A model generated the notes under the pieces. That model searched no databases, was not told the DNA's origin, and was given only the letters and a program-made list of their open reading frames with translations. A DNA stretch of 50,014 bases from contig JAFYTP010000096.1 in NCBI GenBank assembly GCA_017558775.1, positions 1 to 50,014 on the forward strand, given 5' to 3'. The first letter of the stretch is position 1; every line of letters begins with the position of its first letter. This stretch comes from Bacteroidales bacterium (GTDB lineage Bacteria > Bacteroidota > Bacteroidia > Bacteroidales > UBA932). The position numbers and the translations under genes are program-made. Below, piece after piece: positions 1 to 50,014 of this stretch.

Positions 1-1
1 C

Positions 2-946
2 AACCACTACAAGCGCATCAGCCACAACCTGATTGCCCAGCCTGACGACGGAGTGGAGCTGGAGAAGTCCAACATCCTCCTCGTCGGCCCGACGGGCACC
101 GGCAAGACGCTGCTGGCGAGAACCATCGCCAAGCAGCTGGATGTGCCGTTCACGATCGTGGACGCCACCGTCCTCACCGAGGCCGGCTATGTGGGCGAGG
201 ATGTCGAAAGCATCCTCACCCGGCTGCTGCAGGAGGCCGATTTCGACCAGGAGAAGGCCGAGCGGGGTATCGTCTTCATCGACGAAATCGACAAGATCGC
301 CCGCAAGTCCGACAACCCTTCCATCACCCGCGACGTGTCCGGCGAGGGCGTGCAGCAGGCGATGCTGAAGCTCCTGGAAGGCAACGTGGTCAACGTCCCC
401 CCGAAGGGCGGCCGCAAGCACCCCGAGCAGGAGTTCATCCACGTGAACACGCAGAACATCCTGTTCATCTGCGGCGGCGCCTTCGAAGGTATCGAACGGC
501 ACATCGCCCTGCGCAAGAACACGCAGATCATCGGCTTCGGTGCCGAAGAGAAGCAGCGCATCGACCGGGACAACCTTCTCCAGTATGTCGACGCCCAGGA
601 CCTCCGCGCCTACGGCCTCATCCCTGAGATCGTCGGTCGTCTCCCGGTTGTCACATATTTGGATCAGCTGGATCGTGACTCCCTGCGCCGTATCCTGACT
701 GAGCCTAAGAACGCTATCGTGCGCCAGTACGAGAAACTGTTTGAAATGGATGGAATGAAGCTCGAAATCGAACCCGCCGTGCTGGATCTGATTGTGGATA
801 CCGCCATCGCCCGCAAGCTCGGCGCCCGCGGTCTCCGCAGCATCTGTGAGGACCTGATGAACGACGCCATGTTCGAAGCTCCCTCCTCCCGCAAAAAGAC
901 CTACACGCTTACCCTCGCTTATGCGCAGGAAAAGTTGAAAAATTAG
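2..946 (+). CDS. clpX: ATP-dependent Clp protease ATP-binding subunit ClpX (5' end outside window)
   Basis: AAA+ unfoldase that feeds substrates to ClpP in the cytoplasm. The frame is open from base 2 and begins inside the conserved NHYKRI segment, so the N-terminal zinc-binding domain and start codon lie outside the window; the first in-frame ATG at 53 is internal. Visible motifs are the Walker A GPTGTGKT (around 91-114), the pore-1 loop GYVGED, Walker B FIDEIDKI, the RKHPEQ segment of the second pore loop, and the C-terminal small domain with the sensor-2 LGARGLRS segment. Sequence and length match the C-terminal three quarters of a normal ClpX. The gene is followed within 80 bases by a tRNA gene with its own promoter. 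Identification is firm. Confidence 0.97.
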
Positions 947-956
947 CGTTTTGCTC

Positions 957-987
957 TTGCAGGATTGGGAAAAAGTTCCTACCTTTG
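957..987 (+). promoter_or_regulatory. Promoter of tRNA-Val
   Basis: A perfect Bacteroidota -7 box TACCTTTG lies at 980-987, about 30 bases before the tRNA. A TTGC at 957-960 with a 19-base spacer is a plausible -33 element. It sits just after the clpX stop codon. Confidence 0.6.
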
Positions 988-1017
988 CATTCCCCAAATG
1001 AAACGGGGCTCAGAAAT

Positions 1018-1092
1018 GAGGGCTTAGCTCAGTTGGTTTAGAGCGCTTGCTTGACAGGCAAGAGGTCGGCAGTTCAAATCTGCCAGTCCTCA
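1018..1092 (+). tRNA. tRNA-Val (GAC anticodon)
   Basis: A full cloverleaf can be drawn by hand: acceptor stem GAGGGCT/AGTCCTC with one G-T pair, D stem GCTC/GAGC with a GG-containing loop, anticodon stem CTTGC/GCAAG around the loop TTGACAG (anticodon GAC), T stem GGCAG/CTGCC with loop TTCAAAT, and discriminator base A at 1092. CCA is not encoded. The gene is 75 bases long, with its own promoter upstream and a terminator directly downstream. Confidence 0.95.
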
Positions 1093-1100
1093 CACTCCAA

Positions 1101-1130
1101 AAGGCACTTGCATTCGCAGGTGCCTTTTTT
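1101..1130 (+). terminator. Rho-independent terminator of tRNA-Val
   Basis: A 10-base stem (1101-1110 with 1117-1126, one G-T pair) around a 6-base loop is followed by a run of T. It starts 8 bases after the tRNA. Confidence 0.85.
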
Positions 1131-1161
1131 GTGTCTTGACTATCAGTCCGTTTGTGTTTCA

Positions 1162-1185
1162 GAGGTGCACTTTGTGGTGCACCTC
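1162..1185. repeat. GTGCAC palindrome, copy 1
   Basis: Nine-base arms GAGGTGCAC / GTGCACCTC around a 6-base loop. It belongs to a family with further copies at 1874-1905, 2726-2753, 2792-2817, 33460-33485 and 33523-33552. Confidence 0.85.
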
Positions 1186-1223
1186 ACTTGTTTCAAGTCG
1201 CTGATGCTGAAAGGCTTTGAGGA

Positions 1224-1290
1224 GGTTCGGTACTGGGTTGTTTGTAAGTGGTTGATAATGAAATGGTTGCTTTTTAGCTGGTGCCGAACC
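1224..1290. repeat. Long-loop hairpin repeat, copy 1
   Basis: Arms GGTTCGGTAC (1224-1233) and GTGCCGAACC (1281-1290) pair with one mismatch around a 47-base loop. The loop contains TTTGTAA and a GTTGATAATGAAA stretch. Similar loop sequence recurs at about 1323-1353 (next to a GGCAC/GTGCC pair that I do not call separately) and in the hairpins at 1463-1530 and 1546-1614. Confidence 0.6.
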
Positions 1291-1462
1291 TGTTGTTTTT
1301 TGGGGAAGTTTGGCACGGGTAGTTTTGTAACTTGTTGTTAGTGAATTGATTATGAAACCTTCGGTTCCGAATCTCTGTGTGCCTATTTCGTTTCATAGCG
1401 CACTCTACTTATTATCTTCACCTTCCGATGTGCTCCGTCCTGAAATTGGTTTACAGGATTCT

Positions 1463-1530
1463 GGGTCTGCGGGATGTTGATTTGTAGTAGATTGAGAATT
1501 ATAGTGTTATAAATGTTCTATCCGCAAACC
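1463..1530. repeat. Long-loop hairpin repeat, copy 2 (imperfect)
   Basis: Left arm GGGTCTGCGG and right arm CCGCAAACC pair imperfectly around about 50 bases. The left arm and the start of the loop (GAT, TTTGTAGTA) match the copy at 1546-1614. Confidence 0.55.
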
Positions 1531-1545
1531 TGGCAAAAATCGAGG

Positions 1546-1614
1546 GGGTCTGCGGATGGGCGATTTGTAATATGTTGAATATGAGGATCTTCGGAGATGT
1601 TGGTCCGCAGACCC
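1546..1614. repeat. Long-loop hairpin repeat, copy 3 (perfect arms)
   Basis: Perfect 11-base arms GGGTCTGCGGA (1546-1556) and TCCGCAGACCC (1604-1614) enclose a 47-base loop with TTTGTAATATGTTGAATATGA. This is the best-preserved copy of this hairpin type. Confidence 0.75.
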
Positions 1615-1641
1615 AAAGAGGGGTGAGAGAAGATTATATGG

Positions 1642-1855
1642 ATCGGGACGACGGTGGCACGGTCTCCATGCGGGTTTCAGGCGCTACGCCAGGTCGGGAA
1701 GGGGCTTGACGTCGAACTCCTCCTTTTACGGCCCCGGTTCCCGGGCCCGTAACGTCGTCAAACAAACTCCGTCATCCCTGCGGGCACGCCCCTTCCCTCC
1801 GGCTCGCTGTCGCTGAAACCCGAATTCCGCCCGTGCCACCATCGCCCCGACCTGA
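1642..1855. repeat. Large composite palindrome (about 210 bases)
   Basis: Four nested arm pairs are visible in order. They are GGTGGCACGG (1653-1662) with 1831-1840, CGGGTTTCAG (1671-1680) with 1813-1822, GGGAAGGGGC (1696-1705) with 1788-1797, and a central TTACGGCCCCGG (1726-1737) with 1741-1752 (11 of 12 paired). The outer three arms are each 10 of 10. It is more GC-rich than its flanks. It could be a structured RNA, an interspersed genomic repeat, or the remnant of a mobile element. No transposase is adjacent. Confidence 0.75.
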
Positions 1856-1873
1856 TTATCAATCGATTAACGT

Positions 1874-1905
1874 TTCACGGGTGCACCGCTAGGTGCACCC
1901 GTGAA
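1874..1905. repeat. GTGCAC palindrome, copy 2
   Basis: Perfect 14-base arms TTCACGGGTGCACC / GGTGCACCCGTGAA around a 4-base loop. Preceded by TTAACG, as in copies 5 and 6. Confidence 0.9.
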
Positions 1906-1937
1906 GTGGTAAGGTATTGATAGATAGGTAAATACTA

Positions 1938-2513
1938 TTACTTCTTCAGAAGATCGAGGTAGTCTTTCATGTATTTGTTGTCCTTCAGTGCTTGTTTCAT
2001 CTGTTCTTTGGAGGCGGAGAAAATGTGGCCGAAGGCGCCGAAGGTGACAGTTTTTTCTTCGCCGTCGATGGTGAGTTTGCCGACACTGAAGAGGAAGTTG
2101 TCATTCACGGTCAAGGTTTTCTCGACAAGGGGGACGACGATGGCGTTTCCAAACAAGAGACCCAGAGGCGCGAGGTCTCCGCCGCCGCGTTCTTCAAGTT
2201 CTTCGGTGACGATTGTGTTAATCCTATCTGTGAGGAATTCAATATGTTGGGCTTTCTTGGGACAAGTGGCGATGGCGGCGGCAATCAAAGCGACGAGGGT
2301 TACGAGGGCGATAATCAGGCCCAGTTTTGATCCCTTCTTCCCAATTCCGCGGCTGTCGATGTAATCGTCGACGGCCTGGTGGAACAGGCGCTCGAAATCA
2401 TCCAGGTTCGCCGCTTCAATCATCGGTATCTCCGGTATTCCATCCACATTACCGAAATAAGACTTCTCGCCGTCGGAAAACTTGGGAGAGCAGTAGTAGT
2501 TGCGATATTTCAT
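1938..2513 (-). CDS. HicB-like N-terminal domain, one membrane helix, and DUF4359-like C-terminal domain
   Basis: A 191-residue protein of unknown function. Residues about 4-54 (YYCSPKF, then IPEIP, then DFERLFHQAVDDYID) follow the pattern of the HicB-like antitoxin fold. A strong hydrophobic helix follows at about 64-83, then an extracytoplasmic-looking domain of about 105 residues. That domain resembles the DUF4359 family seen in Bacteroides (VPLVEKTLTVNDNF, then GAFGHIF). No HicA toxin partner is next to it, so it is unlikely to act as a toxin-antitoxin pair. It stands alone among palindromic repeats and has its own promoter. Domain names are from recalled family patterns and were not searched. 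Confidence 0.65.
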   Translation of the reverse strand: MKYRNYYCSPKFSDGEKSYFGNVDGIPEIPMIEAANLDDFERLFHQAVDDYIDSRGIGKKGSKLGLIIALVTLVALIAAAIATCPKKAQHIEFLTDRINTIVTEELEERGGGDLAPLGLLFGNAIVVPLVEKTLTVNDNFLFSVGKLTIDGEEKTVTFGAFGHIFSASKEQMKQALKDNKYMKDYLDLLKK

Positions 2514-2545
2514 GACGCTGTGTGGTTAGTTTGTGCTATTTTTCA

Positions 2546-2576
2546 CAAAAGTAGCAAATAATCAATACATTCCAAG
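2546..2576 (-). promoter_or_regulatory. Promoter of the HicB-like membrane protein gene
   Basis: On the minus strand the -7 box TACTTTTG (2546-2553) lies about 33 bases before the start codon at 2513. A CTTG lies about 19 bases further upstream. Confidence 0.5.
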
Positions 2577-2592
2577 AATACTGAGTGTCGAT

Positions 2593-2615
2593 GGTGGTCC
2601 AAAGTGTGGACCACC
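2593..2615. repeat. GGTGGTCC palindrome, copy 1
   Basis: Nine-base arms GGTGGTCCA / TGGACCACC around a 5-base loop. It is followed by GGCGTTTAGGGG, which recurs after copy 2, so the two form a tandem unit of about 50 bases. Confidence 0.8.
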
Positions 2616-2641
2616 GTCGGCGTTTAGGGGCATAAAATGCT

Positions 2642-2670
2642 TATGGTGGTCCATCCCCTGGACCACCATA
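2642..2670. repeat. GGTGGTCC palindrome, copy 2
   Basis: Perfect 12-base arms TATGGTGGTCCA / TGGACCACCATA around a 5-base loop, followed by GGCGTTTGGGGG and later GCTTATGGT, parallel to copy 1. Confidence 0.85.
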
Positions 2671-2725
2671 GGCGTTTGGGGGACAAACAAAGCTTATGGT
2701 TTTGACCATCAGTCTGTTGGTGCTT

Positions 2726-2753
2726 CACGGGTGCACTTCGCAGTGCCCCCGTG
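2726..2753. repeat. GTGCAC palindrome, copy 3 (degenerate)
   Basis: Arms CACGGGTGCAC and GTGCCCCCGTG pair with one mismatch around a 6-base loop. Confidence 0.7.
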
Positions 2754-2791
2754 CGAGATCAAGTTGTTGATTGTTAGCGAGATAGTATACG

Positions 2792-2817
2792 AGAGGTGCA
2801 CAGGATGGTGCACCTCT
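2792..2817. repeat. GTGCAC palindrome, copy 4
   Basis: Perfect 10-base arms AGAGGTGCAC / GTGCACCTCT around a 6-base loop, about 45 bases beyond the 3' end of the last PUL gene. Confidence 0.85.
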
Positions 2818-2861
2818 GATGTTTTATATTGCTGATATTGAGTAAAATACGGATGGGTATC

Positions 2862-3533
2862 TTACCAGATATAGGGAATGATGCGGTATTTGACGCGCTG
2901 TTTGTACTCTTTGTAACCCTCTAAGCCGTTTTCGAGGACGGATTCTTCGTTGCGGATGCGGAGGGCGATGAGGGGGAGGTAGAGGAGGAGGATGAGGAAG
3001 GAGAGGGGGGAGGCGAGGACCAGGGGGATCATCAGGAAGAGGAGGGTGGTGGCCATGTACATGGGGTGACGGACGATGCCGTAGAGGCCAGTGTCGATGA
3101 CTTTTTGGTTCTCCTGAACCTCGATGGTCCGGGACAGGTAGGTGTTCTCCCGCAGGACTTCCGCATAGAAGAGGTAGCAGGCAAGGAAGAGGGCGGCGGC
3201 CACCCAGACAGCCCAGTCCGGGAGAATGCACCATTGGAAGCGCCAGTTCAGGCCGGCGACCACGAAGGCGGCGAAGAACAGGATGGCGCTCAATCTCACC
3301 ACCTTTTTCTGCTCCTTCTCTTCTTCCTTGGCATTCAGGCGCTTACGAAGCAAGTCCGGGTTCTTCGCCATCAGGACGAAGCCGGCCACGAACATTGGCA
3401 CAAACAGGATTCCCATCAGGAGCCAGCCCTGCCAATACCGGAAGGAGCCGGCGGACAGGAACAGGAGGAGGCCGATGATGACGACGCCCAGGAAGAACTT
3501 CGTCAGGGCTTGGGTGAACAATTTCGTATCCAT
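2862..3533 (-). CDS. Isoprenylcysteine methyltransferase / phospholipid methyltransferase family membrane protein
   Basis: A 223-residue integral membrane protein with about five hydrophobic segments. The C-terminal half carries the hallmarks of the ICMT/PEMT methyltransferase fold: the GLYGIVRHPMY segment and a downstream pair of Glu residues in RNEESVLENGLEGYKEYKQRV. Bacterial members bind S-adenosylmethionine, but their substrates are mostly unknown. It starts 3 bases after the stop codon of the CE7 esterase gene, so it is probably the last gene of the long minus-strand PUL operon. Its role there is unclear; it may be a passenger. Family assignment is good, function is not. Confidence 0.8.
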   Translation of the reverse strand: MDTKLFTQALTKFFLGVVIIGLLLFLSAGSFRYWQGWLLMGILFVPMFVAGFVLMAKNPDLLRKRLNAKEEEKEQKKVVRLSAILFFAAFVVAGLNWRFQWCILPDWAVWVAAALFLACYLFYAEVLRENTYLSRTIEVQENQKVIDTGLYGIVRHPMYMATTLLFLMIPLVLASPLSFLILLLYLPLIALRIRNEESVLENGLEGYKEYKQRVKYRIIPYIW

Positions 3534-3536
3534 GGC

Positions 3537-4907
3537 TTATTTCATGTGGGCCTTGAAGAAGGCGCTGGTCTTCGAGGGCCAGTTGCTGGGGATTTCGTGC
3601 TGGAGGGTGGGGTAGAAGTAGATCTCCTTGTCGGTGGAAAGGAGGTTGTTGTACGGGGCGACGTTGGTGTGCGGGGGACAGGTGCCGTCCTGGAGGTTGG
3701 AGCAGGCGATGACCGGGCAGGAGATCCGGGTGGCCAGGTTCTTCGTGTCGAAGTAGGAGAGGAACTTGTACATCTCCTCATCGCTGATGCGAGCCTCTTT
3801 GGCGGCCGCTTTCGCCGTGTCTCCGGGCCAGGTAACAATCTGGAAGTAGTCTGGATAGTCGCCCAGGAAGGCCACGCAGGGGGCGATAGCGGCAAACTCG
3901 TAGTCGCTCAGGGCCGCGGAGGCATAGGTCAATGCGCCACCCTGGCTGGAGCCTTCGGCGAACAGGTTCTTCATGTCGCTCGTAGCTCGCGTCGCCATGA
4001 AGCGGATGGCCTGCACGCAATCCATGAAGGCACCGCGATAGTAATAGCCGTCCTTGTTGCCAAAATTGAAGGCGAACCAGTCATCATAAATGTTTGTGAA
4101 GTCCTGCTCGATACCATCGTCCCGCAGCTTCGCGGGCGCACGGTTGATGTACTGGCCGCGGTGCGAGAGATAGAACTCCGCATATTCTCCGCTGTTCCCC
4201 GACGGACAACTGACGAAATTGCCCTTGCTATCGTAGCCCATGAAATGCATGATCACCGGATGGGGATTGCCATCCGTAGGCTCCAGATAGTACCCGCGAA
4301 CAACGACCGGATCACCCTCCGGGCCGTCAGGAACGGATTGGAACTCAACGAAATAGACCTTGCACTTAGCGCTACTCTTCTTCGTGACCTCGATGAGATT
4401 CTCCTTCATCTCAATCTTGTACAGCTGCGCCTTGGCATCCTCCCAGAACTTGTCGAAGTCCGCCTGCTTGTCCGGGGCGGAGACGATCTCGGTGGGATTG
4501 ATGCCGAAGGTAAAGCTGCGGGCCGTCTTGCCGTTCACGAAACAGGCCGCCTTGTAGAAACCGGGCTCCAGTTTTTCATCGGTGGTGAAGGGAATGTCTA
4601 TCTCACCTTTCGCCGGAACTTCCACGGTCTTATTGACAGTCGTCAAAACCTTTTTCTGGTCGGTGGAGATCCTGACCATGGCCTCCGCCGCCACCGCCAC
4701 GGCGTTGGGGTTCTCCACATGGATGGAGATGGCGGGCTTGTCGGTGAAAATCCAGTCCTCTGTCACGGGAACAGAGAGTTTCAGATCGACCAGTTCGACC
4801 TGCTCCGGTTCGGTTTTCGGTTCCGGTTCGGGTTCCGGTTTATTGCAGGCCCATACAAGGACGCTCGCAAAGGCGAGGACCGCGAGCAAGAAGGAAGTCT
4901 TCTTCAT
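3537..4907 (-). CDS. Secreted CE7-family acetyl xylan esterase / cephalosporin-C deacetylase-like lipoprotein
   Basis: A 456-residue lipoprotein with signal peptide and lipobox ending at Cys21, followed by a Pro/Glu-rich linker (about 22-36) and an Ig-like beta region (about 37-135). The catalytic domain (about 145-456) shows the three CE7 signatures: RGQ at 250-252, GxSQG at 319-323 with nucleophile Ser321, and a His-Glu pair at about 437-438. The family removes acetyl groups from sugars and small oligosaccharides. In this locus it would deacetylate the target glycan or released sugars at the surface or in the periplasm. It directly abuts the CE1-like esterase gene upstream (no gap), indicating co-transcription. 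Substrate is not shown by sequence. Confidence 0.85.
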   Translation of the reverse strand: MKKTSFLLAVLAFASVLVWACNKPEPEPEPKTEPEQVELVDLKLSVPVTEDWIFTDKPAISIHVENPNAVAVAAEAMVRISTDQKKVLTTVNKTVEVPAKGEIDIPFTTDEKLEPGFYKAACFVNGKTARSFTFGINPTEIVSAPDKQADFDKFWEDAKAQLYKIEMKENLIEVTKKSSAKCKVYFVEFQSVPDGPEGDPVVVRGYYLEPTDGNPHPVIMHFMGYDSKGNFVSCPSGNSGEYAEFYLSHRGQYINRAPAKLRDDGIEQDFTNIYDDWFAFNFGNKDGYYYRGAFMDCVQAIRFMATRATSDMKNLFAEGSSQGGALTYASAALSDYEFAAIAPCVAFLGDYPDYFQIVTWPGDTAKAAAKEARISDEEMYKFLSYFDTKNLATRISCPVIACSNLQDGTCPPHTNVAPYNNLLSTDKEIYFYPTLQHEIPSNWPSKTSAFFKAHMK

Positions 4908-5762
4908 TTATTTCGTAAAGTTTCTGGTAGCGAAGGGGAGTGCCTGACGCAGCGCCAGGTGCCAATACTCCCAGTTATGGACGCCATTGCGCACGCGGAG
5001 CTCGCTCTTGACGCCGCGGTCGCGCATTATCCGATAAAAGTCGATGCTCAGGTCGAACAGGAAGTCATCGTCGCCGCAGTCGATGAACCACGCGACGCTC
5101 CGGAGGCGTTCCAGCGTATCCTCATCGGCCTTGTCGATGAAATCGATGGCCGAGTGATCATGGACGGCGTTGGCAACATAATACAGGCAATCCTTCGGGG
5201 AATCCAGCGGCCAGACCTCGTCATTCGCGTTGTCCAGCCAGGCGCTCATCGCGTAGCAGCTGGAAAACAGTTCCGGATGGCGCTGGCAGTACACCACGGA
5301 ACCGCCTCCGCCCATCGACAGACCCATCACGGCCCGATGGGCCTTGTCGCCGATGATCCGGTATTTCGCCTCCATGGCGGGCATGAACTCCTGGAAGAAG
5401 AAGTCCTCATAGTGCCAGCCCGGCATGTTGAAATAGCCGTTCCAGACCTCGCGCGTGTTCCGGTCGCCGGCGTTGGGCATGATGATGACCATCTCGCAGG
5501 CCTCGCCCGTGCCGATGAGCTCGTCCGCGACGAGCTGCATCGCGCCCTTCCGGGGCCACGAATCGCAATCGTCGCTCAGACCATGCAGCAGATACACGAC
5601 GGGATACTGCTTGTCCGACTTGTCAAAACCGTCGGGCAGATACACGTTGCACCGGACCGGAGCCCCCAGGATGGTGCTGCGAAGCGTGTCCGAAACCACT
5701 TTTCCCGCGCGGGCGGAAAAAGGTAACAGCGCCAGGAAAAGAAGGATGACAACTTTCTTCAT
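4908..5762 (-). CDS. Secreted CE1 / esterase-D-like alpha/beta hydrolase
   Basis: A 284-residue hydrolase with an N-terminal signal peptide (about 1-19). I chose the ATG at 5762 because it begins MKKVVILLFL, a proper signal sequence; a longer frame up to 5801 overlaps the upstream gene. Motifs are YLLHG at about 57-61 (oxyanion region), the nucleophile elbow GLSMGG with Ser149, a C-terminal Asp region, and His in GVHNWEYW. This is the pattern of the esterase-D/feruloyl-esterase-like group often found in PULs next to xylan or other acylated-glycan enzymes. It lies between the glycosidase-like barrel gene (1-base gap) and the CE7 gene. The acyl group it removes cannot be told from sequence. Confidence 0.85.
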   Translation of the reverse strand: MKKVVILLFLALLPFSARAGKVVSDTLRSTILGAPVRCNVYLPDGFDKSDKQYPVVYLLHGLSDDCDSWPRKGAMQLVADELIGTGEACEMVIIMPNAGDRNTREVWNGYFNMPGWHYEDFFFQEFMPAMEAKYRIIGDKAHRAVMGLSMGGGGSVVYCQRHPELFSSCYAMSAWLDNANDEVWPLDSPKDCLYYVANAVHDHSAIDFIDKADEDTLERLRSVAWFIDCGDDDFLFDLSIDFYRIMRDRGVKSELRVRNGVHNWEYWHLALRQALPFATRNFTK

Positions 5763-5763
5763 C

Positions 5764-7032
5764 TTACTGAATATCAGCTTTGTATTGAATCTCCTGCCCA
5801 CTCACCAGATGGTCGCAGGCGATGGCCGGACGGGATTTCTTCGAGGACTTGCAAGGAATGGTGACCCACGCTTCCTGGCCGGGCATCAGTTCGCGGAGAT
5901 TGAAGTCTCCGCGGACGCCTTCCACCTCGACAAAAGCATCCCGGTAGATGGGGGCGACGCCGATATTGGCGATGAGCACGGAAGCGCTCTCGCCCTCCTT
6001 GATCCGGAAGTCGCGCACCTCGAACGAGTAACCCATCGACATCGCGGCTTCCTTGATACGCTCCGGCGTCTGCTTGCCGGGCTGGTCATTGCCGATGATG
6101 AAGGTCATGTGGACCTTCGCCACCACGTCCTCGAATTTGCGGCCGTGCATGCCGGTCTTGTCCAGGACGTGTTTCTGGTCGTAATCGGTATAGTAGCTGA
6201 ACTCACCGCCCAGGGGAGCCCTCTTGTATCGGTCCTGGCCGAAGAATTCCCAACTCTCGTAGTTGTAGCCATCCCAGTCCTCGCACATGAAGGAATCGTC
6301 GAAGTTGCCGAAGTTCAGGTCCAGCAGGCCTTTCTGCTTGTGGAAGGGGGCATACTTGCTGTCGGCCGCGTCGATGGAAATGAGCCAGGGTGTATTCTGG
6401 AACCACTCGTCCATCTTCGGCAGGAACTGCGCCTGGAAGTCGTGGGAAGGGAAGGTCTGGCCGATGATGCAGGGGCCGTCGTAGATGTGGTATTCCGCCC
6501 AGAGGCCGAAACCCGTCTCCACGAAAGCCAGCCGGGGATCCTGGTCGTAACGCTCGGCGAAACGGCGGTGGAACTCCATGTGGAAGCGCTGCAGCTCTTC
6601 GCAGCGCCAGTCGGGGAATTCCGTCTTGCGTCCTTCGCTCTTAGAGTTGGTGGCCTCATAGCCCGGCCAGGACTTGATATAGTCCGGCACGGCGCAGGAG
6701 TACCCCGGATAGGTGTAACGGAAACGCACGACAGCCTGGTGCCCGCGGGACGCCACTTCCTTGAGCAGCTTTTCCATCGGCGTCCAGTCGTACACGTCCT
6801 TTTCCTTGCACACGTCGTTGTACAGCATGTAGGAGAACTCCAGCTGCACATACTCTTTCTTGTTGGATCCGCTGGTATTCCACAGCACGATACCGGTCAT
6901 GGGCTGCACATGGTCGATGACCGACTGCAGCGGAACGCGAGTTCCGTATTCCGTCGCATCGACAGCCGGTTTATCCTCGCAGGCGCAGGAGCCAAGAGCC
7001 AGGGAAAGAAGGAGAAAGAGTCTCTTCATCAT
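5764..7032 (-). CDS. Lipoprotein with glycoside-hydrolase-like TIM barrel, DUF4832-like
   Basis: A 422-residue secreted protein with a signal peptide and lipobox around Cys16-Cys18. The body looks like a retaining-glycosidase-style (beta/alpha)8 barrel: VVRFRYTYPGYS, an ETGFGLWAEYH segment with an acid/base-like Glu, and a TPWLISIDAADSKY segment. It ends in a small beta domain (EVRDFRIKEGESASVLIANIGVAPIYRD) that resembles the C-terminal part of DUF4832 proteins. A second, more typical member of this type lies at 15148-16545. No activity has been assigned to this group as far as I know. It sits between the EamA transporter gene and the esterase genes with 0-1 base gaps, so it is part of the PUL operon. 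Confidence 0.6.
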   Translation of the reverse strand: MMKRLFLLLSLALGSCACEDKPAVDATEYGTRVPLQSVIDHVQPMTGIVLWNTSGSNKKEYVQLEFSYMLYNDVCKEKDVYDWTPMEKLLKEVASRGHQAVVRFRYTYPGYSCAVPDYIKSWPGYEATNSKSEGRKTEFPDWRCEELQRFHMEFHRRFAERYDQDPRLAFVETGFGLWAEYHIYDGPCIIGQTFPSHDFQAQFLPKMDEWFQNTPWLISIDAADSKYAPFHKQKGLLDLNFGNFDDSFMCEDWDGYNYESWEFFGQDRYKRAPLGGEFSYYTDYDQKHVLDKTGMHGRKFEDVVAKVHMTFIIGNDQPGKQTPERIKEAAMSMGYSFEVRDFRIKEGESASVLIANIGVAPIYRDAFVEVEGVRGDFNLRELMPGQEAWVTIPCKSSKKSRPAIACDHLVSGQEIQYKADIQ

Positions 7033-7902
7033 TTACTCTCTGCTGAAAATGAGCACGCAGCTGATGGCGGCCACGATACCGATGATCTGAGGCACGGTAG
7101 GGACGGCGGCGTACAGGAGAAGGGAAATGATGCACATGATCACCGGAGCGCAGGCGTCCGCCAGCGGGGCGATGACCATCGCCTTGCCGTAACGGTTCGC
7201 ATACACCAGCGTGAAGGCGCCGATGGCGTTGAGGATCTGCACACCGAACACTTTGGCGGCCTCGCCCCAACCATCGGCGAGGACGTTGTTCTGGCCTTTG
7301 CCCATCAGCAGCGCCACAGGAATGAGCAGCACGGCTGCGATGGCCATATACACGAACACGCTCTCGGCGTCCGGGGTGTTGTTGTTCGCAAGCTTCATCA
7401 CGAAAGCCTGGACACCCCAGCAGATGAACACGATGGAGGCGAACAGGATCCAGATCCGGCTCGTCGCCGCGCCGTCCTTGCTGTCAGGCAGGGCGAAGCA
7501 GATCAGCGCCACGAAGGCGAGGGCGATGCCCAGTACACCCAGCTTGGACACTTTCTCCTTGAGCACGGTGGCCGACAGCAGCACCGTCACGATCGGCGCG
7601 ACAGAAATCATCGGCATCACCAGATACGCCGGAGCGTAATCCAGGGCCAGGAACAGCACGAGCTGTCCGCCGGCGCCCAGCAGGCCCACGGCCAGGCTGA
7701 GCAGCGCCGGCTTCGTCCGGACGTCCAGCTTGAACTTGATGTTGGCGAGGGCCGCGATGGCGCACGGAATCATGCTCAGCGCCCAAATCACGTAAACCAT
7801 CGTCTTGGGAAGCGTGGTCTGGTCGCTGAAAGCGCCCCACACGCCCCACGTAACCATCGTAATGATGGCATATAACAGCCAGTTGTGTTTTTTCTGTGTC
7901 AT
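7033..7902 (-). CDS. EamA/DMT-family inner-membrane transporter
   Basis: A 289-residue protein with about ten hydrophobic segments in two halves and the Lys/Glu-rich segment LKEKVSKLG between half-repeats, typical of drug/metabolite transporters. It abuts the following gene without a gap and lies 3 bases after the alkaline phosphatase stop. Within a PUL it is the only inner-membrane transporter in this arm, so it may carry the released sugar into the cytoplasm for the AgaS/GatZ/PfkB enzymes. That is inference from context; members of the family carry many different metabolites. Confidence 0.8.
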   Translation of the reverse strand: MTQKKHNWLLYAIITMVTWGVWGAFSDQTTLPKTMVYVIWALSMIPCAIAALANIKFKLDVRTKPALLSLAVGLLGAGGQLVLFLALDYAPAYLVMPMISVAPIVTVLLSATVLKEKVSKLGVLGIALAFVALICFALPDSKDGAATSRIWILFASIVFICWGVQAFVMKLANNNTPDAESVFVYMAIAAVLLIPVALLMGKGQNNVLADGWGEAAKVFGVQILNAIGAFTLVYANRYGKAMVIAPLADACAPVIMCIISLLLYAAVPTVPQIIGIVAAISCVLIFSRE

Positions 7903-7905
7903 ATC

Positions 7906-9042
7906 CTATTTAACAAAAGATGCGATAATCCTTCCCCATTCGTCATTTTCACGGATTCCCGTGAACTTGTCGGAACCGGGGCCCCAGGCATAGACCGGGA
8001 CGGCGATGCCGTTATGGCTGTCGCTTGCAAAAAATACACCGATTTCACCCTTCTCCAAATCGCCGTCCTGCAGGGTGAGGGCGCCGGTGTTGTGATCGGC
8101 CGTCACCACCACGAGGGTGTGACCGTCGGCAGCCGCCCATTTGAGCACGTCGCCGATGGTACGGTCGAAGTCCAGGAGTTCCTCCATGCCCTTGGCGATG
8201 TCGTTTCCGTGCAGCCAGTCGTCGATGCAGGAGCCTTCCAGCATCATCACGAAGCCGTTCTCTCCACTCTCGCGAGACAGGATGTCCAGCCCGCGGGCCA
8301 CGGTGTGCCGATACAGGTCGCCACGCTCCATCGCGACGGGAAGGTTATCCGGAGCGAGAATGCCGATGACAGGCAGTTCCGCCGCCATCAGGGCCTCTTC
8401 CGTCAGCGCCACGGTATAGCCCGCGGCGGCCATCTCCTTCGTGATGTCACGGCCGTCCTTCCGGTTCACGGTGAACCAGTCCAGACCGCCGCCGGTGATA
8501 TAATCGACACCGCACTCCACATAGTCGGCGATGAGATCATCCTGGTTGTAACGGTACTCGTTATGGCAGCAGAAATCGCACGGGGTAGCGTCGGCGAGAT
8601 GGCAGGTGACGGCCACGCCGGTCTTTTTGCCCAGTTGCTGCGCCTTCACGAGCACGGACTCGAGATCCGAGTTGTCGGCAGCCGTACCCACGTGGCTCTC
8701 CGCCGTCTTCTGACCGGCGGCCAGGGCGGTTCCGCCCGCGCCGGAGTCGGTAATCAGCGCATCGGTGCAATATGTCCGGGAAAGGCCGATGTACGGGAAA
8801 TTGTCGAAGTTCAGCTTTCCGTGGTTCAGCACCCAGGCACAACTGACCTGCTCCAGGCCCATGCCGTCGCCAATCATGATGATGACGTTGCGGACCTCGT
8901 TGTCCACGGGGGGCATTTCCACATCGACAATCTCATACGGATTGGGCGTGGCGTAGTATTGCAGTTTGTTTTCTTCTTTCTTGCCTTTGCAGGCGACTAC
9001 CAGGGCTGCGGCGGCCAGGATGAACAGGGTGGTTTTTCTCAT
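7906..9042 (-). CDS. Alkaline phosphatase (PhoA superfamily) lipoprotein
   Basis: A 378-residue phosphatase with signal peptide and lipobox at Cys18, so it acts in the periplasm or at the cell surface. Motifs match the family: MIGDGMG with metal ligand Asp59, nucleophile Ser100 in TDSGAGGTALAAG, EGSCIDDWLHGND for metal binding, and TADHNTGALT near the C-terminus. The last is usually DHETGG, so one metal-ligand neighbourhood differs slightly. It hydrolyses phosphate monoesters. It is inside the PUL operon, after the CBM9-like gene at 9114 and before the EamA gene, which suggests a phosphorylated glycan or sugar as substrate rather than general phosphate scavenging. Confidence 0.9.
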   Translation of the reverse strand: MRKTTLFILAAAALVVACKGKKEENKLQYYATPNPYEIVDVEMPPVDNEVRNVIIMIGDGMGLEQVSCAWVLNHGKLNFDNFPYIGLSRTYCTDALITDSGAGGTALAAGQKTAESHVGTAADNSDLESVLVKAQQLGKKTGVAVTCHLADATPCDFCCHNEYRYNQDDLIADYVECGVDYITGGGLDWFTVNRKDGRDITKEMAAAGYTVALTEEALMAAELPVIGILAPDNLPVAMERGDLYRHTVARGLDILSRESGENGFVMMLEGSCIDDWLHGNDIAKGMEELLDFDRTIGDVLKWAAADGHTLVVVTADHNTGALTLQDGDLEKGEIGVFFASDSHNGIAVPVYAWGPGSDKFTGIRENDEWGRIIASFVK

Positions 9043-9057
9043 ATCAGTTCTTTATGA

Positions 9058-9090
9058 ACGAAGCCGGCTCTCAGTGCGAGCCGGCTTCGT
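9058..9090. repeat. Strong hairpin between two PUL genes
   Basis: A perfect 13-base stem (9058-9070 with 9078-9090) and a 7-base loop lie between the CBM9-like gene and the alkaline phosphatase gene. There is no T-run on the minus-strand side, so it is more likely an mRNA-processing or stability hairpin than a complete terminator. Confidence 0.7.
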
Positions 9091-9113
9091 CGCTATTCGT
9101 AAGAATTTGAATG

Positions 9114-10610
9114 TTAGTTCTCAATCACGAGGGTGACGGCTTCGCCCTTCAGGTTGCTGCCGCTCTTGTTACCCCAGGAATAGAGCTTGACGGTCTGTCC
9201 CTTCTGGATGCCTACGTTCGCGCGAGGAATCCGGACTTCGGTCTCGATGAACGTGTGCTCCGCATCGACATTACCAGCGCAGGTGATGTTGGCAATGCAG
9301 GTGTCGGGAACACCAGCTCCTTCGGGAGCCGCGTTGAAGGAAGGCTCGGCAGAGCTGCCGCCGAACACGTACAGGTACATCCAGCACTCGACACCCGGAG
9401 CGGAGTTGCCGTTGGCATCCATCTCACCGGTTTCCGGATTGTTGTCCGTGTCGAAGTAGAAGTAGTAGTAACCGCTGCCCCAGAGGCCGTCGTGCCAGGT
9501 TCTCTTGTTGTAGAGATAGACAAATTCCTCGTCGTAGGTGGCCTTGAAATTCAGGACGGGACCGCCCTCGCTGGCGACACCGGTCTCGACACCGATCCAG
9601 TCGGACATGTCACCATCGATCTTGATACCGCCCACGTGCGGCTCGCCGTAGAGCACCATATCGAGCTCGGCCTTCGGAGCGCAGCCGATGGAATCGCCCG
9701 TGCCGCCCCAGACCTCGGAACCGCTGGAAGTGTCGCAGAACTGACCGTCGATGTAGGCGCCGAAGCGCAGGCAGTCGCCCTGGAAGATCTTGTCGGCGGC
9801 GCGGTTGAAGCAGAATTCGAACTTCAGCATGTCGCCGTCCACGGCCTCCTTGTGCTCAAAGCCGTCCAGGCCCCAAGTGATCATGTCCGGAGCGCCGTTC
9901 TGCATGAGCCAGATGTCCACGTCCTTGTCGTACTTGGCACCCTTCCAGAGGTCACCGCCCTTCGCGCCGGCGAAGTCGCCATTGTCGAAGCACATGTGGA
10001 TCTTATGGGCAAATGCCAGGTTACCGGCCAGCATGGAACCCTTGTCAAGCTCCAGATAGAAGTACAGCTTGTCCTCGGTGAAGATCTTCTTCAGGGCGAA
10101 GACGGCGCCGTCACCCAGGATGTCTTCCTCGGCGTCCCACTCGGTGAAGATACCGTCGATGGCGAGCGTCGGGGTCGGAGGAATCGGGGCCGGGTCGGTC
10201 TTGTACTTCAGGGACACCTTGTTGCCGAGTTCAACGCCGTCAATGGCGCCCTTGACCACGACTTTGAAGGTCTTGTCGGCCTCGAGGCCGGCGGGATCCA
10301 GTTCGAGCTTACCGGAGGCCTCGGTCTGGCCGGCGGCGATGGTCAGGTTCGGAAAAGTGACGTTGGCGCTCTTGACCGTGGATTCGGAAGCGTCCAGGGA
10401 GAGGGTGACGGTTACATCGGCGGGAACCGGAACGTCGGAGGTCACTTTGATGTTGGCCTTGGAACCGGAGAATGCGTTGTCGCCGGAAAGGGTGAACTGC
10501 ACCGGAGTGCCCTTGGGGTTCAGCAGCTCGTTCTCCTTCTCTTTCTCGCAGGAGGCGAGGGTCAGAGAGGCAAGCGCCGCAACGAACAGATACTTGGCAA
10601 TAGATTTCAT
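9114..10610 (-). CDS. Surface lipoprotein with Ig-like domain and two CBM9-like domains
   Basis: A 498-residue lipoprotein (lipobox around Cys20, followed by a charged linker). Residues about 30-145 form an Ig-like beta domain (TPVQFTLSGDNAFSGSKANI). Two carbohydrate-binding family 9-like modules follow: the first begins at IDGIFTEWDAEED and the second at IKIDGDMSDWIG. Both have the 'IDG-x-W' opening and aromatic strands such as KLYFYLEL and YYYFYFDTDNN. CBM9 modules bind reducing ends of sugars in enzymes, while free-standing lipoprotein versions in PULs are thought to be surface glycan-binding proteins. Three CBM9-like lipoproteins lie in this locus. It is in the operon between the phosphatase genes. 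Confidence 0.75.
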   Translation of the reverse strand: MKSIAKYLFVAALASLTLASCEKEKENELLNPKGTPVQFTLSGDNAFSGSKANIKVTSDVPVPADVTVTLSLDASESTVKSANVTFPNLTIAAGQTEASGKLELDPAGLEADKTFKVVVKGAIDGVELGNKVSLKYKTDPAPIPPTPTLAIDGIFTEWDAEEDILGDGAVFALKKIFTEDKLYFYLELDKGSMLAGNLAFAHKIHMCFDNGDFAGAKGGDLWKGAKYDKDVDIWLMQNGAPDMITWGLDGFEHKEAVDGDMLKFEFCFNRAADKIFQGDCLRFGAYIDGQFCDTSSGSEVWGGTGDSIGCAPKAELDMVLYGEPHVGGIKIDGDMSDWIGVETGVASEGGPVLNFKATYDEEFVYLYNKRTWHDGLWGSGYYYFYFDTDNNPETGEMDANGNSAPGVECWMYLYVFGGSSAEPSFNAAPEGAGVPDTCIANITCAGNVDAEHTFIETEVRIPRANVGIQKGQTVKLYSWGNKSGSNLKGEAVTLVIEN

Positions 10611-10646
10611 GCTTATTGAGTTTTAGTTATTTGCTTGATGGTTAAA

Positions 10647-11840
10647 TTATTCCAGCATCAGCGCGCGGAATGTCGCGATCTCCTTCTCAGTGATGCCGAT
10701 GGAAAGCAGGTACTTCTCCATACCCACGGAGAATTCGTCGTAGGTGCCGTCGTCCTTCTTGGCGAAGTTATCCCAGATGTAGGTCGCGGCGCCCTTGTAG
10801 TCCGCCTTGCGGGTCATCTTGGTCTTTTCGCCGTCGGAGGTCGCCCAGCCGTGCGGGGCGAACTGGGTCAGCTCGTACTCCTTGGAGATGTCGCCTTCAT
10901 TCACGCCCAGGACACCCAGGATCATCATGGCGATGGTGCCGGTACGGTCGCGGCCCAGGGAGCAGTGGAAATAGACAGGCTTGTTTTCGCTGACGCACTG
11001 CAGGATGAACTGGAAGCACTGTTTTGCCTTCTCCTTGTCATCTCTCAGCAGGGTAGTGTAGCCTTCCTCGATGACGGGAGCGCAGAAGACGAGGTCGTCT
11101 CCCAGAGGACTCTCGCTGAGCACGTCGCTCTTTCCGCGCAGGTCCAGCTGAGCCCGAATACCTTCCGCCAGGATGTCCTTCTTGCCGGTCTTCGTCAACT
11201 TGCCGTCTTCCATACGGCCGCCGCGGTAGATCATGCGGTATTTGACCGTCTTACCGCTCTTGGTCTTCCAGCCGCCCAGGTCGCGGGCGTTGCGGACACC
11301 GGAGGAGAAGAAGACCTGATGGACATGGCCGTGGGTCTTGAACGAACCGGAGGTCAGGGTCTTGCTGCCGGCCTTCACTTCGAAGTGATAGTTGGCGTTC
11401 GGACGCAGATTGGTGATTGTCAGGTAATTGTCGGAAATGCCGGTATAATCCCGGCTCCAGCCGTTATCCTCCCACAGGCGGGCGGTGATATCGTCACTGG
11501 TGGAAGTGGACTCCCAACGGATCGTATACTTCTGGGGCTTGTCGTACTTGCCGGGAGCCGTAGGAGCATAAGCTTCGTCCAGGATATGGGTATCCTTGTA
11601 GTCGCGCTCCGGATAGGTTACCTCAGTCAGGAACTTCTCCACGATGGCATCCGTGACCAGAATGTCATCTCCGTCTTTAACCTGGGGATCCAGATCATCT
11701 TCTTCGGTAGGTGTCGGATCGACGGGCGTGGGATCAACATTCTCCTGGTTTTGTTTGTTGTCGTCGTTGTTATTCTCCGGCTTGGTGCAGCAGAACATCA
11801 GCGGAACGAGAATAATCAGAGATAAATAACGGACTTTCAT
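10647..11840 (-). CDS. Secreted tyrosine-phosphatase-like lipoprotein (HCxxGxDRTG loop)
   Basis: A 397-residue lipoprotein (lipobox LMFCC). A low-complexity Asn/Asp/Pro/Thr/Glu linker leads into a fibronectin-III-like domain (about 65-165) and a cysteine phosphatase domain (about 170-397). The domain has NARDLGGWK, QLDLRGKSDV and the P-loop HCSLGRDRTG, with Cys293 and Arg299 as the expected catalytic residues. The D-R-T-G form of the loop is the one seen in MptpB/LipA-type phosphatases, which accept lipid or inositol phosphates as well as phosphoproteins. Residues 60-397 are clearly paralogous to the C-terminal half of the protein at 26686-29658. It is the first gene after a promoter with AgaR-like operator sites. 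Confidence 0.85.
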   Translation of the reverse strand: MKVRYLSLIILVPLMFCCTKPENNNDDNKQNQENVDPTPVDPTPTEEDDLDPQVKDGDDILVTDAIVEKFLTEVTYPERDYKDTHILDEAYAPTAPGKYDKPQKYTIRWESTSTSDDITARLWEDNGWSRDYTGISDNYLTITNLRPNANYHFEVKAGSKTLTSGSFKTHGHVHQVFFSSGVRNARDLGGWKTKSGKTVKYRMIYRGGRMEDGKLTKTGKKDILAEGIRAQLDLRGKSDVLSESPLGDDLVFCAPVIEEGYTTLLRDDKEKAKQCFQFILQCVSENKPVYFHCSLGRDRTGTIAMMILGVLGVNEGDISKEYELTQFAPHGWATSDGEKTKMTRKADYKGAATYIWDNFAKKDDGTYDEFSVGMEKYLLSIGITEKEIATFRALMLE

Positions 11841-11864
11841 AGTGTACTAAATAGTGATTACCTA

Positions 11865-11872
11865 CAAATATA
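11865..11872 (-). promoter_or_regulatory. -7 box of the phosphatase/esterase operon
   Basis: TATATTTG on the minus strand, 25 bases before the start at 11840. The same box precedes agaS and the regulator gene. The -33 element is weak, which fits a regulated promoter. Confidence 0.65.
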
Positions 11873-11899
11873 AGGAAATCTAGATTTCATTTAAAAAGA

Positions 11900-11945
11900 T
11901 TTCGTTTCATTTTCGAAATAAAATCGTTTCAATTGGTTTCGTTTT
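11900..11945. promoter_or_regulatory. Cluster of AgaR-like operator motifs
   Basis: TTTCGTTTCATTTTC at 11900-11914 and GTTTCGTTTT at 11936-11945, with a further CGTTTC at 11925-11930. The first agrees with the core TTTCRTTTYRTTT that I recall for the E. coli AgaR operator. It lies just upstream of the -7 box at 11865; the downstream copies overlap the last codons of the neighbouring gene. Confidence 0.6.
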
Positions 11946-13578
11946 GGATAATGGCGTCATCCAGTCCGGTGAAGTCGAAGCGGAAAAGATACGATACGCT
12001 GTTGTCATTATCGCTTCCAACCCAGATACATCCGCGTTTGTGGTCGACATAGATGGATTCCGCATTACCGACATTCTTCACCGAGTATGCACCGAGGATT
12101 TGCTCGCCGTCTCCGGTAAGGGCCGTAATCCTTCTGGCTTCCGAGTCGGTCACCCACAGCCAGTCCGTCAGGGGATCGTAGCACAGACCGCCGATCTCCG
12201 TAATGGAGGGATGCTTTTCCACGAGCCGCTTCTTCCAGACAATCGGCGTGTATTTATTTATACCTTCGGTAGTTGCGTTCAAGTCACAGCAGAAGAGGTC
12301 CGATCCGGTCTGCGTTCCGCAATAGACCATTCCATTCTTGTAATAAGCGATACCTTCCATACCGGCGTTTCCGTAACCATCGGCCTCCTTGATGTCAAAC
12401 AGATGCTTGCAGTCCTTGGAAGACTGGTCAAAGACCGTCGGAAGTTCATCGGCCGGGATACAGAACACGTGCTGGGCTTCTCCGGCAATCAGGAGGTCTC
12501 CGGTATCATAGTTCAGCGTAAGCCCTTCGGCATCCAGGCTGCGCGATCTGTCTCTGCCGTCTTTGTCTTTGTACTTGTTGCCCAGGCTCACTTTATTGAG
12601 CACTTCACCCGTGAAGGTAATCTTCGCCAGCTCACCGCCGTCTCCGACGCCCCACAGGAAGGTGCCGTCGGTGCTGAGGCACAGGCCGGAAAGCTCAGTC
12701 AGTTTCACGTCGAACCGCTGGTGTCCCGTGATTTCGGGCATCTTGGGAGCGGAACCCTCGTATTTGGTCAGTGAAGCGGAAATGTCGCCCAGATCCTTGA
12801 CGGTTCCAACCTTCAGTTTCGTATCCTCGTTGACGGTATAGCAGACAGGCCAGACGCCGTCTTTTCCCAGATACAGCGTAAAGCCTTTCTTGAGCGTGAT
12901 AGTTCCGGGAATCCACAAGGAACCGGTGCCGTCATCGGCTATTGTTCCGTACAGGAAGGGGTATCCGTCGGTTTTGCGTCCGGAGAAATCGGTGTCATCC
13001 GAAGTGACCGTGGCGCCAAAGGAGGTGAGGCGGATGCCGGGACGCTGATTTCCCGCCACGGCAAACTCGGTGAAGCCGGGCGCCTTGAAAGTGAGGCGGG
13101 ACGATGCGTCGATGAAGGTGAAGCTGGTACCGGAGAGGTAACCGATCGTCAGAAGATTGTCGAAGGAGTTGAATTCCGTGGTTGCCGTCATGAGGCCGTC
13201 GCCGGGAATGACGGCTTCGGCGGGCCAGGCGGCGTACAGGGCGTCCGGATCGCAAGGATACTCCGTGACACCGTCCAGCCGGGCGCTGGCCGTGCGTCCG
13301 TCCGCCGAAATGTCGGAGGCGGTCAGGGTGACCGTCTGGGCGGCCGGGCCATAGTTCCCATGGACATAAATCTTGTCACCGACCTCCCATTTTCCCTTGA
13401 GCGGGGATACCGTGAAGGTATAGGTTCCGGGCTGGGGCCCTTTCGGTTCGGGTTCCGGTTCGGGTTTCGTTTCCGGTTTCTCCTGCGGGTCCTGGGGCGT
13501 CTTGTCGCAGGAAACGCAGAAAGGCAGGGAAAGGGCAGCCAGGGCGATGATCAGGAGGGGAAGTTTGGTTTTCTTCAT
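11929..13578 (-). CDS. Lipoprotein with fimbrillin-like N-terminal region and SdiA-regulated/phytase-like beta-propeller
   Basis: A 549-residue lipoprotein (lipobox around Cys21-Cys24, then a Lys/Pro/Glu linker). Residues about 45-265 resemble the fimbrillin/Mfa-like beta fold (KWEVGDKIYVHG, DALYAAWPAEA). The rest (about 275-549) is a repeated beta-strand domain with TELSGLCLSTDG, SLDAEGLTLNYDTGDLLIAGE, MEGIAYYKNGMVYCGT and GGLCYDPLTDWLWVTDSE. These are typical blades of the SdiA-regulated/esterase-like phytase propellers. The enzyme activity of that group is uncertain. It is 9 bases downstream of a thioredoxin-like lipoprotein gene and so part of the PUL. A role in binding or hydrolysing a phosphate ester is possible but not shown. 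Confidence 0.65.
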   Translation of the reverse strand: MKKTKLPLLIIALAALSLPFCVSCDKTPQDPQEKPETKPEPEPEPKGPQPGTYTFTVSPLKGKWEVGDKIYVHGNYGPAAQTVTLTASDISADGRTASARLDGVTEYPCDPDALYAAWPAEAVIPGDGLMTATTEFNSFDNLLTIGYLSGTSFTFIDASSRLTFKAPGFTEFAVAGNQRPGIRLTSFGATVTSDDTDFSGRKTDGYPFLYGTIADDGTGSLWIPGTITLKKGFTLYLGKDGVWPVCYTVNEDTKLKVGTVKDLGDISASLTKYEGSAPKMPEITGHQRFDVKLTELSGLCLSTDGTFLWGVGDGGELAKITFTGEVLNKVSLGNKYKDKDGRDRSRSLDAEGLTLNYDTGDLLIAGEAQHVFCIPADELPTVFDQSSKDCKHLFDIKEADGYGNAGMEGIAYYKNGMVYCGTQTGSDLFCCDLNATTEGINKYTPIVWKKRLVEKHPSITEIGGLCYDPLTDWLWVTDSEARRITALTGDGEQILGAYSVKNVGNAESIYVDHKRGCIWVGSDNDNSVSYLFRFDFTGLDDAIIQNETN

Positions 13579-13587
13579 TTCAATGTT

Positions 13588-14289
13588 TTAAAATACCGGT
13601 TTATAGGTCGATTCCACCACGCCGTCGGCGGAAATCACAAAATATACGGGCGTCAGGCTCGGGTCAAAGACGTCCGTGGCGTCCTCCGGGTAATAATAAT
13701 CCCACCCGGGGACATCGGGATTCGGTCCGGGAGCGCAGACGACGGCCACGCGGCGGACATCGGCCCATTCGGGATTATCGGCAAGAACGGTCAGCGCCTG
13801 ATGGCAGGAGGGACATCCCGGGTCCAGCAGCAGCACCAGCGTGCGTCTTCCGTCCAGTTCGACGCCGGGAACGGTGGCGGTATCGCCTTCAAGGTTGTAA
13901 TTGATCCACTGGCGGTTCTGGAGGAAACGGGCGTATTCTCCCTCGGTCAGGATGCCGTCGGAGACGATCCGGTCCACGGCCTTTCCATAAAGGGTGGCAT
14001 CGCGGCAGGGGGAGAGGGGGGTGTAGAAAGCGCCGTCCATCCAGTCGGTATAGACGTAGTATGCAACCTCATCCTCCTTCAGTTTGTCGAAGAGAACGTC
14101 CATGGAAGCCAGGGCGTCGGCCTCATCGGCCGCCACGGCCTGTTCCGCGTACCGGGCAAACTGGTTCTGGGCGGCGTCGATGTCGCTGTAGTCGATGCTG
14201 TGGGTGTTCCAGAAATCCGCGACGTTCGCGTTTTCCCGGCAACCTGCAAGGACCGCCAGCAGCAGGAATATGACCGTCGACCTTTTCAT
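13588..14289 (-). CDS. Thioredoxin-like lipoprotein (CPSC motif)
   Basis: A 233-residue lipoprotein (lipobox LAGC at Cys17). The N-terminal half is helical and unrecognised (about 20-135). The C-terminal half has LVLLLDPGCPSCHQAL, a thioredoxin-like CxxC, and a thioredoxin-type strand with TPVYFVISADG. It resembles the thiol-disulphide/TlpA-like lipoproteins that are common in Bacteroidales. It directly abuts the CBM9-like gene upstream and lies 9 bases from the propeller gene, so it belongs to the PUL operon. It may keep disulphides correct in the secreted enzymes of this locus. Confidence 0.65.
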   Translation of the reverse strand: MKRSTVIFLLLAVLAGCRENANVADFWNTHSIDYSDIDAAQNQFARYAEQAVAADEADALASMDVLFDKLKEDEVAYYVYTDWMDGAFYTPLSPCRDATLYGKAVDRIVSDGILTEGEYARFLQNRQWINYNLEGDTATVPGVELDGRRTLVLLLDPGCPSCHQALTVLADNPEWADVRRVAVVCAPGPNPDVPGWDYYYPEDATDVFDPSLTPVYFVISADGVVESTYKPVF

Positions 14290-15006
14290 TTATTTCGCGA
14301 AAGTGACGTCCAGCAGGGGACCGTAGCCGTCCTCGGAGTTGGGCATGTTGGAAAGCTCTTCCCATTTTCCGGAGGAGCTCACATAGAAGCGCATGCTGGT
14401 CTGGAAGTTATCGCCCATCAGCATCGGCACATCGCTCTTTTCCGCCGCCTTGTTGAAGATGGAACGGTCCACGAAAAGCTCGAATTCGTTTCCGTTGCCC
14501 GCGCCGAAGGTGAGGCCGCTGTTTTCTCCCAGGAGTTCGGTCCAGTCACCGTTCAGGCGCTGGTACAAGGTGCTGTTGTCGGCCGTTCCCCAGCCGCCGG
14601 CACCGTTGCCGAGAGAGAATTCGATGATGAAGTCATAGCCCTGGGTGAAATAATTCTGATAGCCGGATTCGAATTCACCGTCCGTGTTGAGGTTCACGCG
14701 GGCGGGAAGCTCGTCATTCGCCTCGAAGTATTCTTTCATATACTCCTTGTCAAATCTGACATAGTAGTAGATGTAATCTCCGTATGCGTAAACGCGGATT
14801 TCCTTGACTGCCTCCCACTGGTCACTGGCCTTGTTCTTGGCGGTATAGGCTCCCTTGAGAGTCACCCAATCTTCAAAGTTTCCGTCGATGGTGATGGGGC
14901 CGGTCTGCTCCTCGGGGGTTTCATTCTTGTTGTCGTCCTTGTTCGTTTTGTCGCAGGCGATCGTGAAAACCAGGGCCGCGGCCAGCAGTAAAGCAATCTT
15001 TTTCAT
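14290..15006 (-). CDS. CBM9-like surface lipoprotein
   Basis: A 238-residue lipoprotein (lipobox TIAC at Cys18, then an Asn/Lys/Glu linker) with a single CBM9-like domain. It opens with ITIDGNFEDW and continues with IRVYAYGDYIYYYVRFDKEY. Similar openings occur in the proteins at 9114-10610 and 16612-17346. Probably a surface glycan-binding protein. The gene ends flush with the start of the thioredoxin-like gene. The 140 bases upstream separate it from the DUF4832 gene and hold a nested hairpin. Confidence 0.7.
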   Translation of the reverse strand: MKKIALLLAAALVFTIACDKTNKDDNKNETPEEQTGPITIDGNFEDWVTLKGAYTAKNKASDQWEAVKEIRVYAYGDYIYYYVRFDKEYMKEYFEANDELPARVNLNTDGEFESGYQNYFTQGYDFIIEFSLGNGAGGWGTADNSTLYQRLNGDWTELLGENSGLTFGAGNGNEFELFVDRSIFNKAAEKSDVPMLMGDNFQTSMRFYVSSSGKWEELSNMPNSEDGYGPLLDVTFAK

Positions 15007-15071
15007 TTTATGTGGTAAGTATTTGATTATAAGCGATTTATTAAAACTAATCTTCGTGTTTTTGTACGTGA

Positions 15072-15137
15072 TTCCCCAAGGTGCAGGCCATCACGACAGG
15101 ATGGCGATGCACCAGTTTAGCCAGGGATTCTTGGGAA
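15072..15137. repeat. Nested hairpin between PUL genes
   Basis: An inner double stem, GGTGCA (15080-15085) with TGCACC (15108-15113) and CCATC (15088-15092) with GATGG (15100-15104), sits within outer arms TTCCCCAAG (15072-15080) and CTTGGGAA (15130-15137). There is no T-run on the minus-strand side. It could be an mRNA stability element or an attenuator. Confidence 0.55.
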
Positions 15138-15147
15138 AAGAGTCTGG

Positions 15148-16545
15148 TTATAAGGAGAATGTGTGCAGCTTGTTGTAACCGGTAGATTGGTCCCAAACGT
15201 TCTTGTTCGCCAGGCGGATGGAGAACAGCGGATTGTTCCGGAGTGTCTCCGCGGGATCCGGCAGGTTGAGCGAAAGGGTGTATTCGCCGGACAGACCTTC
15301 AGGGAGGGTGATGGTCTGGTCGATGACGGTGGTCGTGCCGGGCATCCAGAAGCGAGGATCGGAAGTCACGTTCCAGGTCTTGACGACCTTGCCGTCCTTG
15401 GAAGTGAGCACGAATTCGGCGTCACGCGGGTTCATCACGGAAGCAAAGCCGACGTTGTCGATCTTCAGGACGACGCGGAACGGACTGCCGGCAGCGGGTT
15501 TCTTGGTGAAACTGCCCTCGGTAAGCGCGAGCCGGTATCCCAGACGGGTCTTGATCTCGTCAAAGCATTTGTTCTTCTGCCAGAATTGGATCACCTCCTT
15601 GTTGTAGCTGATGTTCAGATAGGTGAAATGCTGCTCGGCCATGCTCTTGAGCGTATTTTCGCATTTGCAGAAGTTGGAAAGGTCGCAAGTTTCGCCACCC
15701 ATGATGGTGTACTTGGTTTCCGCCTTCCAGTATTCCTTTTCGCTGGTACTGTTGAAAGTGCCTTGGTCGGTGGAACTGGCGAGATAGCAGTCATTGTGTC
15801 CGGCGAGACGGGCCTTGTCGGTAGGCTGGTGCGCCTCGGCGCGGGTTATGGTGTCGGCCAGGGTATAGCCGTACATTTTCATTTTGAATTGCGGAGTGCG
15901 GAGTTCGACCTGCCGGTCCGTCGGAAGGGCGTCCAGCAAGGCGTCGCACACATGCTTCCTGGGAAGGAAGTCTTCAGTGGACGTGGGTCCCTGGATGAAG
16001 TGGTCGGTATAATACCATTCGCCCCAGCATCCGATGAATCCCGCCTGCAGGACGAAGATGACGTCGGAGTATTCCTGGAGAATGGGTTTGAGTTGGGCGA
16101 TGTGGCGGAGCACCTGCTCCTCCGAGGCATCGAAAGGAGCACTCTGCTCCGGATGGTTGAGATCCTTGATGGAATTGGAATAACCGAAACGGAGGATGCA
16201 CTTGGCGCCGCCCGTGCGGTACACTTCCAGATTCTTGCGGATCAGCTGCAGGTACGCTTCGGAGATGTCCGACTCGAAGAAATCCTTGAGCCAGAACTCC
16301 AGCATATATAGGGTGCGGTTTTCAGCGCGTCCTGCCGTGAGGGCATTTTTCGAAATGGGATTGCCGGATGCGGAGCTGAAGCTGGTCCCGGAATACATGC
16401 CGCGTTCCGGATTGGGAAACTGCTCGTCCGTAACGGTATAGGTGACTTTTTCCAGGCCTTTCTCGCCCGAAGCGCCGCCGTTCTTGTCGCAGGCGGAGAA
16501 GAGGAGGAGGCTGATCGCCCCGAGGAATAAACTGATCTGTCTCAT
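15148..16545 (-). CDS. DUF4874/DUF4832 TIM-barrel lipoprotein
   Basis: A 465-residue lipoprotein (lipobox FSAC at Cys19). The N-terminal domain (about 35-200) follows the DUF4874 pattern: FPNPERGMYSGTSF, then CILRFGYSNS and FIGCWGEWYYTDHF with a buried Glu typical of a glycosidase barrel. The C-terminal part (about 210-465) has the DUF4832 features: HNDCYLASSTDQGT, MGGETCDLS, and a final Ig-like region with VVLKIDNVGFASVMNPRDAE. The Glu in GCWGEW suggests a glycoside hydrolase, but no substrate is established for the group. It follows the terminator-like hairpin at 16564-16598, so its expression may depend on readthrough from the susCD transcript. Confidence 0.8.
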   Translation of the reverse strand: MRQISLFLGAISLLLFSACDKNGGASGEKGLEKVTYTVTDEQFPNPERGMYSGTSFSSASGNPISKNALTAGRAENRTLYMLEFWLKDFFESDISEAYLQLIRKNLEVYRTGGAKCILRFGYSNSIKDLNHPEQSAPFDASEEQVLRHIAQLKPILQEYSDVIFVLQAGFIGCWGEWYYTDHFIQGPTSTEDFLPRKHVCDALLDALPTDRQVELRTPQFKMKMYGYTLADTITRAEAHQPTDKARLAGHNDCYLASSTDQGTFNSTSEKEYWKAETKYTIMGGETCDLSNFCKCENTLKSMAEQHFTYLNISYNKEVIQFWQKNKCFDEIKTRLGYRLALTEGSFTKKPAAGSPFRVVLKIDNVGFASVMNPRDAEFVLTSKDGKVVKTWNVTSDPRFWMPGTTTVIDQTITLPEGLSGEYTLSLNLPDPAETLRNNPLFSIRLANKNVWDQSTGYNKLHTFSL

Positions 16546-16560
16546 TTCGAATTTGATTTT

Positions 16561-16598
16561 AAAAAGGGCATAAACCGCGCTTGGCGGTCTATGCCCTT
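16561..16598 (-). terminator. Terminator or attenuator after the susC-susD-CBM9 genes
   Basis: A stem of 9 plus 5 base pairs (16564-16572 with 16590-16598, and 16574-16578 with 16584-16588) has a 5-base loop. On the minus strand it is followed by TTTTT. It lies between the CBM9-like gene and the DUF4832 gene, so partial termination could set the ratio of receptor to enzyme transcripts. Confidence 0.75.
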
Positions 16599-16611
16599 GA
16601 ATGAACGTGTC

Positions 16612-17346
16612 TTACTTGTTAACGACAACCTTCAGCAGCGGAGCCTTACCGCTAGGATTGTCATCAGAGGGCTCACCGTTCGGGAGGGCGCCGGTGGCGT
16701 CCCAACCATTGGTCTGGAGCTGGAAGCCGATGGTGAACTCATCAGCCCAGGTGCCGGCGGGATAGAAGTCGCGGGCGAGAGCGAACTCCATGCCCTTGCT
16801 GTTGCAAGCACCCTCGGCGAAGCCGGTGATCTCGACATCACCCCAAGACCAGCCGTCAGCGTTGTTTTCACCGGTCCAGTTGTAGACCTCGCAGCCGAGG
16901 TTCTGGATGTAACCGTCATCCGCAGTGAAGTAGGTACCCATCACGAGGACATCGATGCAAGGGGTCTCGCCCTGATCCCACTGACCGGAATAGCCACCGG
17001 TAGCGGTATTGTTGTCACCATTGATGTAGAGAGCGAAGTGAGAGTCGCCGGTGGGTTCGAGAACAGCCTTGTTGAACTCAACATAGACATAGACGTAGAG
17101 TTCGTCGGCGTAGACCTTGGCGGACTTGATCTCAGGATAAGCCCAGGTGTCGGCAGCCTTCAGCGAGCAGGACTGAACCTTTTTCTGGTCGAGCTTCGCC
17201 CAGTCGGCGGTGTCGCCATCGACAACGATGGGAGCTTCATACTCGGGCTCTTCCTCATCGGGAGTTTTGTCTTTTTTCGGGTCCTTGTTGCAGGAAACAG
17301 CGAGGATCGCGGCCGTCATGGCCAGGAGTGTCATAATCTTTTTCAT
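16612..17346 (-). CDS. CBM9-like surface glycan-binding lipoprotein (SusE/F position)
   Basis: A 244-residue lipoprotein (lipobox AVSC at Cys19, followed by a Lys/Asp/Glu linker). A single CBM9-like domain begins at IVVDGDTADW and continues with SAKVYADELYVYVYVEF and HFALYINGDNNTATGG. It directly follows susD, the position usually taken by SusE/SusF or other surface glycan-binding proteins, so that role is inferred. A T-run terminator lies 14 bases beyond its stop codon. Of the three CBM9-like lipoproteins in this window it is the one most clearly tied to the SusCD complex. Confidence 0.75.
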   Translation of the reverse strand: MKKIMTLLAMTAAILAVSCNKDPKKDKTPDEEEPEYEAPIVVDGDTADWAKLDQKKVQSCSLKAADTWAYPEIKSAKVYADELYVYVYVEFNKAVLEPTGDSHFALYINGDNNTATGGYSGQWDQGETPCIDVLVMGTYFTADDGYIQNLGCEVYNWTGENNADGWSWGDVEITGFAEGACNSKGMEFALARDFYPAGTWADEFTIGFQLQTNGWDATGALPNGEPSDDNPSGKAPLLKVVVNK

Positions 17347-17389
17347 AATGACTTTGATTTGAATTGGTTAAAAATTGTTGGAAATGTAA

Positions 17390-19159
17390 TTATCTGGGAT
17401 TCTGCTGAATGTGGCTGCTGTTGATCTCATCCAGGGGGATGAGCAGGGCAAGCCGCTTGTCAGTGTAGTCGATTTCGCCATAGTTGTGGAAGCCCACGTA
17501 ACGGCGATCCATCTTCTTGCGGTTACGGAACACGTCAAAGTAACGGTGTCCCTCAAAGCACAGTTCCATACGGCGCTCGTCGAGAACGACATCCAGGATG
17601 GATGCATAGCCGCGCTCCTTGTAGTTGGCGGAGGTCATCATCGCGTCGTTAGGCAGACCGGCGCGCTTGCGGATGATGTTCACGTCATCCAGCGCTTTCT
17701 GGTCCTGGCCGAGCTTGGCTTCAGCCTCGGCGCGGTTCAGCACCACTTCACCCCAGCGGAGGAACACGGGCGAGGTAAGCATCGCCTGACCGTCCTGGCC
17801 GACAAACTTGGTGTTGTAGTAGATGGCATACTGGCCACCGTTGTCACGCACGCCACCCTTGCTCACGTTGCCGCCGTCAGGACGGACGAACACGCGGCTC
17901 TTTTCGGAGGCGCCGGTCTTACCGGTAACAAAATCGATGCCGTTGACGTAGTACTCGGTGTAGGTGTTTACGATGGTGGGAACAGCCGTGTACTTCTTCT
18001 TCTCGTAGGTGAACTCGAAGGAACCATCGGCCTTCGGGGACAGTCCGTTGATGATTTCGCTGGAGCAGTTGCTGTTGGTCTCCTTGGTCTTGATGGGGAA
18101 GGTGATCATGAACTTGCCGTCATTGGTCGGCTTCGGCATCTTGAAGTAAGCGGCGAAACGCTTGTCTTCCGGATAGCGCTGGAACAGGTCGATGAGGATG
18201 TCGCTCCAGTAGTGCTCGCCCCAGCCCTGGTTGCCGCTGTTGTAGTACATGGAACCGATGGAGGAGTTCGGGTGGTCGACAAGAAGCTTGTCGGTGACGT
18301 CCATCTTCACGCACCAGATGGTTTCGTCCATGTCGTAGGTGTGCGTGGGATAGTCGGCGAAGTCATAACCGCTGGTGACGGCGAGCGGGGCGTGGCCCAT
18401 CAGGTCGTTGCAGAGGTCCAGGCACTCCTGGTTCTTCTCCATGTAGAGATAGACGCGGGCGAGCAGGGCCTTGGCGGCATCGGCGGAAACATAGGATTTG
18501 TTGCCGCGCGGGGTGTTGCCTTCCATGTACTTGATGGCGGACTTGAGGTCTTCCACGATGGCGTCGTAGACCTCGCCCACGGAGGCGCGCTTGATTTCCA
18601 CATCGCTGGAATAGGAGTCCATGCCCACGTGGAGGATGACGCCCGGATTGTCGGTGCCGCACACGTACGGCATGGCGAACAGGGTCACCAGGTGGAAGTG
18701 CGCGATGGCGCGGAAGAAGTAGTTCTCACCGAGCATGTGGTCGGTCGAGGCGGAAGCGCCCGGCTCGATGGTGTCGATGTTGGAGTTGGCCGCATAGATC
18801 ATCTTGTAGGCCATCCACCAGGTGTAGTAGATGTTCTCCTCGGTGGGAACGTCCGCGTAGTCGTACGGGTGGATGAACGGGTCGGAGGTAACACCGGAGA
18901 CGGTGACGTTGTCCGAGCGCAGTTCGGTGATCTGGAAATAGTGGCGCATATACTGGTTACGTCCGTTCGGGTAGGCTTCGCTCTCACCCTTGTACGCAAC
19001 GAGATCCTTGAACAGGGAGTAGATACCGTCGGTGGTATAGACGGCCGCGGCGGGATTGTCCTTCAGCTGGGAGGAGGTCATCGAGTCGGATTTGTAGAAA
19101 TCCATGTTGCAGGACGCGAGGACCAGCGCAGCGATAGCAATTGCAAATATCTTTTTCAT
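17390..19159 (-). CDS. SusD/RagB-family outer-membrane glycan-binding lipoprotein
   Basis: A 589-residue lipoprotein (lipobox LASC at Cys17) that forms the lid on the SusC transporter. It shows the SusD features: an N-terminal TPR-like helical region, FFRAIAHFHLVTLFAMPYV, the AKALLARVYLYME helix, and the C-terminal RWGEVVLNRAEAEAKLG and LDERRMELCFEGHRYFDVFRN segments. It starts 12 bases after susC and is followed by the CBM9-like gene. The bound glycan cannot be read from sequence, but the linked enzymes point to a galactose/GalNAc-type substrate. Confidence 0.95.
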   Translation of the reverse strand: MKKIFAIAIAALVLASCNMDFYKSDSMTSSQLKDNPAAAVYTTDGIYSLFKDLVAYKGESEAYPNGRNQYMRHYFQITELRSDNVTVSGVTSDPFIHPYDYADVPTEENIYYTWWMAYKMIYAANSNIDTIEPGASASTDHMLGENYFFRAIAHFHLVTLFAMPYVCGTDNPGVILHVGMDSYSSDVEIKRASVGEVYDAIVEDLKSAIKYMEGNTPRGNKSYVSADAAKALLARVYLYMEKNQECLDLCNDLMGHAPLAVTSGYDFADYPTHTYDMDETIWCVKMDVTDKLLVDHPNSSIGSMYYNSGNQGWGEHYWSDILIDLFQRYPEDKRFAAYFKMPKPTNDGKFMITFPIKTKETNSNCSSEIINGLSPKADGSFEFTYEKKKYTAVPTIVNTYTEYYVNGIDFVTGKTGASEKSRVFVRPDGGNVSKGGVRDNGGQYAIYYNTKFVGQDGQAMLTSPVFLRWGEVVLNRAEAEAKLGQDQKALDDVNIIRKRAGLPNDAMMTSANYKERGYASILDVVLDERRMELCFEGHRYFDVFRNRKKMDRRYVGFHNYGEIDYTDKRLALLIPLDEINSSHIQQNPR

Positions 19160-19171
19160 ATCAGTATCCTT

Positions 19172-22100
19172 TTAGAACTTGAGTTCGATGCCGAGCACGA
19201 CAGAGAGCGGAACGGGATAGTTCTCGCCGCAGACGCCGGCGCTGCCCACGTCACTGAGGCTGACTTCCGGATCCATGCCCGAGAAGCGGGACAGGGTGAG
19301 GAGGTTGTCTCCGGCCACATAGACTCTGGCGCCGCTCATGTTCACCCTCTTCAGGAAGGTGTCAGGGAGGTCGTAGGCCAGGGTGACATTACGAAGACGG
19401 AAGAAGCTGCCGTTTTCGATGAAGCGGGAGGACAGCTTGTTGGAGCTGTCGGTACGGCCGCCGACGGCGAGCGGATGGGTGGCGATGTCACCGGGCTCGG
19501 CCCAGCGGCTCCAACCAAGACCGTTGTCGATGGACATCTGGTTCAGGTTGGTGTAGGCACCGTCGGAGTCCATGTTTTCACGGGCGCGGTTGTAGATGGT
19601 GTTGCCGACCACGAAGCTGCCGGTGGCGCTGAGGGTGAAGTTCTTGAAGCGGACGCCGGTGTTCAGACCGCCGCTGAACCAAGGAGAAGCGGAACCCACG
19701 ATCTGCTGGGTGGCCTTGGAGTAGTCACTGGTCGCGGTGGCGACCATCTTGGCCTGGGTCTTGCCGTTCTCGTCGATGTAGAAGGTCGGGTTGCCGTTCT
19801 CGTCCAGTTCGGGGACGTAGGTCTCCCAGAGCGGAGAGCCGTTGTCGGGATCGACACCCAGCCACTTAGGCATGTACCAGGAGAAGACGTCCCAGCCTTC
19901 GCGGAGGATCTGCGGAGACATCACCATGTCCTCGTGGTTCGGAAGCTCGATCACGCGGTTCTGGTTGTAACCGAGGTTCAGGCCCATGGTCCAGGCGAAG
20001 TCCTTGCGGTTGACGATGGCGCCGTCGATGGCGAACTCGATACCGCGGTTGCGGACCTTACCGACATTGTCGAACTTGGCGAAGAAACCGGTGGACGGAG
20101 CCATCGGGGCTTCGAGAAGGATGCTGGAGTTGAGGGTGTTATAGAGGTCGACGGTCACGTTCCAGTTGTTCTTGATGGTGGCGTCGATACCGAAGCTGGT
20201 CATGAAGGCCTCTTCCCAACCGAGGTTGTAGTTGGCCTGGCGCTGGAGGACAGCGGCGGTCTTGCCGTTGTACAGCGTGCTGAGGGCGAAGGTGTCCTGG
20301 TACTGGAAAGCGGGGATGTTGTCGTTACCGGTCTTTCCGTAACCGCCGCGGAGCTTCAGGAAGGTGATGAAGCTGTTGTTCTTCATGAAGTTCTCCTTGG
20401 AAACGATCCAGGCGGCGGAAGCGCCCGGGAAGAAACCACCGCGGTTGTAGGGACCGAACTTGTAGCTCTCGTCGTAACGGATGGAAGCGGTGAAGATGTA
20501 CTTGCCCAGGTAGGAATACTGAGCCTGACCGAGCACCGCCCAGGAACGGGAGTGGTAGTCGTTACCGGAGATCTTGCTCATCACGGTGTTGGAGAGGGCG
20601 CGCTGGCCGGCCGGGAAGCTGGTGCCGGAGGCAGCCATGCTGCGGGCGTAGCCTTCGCCGTACTCCCAACCGAGGGTGACGTTCACGTCGTGGTCGCCGA
20701 AGGTCTTGAAGAACTTGGCGAGGTTGGTGGTGCCCCAACCGTTCCACTCCCCGTTGCTGTTCTCGAGTTCACCGCCGGTTCCCGCACCGTCGTAGGAACG
20801 GGGATCCACATAGTACTCGTAGTAGGAGGTGGAGGTGTCGTAACGGTTGGTGGAGGTGAGGGTGAGCCAGTCGGTCACGTTCCAGACGAGCTGCAGGTCA
20901 GCGGTGAGGGACTCGCCGTGGCCCTTGGAGTAGTTGTACTGCTCGCTGTGCAGGACGTTGGAAGGATTCTGGGTGTACCACTTCTTGCCGTTATCGGAAC
21001 GAGGGGTCTTATCGTCGGTGATATAGATGAGTTCGTCGCTCCAGGTGCCGTCCTCGTTGATCACATAAGGGATATCCCAAGGCATGGCATAGTAGGAATA
21101 CTCCATGGTACGCCAGGAAGAAGTGCCCTGGTCATTGGACTTGGCATAGCTCGTACGCACGTGCATGGTCAGACGGTCCGTAAGGGGAGCCGACAGGTTC
21201 AAGCGTGCGGAAGTCTTCTTGAAGTTGGTGTTGATGAGGGTACCCTTCTCATTGTAGTGGTCCATGCTGGCGAAGTAGCTCACCTTGTTGGCACGACCGG
21301 AGATGGAACCGTAGTAGTTCTGGACGAAACCGAGCTTGAAGCAGTTGTTCACCCAGTCGAAGTTCTGCTCACGGAGCTCTTCCGGATAGCGCTGCTTGAA
21401 GAGGGCCGGCTTGAACATGGTCTTCTCGTAGTCATAGAGCTCGGCGGCGTCCATGGCATGGAAGCGGCCCATCAGGGCCTTCTTGAGACCGCCGTTGGCC
21501 TTGAACTCGATGGTGGTCTTGTCCTGCTTGCCGCTCTTGGTGGTGACGACGATGACACCGCCGGAAGCGGCCGCACCGTACAGGGCGGTGGCGGAAGCGT
21601 CCTTCAGGACGGTGATGGTTTCGATATCGTTGGGGTTGAAGGAACCGCCGGCGACGCCGTCCACAACATAGAGAGGACCAGCGCCAGCGGTGATGGAACC
21701 GGTACCGCGGATGCGGATGTCGGCGGAGGCGCCAGGCTGACCGGAGCTGTTCATGACAACCACACCGGCTACCTTGCCTTGCAGCATGTTACCCACGTCG
21801 GGGGTGCTGACGTCGCGGAGTTTCTCACCGCTCATCGAGACGACGGCGCTGGAGAGTTCCGCTTTCTTCTGTGTGGTGTAACCCAGAACGACCACTTCAT
21901 CCAGGGCTTCCGTGTCGGGGCTGAGGGCGACATTGATGACGTTGCGGCCGTTCACCGCTTCCGTCACGTTGACGTAGCCCAGGGAGGAGAATGTGAGGTT
22001 GGCGTTCGCAGGCGCCTGGATCACATACTTACCATCGTAATCGGTGATGGTGCCGGTGCCGCTGGGCAGCATGACGCCCACTCCGATGAGGGGCTGGCCG

Positions 22101-22210
22101 TCCGTGGCGTCCGTCACCTGGCCCGATACGGTGATCGTTTGGGCCGTTGCAGGGATTGCAAGCACTGCGGCTGCGATGACTGCAAGCAGGTAGGAGTAGA
22201 TTTTTCTCAT
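19172..22210 (-). CDS. SusC/RagA-family TonB-dependent outer-membrane transporter
   Basis: A 1012-residue protein of normal SusC length. Order: signal peptide (about 1-23), a carboxypeptidase-regulatory-like domain (about 28-100), a TonB-box-like DEVVVLGY segment, the plug domain (VGNMLQGKVAGVVV, then IRIRGTGSI), and a long beta-barrel ending in an aromatic residue. It imports the oligosaccharides held by SusD, using TonB energy. The gene lies 59 bases after the gatZ-like gene on the same strand with no clear promoter between them, so agaS, gatZ-like, susC, susD and the CBM9-like gene may form one transcript from the AgaR-controlled promoter. Confidence 0.97.
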   Translation of the reverse strand: MRKIYSYLLAVIAAAVLAIPATAQTITVSGQVTDATDGQPLIGVGVMLPSGTGTITDYDGKYVIQAPANANLTFSSLGYVNVTEAVNGRNVINVALSPDTEALDEVVVLGYTTQKKAELSSAVVSMSGEKLRDVSTPDVGNMLQGKVAGVVVMNSSGQPGASADIRIRGTGSITAGAGPLYVVDGVAGGSFNPNDIETITVLKDASATALYGAAASGGVIVVTTKSGKQDKTTIEFKANGGLKKALMGRFHAMDAAELYDYEKTMFKPALFKQRYPEELREQNFDWVNNCFKLGFVQNYYGSISGRANKVSYFASMDHYNEKGTLINTNFKKTSARLNLSAPLTDRLTMHVRTSYAKSNDQGTSSWRTMEYSYYAMPWDIPYVINEDGTWSDELIYITDDKTPRSDNGKKWYTQNPSNVLHSEQYNYSKGHGESLTADLQLVWNVTDWLTLTSTNRYDTSTSYYEYYVDPRSYDGAGTGGELENSNGEWNGWGTTNLAKFFKTFGDHDVNVTLGWEYGEGYARSMAASGTSFPAGQRALSNTVMSKISGNDYHSRSWAVLGQAQYSYLGKYIFTASIRYDESYKFGPYNRGGFFPGASAAWIVSKENFMKNNSFITFLKLRGGYGKTGNDNIPAFQYQDTFALSTLYNGKTAAVLQRQANYNLGWEEAFMTSFGIDATIKNNWNVTVDLYNTLNSSILLEAPMAPSTGFFAKFDNVGKVRNRGIEFAIDGAIVNRKDFAWTMGLNLGYNQNRVIELPNHEDMVMSPQILREGWDVFSWYMPKWLGVDPDNGSPLWETYVPELDENGNPTFYIDENGKTQAKMVATATSDYSKATQQIVGSASPWFSGGLNTGVRFKNFTLSATGSFVVGNTIYNRARENMDSDGAYTNLNQMSIDNGLGWSRWAEPGDIATHPLAVGGRTDSSNKLSSRFIENGSFFRLRNVTLAYDLPDTFLKRVNMSGARVYVAGDNLLTLSRFSGMDPEVSLSDVGSAGVCGENYPVPLSVVLGIELKF

Positions 22211-22269
22211 GGCGAGAGGATTGGTTATTACTTAATAAAGATGATAATTGATGTAATCTTGTTTCAGTG

Positions 22270-23496
22270 CTAGAGCAAATCGTTCAATCCGATCAGATTG
22301 AAGGCCCGGAAGTACTTGTCCATATCCCGCTCGATGCGTCCGAGGACGATCTGTTCCGGGTCGATGCCCAGACGGGTCAGGTTGGCGTACAGGAAGCCGC
22401 GGGCGGCGAGGGGAGCGGGCTGCTGCCAGATATAACGGCAGCAAGTCGCGACAATCCAGTCCTGACGGGCTTCAGTGAGCTCGCCCAGGTCCTTGCCCTG
22501 CTCGTCTTCGTGCAGCCACTTTTCCCAGCGGTGGGACTCGTGGACGGCTTTGTGGAGCACGTCTTTCATATGGGAGAGGACCGCTACGCGGCCTTCTTTT
22601 TCGTATTTGACCTCCAGCTCTTCCAGTTCGCACAGGGCGCGGTATTCGCTGATGGTGAATTCAGGGCCGACGTTGGCGGCGCCCATGCCGCACAAAGGAT
22701 ACTCCTCCGGGTTAGCCACATCATCCGTGTAATGACCTTTGATGTAGCTACCCAGAGGACGTACCTTCGAGGTGAGCGACCTTGCGACCACCGGATCGAA
22801 CACGGTCGTGTCCAGGTCCGTACCCACCTTCCCGACGATGAAACAGGGCCACACGTCGGGCAAACCAACATTAACCAACCCTTTTTTGAGTTCCTGAATA
22901 AAAGTGTCGAAAGTCTTCTCGTCGGCGAGGCCTCCGTGGACCTCCTCGGTACCTACCTCGTAGGAGATGGCGGGAAGATTGTTCTGCTTGCGGAAGTTCT
23001 CCACGTGGGCGATCAGCTCCACCGTTCTGGCAGCCACCAGGCGGATGTCGATGGTTTCGCCCTTGGGGACGTTGATGTCCACGGTGGGATCCACATGGAT
23101 GAGGTCGTAACCGGCCAGGACGGCGGCCTCGAAGGACTTCTTGACACCGTCCATGGCGTCCTTGACGGACCATTTCTCGGTGCGCTGCTTGTCCTTGAGC
23201 CAGGGACCGCCGTGGTCGATGGCCACGATGACGGGACCGGTGAAATGGACACGCTCCACCTCGAAGCGGATCATCCGGGTGAATTCCGCCTGCGTCATGC
23301 CCGTGTAACCGCCGTCGCAGTCGATCTGGTTGAGCGTGGCGGCGAAATAGATGGGGGCGTTGTTACGCTTGGCGGCGCGGATGGAAGCGCTGATGACGGC
23401 GGGGGAGTTCGGGCAGGCCGCAAAGATGGTGCGGCGCACGCCGGTCTCCTTCTCGAGCTCGTCAATCCTGTGGAGCAGTTGTTCGGTTTTCGGCAT
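22270..23496 (-). CDS. GatZ/KbaZ-like tagatose-bisphosphate aldolase accessory subunit
   Basis: A 408-residue cytoplasmic protein that follows the GatZ/KbaZ family: the N-terminal FAACPNSPAVISASIRAAKR segment, VIVAIDHGGPW, AGYDLIHVDPTVD, and YEVGTEEVHGG with barrel-type charged residues. In Enterobacteria this protein is the non-catalytic partner of the class II aldolase GatY/KbaY and is needed for its stability. No GatY/KbaY-type gene lies in this window, so here it may work with a distant partner or have an activity of its own. It starts 6 bases after agaS. The AgaS/KbaZ/AgaR trio matches the E. coli N-acetylgalactosamine (aga) cluster. Confidence 0.85.
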   Translation of the reverse strand: MPKTEQLLHRIDELEKETGVRRTIFAACPNSPAVISASIRAAKRNNAPIYFAATLNQIDCDGGYTGMTQAEFTRMIRFEVERVHFTGPVIVAIDHGGPWLKDKQRTEKWSVKDAMDGVKKSFEAAVLAGYDLIHVDPTVDINVPKGETIDIRLVAARTVELIAHVENFRKQNNLPAISYEVGTEEVHGGLADEKTFDTFIQELKKGLVNVGLPDVWPCFIVGKVGTDLDTTVFDPVVARSLTSKVRPLGSYIKGHYTDDVANPEEYPLCGMGAANVGPEFTISEYRALCELEELEVKYEKEGRVAVLSHMKDVLHKAVHESHRWEKWLHEDEQGKDLGELTEARQDWIVATCCRYIWQQPAPLAARGFLYANLTRLGIDPEQIVLGRIERDMDKYFRAFNLIGLNDLL

Positions 23497-23502
23497 AATA
23501 AA

Positions 23503-24621
23503 CTATAAATATAAAGTGACGCCTTCCACCACACGGGAAATGTTTCCGGAAACGGAAGGGGAGTCCGGGCTGAGCCCGGTCGCAATCGACTTGAAGAAGC
23601 CCAGCAGCTGTCCCACGAAGATGTAGGACACGCAGGCGTAATAGTCAGCCACGCTGTTCGGAAGGCCGATCTCGACGCAGAGGTCGTAGCAGTCTGCCTC
23701 GAGGGCGGCGGGTTTCTGCTGGCACACGACAACGCTGGCTTTCACGTTGTTGTTGGACTTGATCTGGCGGATCAGATCCAGTTCGTAGCGCTGGATGTCC
23801 GGCTTGTTGGACAGGAGGTAGACCAGCATGGAGTTCGGGTTCACCAGGGCCTTGGGGCCGTGGCGGAAGCCCAGGAAGGAGTCATAGGCGCACATCACGG
23901 CACCGTCGGTGAGCTCCTGGAGTTTCAGGCGGGACTCTTCCGCGACGCCCTTGAGCGGGCCGGAACCGAGGAAGATGGCGCGGGTGAAATTGCGGTCGGC
24001 GATCTCCTGGATCTTGGACTCGTAGTATTCCATGGCCGCTTCGACCTTGTCAGAGAGGAGGTCGATGCTTTCCTTGTCCTCCTCGATATTGTCGATGCGC
24101 GCGATCATCGAGCACACGATCAGCATCGTGGAGTAGCTGCTGGTCATCGCCAGGGAGACGTCGTTGGTCTCCGGGGGCAGGAGGATGGTGAGGATGTTGG
24201 AACCCTTCATCTTGGCCAGTTCGCCGTTCTCGTTGCAGGTGATGAAGACGTGGGCCACCTTGCCGGCGGTCTTTTCCACGGCCTTGACGGCACCAACGCT
24301 CTCCGGGCTGTTGCCGGAACGGGCGAAGGAGACGAGCAGCACCTTGCTGTTCTCGTCGAAATAGAGGCCCGGATCGGTGATGATGTCGGTGGTGGCGATG
24401 GCGCGGACGCTTCTTCTGACTCTGGAGAGGGCCGGTTCGAGGGCGTCGCCGATATAGGCGGAAGTGCCGGCGCCGGTCAGGACGATTGTGAAGTCTTTGT
24501 CTAAGTTTTCATTCAGGAAGTTCTGGATTTCGGACTTACGCGCGCGGATAATGTCATAGGCTTTGCGCCAGACACGCGGCTGCTGCCGTATCTCCCTGTA
24601 TGTGTGAAAATCCTGTGTCAT
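23503..24621 (-). CDS. agaS: AgaS-like SIS-domain sugar-phosphate isomerase/deaminase
   Basis: A 372-residue cytoplasmic protein with two SIS (sugar isomerase) domains. VLTGAGTSAYIGDALEP and LLVSFARSGNSPESVGAV mark the first sugar-phosphate binding site; FLGSGPLKGVAEESRLKLQEL, YDSFLGFRHGPKALVN and later segments mark the second. This is the arrangement of AgaS, which converts galactosamine-6-phosphate to tagatose-6-phosphate and ammonia. Length fits AgaS (about 380) and is shorter than GlmS. It is first in its transcript, behind a promoter with an AgaR-like site. The pathway role is supported by the neighbouring kbaZ-like, agaR-like, pfkB and GH109 genes. Confidence 0.85.
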   Translation of the reverse strand: MTQDFHTYREIRQQPRVWRKAYDIIRARKSEIQNFLNENLDKDFTIVLTGAGTSAYIGDALEPALSRVRRSVRAIATTDIITDPGLYFDENSKVLLVSFARSGNSPESVGAVKAVEKTAGKVAHVFITCNENGELAKMKGSNILTILLPPETNDVSLAMTSSYSTMLIVCSMIARIDNIEEDKESIDLLSDKVEAAMEYYESKIQEIADRNFTRAIFLGSGPLKGVAEESRLKLQELTDGAVMCAYDSFLGFRHGPKALVNPNSMLVYLLSNKPDIQRYELDLIRQIKSNNNVKASVVVCQQKPAALEADCYDLCVEIGLPNSVADYYACVSYIFVGQLLGFFKSIATGLSPDSPSVSGNISRVVEGVTLYL

Positions 24622-24649
24622 GTTTGCTGTGGTTTGTTTGTACCGTTTG

Positions 24650-24657
24650 CAAATATA
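24650..24657 (-). promoter_or_regulatory. -7 box of the agaS promoter
   Basis: TATATTTG on the minus strand, 29 bases before the agaS start. The expected -33 position (about 24678) falls inside the AgaR-like motif at 24677-24688. Confidence 0.65.
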
Positions 24658-24676
24658 AAAAGAAACATCCTAAATA

Positions 24677-24688
24677 TTTCGTTTCGTG
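24677..24688. promoter_or_regulatory. AgaR-like operator at the agaS promoter
   Basis: TTTCGTTTCGTG on the plus strand, overlapping the expected -33 region of the agaS promoter. It shares TTTCGTTTC with the site at 11900. Confidence 0.55.
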
Positions 24689-24710
24689 CCTACAAATGTG
24701 AAACCGGAAT

Positions 24711-24744
24711 TAAAAAAAGCGGCTGATTTTTCAATCAACCGCTT
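24711..24744 (-). terminator. Terminator of the DeoR/AgaR-type regulator gene
   Basis: On the minus strand a 12-base stem (24733-24744 with 24717-24728, one mismatch) and a 4-base loop are followed by seven T. It separates the regulator from the agaS operon. Confidence 0.85.
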
Positions 24745-24797
24745 GAATATCAATAACTTAGTATAGTTTCAAAAACGCTTCGTGATGTTTCGATTAT

Positions 24798-25589
24798 TTA
24801 GACGGAAACCGTTTCGACATTGATCTTCATCGAACGGAGCTGGCTCTTGAAGCTGGCCGGGATGTGGCTGTCGGTGATGACTGTATGGATCTTGTCCGGC
24901 ATCGCGATGAACGCCAGGGAGCGCTTGTTCACCTTGGAGGAATCGAACACGGCGATCACCTCGCGGGCGCGCGAAATCATTACTTGATTGGTGCTTGCCT
25001 CCTCCATGCTGGGGGTGGAAAGACCGGCCTCCATGCTGATGCTGTCCACGCCCAGGAACAGCTTGTCGCAGTAGAAGAGCTTGAGGTTGGATTCCGCCAG
25101 CGGCCCCACGATGGAGTTGCTGGATTCACGGACGGTACCGCCCAGGAGAATCACCCTGAAACGCTTGTATTTGACCGCCTCCAACATCGCGTTAACGGAG
25201 TTGGTGATGATAGTCAGGTCATTGAAGGAGTGGAGGTTACGGACGACCTGGAGGGCGGTGGTGCCAGAGTCCACGAGGATGGTGTCCCCGTTCTTGATAT
25301 GGGCGGCCGCGGCACGGCCGATGGCTTCCTTTTCCCGGGAGTTCACGAGCTGCTTGAAGTGGAAGTTCCGCTCCTCGACCTCGTCCGTGGTGGAGGTGGC
25401 GTCCATGATCGCTCCGCCGTGTACACGGAGGAGCAGTTTCCGTTCCTTCAGGATGCGGAGATCTTTCCGGATCGTCACTTCCGAAACGCCGAATTCGCGG
25501 CTCAGTTCGGACACATTGACGGAAGATTCTTCGCGGAGGCGTTGAAGGATGGCCGAGCGGCGGCCCTGTGCGGAATCGTAGATGTTCAT
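24798..25589 (-). CDS. DeoR/AgaR-family transcriptional repressor
   Basis: A 263-residue regulator of typical DeoR length. The N-terminal helix-turn-helix (about 10-60) contains ESSVNVSELSREFGVSEVTIRKDL, followed by the family's LRVHGGAI segment. The C-terminal sugar-phosphate sensor domain has GDTILVDSGTTALQVVRNL and DKLFLGVDSISMEAGLS. AgaR and related proteins are released from DNA by sugar phosphates. It is transcribed divergently from pfkB. Candidate operators overlap its own promoter, the pfkB start, the agaS promoter and the promoter at 11.9 kb, so it probably controls both arms of the locus and itself. Confidence 0.88.
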   Translation of the reverse strand: MNIYDSAQGRRSAILQRLREESSVNVSELSREFGVSEVTIRKDLRILKERKLLLRVHGGAIMDATSTTDEVEERNFHFKQLVNSREKEAIGRAAAAHIKNGDTILVDSGTTALQVVRNLHSFNDLTIITNSVNAMLEAVKYKRFRVILLGGTVRESSNSIVGPLAESNLKLFYCDKLFLGVDSISMEAGLSTPSMEEASTNQVMISRAREVIAVFDSSKVNKRSLAFIAMPDKIHTVITDSHIPASFKSQLRSMKINVETVSV

Positions 25590-25616
25590 GGTCAGCTGAT
25601 ATGAGTTTTAGTTTCA

Positions 25617-25648
25617 CAAATATAAGTCCTTTTTTGGTTTGAAACAAA
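25617..25648 (-). promoter_or_regulatory. Promoter of the regulator gene
   Basis: A perfect minus-strand pair: TTTG (25645-25648), a 20-base spacer, and TATATTTG (25617-25624), about 28 bases before the start codon. Confidence 0.75.
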
Positions 25649-25654
25649 ACGAAA
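25641..25654. promoter_or_regulatory. AgaR-like operator overlapping the regulator promoter
   Basis: On the minus strand it reads TTTCGTTTTGTTTC, a full match to the recalled AgaR core TTTCRTTTYRTTTY. It covers the -33 element, which fits autorepression. Confidence 0.65.
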
Positions 25655-25721
25655 TGCAAAAAGTGAAAAAAAAAGCATAAAAATTATGAAAAGTGCCCAA
25701 GTTTTCGCATATTCGCACCAT

Positions 25722-25742
25722 AAAACGAAAACCAAATGAAAC
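25722..25742. promoter_or_regulatory. AgaR-like operator at the pfkB start
   Basis: On the minus strand it contains TTTCATTTGGTTTTCG, close to the same core. It covers the translation start of the PfkB kinase gene. Confidence 0.45.
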
Positions 25743-26689
25743 AGTACGACATCGCTGCGATCGGCGAACTCAACGTAGACATCATTCTGAACCACATTGA
25801 ATCCGAGCCGGAAATCGGCAAGGAAAAGTTCGCCAAGGACATGATCGTGACCTTGGGCTCTTCCACCGCCATCTTCGCAGCCAATGCCGCCGCTCTGGGC
25901 AGCAAAGTCTGTTTCGTGGGCCTCGTCGGCCGCGATTCCTTCGGTGACCTCGTCTGCACCTCCCTCGACGCCAAGGGTGTCGAAACCCGTTTCATCAAGA
26001 AAGGCGAAACCCCTACCGGTGCCACCATCTGCATGAACTACGGCGAGGACCGCGCGAACCTGACCTATCAGGGCTCCATGGACGTGATGGGCTTCGATGA
26101 CATCGACCCGGAAGTCTTCGAGAGCGCTTCCCATATCCATCTTTCTTCCCTTTTCATGCAGTCCGGACTGCTCCGGGACATCCACAAGATCCTGGACAAG
26201 GCTGTGGAGAAGGGGATCACCGTGTCCCTGGACACCCAGTGGGATCCGATGGAGACTTGGAAGCTCGATTATACCACCGTTCTCCCGAAAGTGACGGTGT
26301 TCCTGCCCAACGAAAAGGAACTGCAGGCCCTCACCGGCACGCAGGATCTGGAAAGCGCCATCGCCAAGGTGCTCCCGTACCTGGGATGCTCGATGGTGGT
26401 CAAGTGCGGCTCCAAGGGCTCGCTGCTCGTGCTCAAGGACGGCACCCGCCGCTTCCTGCCCGCGTTCCTGAATAAGAATGTGGTCGATGCCATCGGCGCG
26501 GGCGACAGCTTCAACTCCGGTTTCGTGAGCGCTTTCGTGAAGCGGATGCCGCTGGAGACTTGCCAGGAGACCGGCAACCTCACGGGCGCGGTCAACACCA
26601 CCGCCGCGGGCGGTACGGGCGCTTTCACCTCGCTGGAAGCCGTGCGCGACATCTGTAAGGAACGATTCGGACATCCCATTGCCCTATGA
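25736..26689 (+). CDS. PfkB-family carbohydrate kinase
   Basis: A 317-residue ribokinase-like kinase. It has the N-terminal sugar-binding strand AIGELNVDIIL, the GGSS-like TLGSSTAIFAANAAALG segment, FVGLVGRDSFGDLV, and the C-terminal signature DAIGAGDSFNSGF with the catalytic Asp and anion hole. Substrate is not fixed by sequence. In the context of AgaS and a KbaZ-like protein, tagatose-6-phosphate (giving tagatose-1,6-bisphosphate) or a free amino sugar are the likely ones. It is the first gene of the plus-strand arm and overlaps the following fusion gene by ATGA. Confidence 0.88.
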   Translation: MKQYDIAAIGELNVDIILNHIESEPEIGKEKFAKDMIVTLGSSTAIFAANAAALGSKVCFVGLVGRDSFGDLVCTSLDAKGVETRFIKKGETPTGATICMNYGEDRANLTYQGSMDVMGFDDIDPEVFESASHIHLSSLFMQSGLLRDIHKILDKAVEKGITVSLDTQWDPMETWKLDYTTVLPKVTVFLPNEKELQALTGTQDLESAIAKVLPYLGCSMVVKCGSKGSLLVLKDGTRRFLPAFLNKNVVDAIGAGDSFNSGFVSAFVKRMPLETCQETGNLTGAVNTTAAGGTGAFTSLEAVRDICKERFGHPIAL

Positions 26690-29658
26690 GACAATTCGTG
26701 TTTATAGTAAGTTTTTTGAGCGTATTGGCGGCCTGCTCCCAGCAGCCCGCCAATGACTGTGCTTATAGCGGGGGTAAACCCGTGAAAAACGTGGACGTGG
26801 TGGTGGCCACCGCGCCCGCCGGCGACCTGACGCTCCGCAGCGTCTGCTTCGTGAATAACGGCACCAAGGCCGTCAGCATCGACGCTATCGAAACCTCTCC
26901 CGTTTCCGTGGAGGGAAAGGAGGTCTGGTCGTTCCAGCCCACTTCCTCCGACGAGCGCAAGGACTGGGTCCTGCCGGTGGGGAAGGGTTTCTATCAGCGT
27001 AACTTCCTGGGTATGAACGCTCCCGACTACGGCGGCGGCATTCCCATGATCAGTTTATGGAATAAGGACGCGTGCGTGAGCGTGGGATTGACCGAGCCGG
27101 TGATGCGGCAGGTGTCGATGCCCGTGAGCCGCAAGGGGAACGTCACCCGGGCCGTCATCCGGCAGGAGTTCCCCGAGCCCGTGAAGCTCGCGCCCGGCGA
27201 CACCCTCTACGCGCTGAAGCAGTTCGTGATCGAGGGCCAGGGCGATTTCTTCCAGCCGCTGCGTCAGTTCGCCGGTTACATGCACGACACCTACGGCTGG
27301 GAAGCCCCCGTTTCGCCGGAGGATGCCTACGAGCCGGTCTGGTGCGCCTGGGGCTATGAGCGCACGTTCACCGTGGACGAGGTCGTCGGCACCCTGCCCA
27401 AGGTGGTGGAGCTCGGCTTCAAGTGGGTCGATATCGACGATGGCTACCAGATCTGCGAAGGCGATTGGACGGCCAACGAGCGGATCGGCGCGGAAGGCAT
27501 GCGCCGGATGACGGACGCTGTCCATGAGGCCGGCCTCAAGGCCAAGATCTGGTGGGCGCCGATGTCCGCGGATCCCGGCAGCGCGCTGGCCACGGAGCAT
27601 CCCGAGATGCTGCTGGTGCAGAAGGACGGCACCCACGAGGACATCTCCTGGTGGGACAGCTGGTACCTTTCTCCCGTGAACCAATATACCTGGAAATATA
27701 CGGAAGACCTGGTGGATATGTTCCTGGTTGACTGGGGATTTGACGGCTTCAAGCTTGACGGCCACTACCTGAATCTCTGCGCCCCGGACTACAATCCCGC
27801 CAGCGGTCTTTCCTATCCGGAGGAGGCTCCGGAGCGTCTCCCGGAGTTCTTCGCCCATCTCTATGGACAGGCTCAGGCGGACAAGCCCGGCTGCGTCGTA
27901 CAGCTCTGCCCGTGCGGCTGCGCTGTCAACTTCTTCAGCATTCCTTTCATGAACCAGGCGGTGGCCTCCGATCCCACTTCCAGCGCACAGATCCGCATGA
28001 AGCGGATGGTGTACGCCGCGATGTGCCCGGATCTGGCTTATTACGCCGATCATGTGGAGCTCTCCGACGGCGGCCTGGATTTCGCCTCGCAGGTGGGTGT
28101 GGGCGGTGTCATCGGCACCAAGTTCACCTGGCCAAAAGTCAATCCTGACGCCCAGGAATGCGGCGGCAGCCTGCTGACTCCCGAGAAGGAGGCCCTGCTG
28201 CGCAAGTGGGTGCCCATCTATACGGAAAAGATGCTTTCCACGGGCACTTACCTCGATCTCTACACCTACGGCATCGATAAGCCCGAGGCCCATGTGATCG
28301 ACAAGGGCAAAGCCCTCTATTATGCTTTCTATGCTCCGAAGTGGAACGGTGAGCCCATTACACTCCGCGGTCTGGACGCTTCCCATACCTACTCAGTCAC
28401 GGAATATACCGCCGATGAGCCCGTCACTTATCTCGTGAACGGAAGCGATCCGGTCATCAAGCCGGTTTTCGAGGGCAATTATCTCATCGAGGTTACCGAG
28501 TTCCGTCAGGCCGCTCCTGAGGTTAAGGATGGGGATACCGTATTGGCTACCAATCCGTTGGTGGAGAAATTCCTGACGGAAGTGGACTACCCGGACAAGA
28601 CTTGCACGGAGTACACCAAGGTGTTGGACTATTACGGCGGTTTCGACGGCAAGAACATCACTTGGGACAATTGGGCGACCAAATGGCCCGACGGTGACAA
28701 GCCGCTGTCCTACAGCATCCGCTGGAAGGCGGCGGATGTGGAAGACGGCGTCATGACGCTGCATCTGGAAGACGAACTCTCGTGGGCGCGGGACAAGGAG
28801 ATTGCCCCCGGTTCCCGTTTTGTGACGATCACCAATCTGGTCCCCAATGACAAGTACACCTACAAGGTGACTACGGAAAGCGGGAAAGTCCTCACGGAGG
28901 GCAGTTTCACTACGACCGGCCATCTGCATCAGGTGTTCTTTACCGGTGACATCGAATACAAGAACGGTGTCGCTTTGAAGGGCTCTGGTGGCCGTAATGC
29001 CCGCGATCTGGGCGGCTGGACTGGCCTGGACGGGAAAAAGACGAAATACCGCAAGATCTATCGGGGCGGCCGTCTGAACGAGAAATGGGAGCCTTATCCG
29101 ATTAATGCCCAGGGACAGCAGGAGCTGCTGTTCGAGGGTATCGGCGCCCAGCTTGACCTCCGTGGCAAGTCCGACGTCATGACTACGCCGGCTGCCGAGG
29201 GACTGGCTCACTGCGCGCCCGTCATCGAACAGGGCGGCAAGGCCATGCTTGTCAATGACCACGCCAAGACCAAGCAGTGCTTTGAGTTTGTGCTGGATTG
29301 CGTCCGCAAAAACAAGCCGGTCTATTTCCACTGCTCGCTGGGCCGTGACCGCACCGGCACCCTGGACATCCTGCTGCTGGGCCTCCTTGGCGTGCGAGAA
29401 GGCGACATCGCCAAGGAATATGAGGTGACCTATTTCGCTCCGGTCGGGTACAGCGTTTCTTCCTCGGAGAAGGATTCGAACACGGAGCCTGTCTTTAGGA
29501 ACACCCGTATGGAATGGGTTTACAGCGACGTGGTACCTTATTTCTGGGAGATGGCCGGGGATGGTTCCTTCGCGGACGGCGTGGAGAAATATCTCCTGAC
29601 CGTGGCGGGCGTTCCCCAGAAAGACATTGACGAATTCCGTAAATTGATGCTTGATTAA
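26686..29658 (+). CDS. Fusion of GH36-like alpha-galactosidase and tyrosine-phosphatase-like domain, lipoprotein
   Basis: A 990-residue secreted protein in one uninterrupted frame with lipobox LAAC (Cys17). Residues about 20-600 look like a clan GH-D alpha-galactosidase: an N-terminal beta-sandwich, then PVWCAWGYERTF, KWVDIDDGYQ (about 247-256), FDGFKLDGHYL with likely nucleophile Asp about 356, CPCGCAVNFF, and VELSDGGLDFA (about 455-465), a candidate acid/base region. A small C-terminal beta domain follows. Residues about 610-990 repeat the protein at 10647-11840: a fibronectin-III-like domain, then a cysteine phosphatase with GGRNARDLGGW and HCSLGRDRTG (Cys about 883, Arg about 889). The join falls where the paralog's lipoprotein linker ends. 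It overlaps pfkB by 4 bases. Such a fusion suggests coupled removal of galactose and phosphate. Confidence 0.82.
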   Translation: MRQFVFIVSFLSVLAACSQQPANDCAYSGGKPVKNVDVVVATAPAGDLTLRSVCFVNNGTKAVSIDAIETSPVSVEGKEVWSFQPTSSDERKDWVLPVGKGFYQRNFLGMNAPDYGGGIPMISLWNKDACVSVGLTEPVMRQVSMPVSRKGNVTRAVIRQEFPEPVKLAPGDTLYALKQFVIEGQGDFFQPLRQFAGYMHDTYGWEAPVSPEDAYEPVWCAWGYERTFTVDEVVGTLPKVVELGFKWVDIDDGYQICEGDWTANERIGAEGMRRMTDAVHEAGLKAKIWWAPMSADPGSALATEHPEMLLVQKDGTHEDISWWDSWYLSPVNQYTWKYTEDLVDMFLVDWGFDGFKLDGHYLNLCAPDYNPASGLSYPEEAPERLPEFFAHLYGQAQADKPGCVVQLCPCGCAVNFFSIPFMNQAVASDPTSSAQIRMKRMVYAAMCPDLAYYADHVELSDGGLDFASQVGVGGVIGTKFTWPKVNPDAQECGGSLLTPEKEALLRKWVPIYTEKMLSTGTYLDLYTYGIDKPEAHVIDKGKALYYAFYAPKWNGEPITLRGLDASHTYSVTEYTADEPVTYLVNGSDPVIKPVFEGNYLIEVTEFRQAAPEVKDGDTVLATNPLVEKFLTEVDYPDKTCTEYTKVLDYYGGFDGKNITWDNWATKWPDGDKPLSYSIRWKAADVEDGVMTLHLEDELSWARDKEIAPGSRFVTITNLVPNDKYTYKVTTESGKVLTEGSFTTTGHLHQVFFTGDIEYKNGVALKGSGGRNARDLGGWTGLDGKKTKYRKIYRGGRLNEKWEPYPINAQGQQELLFEGIGAQLDLRGKSDVMTTPAAEGLAHCAPVIEQGGKAMLVNDHAKTKQCFEFVLDCVRKNKPVYFHCSLGRDRTGTLDILLLGLLGVREGDIAKEYEVTYFAPVGYSVSSSEKDSNTEPVFRNTRMEWVYSDVVPYFWEMAGDGSFADGVEKYLLTVAGVPQKDIDEFRKLMLD

Positions 29659-29670
29659 ACACTGACTAAT

Positions 29671-31092
29671 ATGAAGAAGATTCTTGTTTTGGCGGCCCTT
29701 GCCGCTCTGGCCTTCTCCTCCTGCTCGAAAAAGGAAAAGGTGGATGAGTATGGCTATACCATCAAGGACAACCAGATTGTTTACAACACGCCGGCCCGTC
29801 CGGCGGACCAGCAGAGCATGCTGCAGTTCGCCGCGGAGCCCATTGAACACGTGCGCGTCGGCCTCGTCGGCCTTGGCGACCGTGGTACCGGTGCCGTGTA
29901 CCGTTTCCCGTACATCGAGGATGCGACCATCGTCGCCCTTTGCGACCTGATGCCGGAACGCGTGGAGCGGGCCCAGGGCATCCTGGAGGAGCTCGGCGCT
30001 CCCCGCGCGCTGTACGAGTTCAGCGGCGAGGAAGGCTATAAGGAGCTTTGCCAGCGCGATGACATCGACCTGGTCTATCTGGCCGTTCCTTGGCAGCTGC
30101 ATACCCCCATCGCCGTCTATGCGATGGAGCATGGCAAGCACGTGGCCATCGAGGTGCCCGCCGCCACCAGCATCAAGGAGTGCTGGGACCTGGTGAACAC
30201 TTCCGAGCGCACGCGCAAGCACTGCATGATGCTGGAGAACTGCTGCTACGACTTCTTCGAGCTCACCTGCCTGAACATGATCCAGCAGGGTGTCTTCGGC
30301 GAGGTCGTGCATGTGGAAGGTTCCTATTGCCACAACCTGGATCCCTACTGGGACCAGTACCAGGGTGACTGGCGCATGACCTACAACAAGGACCACCACG
30401 GTGACGTCTATCCGACGCACGGTATCGGCCCTGTCTGCCAGGACATCGACATTCACCGCGGCGACAAGATGAACGTGCTCGTGTCCATGGACACCGACGC
30501 CTTCAACGGCCAGGAGATCGCTGACAAGCGCTATGGCAAGGGTGTCGTCGAGAAGTACGCCAACGGTGACAACACCATGACCTTCATCCGCACCGAGAAG
30601 GGCAAGACCATCCTTGTGGAGCACAACGTGGTCACCCCTCGTCCTTACAACCGCATGTACCAGGTCACCGGCACCAAGGGCTTCGCCAACAAGTACCCGA
30701 ACGAGGGCCTCGCCCTGGGCGCTGACATGGTGAAGGCTCCCGTCGCCTACGACGATCTGGACGCCGAAGAGTACATGAGCGACGCTGAGCGCGACGCTCT
30801 GATGGCTCTTTATGAGCACCCGATTGCCAAGGGTATCTCCGAGAAGGCGAAGGAGGTCGGCGGACACGGCGGCATGGACTTCATCATGGATTACCGTCTC
30901 ATCTACTGCCTCCACCACGGTCTCCCGCTCGACCAGGACGTCTACGACGCCGCCGAGTGGAGCTCCCTCGTGGAACTCACCGAAGTCTCCATCAACCACG
31001 GTTCCATGCCCATCGTGATGCCCGACTTCACCCGTGGCGAATGGAACAAGCTCGATGGCCTGCATTTTGCACTCCTCGAAGAAGAAAACTAA
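29671..31092 (+). CDS. GH109-like alpha-N-acetylgalactosaminidase (Gfo/Idh/MocA fold) lipoprotein
   Basis: A 473-residue secreted protein (lipobox FSSC at Cys18). The domain starts with HVRVGLVGLGDRGTGAV, the NAD-binding motif and the form typical of glycoside hydrolase family 109. It continues with ALCDLMPERVERA, YLAVPWQLHTPIAVYAMEHGKHVAIEVP and MMLENCCYDFFE. GH109 enzymes remove alpha-linked N-acetylgalactosamine using a tightly bound NAD. It lies 12 bases after the GH36/phosphatase fusion and is followed by a strong terminator. It provides GalNAc for the AgaS route and is the clearest clue to the substrate of the locus. Confidence 0.9.
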   Translation: MKKILVLAALAALAFSSCSKKEKVDEYGYTIKDNQIVYNTPARPADQQSMLQFAAEPIEHVRVGLVGLGDRGTGAVYRFPYIEDATIVALCDLMPERVERAQGILEELGAPRALYEFSGEEGYKELCQRDDIDLVYLAVPWQLHTPIAVYAMEHGKHVAIEVPAATSIKECWDLVNTSERTRKHCMMLENCCYDFFELTCLNMIQQGVFGEVVHVEGSYCHNLDPYWDQYQGDWRMTYNKDHHGDVYPTHGIGPVCQDIDIHRGDKMNVLVSMDTDAFNGQEIADKRYGKGVVEKYANGDNTMTFIRTEKGKTILVEHNVVTPRPYNRMYQVTGTKGFANKYPNEGLALGADMVKAPVAYDDLDAEEYMSDAERDALMALYEHPIAKGISEKAKEVGGHGGMDFIMDYRLIYCLHHGLPLDQDVYDAAEWSSLVELTEVSINHGSMPIVMPDFTRGEWNKLDGLHFALLEEEN

Positions 31093-31113
31093 ACTTAAAC
31101 TTCTCCATACTCC

Positions 31114-31144
31114 GGCACCCGCATTTGATGTGGGTGCCTTTTTT
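31114..31144 (+). terminator. Terminator of the pfkB-GH36-GH109 operon
   Basis: A 10-base stem (31114-31123 with 31129-31138) and a 5-base loop are followed by six T. It starts 22 bases after the GH109 stop codon. Confidence 0.88.
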
Positions 31145-31173
31145 GTGTTTTCAAGGGAAGTTTTTTATTTTTG
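31142..31173 (+). promoter_or_regulatory. Promoter of the small peptide and fimbrillin-like genes
   Basis: TTTG (31142-31145), a 20-base spacer and TATTTTTG (31166-31173) match the Bacteroidota consensus. The first box overlaps the tail of the preceding terminator. Confidence 0.7.
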
Positions 31174-31194
31174 TAAGTAAATCAGTTACCGCAT

Positions 31195-31341
31195 ATGAAA
31201 TACACCGAAACATGCAAGATGAAGGGTGGGTATGAGAGGCCTGCCCTGAGAGTTGTGGAGACAAAGCAGGAGTTGTCATTCCTGGCGTCGTCGAATCTCG
31301 AGCCCATTGACGGGGGCGATGATCCGGATATTGATTGGTAA
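31195..31341 (+). CDS. 48-residue acidic-tailed peptide
   Basis: A short frame starting at the ATG 22 bases after the -7 box and ending 13 bases before the fimbrillin-like gene. It begins MKYTETCKMKGGYERPALRV and ends with GGDDPDIDW. Small proteins of this layout ('P-x-L-R-V-V-E', then an Asp-rich tail ending in an aromatic residue) are common in Prevotella-like genomes just before surface-protein genes; their role is unknown to me. The frame is supported by its promoter, its spacing and its composition. A longer frame starting at 31253 overlaps it in another phase but is not credible there. Confidence 0.7.
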   Translation: MKYTETCKMKGGYERPALRVVETKQELSFLASSNLEPIDGGDDPDIDW

Positions 31342-31354
31342 GGAGGGGAGAGGT

Positions 31355-33430
31355 ATGAGACGCATTGCTTTGTATTTGGGGATGGCTGCCGCGGCGGTGG
31401 TGGCGTCCTGTTCCGTCCAGGAGAAGGAATTCGAGGCGAGCAAGGGGTTGAAGCTGGGGGAGGCGAGGTTCTTCGCTTCGTTTGAGCAGCCCGCGGCCGA
31501 GGAGGGGACAAAGGTTTATGTCGATGAAAACCTGTACCTCCACTGGAACGCTGACGACCGCATCAGCCTGTTCAATCAGTCGACGGTCAACAAGGAATTC
31601 GTGTTCACCGGGGAGACCGGGGACGAGTACGGCGAGTTCCGGGAGGTCGAAAATGGCAGCACCGCGACGGGAAATGCAATCCCGTATGTCGTGGCTTTAT
31701 ATCCTTATCAGTCAGGCGCTTCGATTGGCGCAAATGGGCTGAGTCTGACAATGCCCGCGGTGCAGAAGTATGCGGAAAAATCCTTCGGCCTTGGTGCCAA
31801 CACGATGATTTCCCTGGGTGCCGATGACAACCTGCAGTTCAAGAACATGGGCGGTTACCTCCGGGTCAGCCTGTACGGCGGGGTTTCGGTCAATTCCATC
31901 ACCCTGAAGGGCAACAACGGCGAAAAGATCGCCGGCAAGGCCAATGTGTCGATGTCGGCAGACGGCACCGCGACCCTCGCGATGGCCGAGGATGCATCGA
32001 CAGGAATCACCCTCACCTGCGCCAATCCGGTCGCCCTCGGCGCGACGGCGGAGGAAAGTGTCGATTTCTGGTTCGTGGTCCCGCCTGTGACCTTCTCGAA
32101 GGGCTTCACCGTCGTCGTCAACTACGAGGGCGGCTCCGCAGTCAAGTCCACCGACAAGAGTGTCACCGTCAAGCGGAATCGCCTGAGCAAGATGTCCCCG
32201 TTTGATGTCAATGCCAACCCGCCGACCGCGACGACTTATAAGATTTCGCATATGTGGCTGTGGGGTGGTACCGGGCAGCAGTACGGTGGAACCAAGGTCA
32301 TTGACCTGCTTACCAAACCTGACTATTTCAACAAAGAGGACGGCCGTGGAATTACGGCGCTGGTGGATAACTACTACTCGCTTTGGAACGATGGCACCTT
32401 CGTGAATTACGCTGGTGAGGATGCCCGTAACTGGTGGTTCGTCTATTCCGGCAGCGTGAATCCTGTGAATGGTAAAGACGTGGATGTGAGGAAGTTCTAT
32501 GATGTCCTTCCGCTTTCCACGGGCAAGTTTGTCATCGACGGAAGCACGGTTACATTGACCAAGGCCGATGGTACCACCACGACGGCGACCTGGGTAGGCC
32601 CGGGCACCTATGAGATGCCGAACTCCAGCCCTGTCAAATCCGTGACGATCACGACACAGGCCTTGATGTTCGAAATCAAGGGCGGTGCAGAAAGCTGGGA
32701 TCAGTCTGTTATGTACACGGACTATCACGCCATCACCGGAAATCCGAGGGCCTTGTTCATCGAGCTGGATCAGATGCCCGATGGCTTCGTGGTTCCCGAG
32801 GCTTCCCAGACGACAGATGCCGACTTCAAATACGAGTCTCCAGAATTCGACTTTAGCACCCTGCCTGGCAAGTGGAATGTCTATGGCGGCAACTCCGCGC
32901 CGTTCGGCATCTGGGTCCTTGGTGGTTCCGGTGACGATCCTGCCTTCGTGAGCCCGATCGATAAGAGCTGGTGCTGGGATGATTCCATTTGGAGGGAATC
33001 GGACAATGGCCTCACGATCAAGGTGACGTCTGTCTCCGGAACCTCTGCCACGGGTACGACCAACTGGTGGTCCGGAAACGACGGCAAGTTCTGGAACTAT
33101 ATCTGGAAGCACACCTCGACGAACTGGACCGATTACTATGAGACCGACCTGTCCAAGTACTATGATCAGATTCCGAAGGGTGAGAAGGAATTCACCATCG
33201 ACCTGACCACGATGACTGCTACTCTGGGCAACGGTCATGAAGCCAAACTCCTGACTCCAGGCGTCCATGCGTTCGCGTATGGCAAGACGATCGAAGTTCC
33301 TATGGATTGCATCGCCCTGGCCTTCCACCTGATGGATCCGGTCCCGGCCAATGACTACCGCTGGAAGGACCTCGACCGCTTCCTCCTCTCGCCGCTCGAG
33401 TACGTGATCATCTTCGAGAAGACTGAGTAA
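31355..33430 (+). CDS. Fimbrillin-like lipoprotein with duplicated C-terminal domain
   Basis: A 691-residue lipoprotein. I chose the ATG at 31355 because it follows a strong GGAGGGGAGAGG ribosome site and starts a signal peptide with lipobox VASC (Cys18). Residues about 30-290 have the fimbrillin/Mfa-like pattern: HWNADDRISLFN, YVVALYPYQSGA, FKNMGGYLRVSLYG, FWFVVPPVTFSKGFTV. The rest is unrecognised but contains two related segments. One has KFYDVLPLSTGKFVIDGSTV (about 380-430) and the other KYYDQIPKGEKEFTIDLTTM (about 600-650), each followed by a Gly-rich turn and a beta strand. It is probably a surface or adhesin-type protein. It is outside the PUL transcript. Confidence 0.72.
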   Translation: MRRIALYLGMAAAAVVASCSVQEKEFEASKGLKLGEARFFASFEQPAAEEGTKVYVDENLYLHWNADDRISLFNQSTVNKEFVFTGETGDEYGEFREVENGSTATGNAIPYVVALYPYQSGASIGANGLSLTMPAVQKYAEKSFGLGANTMISLGADDNLQFKNMGGYLRVSLYGGVSVNSITLKGNNGEKIAGKANVSMSADGTATLAMAEDASTGITLTCANPVALGATAEESVDFWFVVPPVTFSKGFTVVVNYEGGSAVKSTDKSVTVKRNRLSKMSPFDVNANPPTATTYKISHMWLWGGTGQQYGGTKVIDLLTKPDYFNKEDGRGITALVDNYYSLWNDGTFVNYAGEDARNWWFVYSGSVNPVNGKDVDVRKFYDVLPLSTGKFVIDGSTVTLTKADGTTTTATWVGPGTYEMPNSSPVKSVTITTQALMFEIKGGAESWDQSVMYTDYHAITGNPRALFIELDQMPDGFVVPEASQTTDADFKYESPEFDFSTLPGKWNVYGGNSAPFGIWVLGGSGDDPAFVSPIDKSWCWDDSIWRESDNGLTIKVTSVSGTSATGTTNWWSGNDGKFWNYIWKHTSTNWTDYYETDLSKYYDQIPKGEKEFTIDLTTMTATLGNGHEAKLLTPGVHAFAYGKTIEVPMDCIALAFHLMDPVPANDYRWKDLDRFLLSPLEYVIIFEKTE

Positions 33431-33459
33431 TTCGCTGAAATTCAGCGCGATAACGTTTT

Positions 33460-33485
33460 AGAGGTGCACTTCGCGGTGCACCTCT
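33460..33485. repeat. GTGCAC palindrome, copy 5
   Basis: Perfect 10-base arms AGAGGTGCAC / GTGCACCTCT around a 6-base loop; preceded by ATAACGTT. Confidence 0.88.
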
Positions 33486-33522
33486 GTTGTATTATGTGGC
33501 TGATTGATAGGGCTATAACGTT

Positions 33523-33552
33523 GCAGAGGTGCACCAAACGGTGCACCTCTGC
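33523..33552. repeat. GTGCAC palindrome, copy 6
   Basis: Perfect 13-base arms GCAGAGGTGCACC / GGTGCACCTCTGC around AAAC; also preceded by ATAACGTT. Copies 5 and 6 form a tandem pair with a unit of about 64 bases. Confidence 0.9.
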
Positions 33553-33577
33553 TGCATTAAAGGGCTGAAAGACAGGT

Positions 33578-35563
33578 CTATAGATAGTCTTCGAAATACA
33601 TCGTGACTTTGTCCATCAGGTGAATCCGCCTGCGGCCACCAACGTTATGCTGGTCTGTCGGGTAGGGGAAGTAATCCAGCTGGACGTTTTGCCTAATGCA
33701 CTCCTCGACAAAGCTCAGGGAATGCTCCCAGACGACGGTGTTGTCCACCGCACCCTGGCAAATGAGAAGCTTGCCCTTGAGATCCTTCACTTTGTTAATC
33801 AATGAGGTCTTCGCAAAGCCTTCGGGATTCGTGGCTTCGGTGTCCATGTAGCGTTCGCCGTACATGATTTCGTACCATTTCCAGTCGATGACGGGGCCGC
33901 CGGCGACGCCGACCTTAATCACGTCAGGGTAGTTAGTAATCAGGGAGATGGTCATGAAGCCGCCGTAGCTCCAGCCGTGGACGCCGATGCGGGAGGCGTC
34001 GACATAGGGGAGCTCCAATAGGCGACGGACGCCCACCATCTGGTCGGCCATTTCCGCTTGGCCGCACTGGCGGTTGATGGCTTTTTCGAAGGCGGCGCCG
34101 CGGTTGGAGGTGCCGCGGTTGTCCTGGACATAGACCAGGTAGCCTTTCTGGGCCATCAGCATTTCCCACATGCGCACGCCGCCGAGCCAGGAGTCCTGGA
34201 CCATCTGGGAGTGCGGGCCGCCATAGACATAGACGATGACGGGATACTTCTTCGCAGGATCGAAATCCTTCGGATAATACAGCCGGTAATAGTTCTCGAA
34301 CTGTCCATCGGCGCTCGGAACGGTGCCCAGCTCCACAGCACAAGCCGCGAACGAAGCCAAAGGATCGGACGCCTCAAAGAGCACAGTCGAGCGCACTCCA
34401 TCGACACTCCTCAGCACCGTCGCGCCCGGGTTGTCCAGGCTAGAGTAACGGTCGAAGAACCAGGTGCAGGCGTCATTCATCGAGATGTCGTGCCAGCCGC
34501 GCTCCGGGGTGAGGGCCACGGGCTTGCCGAACTTGGCCTTCGCCAGGGCCTTCTTCGCCGGCGCTTTCACAGCAATCTTGTACAGATGGTTCTCAATCGG
34601 AGAGTCCTGCGCGGAGGTATAGAACACGTTCACGCCGTCATTGCCGATATACTCGACATCGGCCGCAACGTCCGTCAACCGACGAATACCGCCCAAAGTA
34701 TCAAGCAGATACAGGTTCCGGTAGCCATCCCGGTTATCGGTCCGATAAATCATCAGATCGCGGCGACCCTTCAGGAACCACACGGGATCCAGCGGCTCCA
34801 CCCAGGCGTCGTTGTCCTCCGTCAGGAGCGTGCGGACGAACTTGCCCGTGGCGGCGCTGTACTGGTTCAGCTTCATGTGATGCTGCGTGCGGTCCAGGAC
34901 CTGCACATACACCGACTTGTCGTCCGGGGACCAGCTGATGTTCGTCAGGTAGCGCTCGGGCGTGAATTCGTCCACGTCCAGATACACCGTGCTGCCCTTG
35001 TCGATGTCAAAGATCCCCACGCCCACGATCTCGGAGTCCATCCCGTTCATCGGGTATTTGAGCAGCTCCAGATCGCCCGTGCGGGTGGTGATGTCAAGCA
35101 GCGGGAAGTCCGTCACGCGAGACTCGTCCTTGCGGAAGAACGCCAGCTTCGACCCCGAGGGCGCCCAGAAAACGCCTCCGTCGATGCCGAACTCATTCCG
35201 GCTCACGGACTGTCCGTACACGATCTCGCGGTCGTTGGAAACCGCCACGGCCACCGTGTCCTTCTTCCGGACAATATACAGGCTATTGCCGATGTTCGCA
35301 GCCCTCCAGCCTGCTTCCGGGGCTGATGTGAGGTTCTCATCGACCTTGGCAGTCTCCCAGCGGGAGCCGGTGTAGTACCGGTACTCGTTGTCATCGACCC
35401 AGGTATAATACCGGTTCTCCGGATACATAGTGCGGCCCACGACCGCGTTTTCCATCGTCAGCAGCTTGCCGTCGTGCGCGGCGGTCGTGCCGATCACGCG
35501 GGGCTGGGCAAAAAGAACGCCGCCCAGCAGGGCGGCGCCCAGAATCGTCAGTAACTTTCTCAT
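33578..35563 (-). CDS. Dipeptidyl-peptidase IV-like S9 family serine peptidase
   Basis: A 661-residue secreted peptidase with an N-terminal signal peptide (about 1-19). The middle is the DPP IV-type beta-propeller (ENRYYTWVDDNEYRYYTGSRWE, VFWAPSGSKLAFFRKDES, NISWSPDDKSVYVQVLDR). The C-terminal alpha/beta hydrolase has nucleophile Ser in GWSYGGF, Asp in GAVDNTV and His in DQHN. It cleaves dipeptides from N-termini, commonly after Pro or Ala. It is shorter than typical 720-residue DPP IV of Bacteroidales, mainly in the N-terminal region. It overlaps the upstream small membrane protein gene by ATGA, so the two are co-transcribed. Confidence 0.9.
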   Translation of the reverse strand: MRKLLTILGAALLGGVLFAQPRVIGTTAAHDGKLLTMENAVVGRTMYPENRYYTWVDDNEYRYYTGSRWETAKVDENLTSAPEAGWRAANIGNSLYIVRKKDTVAVAVSNDREIVYGQSVSRNEFGIDGGVFWAPSGSKLAFFRKDESRVTDFPLLDITTRTGDLELLKYPMNGMDSEIVGVGIFDIDKGSTVYLDVDEFTPERYLTNISWSPDDKSVYVQVLDRTQHHMKLNQYSAATGKFVRTLLTEDNDAWVEPLDPVWFLKGRRDLMIYRTDNRDGYRNLYLLDTLGGIRRLTDVAADVEYIGNDGVNVFYTSAQDSPIENHLYKIAVKAPAKKALAKAKFGKPVALTPERGWHDISMNDACTWFFDRYSSLDNPGATVLRSVDGVRSTVLFEASDPLASFAACAVELGTVPSADGQFENYYRLYYPKDFDPAKKYPVIVYVYGGPHSQMVQDSWLGGVRMWEMLMAQKGYLVYVQDNRGTSNRGAAFEKAINRQCGQAEMADQMVGVRRLLELPYVDASRIGVHGWSYGGFMTISLITNYPDVIKVGVAGGPVIDWKWYEIMYGERYMDTEATNPEGFAKTSLINKVKDLKGKLLICQGAVDNTVVWEHSLSFVEECIRQNVQLDYFPYPTDQHNVGGRRRIHLMDKVTMYFEDYL

Positions 35564-36006
35564 AAGAACAACTGTTCGGCGGAAGCGTCGTAGGGAAGCC
35601 GGTTCGCGGGCTCCGGAACGATGGGCTCCGCATTCTCGATGACGTCCACGATGGCGCGCTCATAACCGCGCCAGGGGAGCGCTCCCTTGTATTCCTTGAA
35701 ATGGACGGTTACGCGCTGGCCGGTGAGTCCCTGGAGTTCCTCGGCGACGGCCTTGTCGGCCACGGAGAACTTGAAGATCTTGGACTGCACGGCGCCGCCG
35801 GAGGAGGACTTGGCTCCATAGCCCGAGAGGATCATCTCGCCCTCGTACGTCTTCCAGATGTAGCCGGTGTAGGTGAGCGAGTTCAGCTCGCCGGTCTTCG
35901 TGCCGTCGCTGAACACCCACAGGAATTTGTAATAGAAGAAGCCCGCGCCCACCAGCAGGAGGAGGACGACGACCCACGCGATGATTTTACCTACTGTCTT
36001 TGCCAT
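35560..36006 (-). CDS. Conserved-looking small membrane-anchored protein
   Basis: A 148-residue protein with a single N-terminal hydrophobic helix (about 7-28) and an extracytoplasmic domain. The latter contains VFSDGTKTGELNSLTYTGYIWKTYEGEM, a pattern I recall from small uncharacterised Bacteroidales proteins that are sometimes mislabelled as 6-phosphogluconate dehydrogenase. No catalytic motif is visible. It is co-transcribed with the DPP IV-like peptidase downstream (4-base overlap) and has its own promoter. Confidence 0.7.
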   Translation of the reverse strand: MAKTVGKIIAWVVVLLLLVGAGFFYYKFLWVFSDGTKTGELNSLTYTGYIWKTYEGEMILSGYGAKSSSGGAVQSKIFKFSVADKAVAEELQGLTGQRVTVHFKEYKGALPWRGYERAIVDVIENAEPIVPEPANRLPYDASAEQLFL

Positions 36007-36026
36007 ATCGCAATACTTTTATTCTA

Positions 36027-36058
36027 CAAAATTAACGAATCGGGGCCGGAATCGCAAG
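36027..36058 (-). promoter_or_regulatory. Promoter of the small membrane protein and DPP IV-like genes
   Basis: On the minus strand TAATTTTG (36027-36034) lies about 21 bases before the start at 36006, with CTTG (36055-36058) after a 20-base spacer. Confidence 0.6.
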
Positions 36059-36065
36059 GTTTCGC

Positions 36066-37613
36066 CTAGAAACCGCGCCCGTGCTTGATCCAGAGCGCCT
36101 CTTCCAGGTCATTCCAGCGCTTGGCGGCCTGCTCGTAGATCTGCGCCGTATAGGCGTTCAGGGCCGTCGGAGATGGATTGTGCTCCAGCAGAGGCAGCCC
36201 CTCGAAAGCCATATCCTCCATCTCCAGGATGAGCTTTTCGAAGTCCTTCTTGTTCTTCTGCCAGGCCACGGTGCCGAGGCGGTTCGGGCGGCGGAAGGTC
36301 CACAGGACGCAGTCCGGGACATACTGCTTCTGCCCGCAGTTGTCGAAGGCCGTCGGCAGGGAAGTGCCGCCGGCGAAGATCGGGATGCGGGGGCTCTCGG
36401 CGGGATTGTCGACTCCATACCAGAGGATGCCGCCCACGCCGTCGGGAAGCCAGTCCCGCAGCTGCAGGACCGTCGAATAGGAGCACCAGCACACGGCCAG
36501 CGTACGGACGAATTCAACGGTGCCGGGGGCGATAGTGTTCAGCGTGTTGCGGGTGTCGGCGACCAGCCAGGGGTTCGCGACCGGGCTCACGAGGGTGTCG
36601 CCCTTGCTGTTGACCATCTTCCAATCCTTGCACATGTCATACTCCGTCCCCTCGTAAGTGCCGCGGAGGAGTTCCATCACTTTGCGGGCGCTCACCTTCT
36701 GCTCGGGCTTGATGCTGAAGGGGATCTCGGGATCGTCCATCGACAGTCCCAGGGACGGGGCTAAGTCGTTGAATACGAACCAGTCCCGGATCGCGAAGTT
36801 TTTGCCTTGCGCGCGGGGAACATTGTACGCCTTGAACCAGACGAAGTCGCCTTCGCCGTCCCAGAGCCCGTACTTCTTCGCCACGGCCTCTACATTGTCG
36901 GAAGCCATAAAATGGTCCTTGTCCTTCCGGTCGATCTTGCCGATGCGGGGGATGTTGCAGGAGATGGACACCTCGTCGTCCGGGACGCGCTGGGCCACCC
37001 ACACGGCGCCCACCTCGTTCCGGCCGCAGCCCACGATCTCGAAGGCCCATACCTCCTTCTTGTCGGCCACCGTAAGGCATTCGCCGGTGTCGCCGTAGCC
37101 GTATTTCTCCGCCGTCTCACCCATCAACTTGATAGCGTCGCGGGCGTTGTCACAGCGCATCAGCGCGAGCCGCGCGAGCTCCTCGATTAGGAACATCGCG
37201 TCCTTGTTGATAAGGGTGTCCGGCCCCGTGAAGGTGGACTCGCCGATGGCAACCTGCTTCTCGTTCAGGCAGGGATAACCCGTATTGACATAGGCGTAGG
37301 TGTGCCGGACCTCGGGGATCTCGCCCACTTTCTTGACACCCGTGGTGTCGCCCTTGAACTTGGTGTGACGCAGGCCCTTGAAGACCTCGAACACCTCACC
37401 CCGCTTGTGGTCCTGCGCCGGTTCCATCGATATCCACGTGTGGGAGACGCCGTCGCAGGTGTGGGAGGTGAAGACCGACCCGTCGGTGGAAGCCAGCCGG
37501 CCCACCATAATGCTGGTGCAGCTCTCGGGTTCGTAGCCGTCGGGATAGATGCTCTGGGCGGTGAGTGTCGATGCCAGGGCGAGGGAAGAGAGCAGAAGGA
37601 AGAACCGTTTCAT
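36066..37613 (-). CDS. C69-family dipeptidase (PepD-like), secreted
   Basis: A 515-residue protein. The ATG at 37613 is chosen because it opens MKRFFLLLSSLALASTLTAQ, a signal peptide; the longer upstream frame is Ser/Arg-rich shadow sequence. The N-terminal nucleophile family motif follows directly: CTSIMVGRLASTDGS, with Cys32 as the expected catalytic residue after processing. Later NVPRAQGKNFAIRDWFVFND and the C-terminal LPTAFDNCGQK and NRLGTVAWQKNKKDFEKLI fit peptidase C69. It hydrolyses dipeptides. It lies 1 base after the metallo-hydrolase gene upstream. Confidence 0.88.
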   Translation of the reverse strand: MKRFFLLLSSLALASTLTAQSIYPDGYEPESCTSIMVGRLASTDGSVFTSHTCDGVSHTWISMEPAQDHKRGEVFEVFKGLRHTKFKGDTTGVKKVGEIPEVRHTYAYVNTGYPCLNEKQVAIGESTFTGPDTLINKDAMFLIEELARLALMRCDNARDAIKLMGETAEKYGYGDTGECLTVADKKEVWAFEIVGCGRNEVGAVWVAQRVPDDEVSISCNIPRIGKIDRKDKDHFMASDNVEAVAKKYGLWDGEGDFVWFKAYNVPRAQGKNFAIRDWFVFNDLAPSLGLSMDDPEIPFSIKPEQKVSARKVMELLRGTYEGTEYDMCKDWKMVNSKGDTLVSPVANPWLVADTRNTLNTIAPGTVEFVRTLAVCWCSYSTVLQLRDWLPDGVGGILWYGVDNPAESPRIPIFAGGTSLPTAFDNCGQKQYVPDCVLWTFRRPNRLGTVAWQKNKKDFEKLILEMEDMAFEGLPLLEHNPSPTALNAYTAQIYEQAAKRWNDLEEALWIKHGRGF

Positions 37614-37614
37614 C

Positions 37615-38388
37615 TTATTGCATCTGTCTGAGCAGGACCGTGATTCCGGGCAGCTGCTCCGGAAGGCCGGAGAGGTCCGTCTGCGAGAAGTGGTAGGGGA
37701 TGAGGACCTTGGGCTGGATGACCTTCGCGGCATTGACACACTGCTCCACCGTCATCGTATAAGGCTGATTCACAGGGAGGAAGGCCAGGTCGATGTCCTT
37801 GATGTCGGCCATCTCCGGGATATCCTCCGTGTCACCGGCGATATAGATGCGGAAACCGTCGATGGTGAGGATGAAGCCGTTGTCCCGGCCCTGCGGGTGG
37901 AACATGGTATGGCCATCCGTGTAGTTGTAAGCGGGGACCGCATCCAGCTTGATATCCTTGCGTAGGTCGCGGCTGTCGCCATTGGCCATCACGTCGCCGG
38001 CGCCGCGCATTTCCGCGCAGCGGGCGTTGGTGATCAGCTGCGTATTTTCTCCGGTGAGGGCGTCCAGGGCAGTGGGGTCGAAGTGGTCGCCGTGCTCGTG
38101 GGTGACGAGGATGAAATCGGCCTTCGGGAATTCGGCGGCGTAGTCGGTGGGCTTGCCCAGGCCGGAGACCGGATCGACCTGGATGGACAGGCCGTCGTAG
38201 AAGATTTCCAGGGAGCCGTGCTTGATGAGGGTTATGCCGATGGGTTTGCCGCTCTTGGTTTGGAAGGTTTCCACCTCGTAGCGGGCGGCGCGGAGGGCCA
38301 CCGCTTCGTCGAAGCTCTTCTGCTGGGCGTTTCCGCAGGAGGCCAGGCCCAGGAGTGTAAGGATGGACATCAGTTGGAGGGTTTTCAT
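37615..38388 (-). CDS. UlaG-like metallo-beta-lactamase-fold hydrolase, lipoprotein
   Basis: A 257-residue protein. The ATG at 38388 (MKTLQLMSIL) gives a signal peptide with lipobox LASC, while the frame can extend to 38421. The core has the metal-binding motif THEHGDHFD, YDGLSIQVDPVSG, a second ligand region IYIAGDTEDIPEM and a final IPYHFSQ, typical of the UlaG-like branch of the MBL fold. Members include lactonases and phosphodiesterases; the substrate here is unknown. It shares its transcript with the C69 dipeptidase gene. Confidence 0.82.
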   Translation of the reverse strand: MKTLQLMSILTLLGLASCGNAQQKSFDEAVALRAARYEVETFQTKSGKPIGITLIKHGSLEIFYDGLSIQVDPVSGLGKPTDYAAEFPKADFILVTHEHGDHFDPTALDALTGENTQLITNARCAEMRGAGDVMANGDSRDLRKDIKLDAVPAYNYTDGHTMFHPQGRDNGFILTIDGFRIYIAGDTEDIPEMADIKDIDLAFLPVNQPYTMTVEQCVNAAKVIQPKVLIPYHFSQTDLSGLPEQLPGITVLLRQMQ

Positions 38389-38475
38389 AAGACTCGGGTT
38401 AGTTTTGGCTAATGTACGCATTTTCCTGCAGTTGACAAGAGGATTAATCCGATTATTTGGCTACATTTGCGTGTT

Positions 38476-39153
38476 ATGGCGGTCGAAACGGAAAATAGCG
38501 AGCTTCTTCCCGCGCAGAAATACGACACGTGCTTCTTCGAGAAGTACGCGCAGATCGAGCTTGCCACCGTCCTCGGGCACGACTTCGACGGGCTCGTGAA
38601 CCTGGACCGGCCGGACCTGCAGTCGCCGGGCTGCCACCGGCTCGGGATCGAGGTGACGCGGGCGATGGAGGAGAGCAAGGCCGCCGGCCTGTCGCTCCTC
38701 CAGGACATCGCCGGCCTCACCCGGACGCTCCCCGAGGAGGACCTCGACCGCGTCCTCCAGAGCGGCTACGCCTACGGCCTCCGCACCGGCAAGTACGTGG
38801 GTGTCAAGGAGATGCCCTACTGGAAGATGGCCCTTCCAATGCGCCGGATCCTTGAGAGTAAGGTCTCCAAGGTCGCGAGCGGATTCTACGGGCACTTCGA
38901 CCGCATGGGCCTGTTCGTCTTCAGCAAAGACAACCTCAACGAGGGTGCCGCCGTCAAGGCGATGAACTACACCATCAGCCTCCAGAAGTACCAGGACCTC
39001 AAGTACGACCGCCTGTATATCGCCGATGTCGACGACCTCTTCGTCTGCAACCTGGACGAGGGCCTGTCGGCCTCCTCCCGCATCGAAAGATACCGCATCA
39101 CCCAGGACCAGCGCCGGTCCTTTTATGAGCAGGTCTTAAATGTTCAAAGTTAG
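38476..39153 (+). CDS. Unrecognised protein with a PD-(D/E)xK-like segment
   Basis: A 225-residue soluble protein starting at the ATG 38476. Residues about 30-65 contain VNLDRPDLQSPG followed by LGIEVTRAMEE, which resembles the core of PD-(D/E)xK nuclease-like folds (Asp in one strand, E-x-T in the next). The usual Lys is missing, so catalysis is uncertain. The C-terminal half is helical with FYGHFDRMGLFVFSKD and LYIADVDDLFVCN. The -7-like box TACATTTG at 38462-38469 sits so close that the message would be nearly leaderless. The stop codon overlaps the next gene by 14 bases. Function is unknown. Confidence 0.6.
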   Translation: MAVETENSELLPAQKYDTCFFEKYAQIELATVLGHDFDGLVNLDRPDLQSPGCHRLGIEVTRAMEESKAAGLSLLQDIAGLTRTLPEEDLDRVLQSGYAYGLRTGKYVGVKEMPYWKMALPMRRILESKVSKVASGFYGHFDRMGLFVFSKDNLNEGAAVKAMNYTISLQKYQDLKYDRLYIADVDDLFVCNLDEGLSASSRIERYRITQDQRRSFYEQVLNVQS

Positions 39154-39667
39154 CGACATCCTCACCACACCGCCCCCGGCCTACGCCTCGGAGCTCCAGC
39201 AAAAGGTCTATGAGACGCTTGTGTCGATGGACATTCCCTTCGAGCGCGTGGACACGGACCCGGGCCTGACGATGGAAGACTGCCAGCACATCGACGCCAA
39301 GATCGGCGTCCGCATCGTCAAGACCATCTTCGTTTGCAACCGCCAGCAGACGGAATTCTACCTGTACGTCACCACCGACGACAAACCCTTCGTCACCCGC
39401 GACTTCTGCAGCGCCCTGGGCATCCCGCGCGTCTCATTCGCATCGGCGGAAAAGCTTTGGGAGCTAACGGGGGTTGAGGTAGGTGCCACGACGATTTTGA
39501 GCGCCATCCTTCCGCAGGCCGCCGGCGTCCATCTGGTGATGGACCGCGCCGTGGCTGAAGCCCCGCTTTATGCGTGTACGGATGGCACGGCGACGTGCTT
39601 TTTGAAGCTCCGGACTTCTGATTTGCTTGAGCGGTTTTTGGCCGGCAAGACGGTTACTCTGATATGA
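39140..39667 (+). CDS. YbaK/prolyl-tRNA-editing domain protein
   Basis: A 175-residue single-domain protein of the YbaK/ProXp type. Features are ETLVSMDIPFERVDTDPGLTMEDC at the N-terminus, the conserved Lys in IVKTIFVCN, FYLYVTTDDKPF, ALGIPRVSFASAEKLWELTGVEVGATT, and the closing LKLRTSDLLERFL. Such proteins clear misacylated tRNA-Pro (Ala- or Cys-tRNA-Pro). The start at 39140 lies inside the previous gene (14-base overlap) and the 3' end overlaps the following gene by 4 bases, so the three are co-transcribed. Confidence 0.85.
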   Translation: MFKVSDILTTPPPAYASELQQKVYETLVSMDIPFERVDTDPGLTMEDCQHIDAKIGVRIVKTIFVCNRQQTEFYLYVTTDDKPFVTRDFCSALGIPRVSFASAEKLWELTGVEVGATTILSAILPQAAGVHLVMDRAVAEAPLYACTDGTATCFLKLRTSDLLERFLAGKTVTLI

Positions 39668-40566
39668 TTGTCAAGGCCTTACTGCTCGCCACCCTGGCGC
39701 TCTCGCCAGCCCCGGACACATCGACAGTCGTGGGCCGCATCCAGTATGTCTATGCCCTCAAGGACGCCATCGACGCCACCGTCTGGCCCGGCTTCGCCGC
39801 CCCCGAAAACGACGTCCCGCTGGTGTATTACGAGGATTCCCTCTGCTACGTCGCGAATCCCACCCCGGCCTTTGCGGGGGATAGGGTGTTTAGCGCTTCC
39901 GGGCTCGAAATTGTCCGGATCCCCCGTGTCGATGACATCCCCTTCCACATGCACGTCGACTGCACCGACTCCCTGGGCCCCGTCATGCGCTGCAGCAGCC
40001 CGGAGATAACGAGACAATATGTCCCGGAGGTCCCTTCTGTCGATGTCTGGGCACCCATGGTCATGCACGAATACTTCCACGGCTTCCAATTCAAGCAAGA
40101 AGGCTTTTTCGATGAATTCATGCGGATTTCCTCTTTTGAGACCGATACCCTGACCGCGCTATGCGCTGATTACGCGTGGTTTAAGGAAAGTGTCGTGGAG
40201 GAGAATGCCTTGTTGATGAAAGCGATTGAGCGGCCTGGCTCGGCGGAGGATTATATGCGGGAGTTCTTTGAGTTAAGGGACAAACGTCGCGCCCGGGTGT
40301 TGGCGGAACAGGGAGTGGATATCGTGGCCTATGAGCAGCTGATGGAGGTGGTGGAGGGGAGTGCGCGGTATGTCGAATATCGGCTGTATCGGCATCTAGG
40401 GGAGTATAGCTGGGCGAAGTATCAATGGCTTTTCAAGCCTTCAGACAAGTATTATTACGCATTGGGATTCAATGCGTTGAGGTTGTTGGATAAGTTGGGA
40501 ATTGATTATCGGGGAGATATCTTTGCCGATGTAGAGGCGGTGGAAAAGCTACTCAGAGGAATATAA
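39664..40566 (+). CDS. Putative zincin-like (HExxH) protein
   Basis: A 300-residue protein with a short hydrophobic N-terminus (about 1-17) that may be a signal peptide. It has VMHEYFHGFQ (about 137-146), the HExxH zinc-binding motif, and about 85 residues later EGSARYVEYR, which could supply the third ligand Glu of a gluzincin-type site. No further family motif is recognised. It overlaps the YbaK-like gene by ATGA. It is probably a metallopeptidase or a structural relative, with unknown substrate. Confidence 0.6.
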   Translation: MIVKALLLATLALSPAPDTSTVVGRIQYVYALKDAIDATVWPGFAAPENDVPLVYYEDSLCYVANPTPAFAGDRVFSASGLEIVRIPRVDDIPFHMHVDCTDSLGPVMRCSSPEITRQYVPEVPSVDVWAPMVMHEYFHGFQFKQEGFFDEFMRISSFETDTLTALCADYAWFKESVVEENALLMKAIERPGSAEDYMREFFELRDKRRARVLAEQGVDIVAYEQLMEVVEGSARYVEYRLYRHLGEYSWAKYQWLFKPSDKYYYALGFNALRLLDKLGIDYRGDIFADVEAVEKLLRGI

Positions 40567-40570
40567 ACAG

Positions 40571-40602
40571 AAAAGCCATCATCCGTTTCGGAGATGGCTT
40601 TC
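40571..40602. terminator. Bidirectional terminator
   Basis: A stem with 9 and 4 base pairs (40572-40580 with 40593-40601, and 40582-40585 with 40589-40592) is flanked by A-rich and T-rich ends. It lies between convergent genes ending at 40566 and 40623. Confidence 0.8.
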
Positions 40603-40622
40603 TTCAGCTATTTTCGGTCGTA

Positions 40623-40892
40623 TCACTTCTTCCTGACCAAATACTCATCGTACAGCTGCTGCTTCCTTAACCAGAAGGAAGCGGGAATCTTGGTGACCGC
40701 CTCAATGGATATGGCCATCTTCGTGGTAATTGAACTGTTACCACCAATCAGGGCAAAAATCATCTTTTCGGGCTTAGAGACCCGAACTGCAAATTCCTTC
40801 ACGCTCATTCCCATCTCCTTAATCTTCTCATCAAGCGTTACACCTGGATGGTAGACGGCGATCAGTTTGGATGCGTTTGCTTTTATACTCAT
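40623..40892 (-). CDS. HigA-like XRE-family antitoxin/regulator, no toxin beside it
   Basis: An 89-residue helix-turn-helix protein. HPGVTLDEKIKEMGMSVKEFAVRVSKPE followed by ITTKMAISIEAVTKIPASFWL is the HigA-type antitoxin pattern (HPGE-like opening, then the conserved 'A..iE...gi.a.fWl' segment). No HigB-like RelE-fold gene lies next to it on either side. It is divergent from the MazG/helicase operon, 164 bases away, so it may serve as that operon's regulator. A -7 box TAATTTTG lies upstream at 40906-40913 on the minus strand. Confidence 0.82.
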   Translation of the reverse strand: MSIKANASKLIAVYHPGVTLDEKIKEMGMSVKEFAVRVSKPEKMIFALIGGNSSITTKMAISIEAVTKIPASFWLRKQQLYDEYLVRKK

Positions 40893-40905
40893 AGCTATAC
40901 AAATG

Positions 40906-40913
40906 CAAAATTA
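40906..40913 (-). promoter_or_regulatory. -7 box of the HigA-like gene
   Basis: TAATTTTG on the minus strand, 14 bases before the start codon at 40892. No clear -33 element was found. Confidence 0.45.
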
Positions 40914-41002
40914 GGAATATTTTTGACTATCATAAAGTGTAATGTTAATATTTTGCTGCGGCGGGAAGGATTATTAGTGAATATAAATCTTGGTTGAGAG
41001 AG

Positions 41003-41032
41003 AACGAATTCACTGAAAATTCGTTACATTTG
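41003..41032 (+). promoter_or_regulatory. Operator-like inverted repeat and -7 box of the MazG/helicase operon
   Basis: AACGAATT (41003-41010) and AATTCGTT (41018-41025) form a perfect 8-base inverted repeat with a 7-base spacer. Its right arm runs into the -7 box TACATTTG (41025-41032). The position suggests a repressor site, possibly for the divergent HigA-like protein. Confidence 0.55.
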
Positions 41033-41056
41033 TGAAGTAGACAATACCCCTCACAA

Positions 41057-41386
41057 ATGAATGATATTGAAGAGATTCTGAAAGAACTCAGAAGATTCAA
41101 TCAGGATCGCGACTGGGATCAGTTCCATAACGGAAAGGATTTGGCGATTGCTATTTCCTTGGAGTCAGCGGAACTCTTGGAAGCGTTCCTATGGAAATCG
41201 CCGGAAAACGTTCCTGTCGAAAAGGTTCGTGAAGAACTTGCCGACGTGCTCAATTATGCTTTCCAGATGGCCGACAAATATGGATTGGACATCAAGGACA
41301 TTATGCTGAGCAAGATTAGAAAGAACGCAGAAAAGTATCCTGTTTCAAAGGCGAAAGGGTCAGCCAAAAAGTATAACGAATTCTAG
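41057..41386 (+). CDS. MazG-like nucleotide pyrophosphohydrolase
   Basis: A 109-residue all-helical protein of the MazG/dCTP-pyrophosphatase type. DQFHNGKDLAIAISLESAELLEAF supplies the ExxE metal site and VREELADVLNYAFQMADKYGLD supplies the ExxD site. Such enzymes cut (d)NTPs to NMP and pyrophosphate. It starts behind its own promoter and operator-like repeat. Only one base separates its stop codon from the start of the GIY-YIG/helicase gene, so the two are translated from one message and probably act together. It is AT-richer than the flanking core genes. Confidence 0.85.
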   Translation: MNDIEEILKELRRFNQDRDWDQFHNGKDLAIAISLESAELLEAFLWKSPENVPVEKVREELADVLNYAFQMADKYGLDIKDIMLSKIRKNAEKYPVSKAKGSAKKYNEF

Positions 41387-41387
41387 T

Positions 41388-43214
41388 ATGAGCGATCGAT
41401 CTTTGGTTATTCGGAATTATCCATTCCCGGGTGCTGAGAATGAAGTGGCTGCGACTGCTTATGGCACCAATTGGCCGGTGGTTTACCTGATTTACAACGA
41501 CAAAGAAGTGTATGTCGGGGAAACTACCAGTGCTTCTGTCCGCTATGCTCAGCATGCGGATCAGAATGGAAAATACTATAATGACAGGAAGCGGTTGAAC
41601 CGTATCTCAATTGTTTTTGACGAACAATTCAACAAGTCAGCAATTCTGGATATTGAACAGAATCTGATCCATTTGTTGGAAACAGAGTCGGCGATGCTGG
41701 AAGAAAACGGCATGCATGGTAGAACCCTTCAGAATCGTAATGCCGGGCAATCCTATTCGCACAATTATTACAACAGGGCGATCTATCAAGCAAAGGTTGA
41801 GGAGATTTGGAATCGACTGCTCAGAATGCAGTTCGTTCATAACCCGTATCCTGACATAAAGAATTCTGACCTATTCAAGTATTCTCCTTACACTAGTCTT
41901 ACCGCTGAGCAGGAGCAGGTTTGTCGGGACATCATACGTGATATTATCCAAGCGCTTCAACATAATCGAAAAGGGATGGCCGTAATTAGAGGGGCGGCGG
42001 GAACCGGGAAATCCCTTGTTCTCATCAATATGATTATGACTATCCTTAAAAGCCGGAAAGTCCATTACGATTTCGACTTTGAGACGGATTCTGAAGATGA
42101 TTTGGATGAGCGGTATGGATTGCATGCAGAACTGGAGAGATTCTACGAGTTATGGAAAGAAAAAACCGGCTATGATGACTTAAAGATTGGGTTTGTTGTC
42201 CCGATGGCGTCTATTCGAGCCACATTCAAAGTCGTTTTCAAATATGCCGGTAAATCTACCCCGGGTATGCGTGCCAACATGGTCATTGGTCCCAATGCCG
42301 TGGTGACTCATGAGGGCGAAAGGGAGTATGATGTAGTGTTTGTGGATGAGTCACACCGTTTGAAAAGGCGAGTAGCAATGTCCGGCACTGAAATGAGTGC
42401 ATTCGACAATTGTTGCACGCGATTGGGTATGAATCCAAAGGAAGCAACACAATTGGATTTTCTCTTGAAAAAAAGCAAGTATCAAGTCTTGGTCTATGAC
42501 GAGAATCAAAGTATAAAGCCTACGGATATCCCCGCTGAGGTTATGCGACAGAAGATGGATGCTCAAGTTACGATTCGTCGAGAACTGAAATCACAAATGC
42601 GTTGCCAGGCTGGGGGAGACTTCATGCAATATATTGATGATATCTTCAACACCCGTAATCCGAAGTTTCAGTCCTTTGGCAGCTATGATTTTAAGTTGTT
42701 TAACGATCCCAATGCTATGATAGACTTTATTTGCAAGATGGATAAGAAAGAAGACCTTTGTCGGACTTTGGCGGGGTATTCGTGGGAATGGGTATCGGCC
42801 AACGGGAAAGGGAATCCAACAACAGTGAAGGAATATATCAAAGCAGGACGGAAGCCGGATATTGAATTGGATGGGAAAAGTTATTACTGGAATCTCAATA
42901 GTAGTCAATGGATTCTGAACAGCTCTCCTGAAGAGATAGGGTGTGTCCACACGTCTCAGGGATATGATCTGAATCGCGTTGGCGTCATTCTAGGGCGAGA
43001 AATTGATTATGATCCGGATTCAAAATCTATCATTATCAACAGAAGTCTCTTCTTTGATAAAAAGGTTAAGCAGCAAACAACGGATGCGCAACTGAAGCAA
43101 TTTATTATCAACGCCTATAAAGTAATGCTTGTTCGGGGTATCAAGGGATGCTATGTGTATGCCTATAACAAGAATCTCCGCGATTACCTAAAGAATTTCA
43201 TATCAACGATATAA
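41388..43214 (+). CDS. GIY-YIG nuclease domain fused to DUF2075 (SF1-like) helicase/ATPase
   Basis: A 608-residue protein. Residues about 28-100 form a GIY-YIG-like nuclease domain: VVYLIYND (31-38), EVYVGETTS (40-48), Arg52 and a Glu in the following helix. A helicase core of the DUF2075/Schlafen-group-3 type follows: Walker A GAAGTGKS (202-209), Walker B VVFVDESHR (about 316-324), the DENQSIKP motif III-like segment, RRELKSQMRC, and a C-terminal VHTSQGYDLNRVGVILGRE (motif V/VI region). It probably unwinds or translocates along nucleic acid while the N-terminus nicks it. The partner is the MazG-like enzyme directly upstream. This composition fits an anti-phage or nucleic-acid surveillance module, which is inference. 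Confidence 0.85.
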   Translation: MSDRSLVIRNYPFPGAENEVAATAYGTNWPVVYLIYNDKEVYVGETTSASVRYAQHADQNGKYYNDRKRLNRISIVFDEQFNKSAILDIEQNLIHLLETESAMLEENGMHGRTLQNRNAGQSYSHNYYNRAIYQAKVEEIWNRLLRMQFVHNPYPDIKNSDLFKYSPYTSLTAEQEQVCRDIIRDIIQALQHNRKGMAVIRGAAGTGKSLVLINMIMTILKSRKVHYDFDFETDSEDDLDERYGLHAELERFYELWKEKTGYDDLKIGFVVPMASIRATFKVVFKYAGKSTPGMRANMVIGPNAVVTHEGEREYDVVFVDESHRLKRRVAMSGTEMSAFDNCCTRLGMNPKEATQLDFLLKKSKYQVLVYDENQSIKPTDIPAEVMRQKMDAQVTIRRELKSQMRCQAGGDFMQYIDDIFNTRNPKFQSFGSYDFKLFNDPNAMIDFICKMDKKEDLCRTLAGYSWEWVSANGKGNPTTVKEYIKAGRKPDIELDGKSYYWNLNSSQWILNSSPEEIGCVHTSQGYDLNRVGVILGREIDYDPDSKSIIINRSLFFDKKVKQQTTDAQLKQFIINAYKVMLVRGIKGCYVYAYNKNLRDYLKNFISTI

Positions 43215-43397
43215 CGTATTTAGCAGATATAGTTCCACAAACCGAATTGTCATTACTCACTGGTTTTTTGGGTATACGACTTTGTGGACCACAAGAATGT
43301 GTACTGGCGGATAAGGGGATGTTTGAGAAGATTTCTGTGTATTTCAAGAAAGAGGTCTAAGAGAAAGAGACTTGAATAAGGGAATATCTCTATTTGT

Positions 43398-43838
43398 ATG
43401 AAAGAAAACACTCATAAAGGTAATAAGGATAACCCGAATCACGAAAAACTCCCCGTTTTCCGTTTCATTCTAGCCTGCATTATCCTCTTGGCCTTAATGG
43501 GCCCATTCGCCGGTCTTTGCTTTTATCTTTATGTGATTTGCGAGGGTGGGTGGTTCTTCATCGTTTGCGGCGTTGCGATCATTCTTATGTATTTGATTCT
43601 CATCTATATATGCGTCAGCGCTTATACCTCCAAAGGTCCTATAGGTAAGGATATTACTATAGATGAAGATCAGGTCGACAGTCCCAGTCTGGATGCTCGT
43701 TCAGAGTTGTTGCTTGGAATGATGGGGGCCGAGCTTCTCAACAAAGAAATCGAGAAGGAAAAAAAGGAAAGTGAGCGGCATAGGTACGAATCCCTTTACT
43801 GGCAGGAGGCTGCACGGGATAAAAACCGACACGATTAG
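43398..43838 (+). CDS. Small two-helix membrane protein, unrecognised
   Basis: A 146-residue protein with a charged N-terminus (about 1-20), two strong hydrophobic helices (about 22-49 and 52-75), and an acidic, Glu/Lys-rich cytoplasmic-looking tail that may be coiled coil (NKEIEKEKKESERHRYESLY). No family is recognised. It lies 183 bases after the helicase gene and 7 bases before the next gene, so it pairs with the latter. Composition is AT-rich like the rest of this island. Confidence 0.6.
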   Translation: MKENTHKGNKDNPNHEKLPVFRFILACIILLALMGPFAGLCFYLYVICEGGWFFIVCGVAIILMYLILIYICVSAYTSKGPIGKDITIDEDQVDSPSLDARSELLLGMMGAELLNKEIEKEKKESERHRYESLYWQEAARDKNRHD

Positions 43839-43845
43839 GTTTTTT

Positions 43846-44529
43846 ATGGATATGATACGGACTATTGAAGAATTGAGAAAAGCCCTTTCAACGGACTTGG
43901 TTAAAAATGATGCGGGCCTGAATAATAAGTTCAGCCTTTTGGCTAATTCCCTTTTTAATAACTTCCAAATTAAGAAGGGCGAACGCTATTATTGGATGAC
44001 TGAAGTTGAGTTCTACTTGTATCACGATGGGCATAAGGATATCATTACATATCCTAGAGAATGCAAGGCTGGGATGTGGTTTTTTCACGCCAGTGGTGTT
44101 GACATCTCTTTTGAAAGCAAAGTTGAGTTCAAGGAGAACGCAAGGAACAAAAAGATGATGCCATATCTGACGAAAGATGCCGTCTTTGGAGGGATTCTAC
44201 TCCGTGGAATAGTGTCGGTTGACCAGGATGCGTCCCCAGTTAATGGGCCAATGAAGGTATGTGATGAACTCTTCGACCGATTTGATGCGCTATCTGCCCC
44301 GAAAGACTTTCCAAGGATTATCGAGGCCACAAAAACGAGGGATGTTGTTTTTAAGGACGGATTTCCTGATAAGCGTTATGGACTCAATCCGTATGCCGAG
44401 AAGAAGGTTGAAAGCATCCTCTTGTATAACTACAGCGATATCGACACGGGACAATTGACAAAAGACGAACTCGTCAAGGGGTACAAGACTTATCTGGAAG
44501 CTAAAAACCGATTCGTCGCCTCTGAATAA
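43846..44529 (+). CDS. Unrecognised protein with faint 3-methyladenine-glycosylase-like segment
   Basis: A 227-residue soluble protein. The ATG at 43846 is chosen because it follows the upstream stop codon by 7 bases; a frame extension to 43771 would overlap the membrane protein gene. The stretch RYYWMTEVEFYLYHDGHKD, then AGMWFFHASGVDISFES and GGILLRGIVSVD, loosely recalls the AAG/MPG DNA glycosylase order ('EvEaY', then 'YgmH', then 'LiRA'). I would not name it on that alone. Its 3' end overlaps the convergent deiminase gene by 40 bases. It is probably paired with the small membrane protein upstream. Confidence 0.5.
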   Translation: MDMIRTIEELRKALSTDLVKNDAGLNNKFSLLANSLFNNFQIKKGERYYWMTEVEFYLYHDGHKDIITYPRECKAGMWFFHASGVDISFESKVEFKENARNKKMMPYLTKDAVFGGILLRGIVSVDQDASPVNGPMKVCDELFDRFDALSAPKDFPRIIEATKTRDVVFKDGFPDKRYGLNPYAEKKVESILLYNYSDIDTGQLTKDELVKGYKTYLEAKNRFVASE

Positions 44530-45377
44530 TGAGGCGCGACGTTTGACTTTATCGTCCAACTGATACAATTCAACGCTCCTCCATCCCTGACCAGATTTTG
44601 GCAATCCGGAATCCGGATTACTTTATGGTTCGGATAGTGTGCCTGGATCTGTTCGAGAGCCAGGGCGTCTTCACGGATACCAAGGCCAGGAACAAAGATA
44701 TGATTACTAACTTGAAGGAAGTTCAAGTATGCCCACGATTGTTTGGAGGGGCGGGGAAGGTCGTAATGCAGTTCCTCGACATTGAATCCGTGTGCGTGGA
44801 ACTTTCTTAAAATCCTGTCTCTCAGGCTTCTGTCTATATCGACATAATTGTTCAACAGAACATCGTCGCCATCGATGAACCTGACCATCCCGTCAGAATG
44901 GCCGTAAAATTCGTAGCGGTCCCATGGGATGAGACAGACTTCGCATTCGAACTCATTTTCCAGCCTTTTTATGAGTTGCTGTTCCGTATATGCCGGGTTC
45001 TCTTTCAGGACCTTGTCGGTCATAATAATCCGGTTCCCGCATTTAACGACATTGCCACCATCGATAACGAGGTCGGTCTTCTTGCATTTCAGATGGAGGC
45101 CTCGGCAGATTGTTTCATAGGGTGGAATATAGTCCTGGGCTTTCTTCAGATAGTCGGGATCGTATTTGTATTGAAGGAAGCGCTTCTCGTCTAATTGTAT
45201 GGGCATATAATCCCGCGCCCAGACGTGCTTGATGGAGTCCGTGTGACATATGAAGTGTGTGTCGATGTGTTCCTGATACAGTGCTTCTAACAGATTCTTG
45301 GCGAGGGGCATATAGTGTCGGATTCCTTCGGCCAAATAGACGACGTTGGTTTGGTTATCATTAATCATAGTTACCAT
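44490..45377 (-). CDS. Agmatine-deiminase/PAD-family amidinotransferase-fold enzyme
   Basis: A 295-residue enzyme of the pentein fold. Signatures are VWARDYMPIQ (WxRDxxP), VIDGGNVVKCG, FYGHSDGMVRFID with the His and Asp of the catalytic set, and GGALNCISW near the C-terminus with the nucleophile Cys (about 271). The family removes imine from agmatine or peptidyl-arginine. It has no signal peptide, and no polyamine genes lie nearby, so a classical agmatine role is uncertain. It overlaps the upstream gene at 45371-45904 by 7 bases, which marks a two-gene unit. Confidence 0.85.
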   Translation of the reverse strand: MVTMINDNQTNVVYLAEGIRHYMPLAKNLLEALYQEHIDTHFICHTDSIKHVWARDYMPIQLDEKRFLQYKYDPDYLKKAQDYIPPYETICRGLHLKCKKTDLVIDGGNVVKCGNRIIMTDKVLKENPAYTEQQLIKRLENEFECEVCLIPWDRYEFYGHSDGMVRFIDGDDVLLNNYVDIDRSLRDRILRKFHAHGFNVEELHYDLPRPSKQSWAYLNFLQVSNHIFVPGLGIREDALALEQIQAHYPNHKVIRIPDCQNLVRDGGALNCISWTIKSNVAPHYSEATNRFLASR

Positions 45378-45904
45378 ATAAGTTTGCCGTTAAACCATAC
45401 TTTCGGTTTCCAGGAGAGACGGTAGGGAGGCGTGTTGCCGACCAGCAATCTACGCAAGACGGCCGTCACGTCTTCCTTGGTTATGATTCGCTCTTCGATA
45501 AGAGCAGTATCCCATTCGAGGTGTACCAGGATCCCGTCCTGGGCCGAATCCGGATAGACGCTGAACAGTTTTCTTTCGCCTTTCTCATACCGCAGTAGCG
45601 CGCATTCTCCTTGCCGGAAGGCATACAGTTCGAAGACATAGACACAGAACAACGGCTCCAGTTCATAATATTTTGAGATTTCCGGATTCTGCAGGGGCGT
45701 GTCTTCCGCAGGAAGAACCGCACGCGCGATGGATCCGGACAGTATTCCCATCCCGTCATTACGGAGTGAGAAGGTTGTTTTGTTTGCCCCGATGACGATG
45801 TCTCCCTCCTGCTTTTCGGGTGTTGCACAATAGTCCAGGCAGGTGCTTTCTAACAAGTCATAAAGGATTTGTTTTTGGCTAGTAATGTTGAGATTGTTTT
45901 TCAT
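45371..45904 (-). CDS. Unrecognised partner of the deiminase, faintly GHKL-like
   Basis: A 177-residue soluble protein. ILYDLLESTCLDYCATPE followed by VIGANKTTFSLRNDGMGI loosely resembles the N-box and 'D-x-G-x-G' region of GyrB/Hsp90-type (GHKL) ATPase folds, but key residues are not clearly in place (NDGMGI rather than DNGRGI). The C-terminal half (VYVFELYAFRQGECALLRYEKGERKLF) is not recognised. It precedes the deiminase gene with a 7-base overlap and has a good promoter, so it is probably a real two-gene operon of unknown function. Confidence 0.5.
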   Translation of the reverse strand: MKNNLNITSQKQILYDLLESTCLDYCATPEKQEGDIVIGANKTTFSLRNDGMGILSGSIARAVLPAEDTPLQNPEISKYYELEPLFCVYVFELYAFRQGECALLRYEKGERKLFSVYPDSAQDGILVHLEWDTALIEERIITKEDVTAVLRRLLVGNTPPYRLSWKPKVWFNGKLIW

Positions 45905-45954
45905 TGATAAACATTTAATTAATTATATATCAATGAAATGCGCATTTCTGACGA

Positions 45955-45986
45955 CAAAGATAGCGGCCCGGACCCGGACCGCCAAA
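45955..45986 (-). promoter_or_regulatory. Promoter of the deiminase two-gene unit
   Basis: On the minus strand TTTG (45983-45986), a 20-base spacer and TATCTTTG (45955-45962) match the consensus exactly. It lies about 50 bases before the start at 45904. Confidence 0.75.
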
Positions 45987-46075
45987 GAAACTTTGTTAAA
46001 AAGTGTTAAAGGATTGAAAAATAGTTATTCTCCCGGGCCTAGACATCTCCCTCCCGGCACCATCGACCTACACCT

Positions 46076-46306
46076 TCATCGACCTAACCCTTTCTCGGCC
46101 TCTTCCTTCGAGATCTCCTGAAACCTCGGCATCACCTTCCCGTCCCTCTCGACCTTGCCGAAGAACATATCGGCAGGGCGAACCCACATCTGGTGTTCGC
46201 CGTAGAGGGCCTGATACACGACGAGCTCTTCCAGGGTTTCGCTGTCTTTTGCTATTCCGATGAGGCGGTAGAGGTTGCCTTTGAAGTGGCGGTAGTATTT
46301 TTCCAT
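46076..46306 (-). CDS. DUF1653 family small protein
   Basis: A 76-residue protein. YYRHFKGNLYRLIGIAKDSET, then VVYQALYGEHQMWVRPADMF and PRFQEI is the pattern of DUF1653, a small domain with an SH3-like fold that is widespread in bacteria and has no assigned function. It has a -7 box (TATCTTTG) directly before the start. It stands alone. Confidence 0.85.
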   Translation of the reverse strand: MEKYYRHFKGNLYRLIGIAKDSETLEELVVYQALYGEHQMWVRPADMFFGKVERDGKVMPRFQEISKEEAEKGLGR

Positions 46307-46312
46307 GGGACA

Positions 46313-46320
46313 AAGATAGG
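46313..46320 (-). promoter_or_regulatory. -7 box of the DUF1653 gene
   Basis: TATCTTTG on the minus strand, 7 bases before the start codon at 46306, which would leave almost no leader. Confidence 0.5.
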
Positions 46321-46519
46321 GATTATACTTCTCCCGACAAAAGTGAGATACCCTGCTCTGTGAAGGAAATAGGTGGCGTAGAGGTCGCTCTAGTTGATGT
46401 TATCACAATTTGTGATGACATATTCTGAGCTCTTTCGCCTCTTGTTTGAATCCGCTGAAATTGCTACCTAATAATTTTGCGGCCGATTTTGTTATATCTG
46501 CTTTTTGCACAAAGGGAAG

Positions 46520-47014
46520 CTACAACAACCGCATCGCAATAACCGCGCACGCCTCGGCGTCCGCCAGCGCATGATGGTGATTCGTCAGGTCATAGCCGCA
46601 GGCGGCGGCGACGGTTTGGAGCTGGTGGTTGGGGAGGGTGCGGCCGAAGGTGCGGCGGGAGGCGGCGAGGGTGTCGTAGAAGCGGTAGTCGGGGTAGTCC
46701 ATCTGGTAGACCTTGAAGACCGATTTGAGGCAGCCTTCGTCGAAGCGGGCGTTGTGGGCGACGAGGGGGAGACCGTCGATGAGCGGGGCGATCTTGGCCC
46801 ATACCGCGGGGAAGGTCGGAGCGTCTTCCGTGTCTTCGGCGCAGAGGCCATGGACACGCATGCAGAACCATTGGTAGTACTCGGGCTCAGGGTGGATCAG
46901 GCTGTAGAAGGTGTCCACGATCCGGCCGTCGCGGACGATGACGACCCCCACGCTGCAGACGCTGCAGGGGTATTCGTTGGCGGTTTCAAAGTCGATGGCT
47001 GCGAAGTCTCTCAT
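46520..47014 (-). CDS. DnaQ-like 3'-5' exonuclease (DEDDh)
   Basis: A 164-residue single-domain exonuclease. AAIDFETANEYP holds the first Asp-Glu pair, LVAHNARFDEGCL the next Asp, and HHALADAEACAV the final His and Asp of the DEDDh site. It resembles the epsilon-type domain found in small stand-alone exonucleases. Its start overlaps the stop of the upstream deoxyribosyltransferase-like gene by 4 bases, so the pair is one transcript. Confidence 0.9.
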   Translation of the reverse strand: MRDFAAIDFETANEYPCSVCSVGVVIVRDGRIVDTFYSLIHPEPEYYQWFCMRVHGLCAEDTEDAPTFPAVWAKIAPLIDGLPLVAHNARFDEGCLKSVFKVYQMDYPDYRFYDTLAASRRTFGRTLPNHQLQTVAAACGYDLTNHHHALADAEACAVIAMRLL

Positions 47015-47433
47015 AATGCTTTGATCAACTTTTCCATCGACCCCACAACCCCGTCAAAGAGCTTGTACATTAGCTCCGGTTCGACCATCTCGGGGATGTA
47101 GACGATGGTGCGTTTTCCGCGGCCGGCGAGCCAGCCGGCTTCGGTGTGGGCGCTGCGGCCGCAGGGGAGGACGAGAACGCAGGTGTCGGCCCAGTTCAGG
47201 GCCTCGAGGTCGGCGGTGAACTGGCGTTCGGCGAGGGGGTGGTGGAGGCCTTCGGCGTACTGGGGGAAGGTCCAGGAGGGGGCGTCAGGGTCGATGTCGG
47301 TCCAGTGGAAGCCAGGGCCGCCGTGGGGCGGGTTGCGGAAGTCGTAGACTTCGTGGCCCGCGGCCCGGAGGCGGGTGACGACGTCGGGGTAATAGGGGTT
47401 CCTCCAGCTGGATGCGACGTAGATTTTGGCCAT
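47011..47433 (-). CDS. Nucleoside 2-deoxyribosyltransferase-like protein
   Basis: A 140-residue protein. The ATG at 47433 (MAKIYVASSWRNPYY) is chosen; a longer upstream frame runs antisense through the next gene. The Rossmann-like core has YVASSWRN, VYDFRNPPHGGPGFHW, ALNWADTCVLVLPCGRSAHTEAGWLAGRGK and a closing strand TIVYIPEM, typical of the nucleoside 2-deoxyribosyltransferase fold. The 'SAHTEAGWL' segment contains the likely catalytic Glu. The exact nucleotide substrate is not clear. It is divergent from the TIGR02452 gene and co-transcribed with the exonuclease. Confidence 0.75.
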   Translation of the reverse strand: MAKIYVASSWRNPYYPDVVTRLRAAGHEVYDFRNPPHGGPGFHWTDIDPDAPSWTFPQYAEGLHHPLAERQFTADLEALNWADTCVLVLPCGRSAHTEAGWLAGRGKRTIVYIPEMVEPELMYKLFDGVVGSMEKLIKAL

Positions 47434-47466
47434 GACTTTGAAGATTGTTTTACGAAGATAAGCATT

Positions 47467-47498
47467 TTTGTTGGAATCGACGGAAATTGCTATCTTGC
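47467..47498 (+). promoter_or_regulatory. Promoter of the TIGR02452-like gene
   Basis: TTTG (47467-47470), a 20-base spacer and TATCTTGC (47491-47498, one mismatch) lie 20 bases before the start at 47518. Confidence 0.6.
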
Positions 47499-47517
47499 AA
47501 CATAACCACTGATCACT

Positions 47518-48393
47518 ATGGATAAACACGCACTTAGAATCGAGATTTTCAACTCCACGCTTGACGTCCTGCGCCAAGGGTGGTATGTGGCGTCGACGGG
47601 GAAGAAGGTCGATCTGCCTCCGGTGGAGGAGGTGATGGCCGATGCGTCGATGTATAGCGAGCCTTTCCACGTTCTCATCGACCCGATCGAGCCCGTCATG
47701 ACGGAGGTCCGGGTCGAAAATAGCGACTGCGTCCTCGCCGCGAAGCGGCTCATCGACAAGGGCTATAAACCTGCGATGCTGAATTTGGCGGACCTTTACA
47801 CCCCCGGTGGACTGGTGGAATACGGGTCCGGGGCGCAGGAGGAGAATCTGTGCCGACGGAGCGATCTCATCCTCTCCCTGTACCAGTTCTGCGACGCCCG
47901 TATCCGGCAGTATGCGGGGCTGGGGCTGGTGTCGCGCGAGGATCAATATCCGATGGATGAGCGCAATGGCGGCATCTACAGCGGGACTGTGACGTTCTTC
48001 CGTGGGCCTGAATCCGAGGGCTCGCAGCTGGAGGAGAAGCCATACAACATTCCCGTAATTTCCGTGGCGGCGCTGAGCGGCCCGCGCATCGGACCGGACG
48101 GGCTGATGCTGCCGGAGGAGACGGAGGTCACCCTCGAGAAGATGCGCACCATCTTCCGCATCGGCATGGCCAATTTCCACGATTCTCTGGTTCTCTCCGC
48201 GATGGGCTGCGGCGCCTTCAAGAATCCGCCGGCGCATATCGCGAAGCTCTTCCATCAGGTCATCGAGGAGCCCGAGTTCAAGGACAAGTTCCGCCTGATC
48301 GATTTCGCGATCCTGGACGGCTACCAGACCGGCCAGTCGCTCAATCCGGAGGGCAATCTGCTGCCGTTCCAGCGGGAATTCGCGTGCTTATGA
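47518..48393 (+). CDS. TIGR02452/DUF2263 family protein (microbial PARG-like)
   Basis: A 291-residue cytoplasmic protein of the macrodomain-related TIGR02452 family. LNLADLYTPGGLVEYGSGAQEENLCRRSDL carries the signature of bacterial-type poly(ADP-ribose) glycohydrolases (Gly-rich loop followed by QEE), with MGCGAFKNPP as the second ligand loop. The usual 'GGG' of the loop reads PGG here, so activity should be confirmed. Such proteins remove ADP-ribose from targets. It is divergent from the nucleoside-deoxyribosyltransferase-like gene, whose substrates also carry N-glycosidic ribose bonds. Confidence 0.82.
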   Translation: MDKHALRIEIFNSTLDVLRQGWYVASTGKKVDLPPVEEVMADASMYSEPFHVLIDPIEPVMTEVRVENSDCVLAAKRLIDKGYKPAMLNLADLYTPGGLVEYGSGAQEENLCRRSDLILSLYQFCDARIRQYAGLGLVSREDQYPMDERNGGIYSGTVTFFRGPESEGSQLEEKPYNIPVISVAALSGPRIGPDGLMLPEETEVTLEKMRTIFRIGMANFHDSLVLSAMGCGAFKNPPAHIAKLFHQVIEEPEFKDKFRLIDFAILDGYQTGQSLNPEGNLLPFQREFACL

Positions 48394-48830
48394 TCCGCAC
48401 GCGGCATCTCCTGCTGGTCAATGGCCTCCTTTGGACGGCCATCGGCACGCGGATTGCGCTCATCGGCATAAACTATTACCGCGGGTTGGGGGAGATACCT
48501 TGGTGGTATTTCCTCCTTTCCGCGCTTGTTTTCACCGGGTTCTGGTTCATGTTCACGGGGGTTGTCCGCCGCTACGCGCACCGGATCATGTCGATGACCG
48601 CCTCCAAGACCTCCATCCTGAAAACCTTCAGCCTCAAGGGCTACCTCATCATCGTCTTCATGATCACCCTGGGCATCACCCTCAAGCGCCTCCCGCAAGT
48701 CCCGGACTCCTTCATCGCCTGGTTCTACTCCGGTCTCGGCCCCGGGCTCCTCTCCGCCGGCATACGCTTCATAATTCGTTGGTGGAAAGCGCGCGAAAGT
48801 TCCGGAAGGGTCGAGGATTATTCGGAATAA
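48390..48830 (+). CDS. Small multi-helix membrane protein, unrecognised
   Basis: A 146-residue membrane protein with about four hydrophobic segments (LLLVNGLLWTAIGTRIALIGI, YFLLSALVFTGFWFMFTGVV, GYLIIVFMITLGI, SFIAWFYSGLGPGLLSAGI). I start at the ATG 48390, which overlaps the previous stop codon as ATGA; a GTG start at 48384 is possible. Co-transcription with the TIGR02452 gene is likely. No family is recognised. Confidence 0.7.
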   Translation: MIRTRHLLLVNGLLWTAIGTRIALIGINYYRGLGEIPWWYFLLSALVFTGFWFMFTGVVRRYAHRIMSMTASKTSILKTFSLKGYLIIVFMITLGITLKRLPQVPDSFIAWFYSGLGPGLLSAGIRFIIRWWKARESSGRVEDYSE

Positions 48831-48834
48831 TCAC

Positions 48835-48842
48835 TATCTTTG
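48835..48842 (+). promoter_or_regulatory. -7 box of the GH8 gene
   Basis: TATCTTTG, 15 bases before the start at 48858. No good -33 element is seen. Confidence 0.55.
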
Positions 48843-48857
48843 TGTAACTAAAACAAA

Positions 48858-50014
48858 ATGAAACCAGTTAGTATGTCAGGAATTAATTTCAGGCGGATCG
48901 TGGTGTCCGCGGTGGCCGTGGGGATGCTGGCCGCATCGACGGTGAATGCCCAGAATGTGTTGAAGCCTTGGACGAAGGGCGGATTTGAGACGCACCAGTA
49001 CCGCAGCGTGTTCGCGGAGATGGGGTATGCGCAGGAGGAGATCGACGCGAAGCTTGAGAGCATTTTCCAGGAGGTTTTCTACGGTCCGAACAAGGTGTAT
49101 TTCGAGGTGGGGGACGACATGGCGTATATGTCTGATGTCAAGAACTACGACGCGCGCACCGAGGGAATGTCCTACGGAATGATGGTCGCCGTGCAGCTGG
49201 ACAAGAAAGAGGAGTTCGACCGTCTGTTCAGATGGGCCAAGAAATATATGCAGTATCAGGATGGGCCGATGAAGGGGTACTTTGCCTGGAGCCTGAGCCC
49301 GGACGGCACCATCCGCGGCCGGGGGCCTGCCTCCGACGGTGAGCTGTACTTCATCACAGCCCTCGTTTTCGCTTCCAACCGCTGGGGCAATGACGGCGAC
49401 TTCAACTACCTCAAGGAGGCGCAGTTCATCCTGAACTCGTCCTGGGAAAAGGATGGCTCTGAGGGGATTAAGCCTTTCATCGACAAGGAGAATCACCTGA
49501 TTGTCTTCACCCCCGACGGGCGCGGTACCGGGCACACGGACCCGTCCTACCACCTGCCCGCTTTCTACGAGGTCTGGGCCCGCTGGGCTGATGATGGCCG
49601 GGCCGATTTCTACCGCGAGTGCGCCAAGGCCAGCCGCGAGTACCTGCACAAGTCCATCGACCCGAACACCGGCCTCAATCCCGACACCAACAACTTCGAC
49701 GGTTCCTTCATCGAGAACGCCTTCTTCGGCCGCCGCATGAAGCCCGCCTTCCGCTTCGACTCCTGGCGCGTGCCGATGAACATCGCCCTCGACTACTCCT
49801 GGGCCTGCGCCGACAAGGACTGGCAGACCAACTACGCCAACACGATCCAGGACTTCTTCTATTCCAAGGGCATCGACACCTTTGCCGATCAGTATAATGT
49901 CGATGGTACCGAGGTCGATTTCGCCATGCCCGCCGGCTCCGGCGAGCTCCGCGGCACCGGCACTCGCCACTCCGTGGGCCTCGTCTCCACCCTCGCCGCC
50001 GCCACCCTCGCTGC
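48858..50014 (+). CDS. GH8 family glycosidase, likely reducing-end xylose-releasing exo-oligoxylanase (3' end outside window)
   Basis: 385 codons are present; the frame stays open to the end of the window. A signal peptide (about 1-31, VVSAVAVGMLAASTVNAQ) is followed by a GH8 (alpha/alpha)6 domain. DARTEGMSYGMMVAVQLDK contains the general acid Glu102, and RGPASDGELYF, TDPSYHLPAFYEVW and FDSWRVPMN with Asp at about 301 match the exo-oligoxylanase (Rex) group. GH8 members cut beta-1,4 xylan, chitosan or cellulose; the Rex-like sequence and the 'SDGELYF' form favour xylo-oligosaccharides. It has its own promoter and is not linked to the GalNAc-type PUL. Confidence 0.88.
   Translation, partial: MKPVSMSGINFRRIVVSAVAVGMLAASTVNAQNVLKPWTKGGFETHQYRSVFAEMGYAQEEIDAKLESIFQEVFYGPNKVYFEVGDDMAYMSDVKNYDARTEGMSYGMMVAVQLDKKEEFDRLFRWAKKYMQYQDGPMKGYFAWSLSPDGTIRGRGPASDGELYFITALVFASNRWGNDGDFNYLKEAQFILNSSWEKDGSEGIKPFIDKENHLIVFTPDGRGTGHTDPSYHLPAFYEVWARWADDGRADFYRECAKASREYLHKSIDPNTGLNPDTNNFDGSFIENAFFGRRMKPAFRFDSWRVPMNIALDYSWACADKDWQTNYANTIQDFFYSKGIDTFADQYNVDGTEVDFAMPAGSGELRGTGTRHSVGLVSTLAAATLA

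Follow-up and report, generated by a model that had tools for sequence, protein, structure and literature searches.

The window, the whole 50,014-nucleotide stretch of Bacteroidales DNA analysed here, contains an ORF in which a GH36-like glycosidase runs on into a cysteine phosphatase. This raises the questions of whether the two enzymes belong to one chain, how they came to be joined, and which glycan they might act on together. A literature search limited to one open-access library returned no described glycosidase–phosphatase fusion of this kind.

Two catalytic halves in one frame

The ORF at 26686–29658 (+) is a single unbroken frame encoding 990 aa that begin like a lipoprotein (MRQFVFIVSFLSVLAAC), and residue mapping and alignments indicate that both active sites look intact. 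The sequence-only reading was thus right to describe one frame with two intact catalytic domains per chain. It was also right that the C-terminal half is paralogous to a free-standing lipoprotein phosphatase in the window, and that the join lies just before a linker shared by the two (KDGD..LATNPLVEKFLTEV). The features of the locus are collected in Table 1. Because a whole-chain MAFFT alignment with half-length relatives misplaced the phosphatase rows, matching them to the GH36 half, it was dropped, and separate alignments of the halves were used instead.

Table 1. Features of the window discussed in the text
Feature	Position	Strand	Remarks
Free-standing lipoprotein phosphatase paralog	10647..11840	-	50% identity to residues 605–990
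SusD	17390–19159	-	with SusC in 17390..22210
SusC	19172–22210	-	with SusD in 17390..22210
GatZ/KbaZ-like tagatose-bisphosphate aldolase subunit	22270..23496	-	agaZ_gatZ 90 of 569 bits; above Pfam GatZ_KbaZ-like cut-off
AgaS-like SIS-domain sugar-phosphate isomerase/deaminase	23503..24621	-	agaS_fam 368 of 529 bits; above Pfam SIS cut-off
AgaR-like DeoR-family regulator, divergent	24798..25589	-	AgaR model 236.5 of 260 bits; above Pfam DeoRC cut-off
PfkB sugar kinase	25736..26689	+	4-bp overlap with GH36 start; precedes GH36 in 42/48 scorable loci
GH36-like glycosidase half, residues 1–603	26686..28494	+	lipoprotein-like signal; D358 (nucleophile) and D429 (acid/base) assigned by mapping
Fusion junction and linker (TEFRQAAPEVKDGDTVLATNPL)	28495..28560	+	relatives here: stop, new start, signal peptide, BACON (long forms)
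Phosphatase module	28561..29655	+	linker motif VEKFLTEV, weak fn3-like match, PF13350 with P-loop HCSLGRDRTG
GH109-like protein, alpha-N-acetylgalactosaminidase relative	29671..31092	+	Glyco_hydro_109_C 131 bits (cut-off 27); best PDB 6t2b, GH109 protein 2
Peptidase genes	33578–37739		downstream of fusion ORF

The N-terminal half is of clan GH-D type, with phmmer matches to 8x1b (E 1e-54) and to 9awt (E 5e-53), the latter over the catalytic barrel (residues 113–605); the closest solved sequences together span residues 113–608. In the Pfam search proposed as a check, Melibiase on the N-terminal half (23.2 bits) fell below its cut-off of 27, as did GH31 (23.0 bits), just under 23.5. PF13350 on the C-terminal half scored 89.9 bits against a cut-off of 22.2.

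Of the nine active-site residues named for FpGalNase in PMC11762096, eight map onto the N-terminal half: W222, D251, D252, W289, K356, D358, C410 and D429 correspond to FpGalNase W317, D346, D347, W387, K461, D463, C513 and D532. All eight, including the mapped nucleophile D358 and acid/base D429, are invariant in 43/43 rows of the GH36 alignment. The nucleophilic Asp expected at about residue 356 is therefore present by mapping, but at position 358. In the FpGalNase patch B (Y464, C513, D532), C410 and D429 match, and the Y464 position is occupied by G359. Residue 360, beside the active site, is His in the window and Gln in 42 of the 43 rows. The activity first proposed, alpha-galactosidase, was rejected as first choice because the FpGalNase residues are kept, C513 and D532 among them, and because of the cluster content (AgaR, AgaS and KbaZ, together with GH109); the best relatives are FpGalNase chains. 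By these sequence comparisons, alpha-galactosidase is probably the wrong specificity for this half.

All 49 members of the phosphatase alignment match PF13350 at E 0.01 or better. The phosphatase loop, HCSLGRDRTG at residues 882–891, is intact as predicted, and its H, C, G, R, D, R, T and G are invariant in 49/49 rows. The fn3-like match in the module is weak. Searching for the linker motif by regular expression recovered 50 of 70 phosphatase ORFs; the pattern is too strict for the GH18-fused forms. No CBM20 match was found in the phosphatase; the free-standing long forms instead carry BACON, a putative binding domain present in 9/9 long forms scanned. No sign of relaxed selection was seen on the fused gene: of the columns in which all other rows agree, it departs at 1 of 131 in the GH36 half and at 0 of 39 in the phosphatase half.

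A gene pair in relatives and the missing segment

In relatives, the GH36 protein and the phosphatase are encoded by separate neighboring genes. The phosphatase is the next gene after GH36 in 43 of 48 scorable loci, with a spacing of −14 to +21 bp, and the separate phosphatases have their own signal peptide. The partnership is old, and genomes across the genus repeatedly show the galactosamine-type cluster around it (SusC, KbaZ, AgaS, AgaR / PfkB, GH36, phosphatase, GH109); against the NCBIfam equivalog or subfamily models, AgaS, KbaZ and AgaR all fall short of the cut-offs. The cluster can do without the phosphatase, since in 4/48 scorable loci GH36 is followed directly by GH109, and four loci at 59–60% GH36 identity also have no phosphatase. 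Phosphatase genes seem to have been exchanged within the cassette, because the trees of the two halves disagree: the GH36 half groups with the relative G504, with support of only 80/42, and the phosphatase half falls in a subclade other than that of the phosphatase adjoining the G504 GH36.

Among 59 GH36 loci retrieved from other genomes, none carried the fusion itself. Such absence had been named beforehand as refuting, and as far as sampled the fusion is private to the source genome and not a conserved architecture. Open-frame length in the genome-search output was rejected as evidence of fusion, because the frame reads through stops. The phosphatase module is, independently of GH36, fused to GH18 in 43 of 400 genomes of the genus, so glycosidase–phosphatase fusions recur.

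Compared with relatives, about 360–410 bp are missing at the join; the lost stretch covers the stop codon of GH36, the signal peptide of the phosphatase and BACON. Judged from the assembled sequence, a deletion is likelier than a misassembly. That two real genes lost the roughly 400 bp between them during metagenome assembly would suit a source genome in 128 contigs at 87.7% completeness, as well as the lack of the fusion at every other locus fetched. We consider this quite improbable, because the join lies in frame, the gap from the fusion ORF to the downstream GH109 gene is a normal 12 bp, and the end of GH36 in relatives lacks the 13 bp found at the join (ACCGAGTTCCGTC). Simple repeat collapse is not obvious either, since a search of 200 bp on each side found no exact direct repeat above 8 bp in length that spans the junction. 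The missing signal-plus-BACON piece has no close second copy in the genome (best match 32% identity). A leftover unfused copy was not found in the source genome.

A deletion could also have been accidental, a recent neutral event that joined two exported neighbors with no gain from one chain. The occurrence of the fusion in a single genome fits such an event; the conserved key residues of both halves, and the stable fusion of the phosphatase module to GH18 in many genomes, fit it poorly, and we regard it as unlikely.

Predicted role on a phosphorylated glycan

Our main reading, to which we give a probability of about 0.5, is that the ancestor had a GH36 gene followed by a lipoprotein phosphatase gene, and that loss of the segment would have produced an exported bifunctional enzyme, part galactosaminidase-type GH36 and part glycan phosphatase. 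Such an enzyme, the best reading of the two halves, would remove phosphate and terminal galactosamine-type sugars from a phosphorylated glycan. Acting by the retaining GH-D mechanism, in which D358 would be the nucleophile and D429 the acid/base, the GH36 half would cleave off a terminal alpha-linked GalN or GalNAc. The phosphatase half (C883) would hydrolyze phosphate monoesters on that glycan or on fragments of it. Dephosphorylation may unblock the exo-acting GH36 and GH109 and allow phosphate to be recovered, and the freed sugar may then be imported and used through AgaS, PfkB and KbaZ. Counting against this reading are G359 at the Y464 position, His360, the Melibiase, AgaS, KbaZ and AgaR scores below their cut-offs, and the loci that have GH36 but no phosphatase.

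The occurrence of GH36 and phosphatase as neighbors in relatives suggests that the pair, in this gut-type bacterium, cooperates on an amino-sugar glycan that bears phosphate. The coupled role proposed from the sequence alone thus gains indirect support from the conserved pair and the separate GH18 fusions, but not in its alpha-galactosidase part.

The fusion and the partnership could be real and the phosphatase nevertheless act on phosphoproteins or lipids (for example glycoprotein phosphoserine or phosphotyrosine, or phosphoinositides) instead of a sugar phosphate. By sequence, the solved structures closest to it include 8dhi and MptpB (1ywf). Passages of PMC3091653 give phosphopeptides and phosphoinositides as substrates of MptpB relatives, and peptidase genes lie downstream. 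The same passages define MptpB-like phosphoinositide phosphatases (ALPs) by the signature HCXXGKDR with a strictly conserved Lys, however, and here Arg replaces that Lys in 49/49 rows. As the recurring partners of the phosphatase are glycosidases (GH36, GH18) and BACON, a protein or lipid substrate appears doubtful.

More tentatively than the main reading, and at somewhat less than even odds, this Bacteroidales lineage may have an exported glycan phosphatase family for phosphorylated amino-sugar polymers of bacterial, fungal or protist walls. Following a laforin-like logic, the phosphatase module would be carried on BACON, GH18 chitinase-type or GH36 galactosaminidase-type modules, with dephosphorylation and hydrolysis in one chain. 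Polymers of alpha-linked Gal/GalNAc with galactosamine occur in several fungi (PMC3213105), and fungal polygalactosamine is one suggestion for the substrate; the passages of that source on fungal polymers are silent on phosphate.

Polysaccharide loci are usually interpreted through their glycosidases, and phosphate on the target glycan is seldom considered. That the phosphatase adjoins GH36 at most of the loci sampled, and is repeatedly fused to glycosidases, predicts that these bacteria feed on an amino-sugar glycan carrying phosphate, and the enzyme pair itself offers a handle for finding it. If true, the idea of glycan phosphatases would extend from glycogen and starch metabolism to digestion by bacteria outside the cell.

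Comparison with known systems

The closest solved relative of the N-terminal half is FpGalNase (9awt, 9ayu), the GH36-type A-antigen galactosaminidase of Flavonifractor plautii, to which 8x1b is near-identical in alignment. The likeness lies in the shared active-site residues; FpGalNase differs in having Y464 in place of G359 and no phosphatase domain, its known partner being a deacetylase. With the PF13350 phosphatases MptpB and 8dhi, the C-terminal half shares the CX5R P-loop with the Asp of HCxxGxDR; unlike the MptpB type, it has Arg for the diagnostic Lys and is predicted to be exported, and it is combined with an fn3-like module and with BACON or a glycosidase. The Bacteroides thetaiotaomicron mucin/GalNAc locus BT4240-50 resembles the present cluster in combining SusC/D with GH109 and a sugar kinase that serves GalNAc utilization, but its kinase is an APH-type GalNAc 1-kinase where PfkB is found here, and the genes listed for it in PMC11992087 include no GH36, AgaS, KbaZ or PTP-type phosphatase. 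In the glucan phosphatases laforin and SEX4, as described in passages of PMC9254107, a PTP-superfamily phosphatase is likewise joined to a carbohydrate-facing module. Those enzymes use CBM20 or glucan-binding sites on glucan substrates, whereas BACON, GH18 or GH36 takes that place here, and the likeness proposed here is one of working logic.

Domains and active sites of the fused protein

The sequence-only reading had described one frame joining an alpha-galactosidase to a secreted tyrosine-type phosphatase. Its coordinates, frame and domain content are right, because the frame is open over 990 codons, Pfam places Y_phosphatase3 (PF13350) at residues 767-989 (89.9 bits against a cut-off of 22.2), and phmmer matches residues 113-608 to the PDB entries 8x1b (E 1e-54) and 9awt (E 5e-53). 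Pfam matches to Melibiase, GH31 and fn3 were weak and sub-threshold. Entry 9awt is FpGalNase, the A-type galactosaminidase of Flavonifractor plautii, and the chain 8x1b, in the alignments to the window protein, has almost the same sequence. The activity named, alpha-galactosidase, probably does not hold for this protein, whose best solved relative is a galactosaminidase.

In the accessible text of PMC11762096, FpGalNase has a patch A (W317, D346, D347, W387, K461, D463) and a patch B (Y464, C513, D532), and mutants of D463, Y464, C513 and D532 show reduced activity. By alignment, patch A corresponds to W222, D251, D252, W289, K356 and D358 of the window protein, and C513 and D532 of patch B to C410 and D429. 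These eight of the nine named residues are invariant in 43 of 43 GH36 rows; the position of Y464 is G359. Position 360 is H in the window protein versus Q in the other 42 rows. The mapping, taken with knowledge of GH36, suggests D358 as nucleophile and D429 as acid/base. Within the P-loop HCSLGRDRTG of the phosphatase, H, C, G, R, D, R, T and G are conserved in 49 of 49 rows. Counted over columns invariant in all other rows, the window protein departs in 1 of 131 GH36 columns and 0 of 39 phosphatase columns, so nothing suggests decay in either half.

Features of the window and of the loci compared
Feature	Location	Strand	Remark
GH36-phosphatase fusion gene	26686-29658	+	uninterrupted
PfkB kinase			upstream of fusion gene, 4-bp overlap with it
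GH109-like gene			downstream of fusion gene
AgaR-, AgaS-, KbaZ-like genes, then SusC, SusD			divergent from fusion gene
Second phosphatase-rich stretch	3537-17390	-	also esterases and EamA transporter
Alkaline phosphatase	7906-9042	-	in phosphatase-rich stretch
Phosphatase paralogue	10647-11840	-	in phosphatase-rich stretch
Phytase-like/SdiA-regulated	11929-13578	-	weak match
DUF4832/DUF4874	15148-16545	-	in phosphatase-rich stretch
Schlafen-group-3-type helicase with GIY-YIG domain, beside MazG-like protein	41057-43214		defence-like pair
PF04371 protein	44490-45377		Porphyromonas-type peptidyl-arginine deiminase family
GH18 remainder joined to same phosphatase module	L052:2-1393		contig C15 of own genome; gene cut by contig end
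GH18-fn3-phosphatase fusion	L127:5243-7357		complete, 705 aa
GH18-fn3-phosphatase fusion	L045:2224-4368		uninterrupted
Lipoprotein-like chain, same phosphatase family	L050:6420-8351		640-644 aa; fimbrillin-like Mfa_like_1 domain
Lipoprotein-like chain, same phosphatase family	L051:5237-7156		640-644 aa; close relative of L050 chain

Separate genes in relatives and probable origin of the fusion

Homology searches led to 68 loci fetched from other genomes, 59 with a GH36 ORF at ≥40% identity. The fusion did not prove to be an architecture shared with related genomes, as none of these 59 loci carries it. With the fused protein as query against overlapping samples of 149 family, 400 genus, 120 relatives' and 393 order genomes, a single match spanning residues 1-990 occurred, among the matches listed, in its own genome only. 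As far as sampled, the fusion is private to that genome.

Of the 59 loci, 51 stood at ≥61% identity, and 48 of these were scorable, having a complete GH36 ORF and ≥600 bp downstream. In these 48, the gene after GH36 was a phosphatase in 43 (gaps of -14 to +21 bp). Four others had GH109 there, and one, with just 621 bp left to the contig end, had neither. No phosphatase adjoined GH36 in the eight loci at 44-60% identity. A regular expression found a lipobox-like signal in 37 of the 43 neighbouring phosphatases; in the other six the signal ends YC. Twenty-two of the 43 are at least 490 aa long, and BACON, a putative binding domain (PF13004 or PF19190), was present in 9/9 scanned long forms and 0/4 scanned short forms. 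Six loci (L082, L089, L091, L093, L094, L115) have two tandem phosphatase genes after GH36. Close relatives include Bacteroidales MAGs of goat abomasum and sheep omasum.

By blastn, the window gene matches its relatives to the last GH36 codons, and again from the phosphatase linker. The junction between spans 24-122 bp in the window and 361-410 bp more in three relatives (L006, L078, L080); the GH36 stop, the second start with its signal, and BACON are absent from the window. Judged by outside comparison, split genes are the ancestral state. An assembly error could have created an apparent fusion, and the assembly (128 contigs, 87.7% complete) speaks for this explanation. The two halves meet in frame, without a direct repeat >8 bp across the junction within 200 bp on each side, and no close copy of the missing signal-plus-BACON piece was found elsewhere in the genome (best 32% identity, E 5e-8). 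Of the two explanations, we favour a real deletion. In trees including relative genome G504 (locus L076), the nearest relatives differ for 26686-28494 (GH36) and 28495-29655 (phosphatase), which suggests that phosphatase genes may be exchanged inside the cassette.

The phosphatase module on GH18 partners

The L127 protein, used as query against 400 genus genomes, gave at least 45 uninterrupted matches, from residue 55 or earlier to 704/705, in at least 43 genomes, a count that takes in L127's own. In all 18 fusion genes of 18 fetched loci, DGxDxDWE of GH18 and HC[AS]AGRDRT[GA] of the P-loop are both intact; four other GH18 proteins in those loci lack the P-loop. Neighbourhoods vary, some containing histidine phosphatase, alkaline phosphatases, GH20, GH31, ROK, SusD, or a GH2 carrying an exo-glucosaminidase Ig domain.

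Among the matches listed in 295 order genomes, the phosphatase half was matched in the window's own genome only, and the 18 other genomes matched the GH18 half only. In the 393-genome order sample, 13 other genomes contained GH36 relatives (39-54%), with no phosphatase match at E 1e-20. The module with its GH36 and GH18 partners thus looks, as sampled, restricted to this Bacteroidales family.

Gene neighbourhood and proposed function

At least 43 of the 48 scorable loci have PfkB, 42 AgaR, 41 AgaS, 32 KbaZ, 33 SusC and 25 GH109, these counts being lower bounds since several stretches end early. The window's AgaS, AgaR and KbaZ candidates fall below NCBIfam cut-offs, so these names are approximate. 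Comparative genomics, in the accessible text of PMC5583593, treats AgaS as a signature of GalNAc/GalN use and, without the deacetylase AgaA, of GalN use. No deacetylase-type amidohydrolase was matched among 39 scanned window proteins.

We propose an exported single chain in which a GH36 site of the retaining galactosaminidase type would work with a cysteine phosphatase site, and in which phosphate would be removed beside hydrolysis on a phosphorylated amino-sugar glycan. Such coupling would make sense, as substituents usually block exo-glycosidases. In the main rival reading the phosphatase would act on phosphoproteins or lipids, like MptpB relatives (PMC3091653, in part); its conserved pairing with GH36, the presence of BACON and its fusions to GH18 point to carbohydrate-facing work. 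One candidate glycan for this carbohydrate-facing activity would be fungal galactosamine polymers, for which the accessible text of PMC3213105 mentions no phosphate.

Among the papers listed in searches of one open-access library, none describes a GH36- or GH18-phosphatase fusion, or a GH36/phosphatase pair. The GH36/phosphatase partnership is conserved, with the window fusion as its private variant, and the recurrent glycosidase-phosphatase pairing is a more interesting finding than the single fusion.
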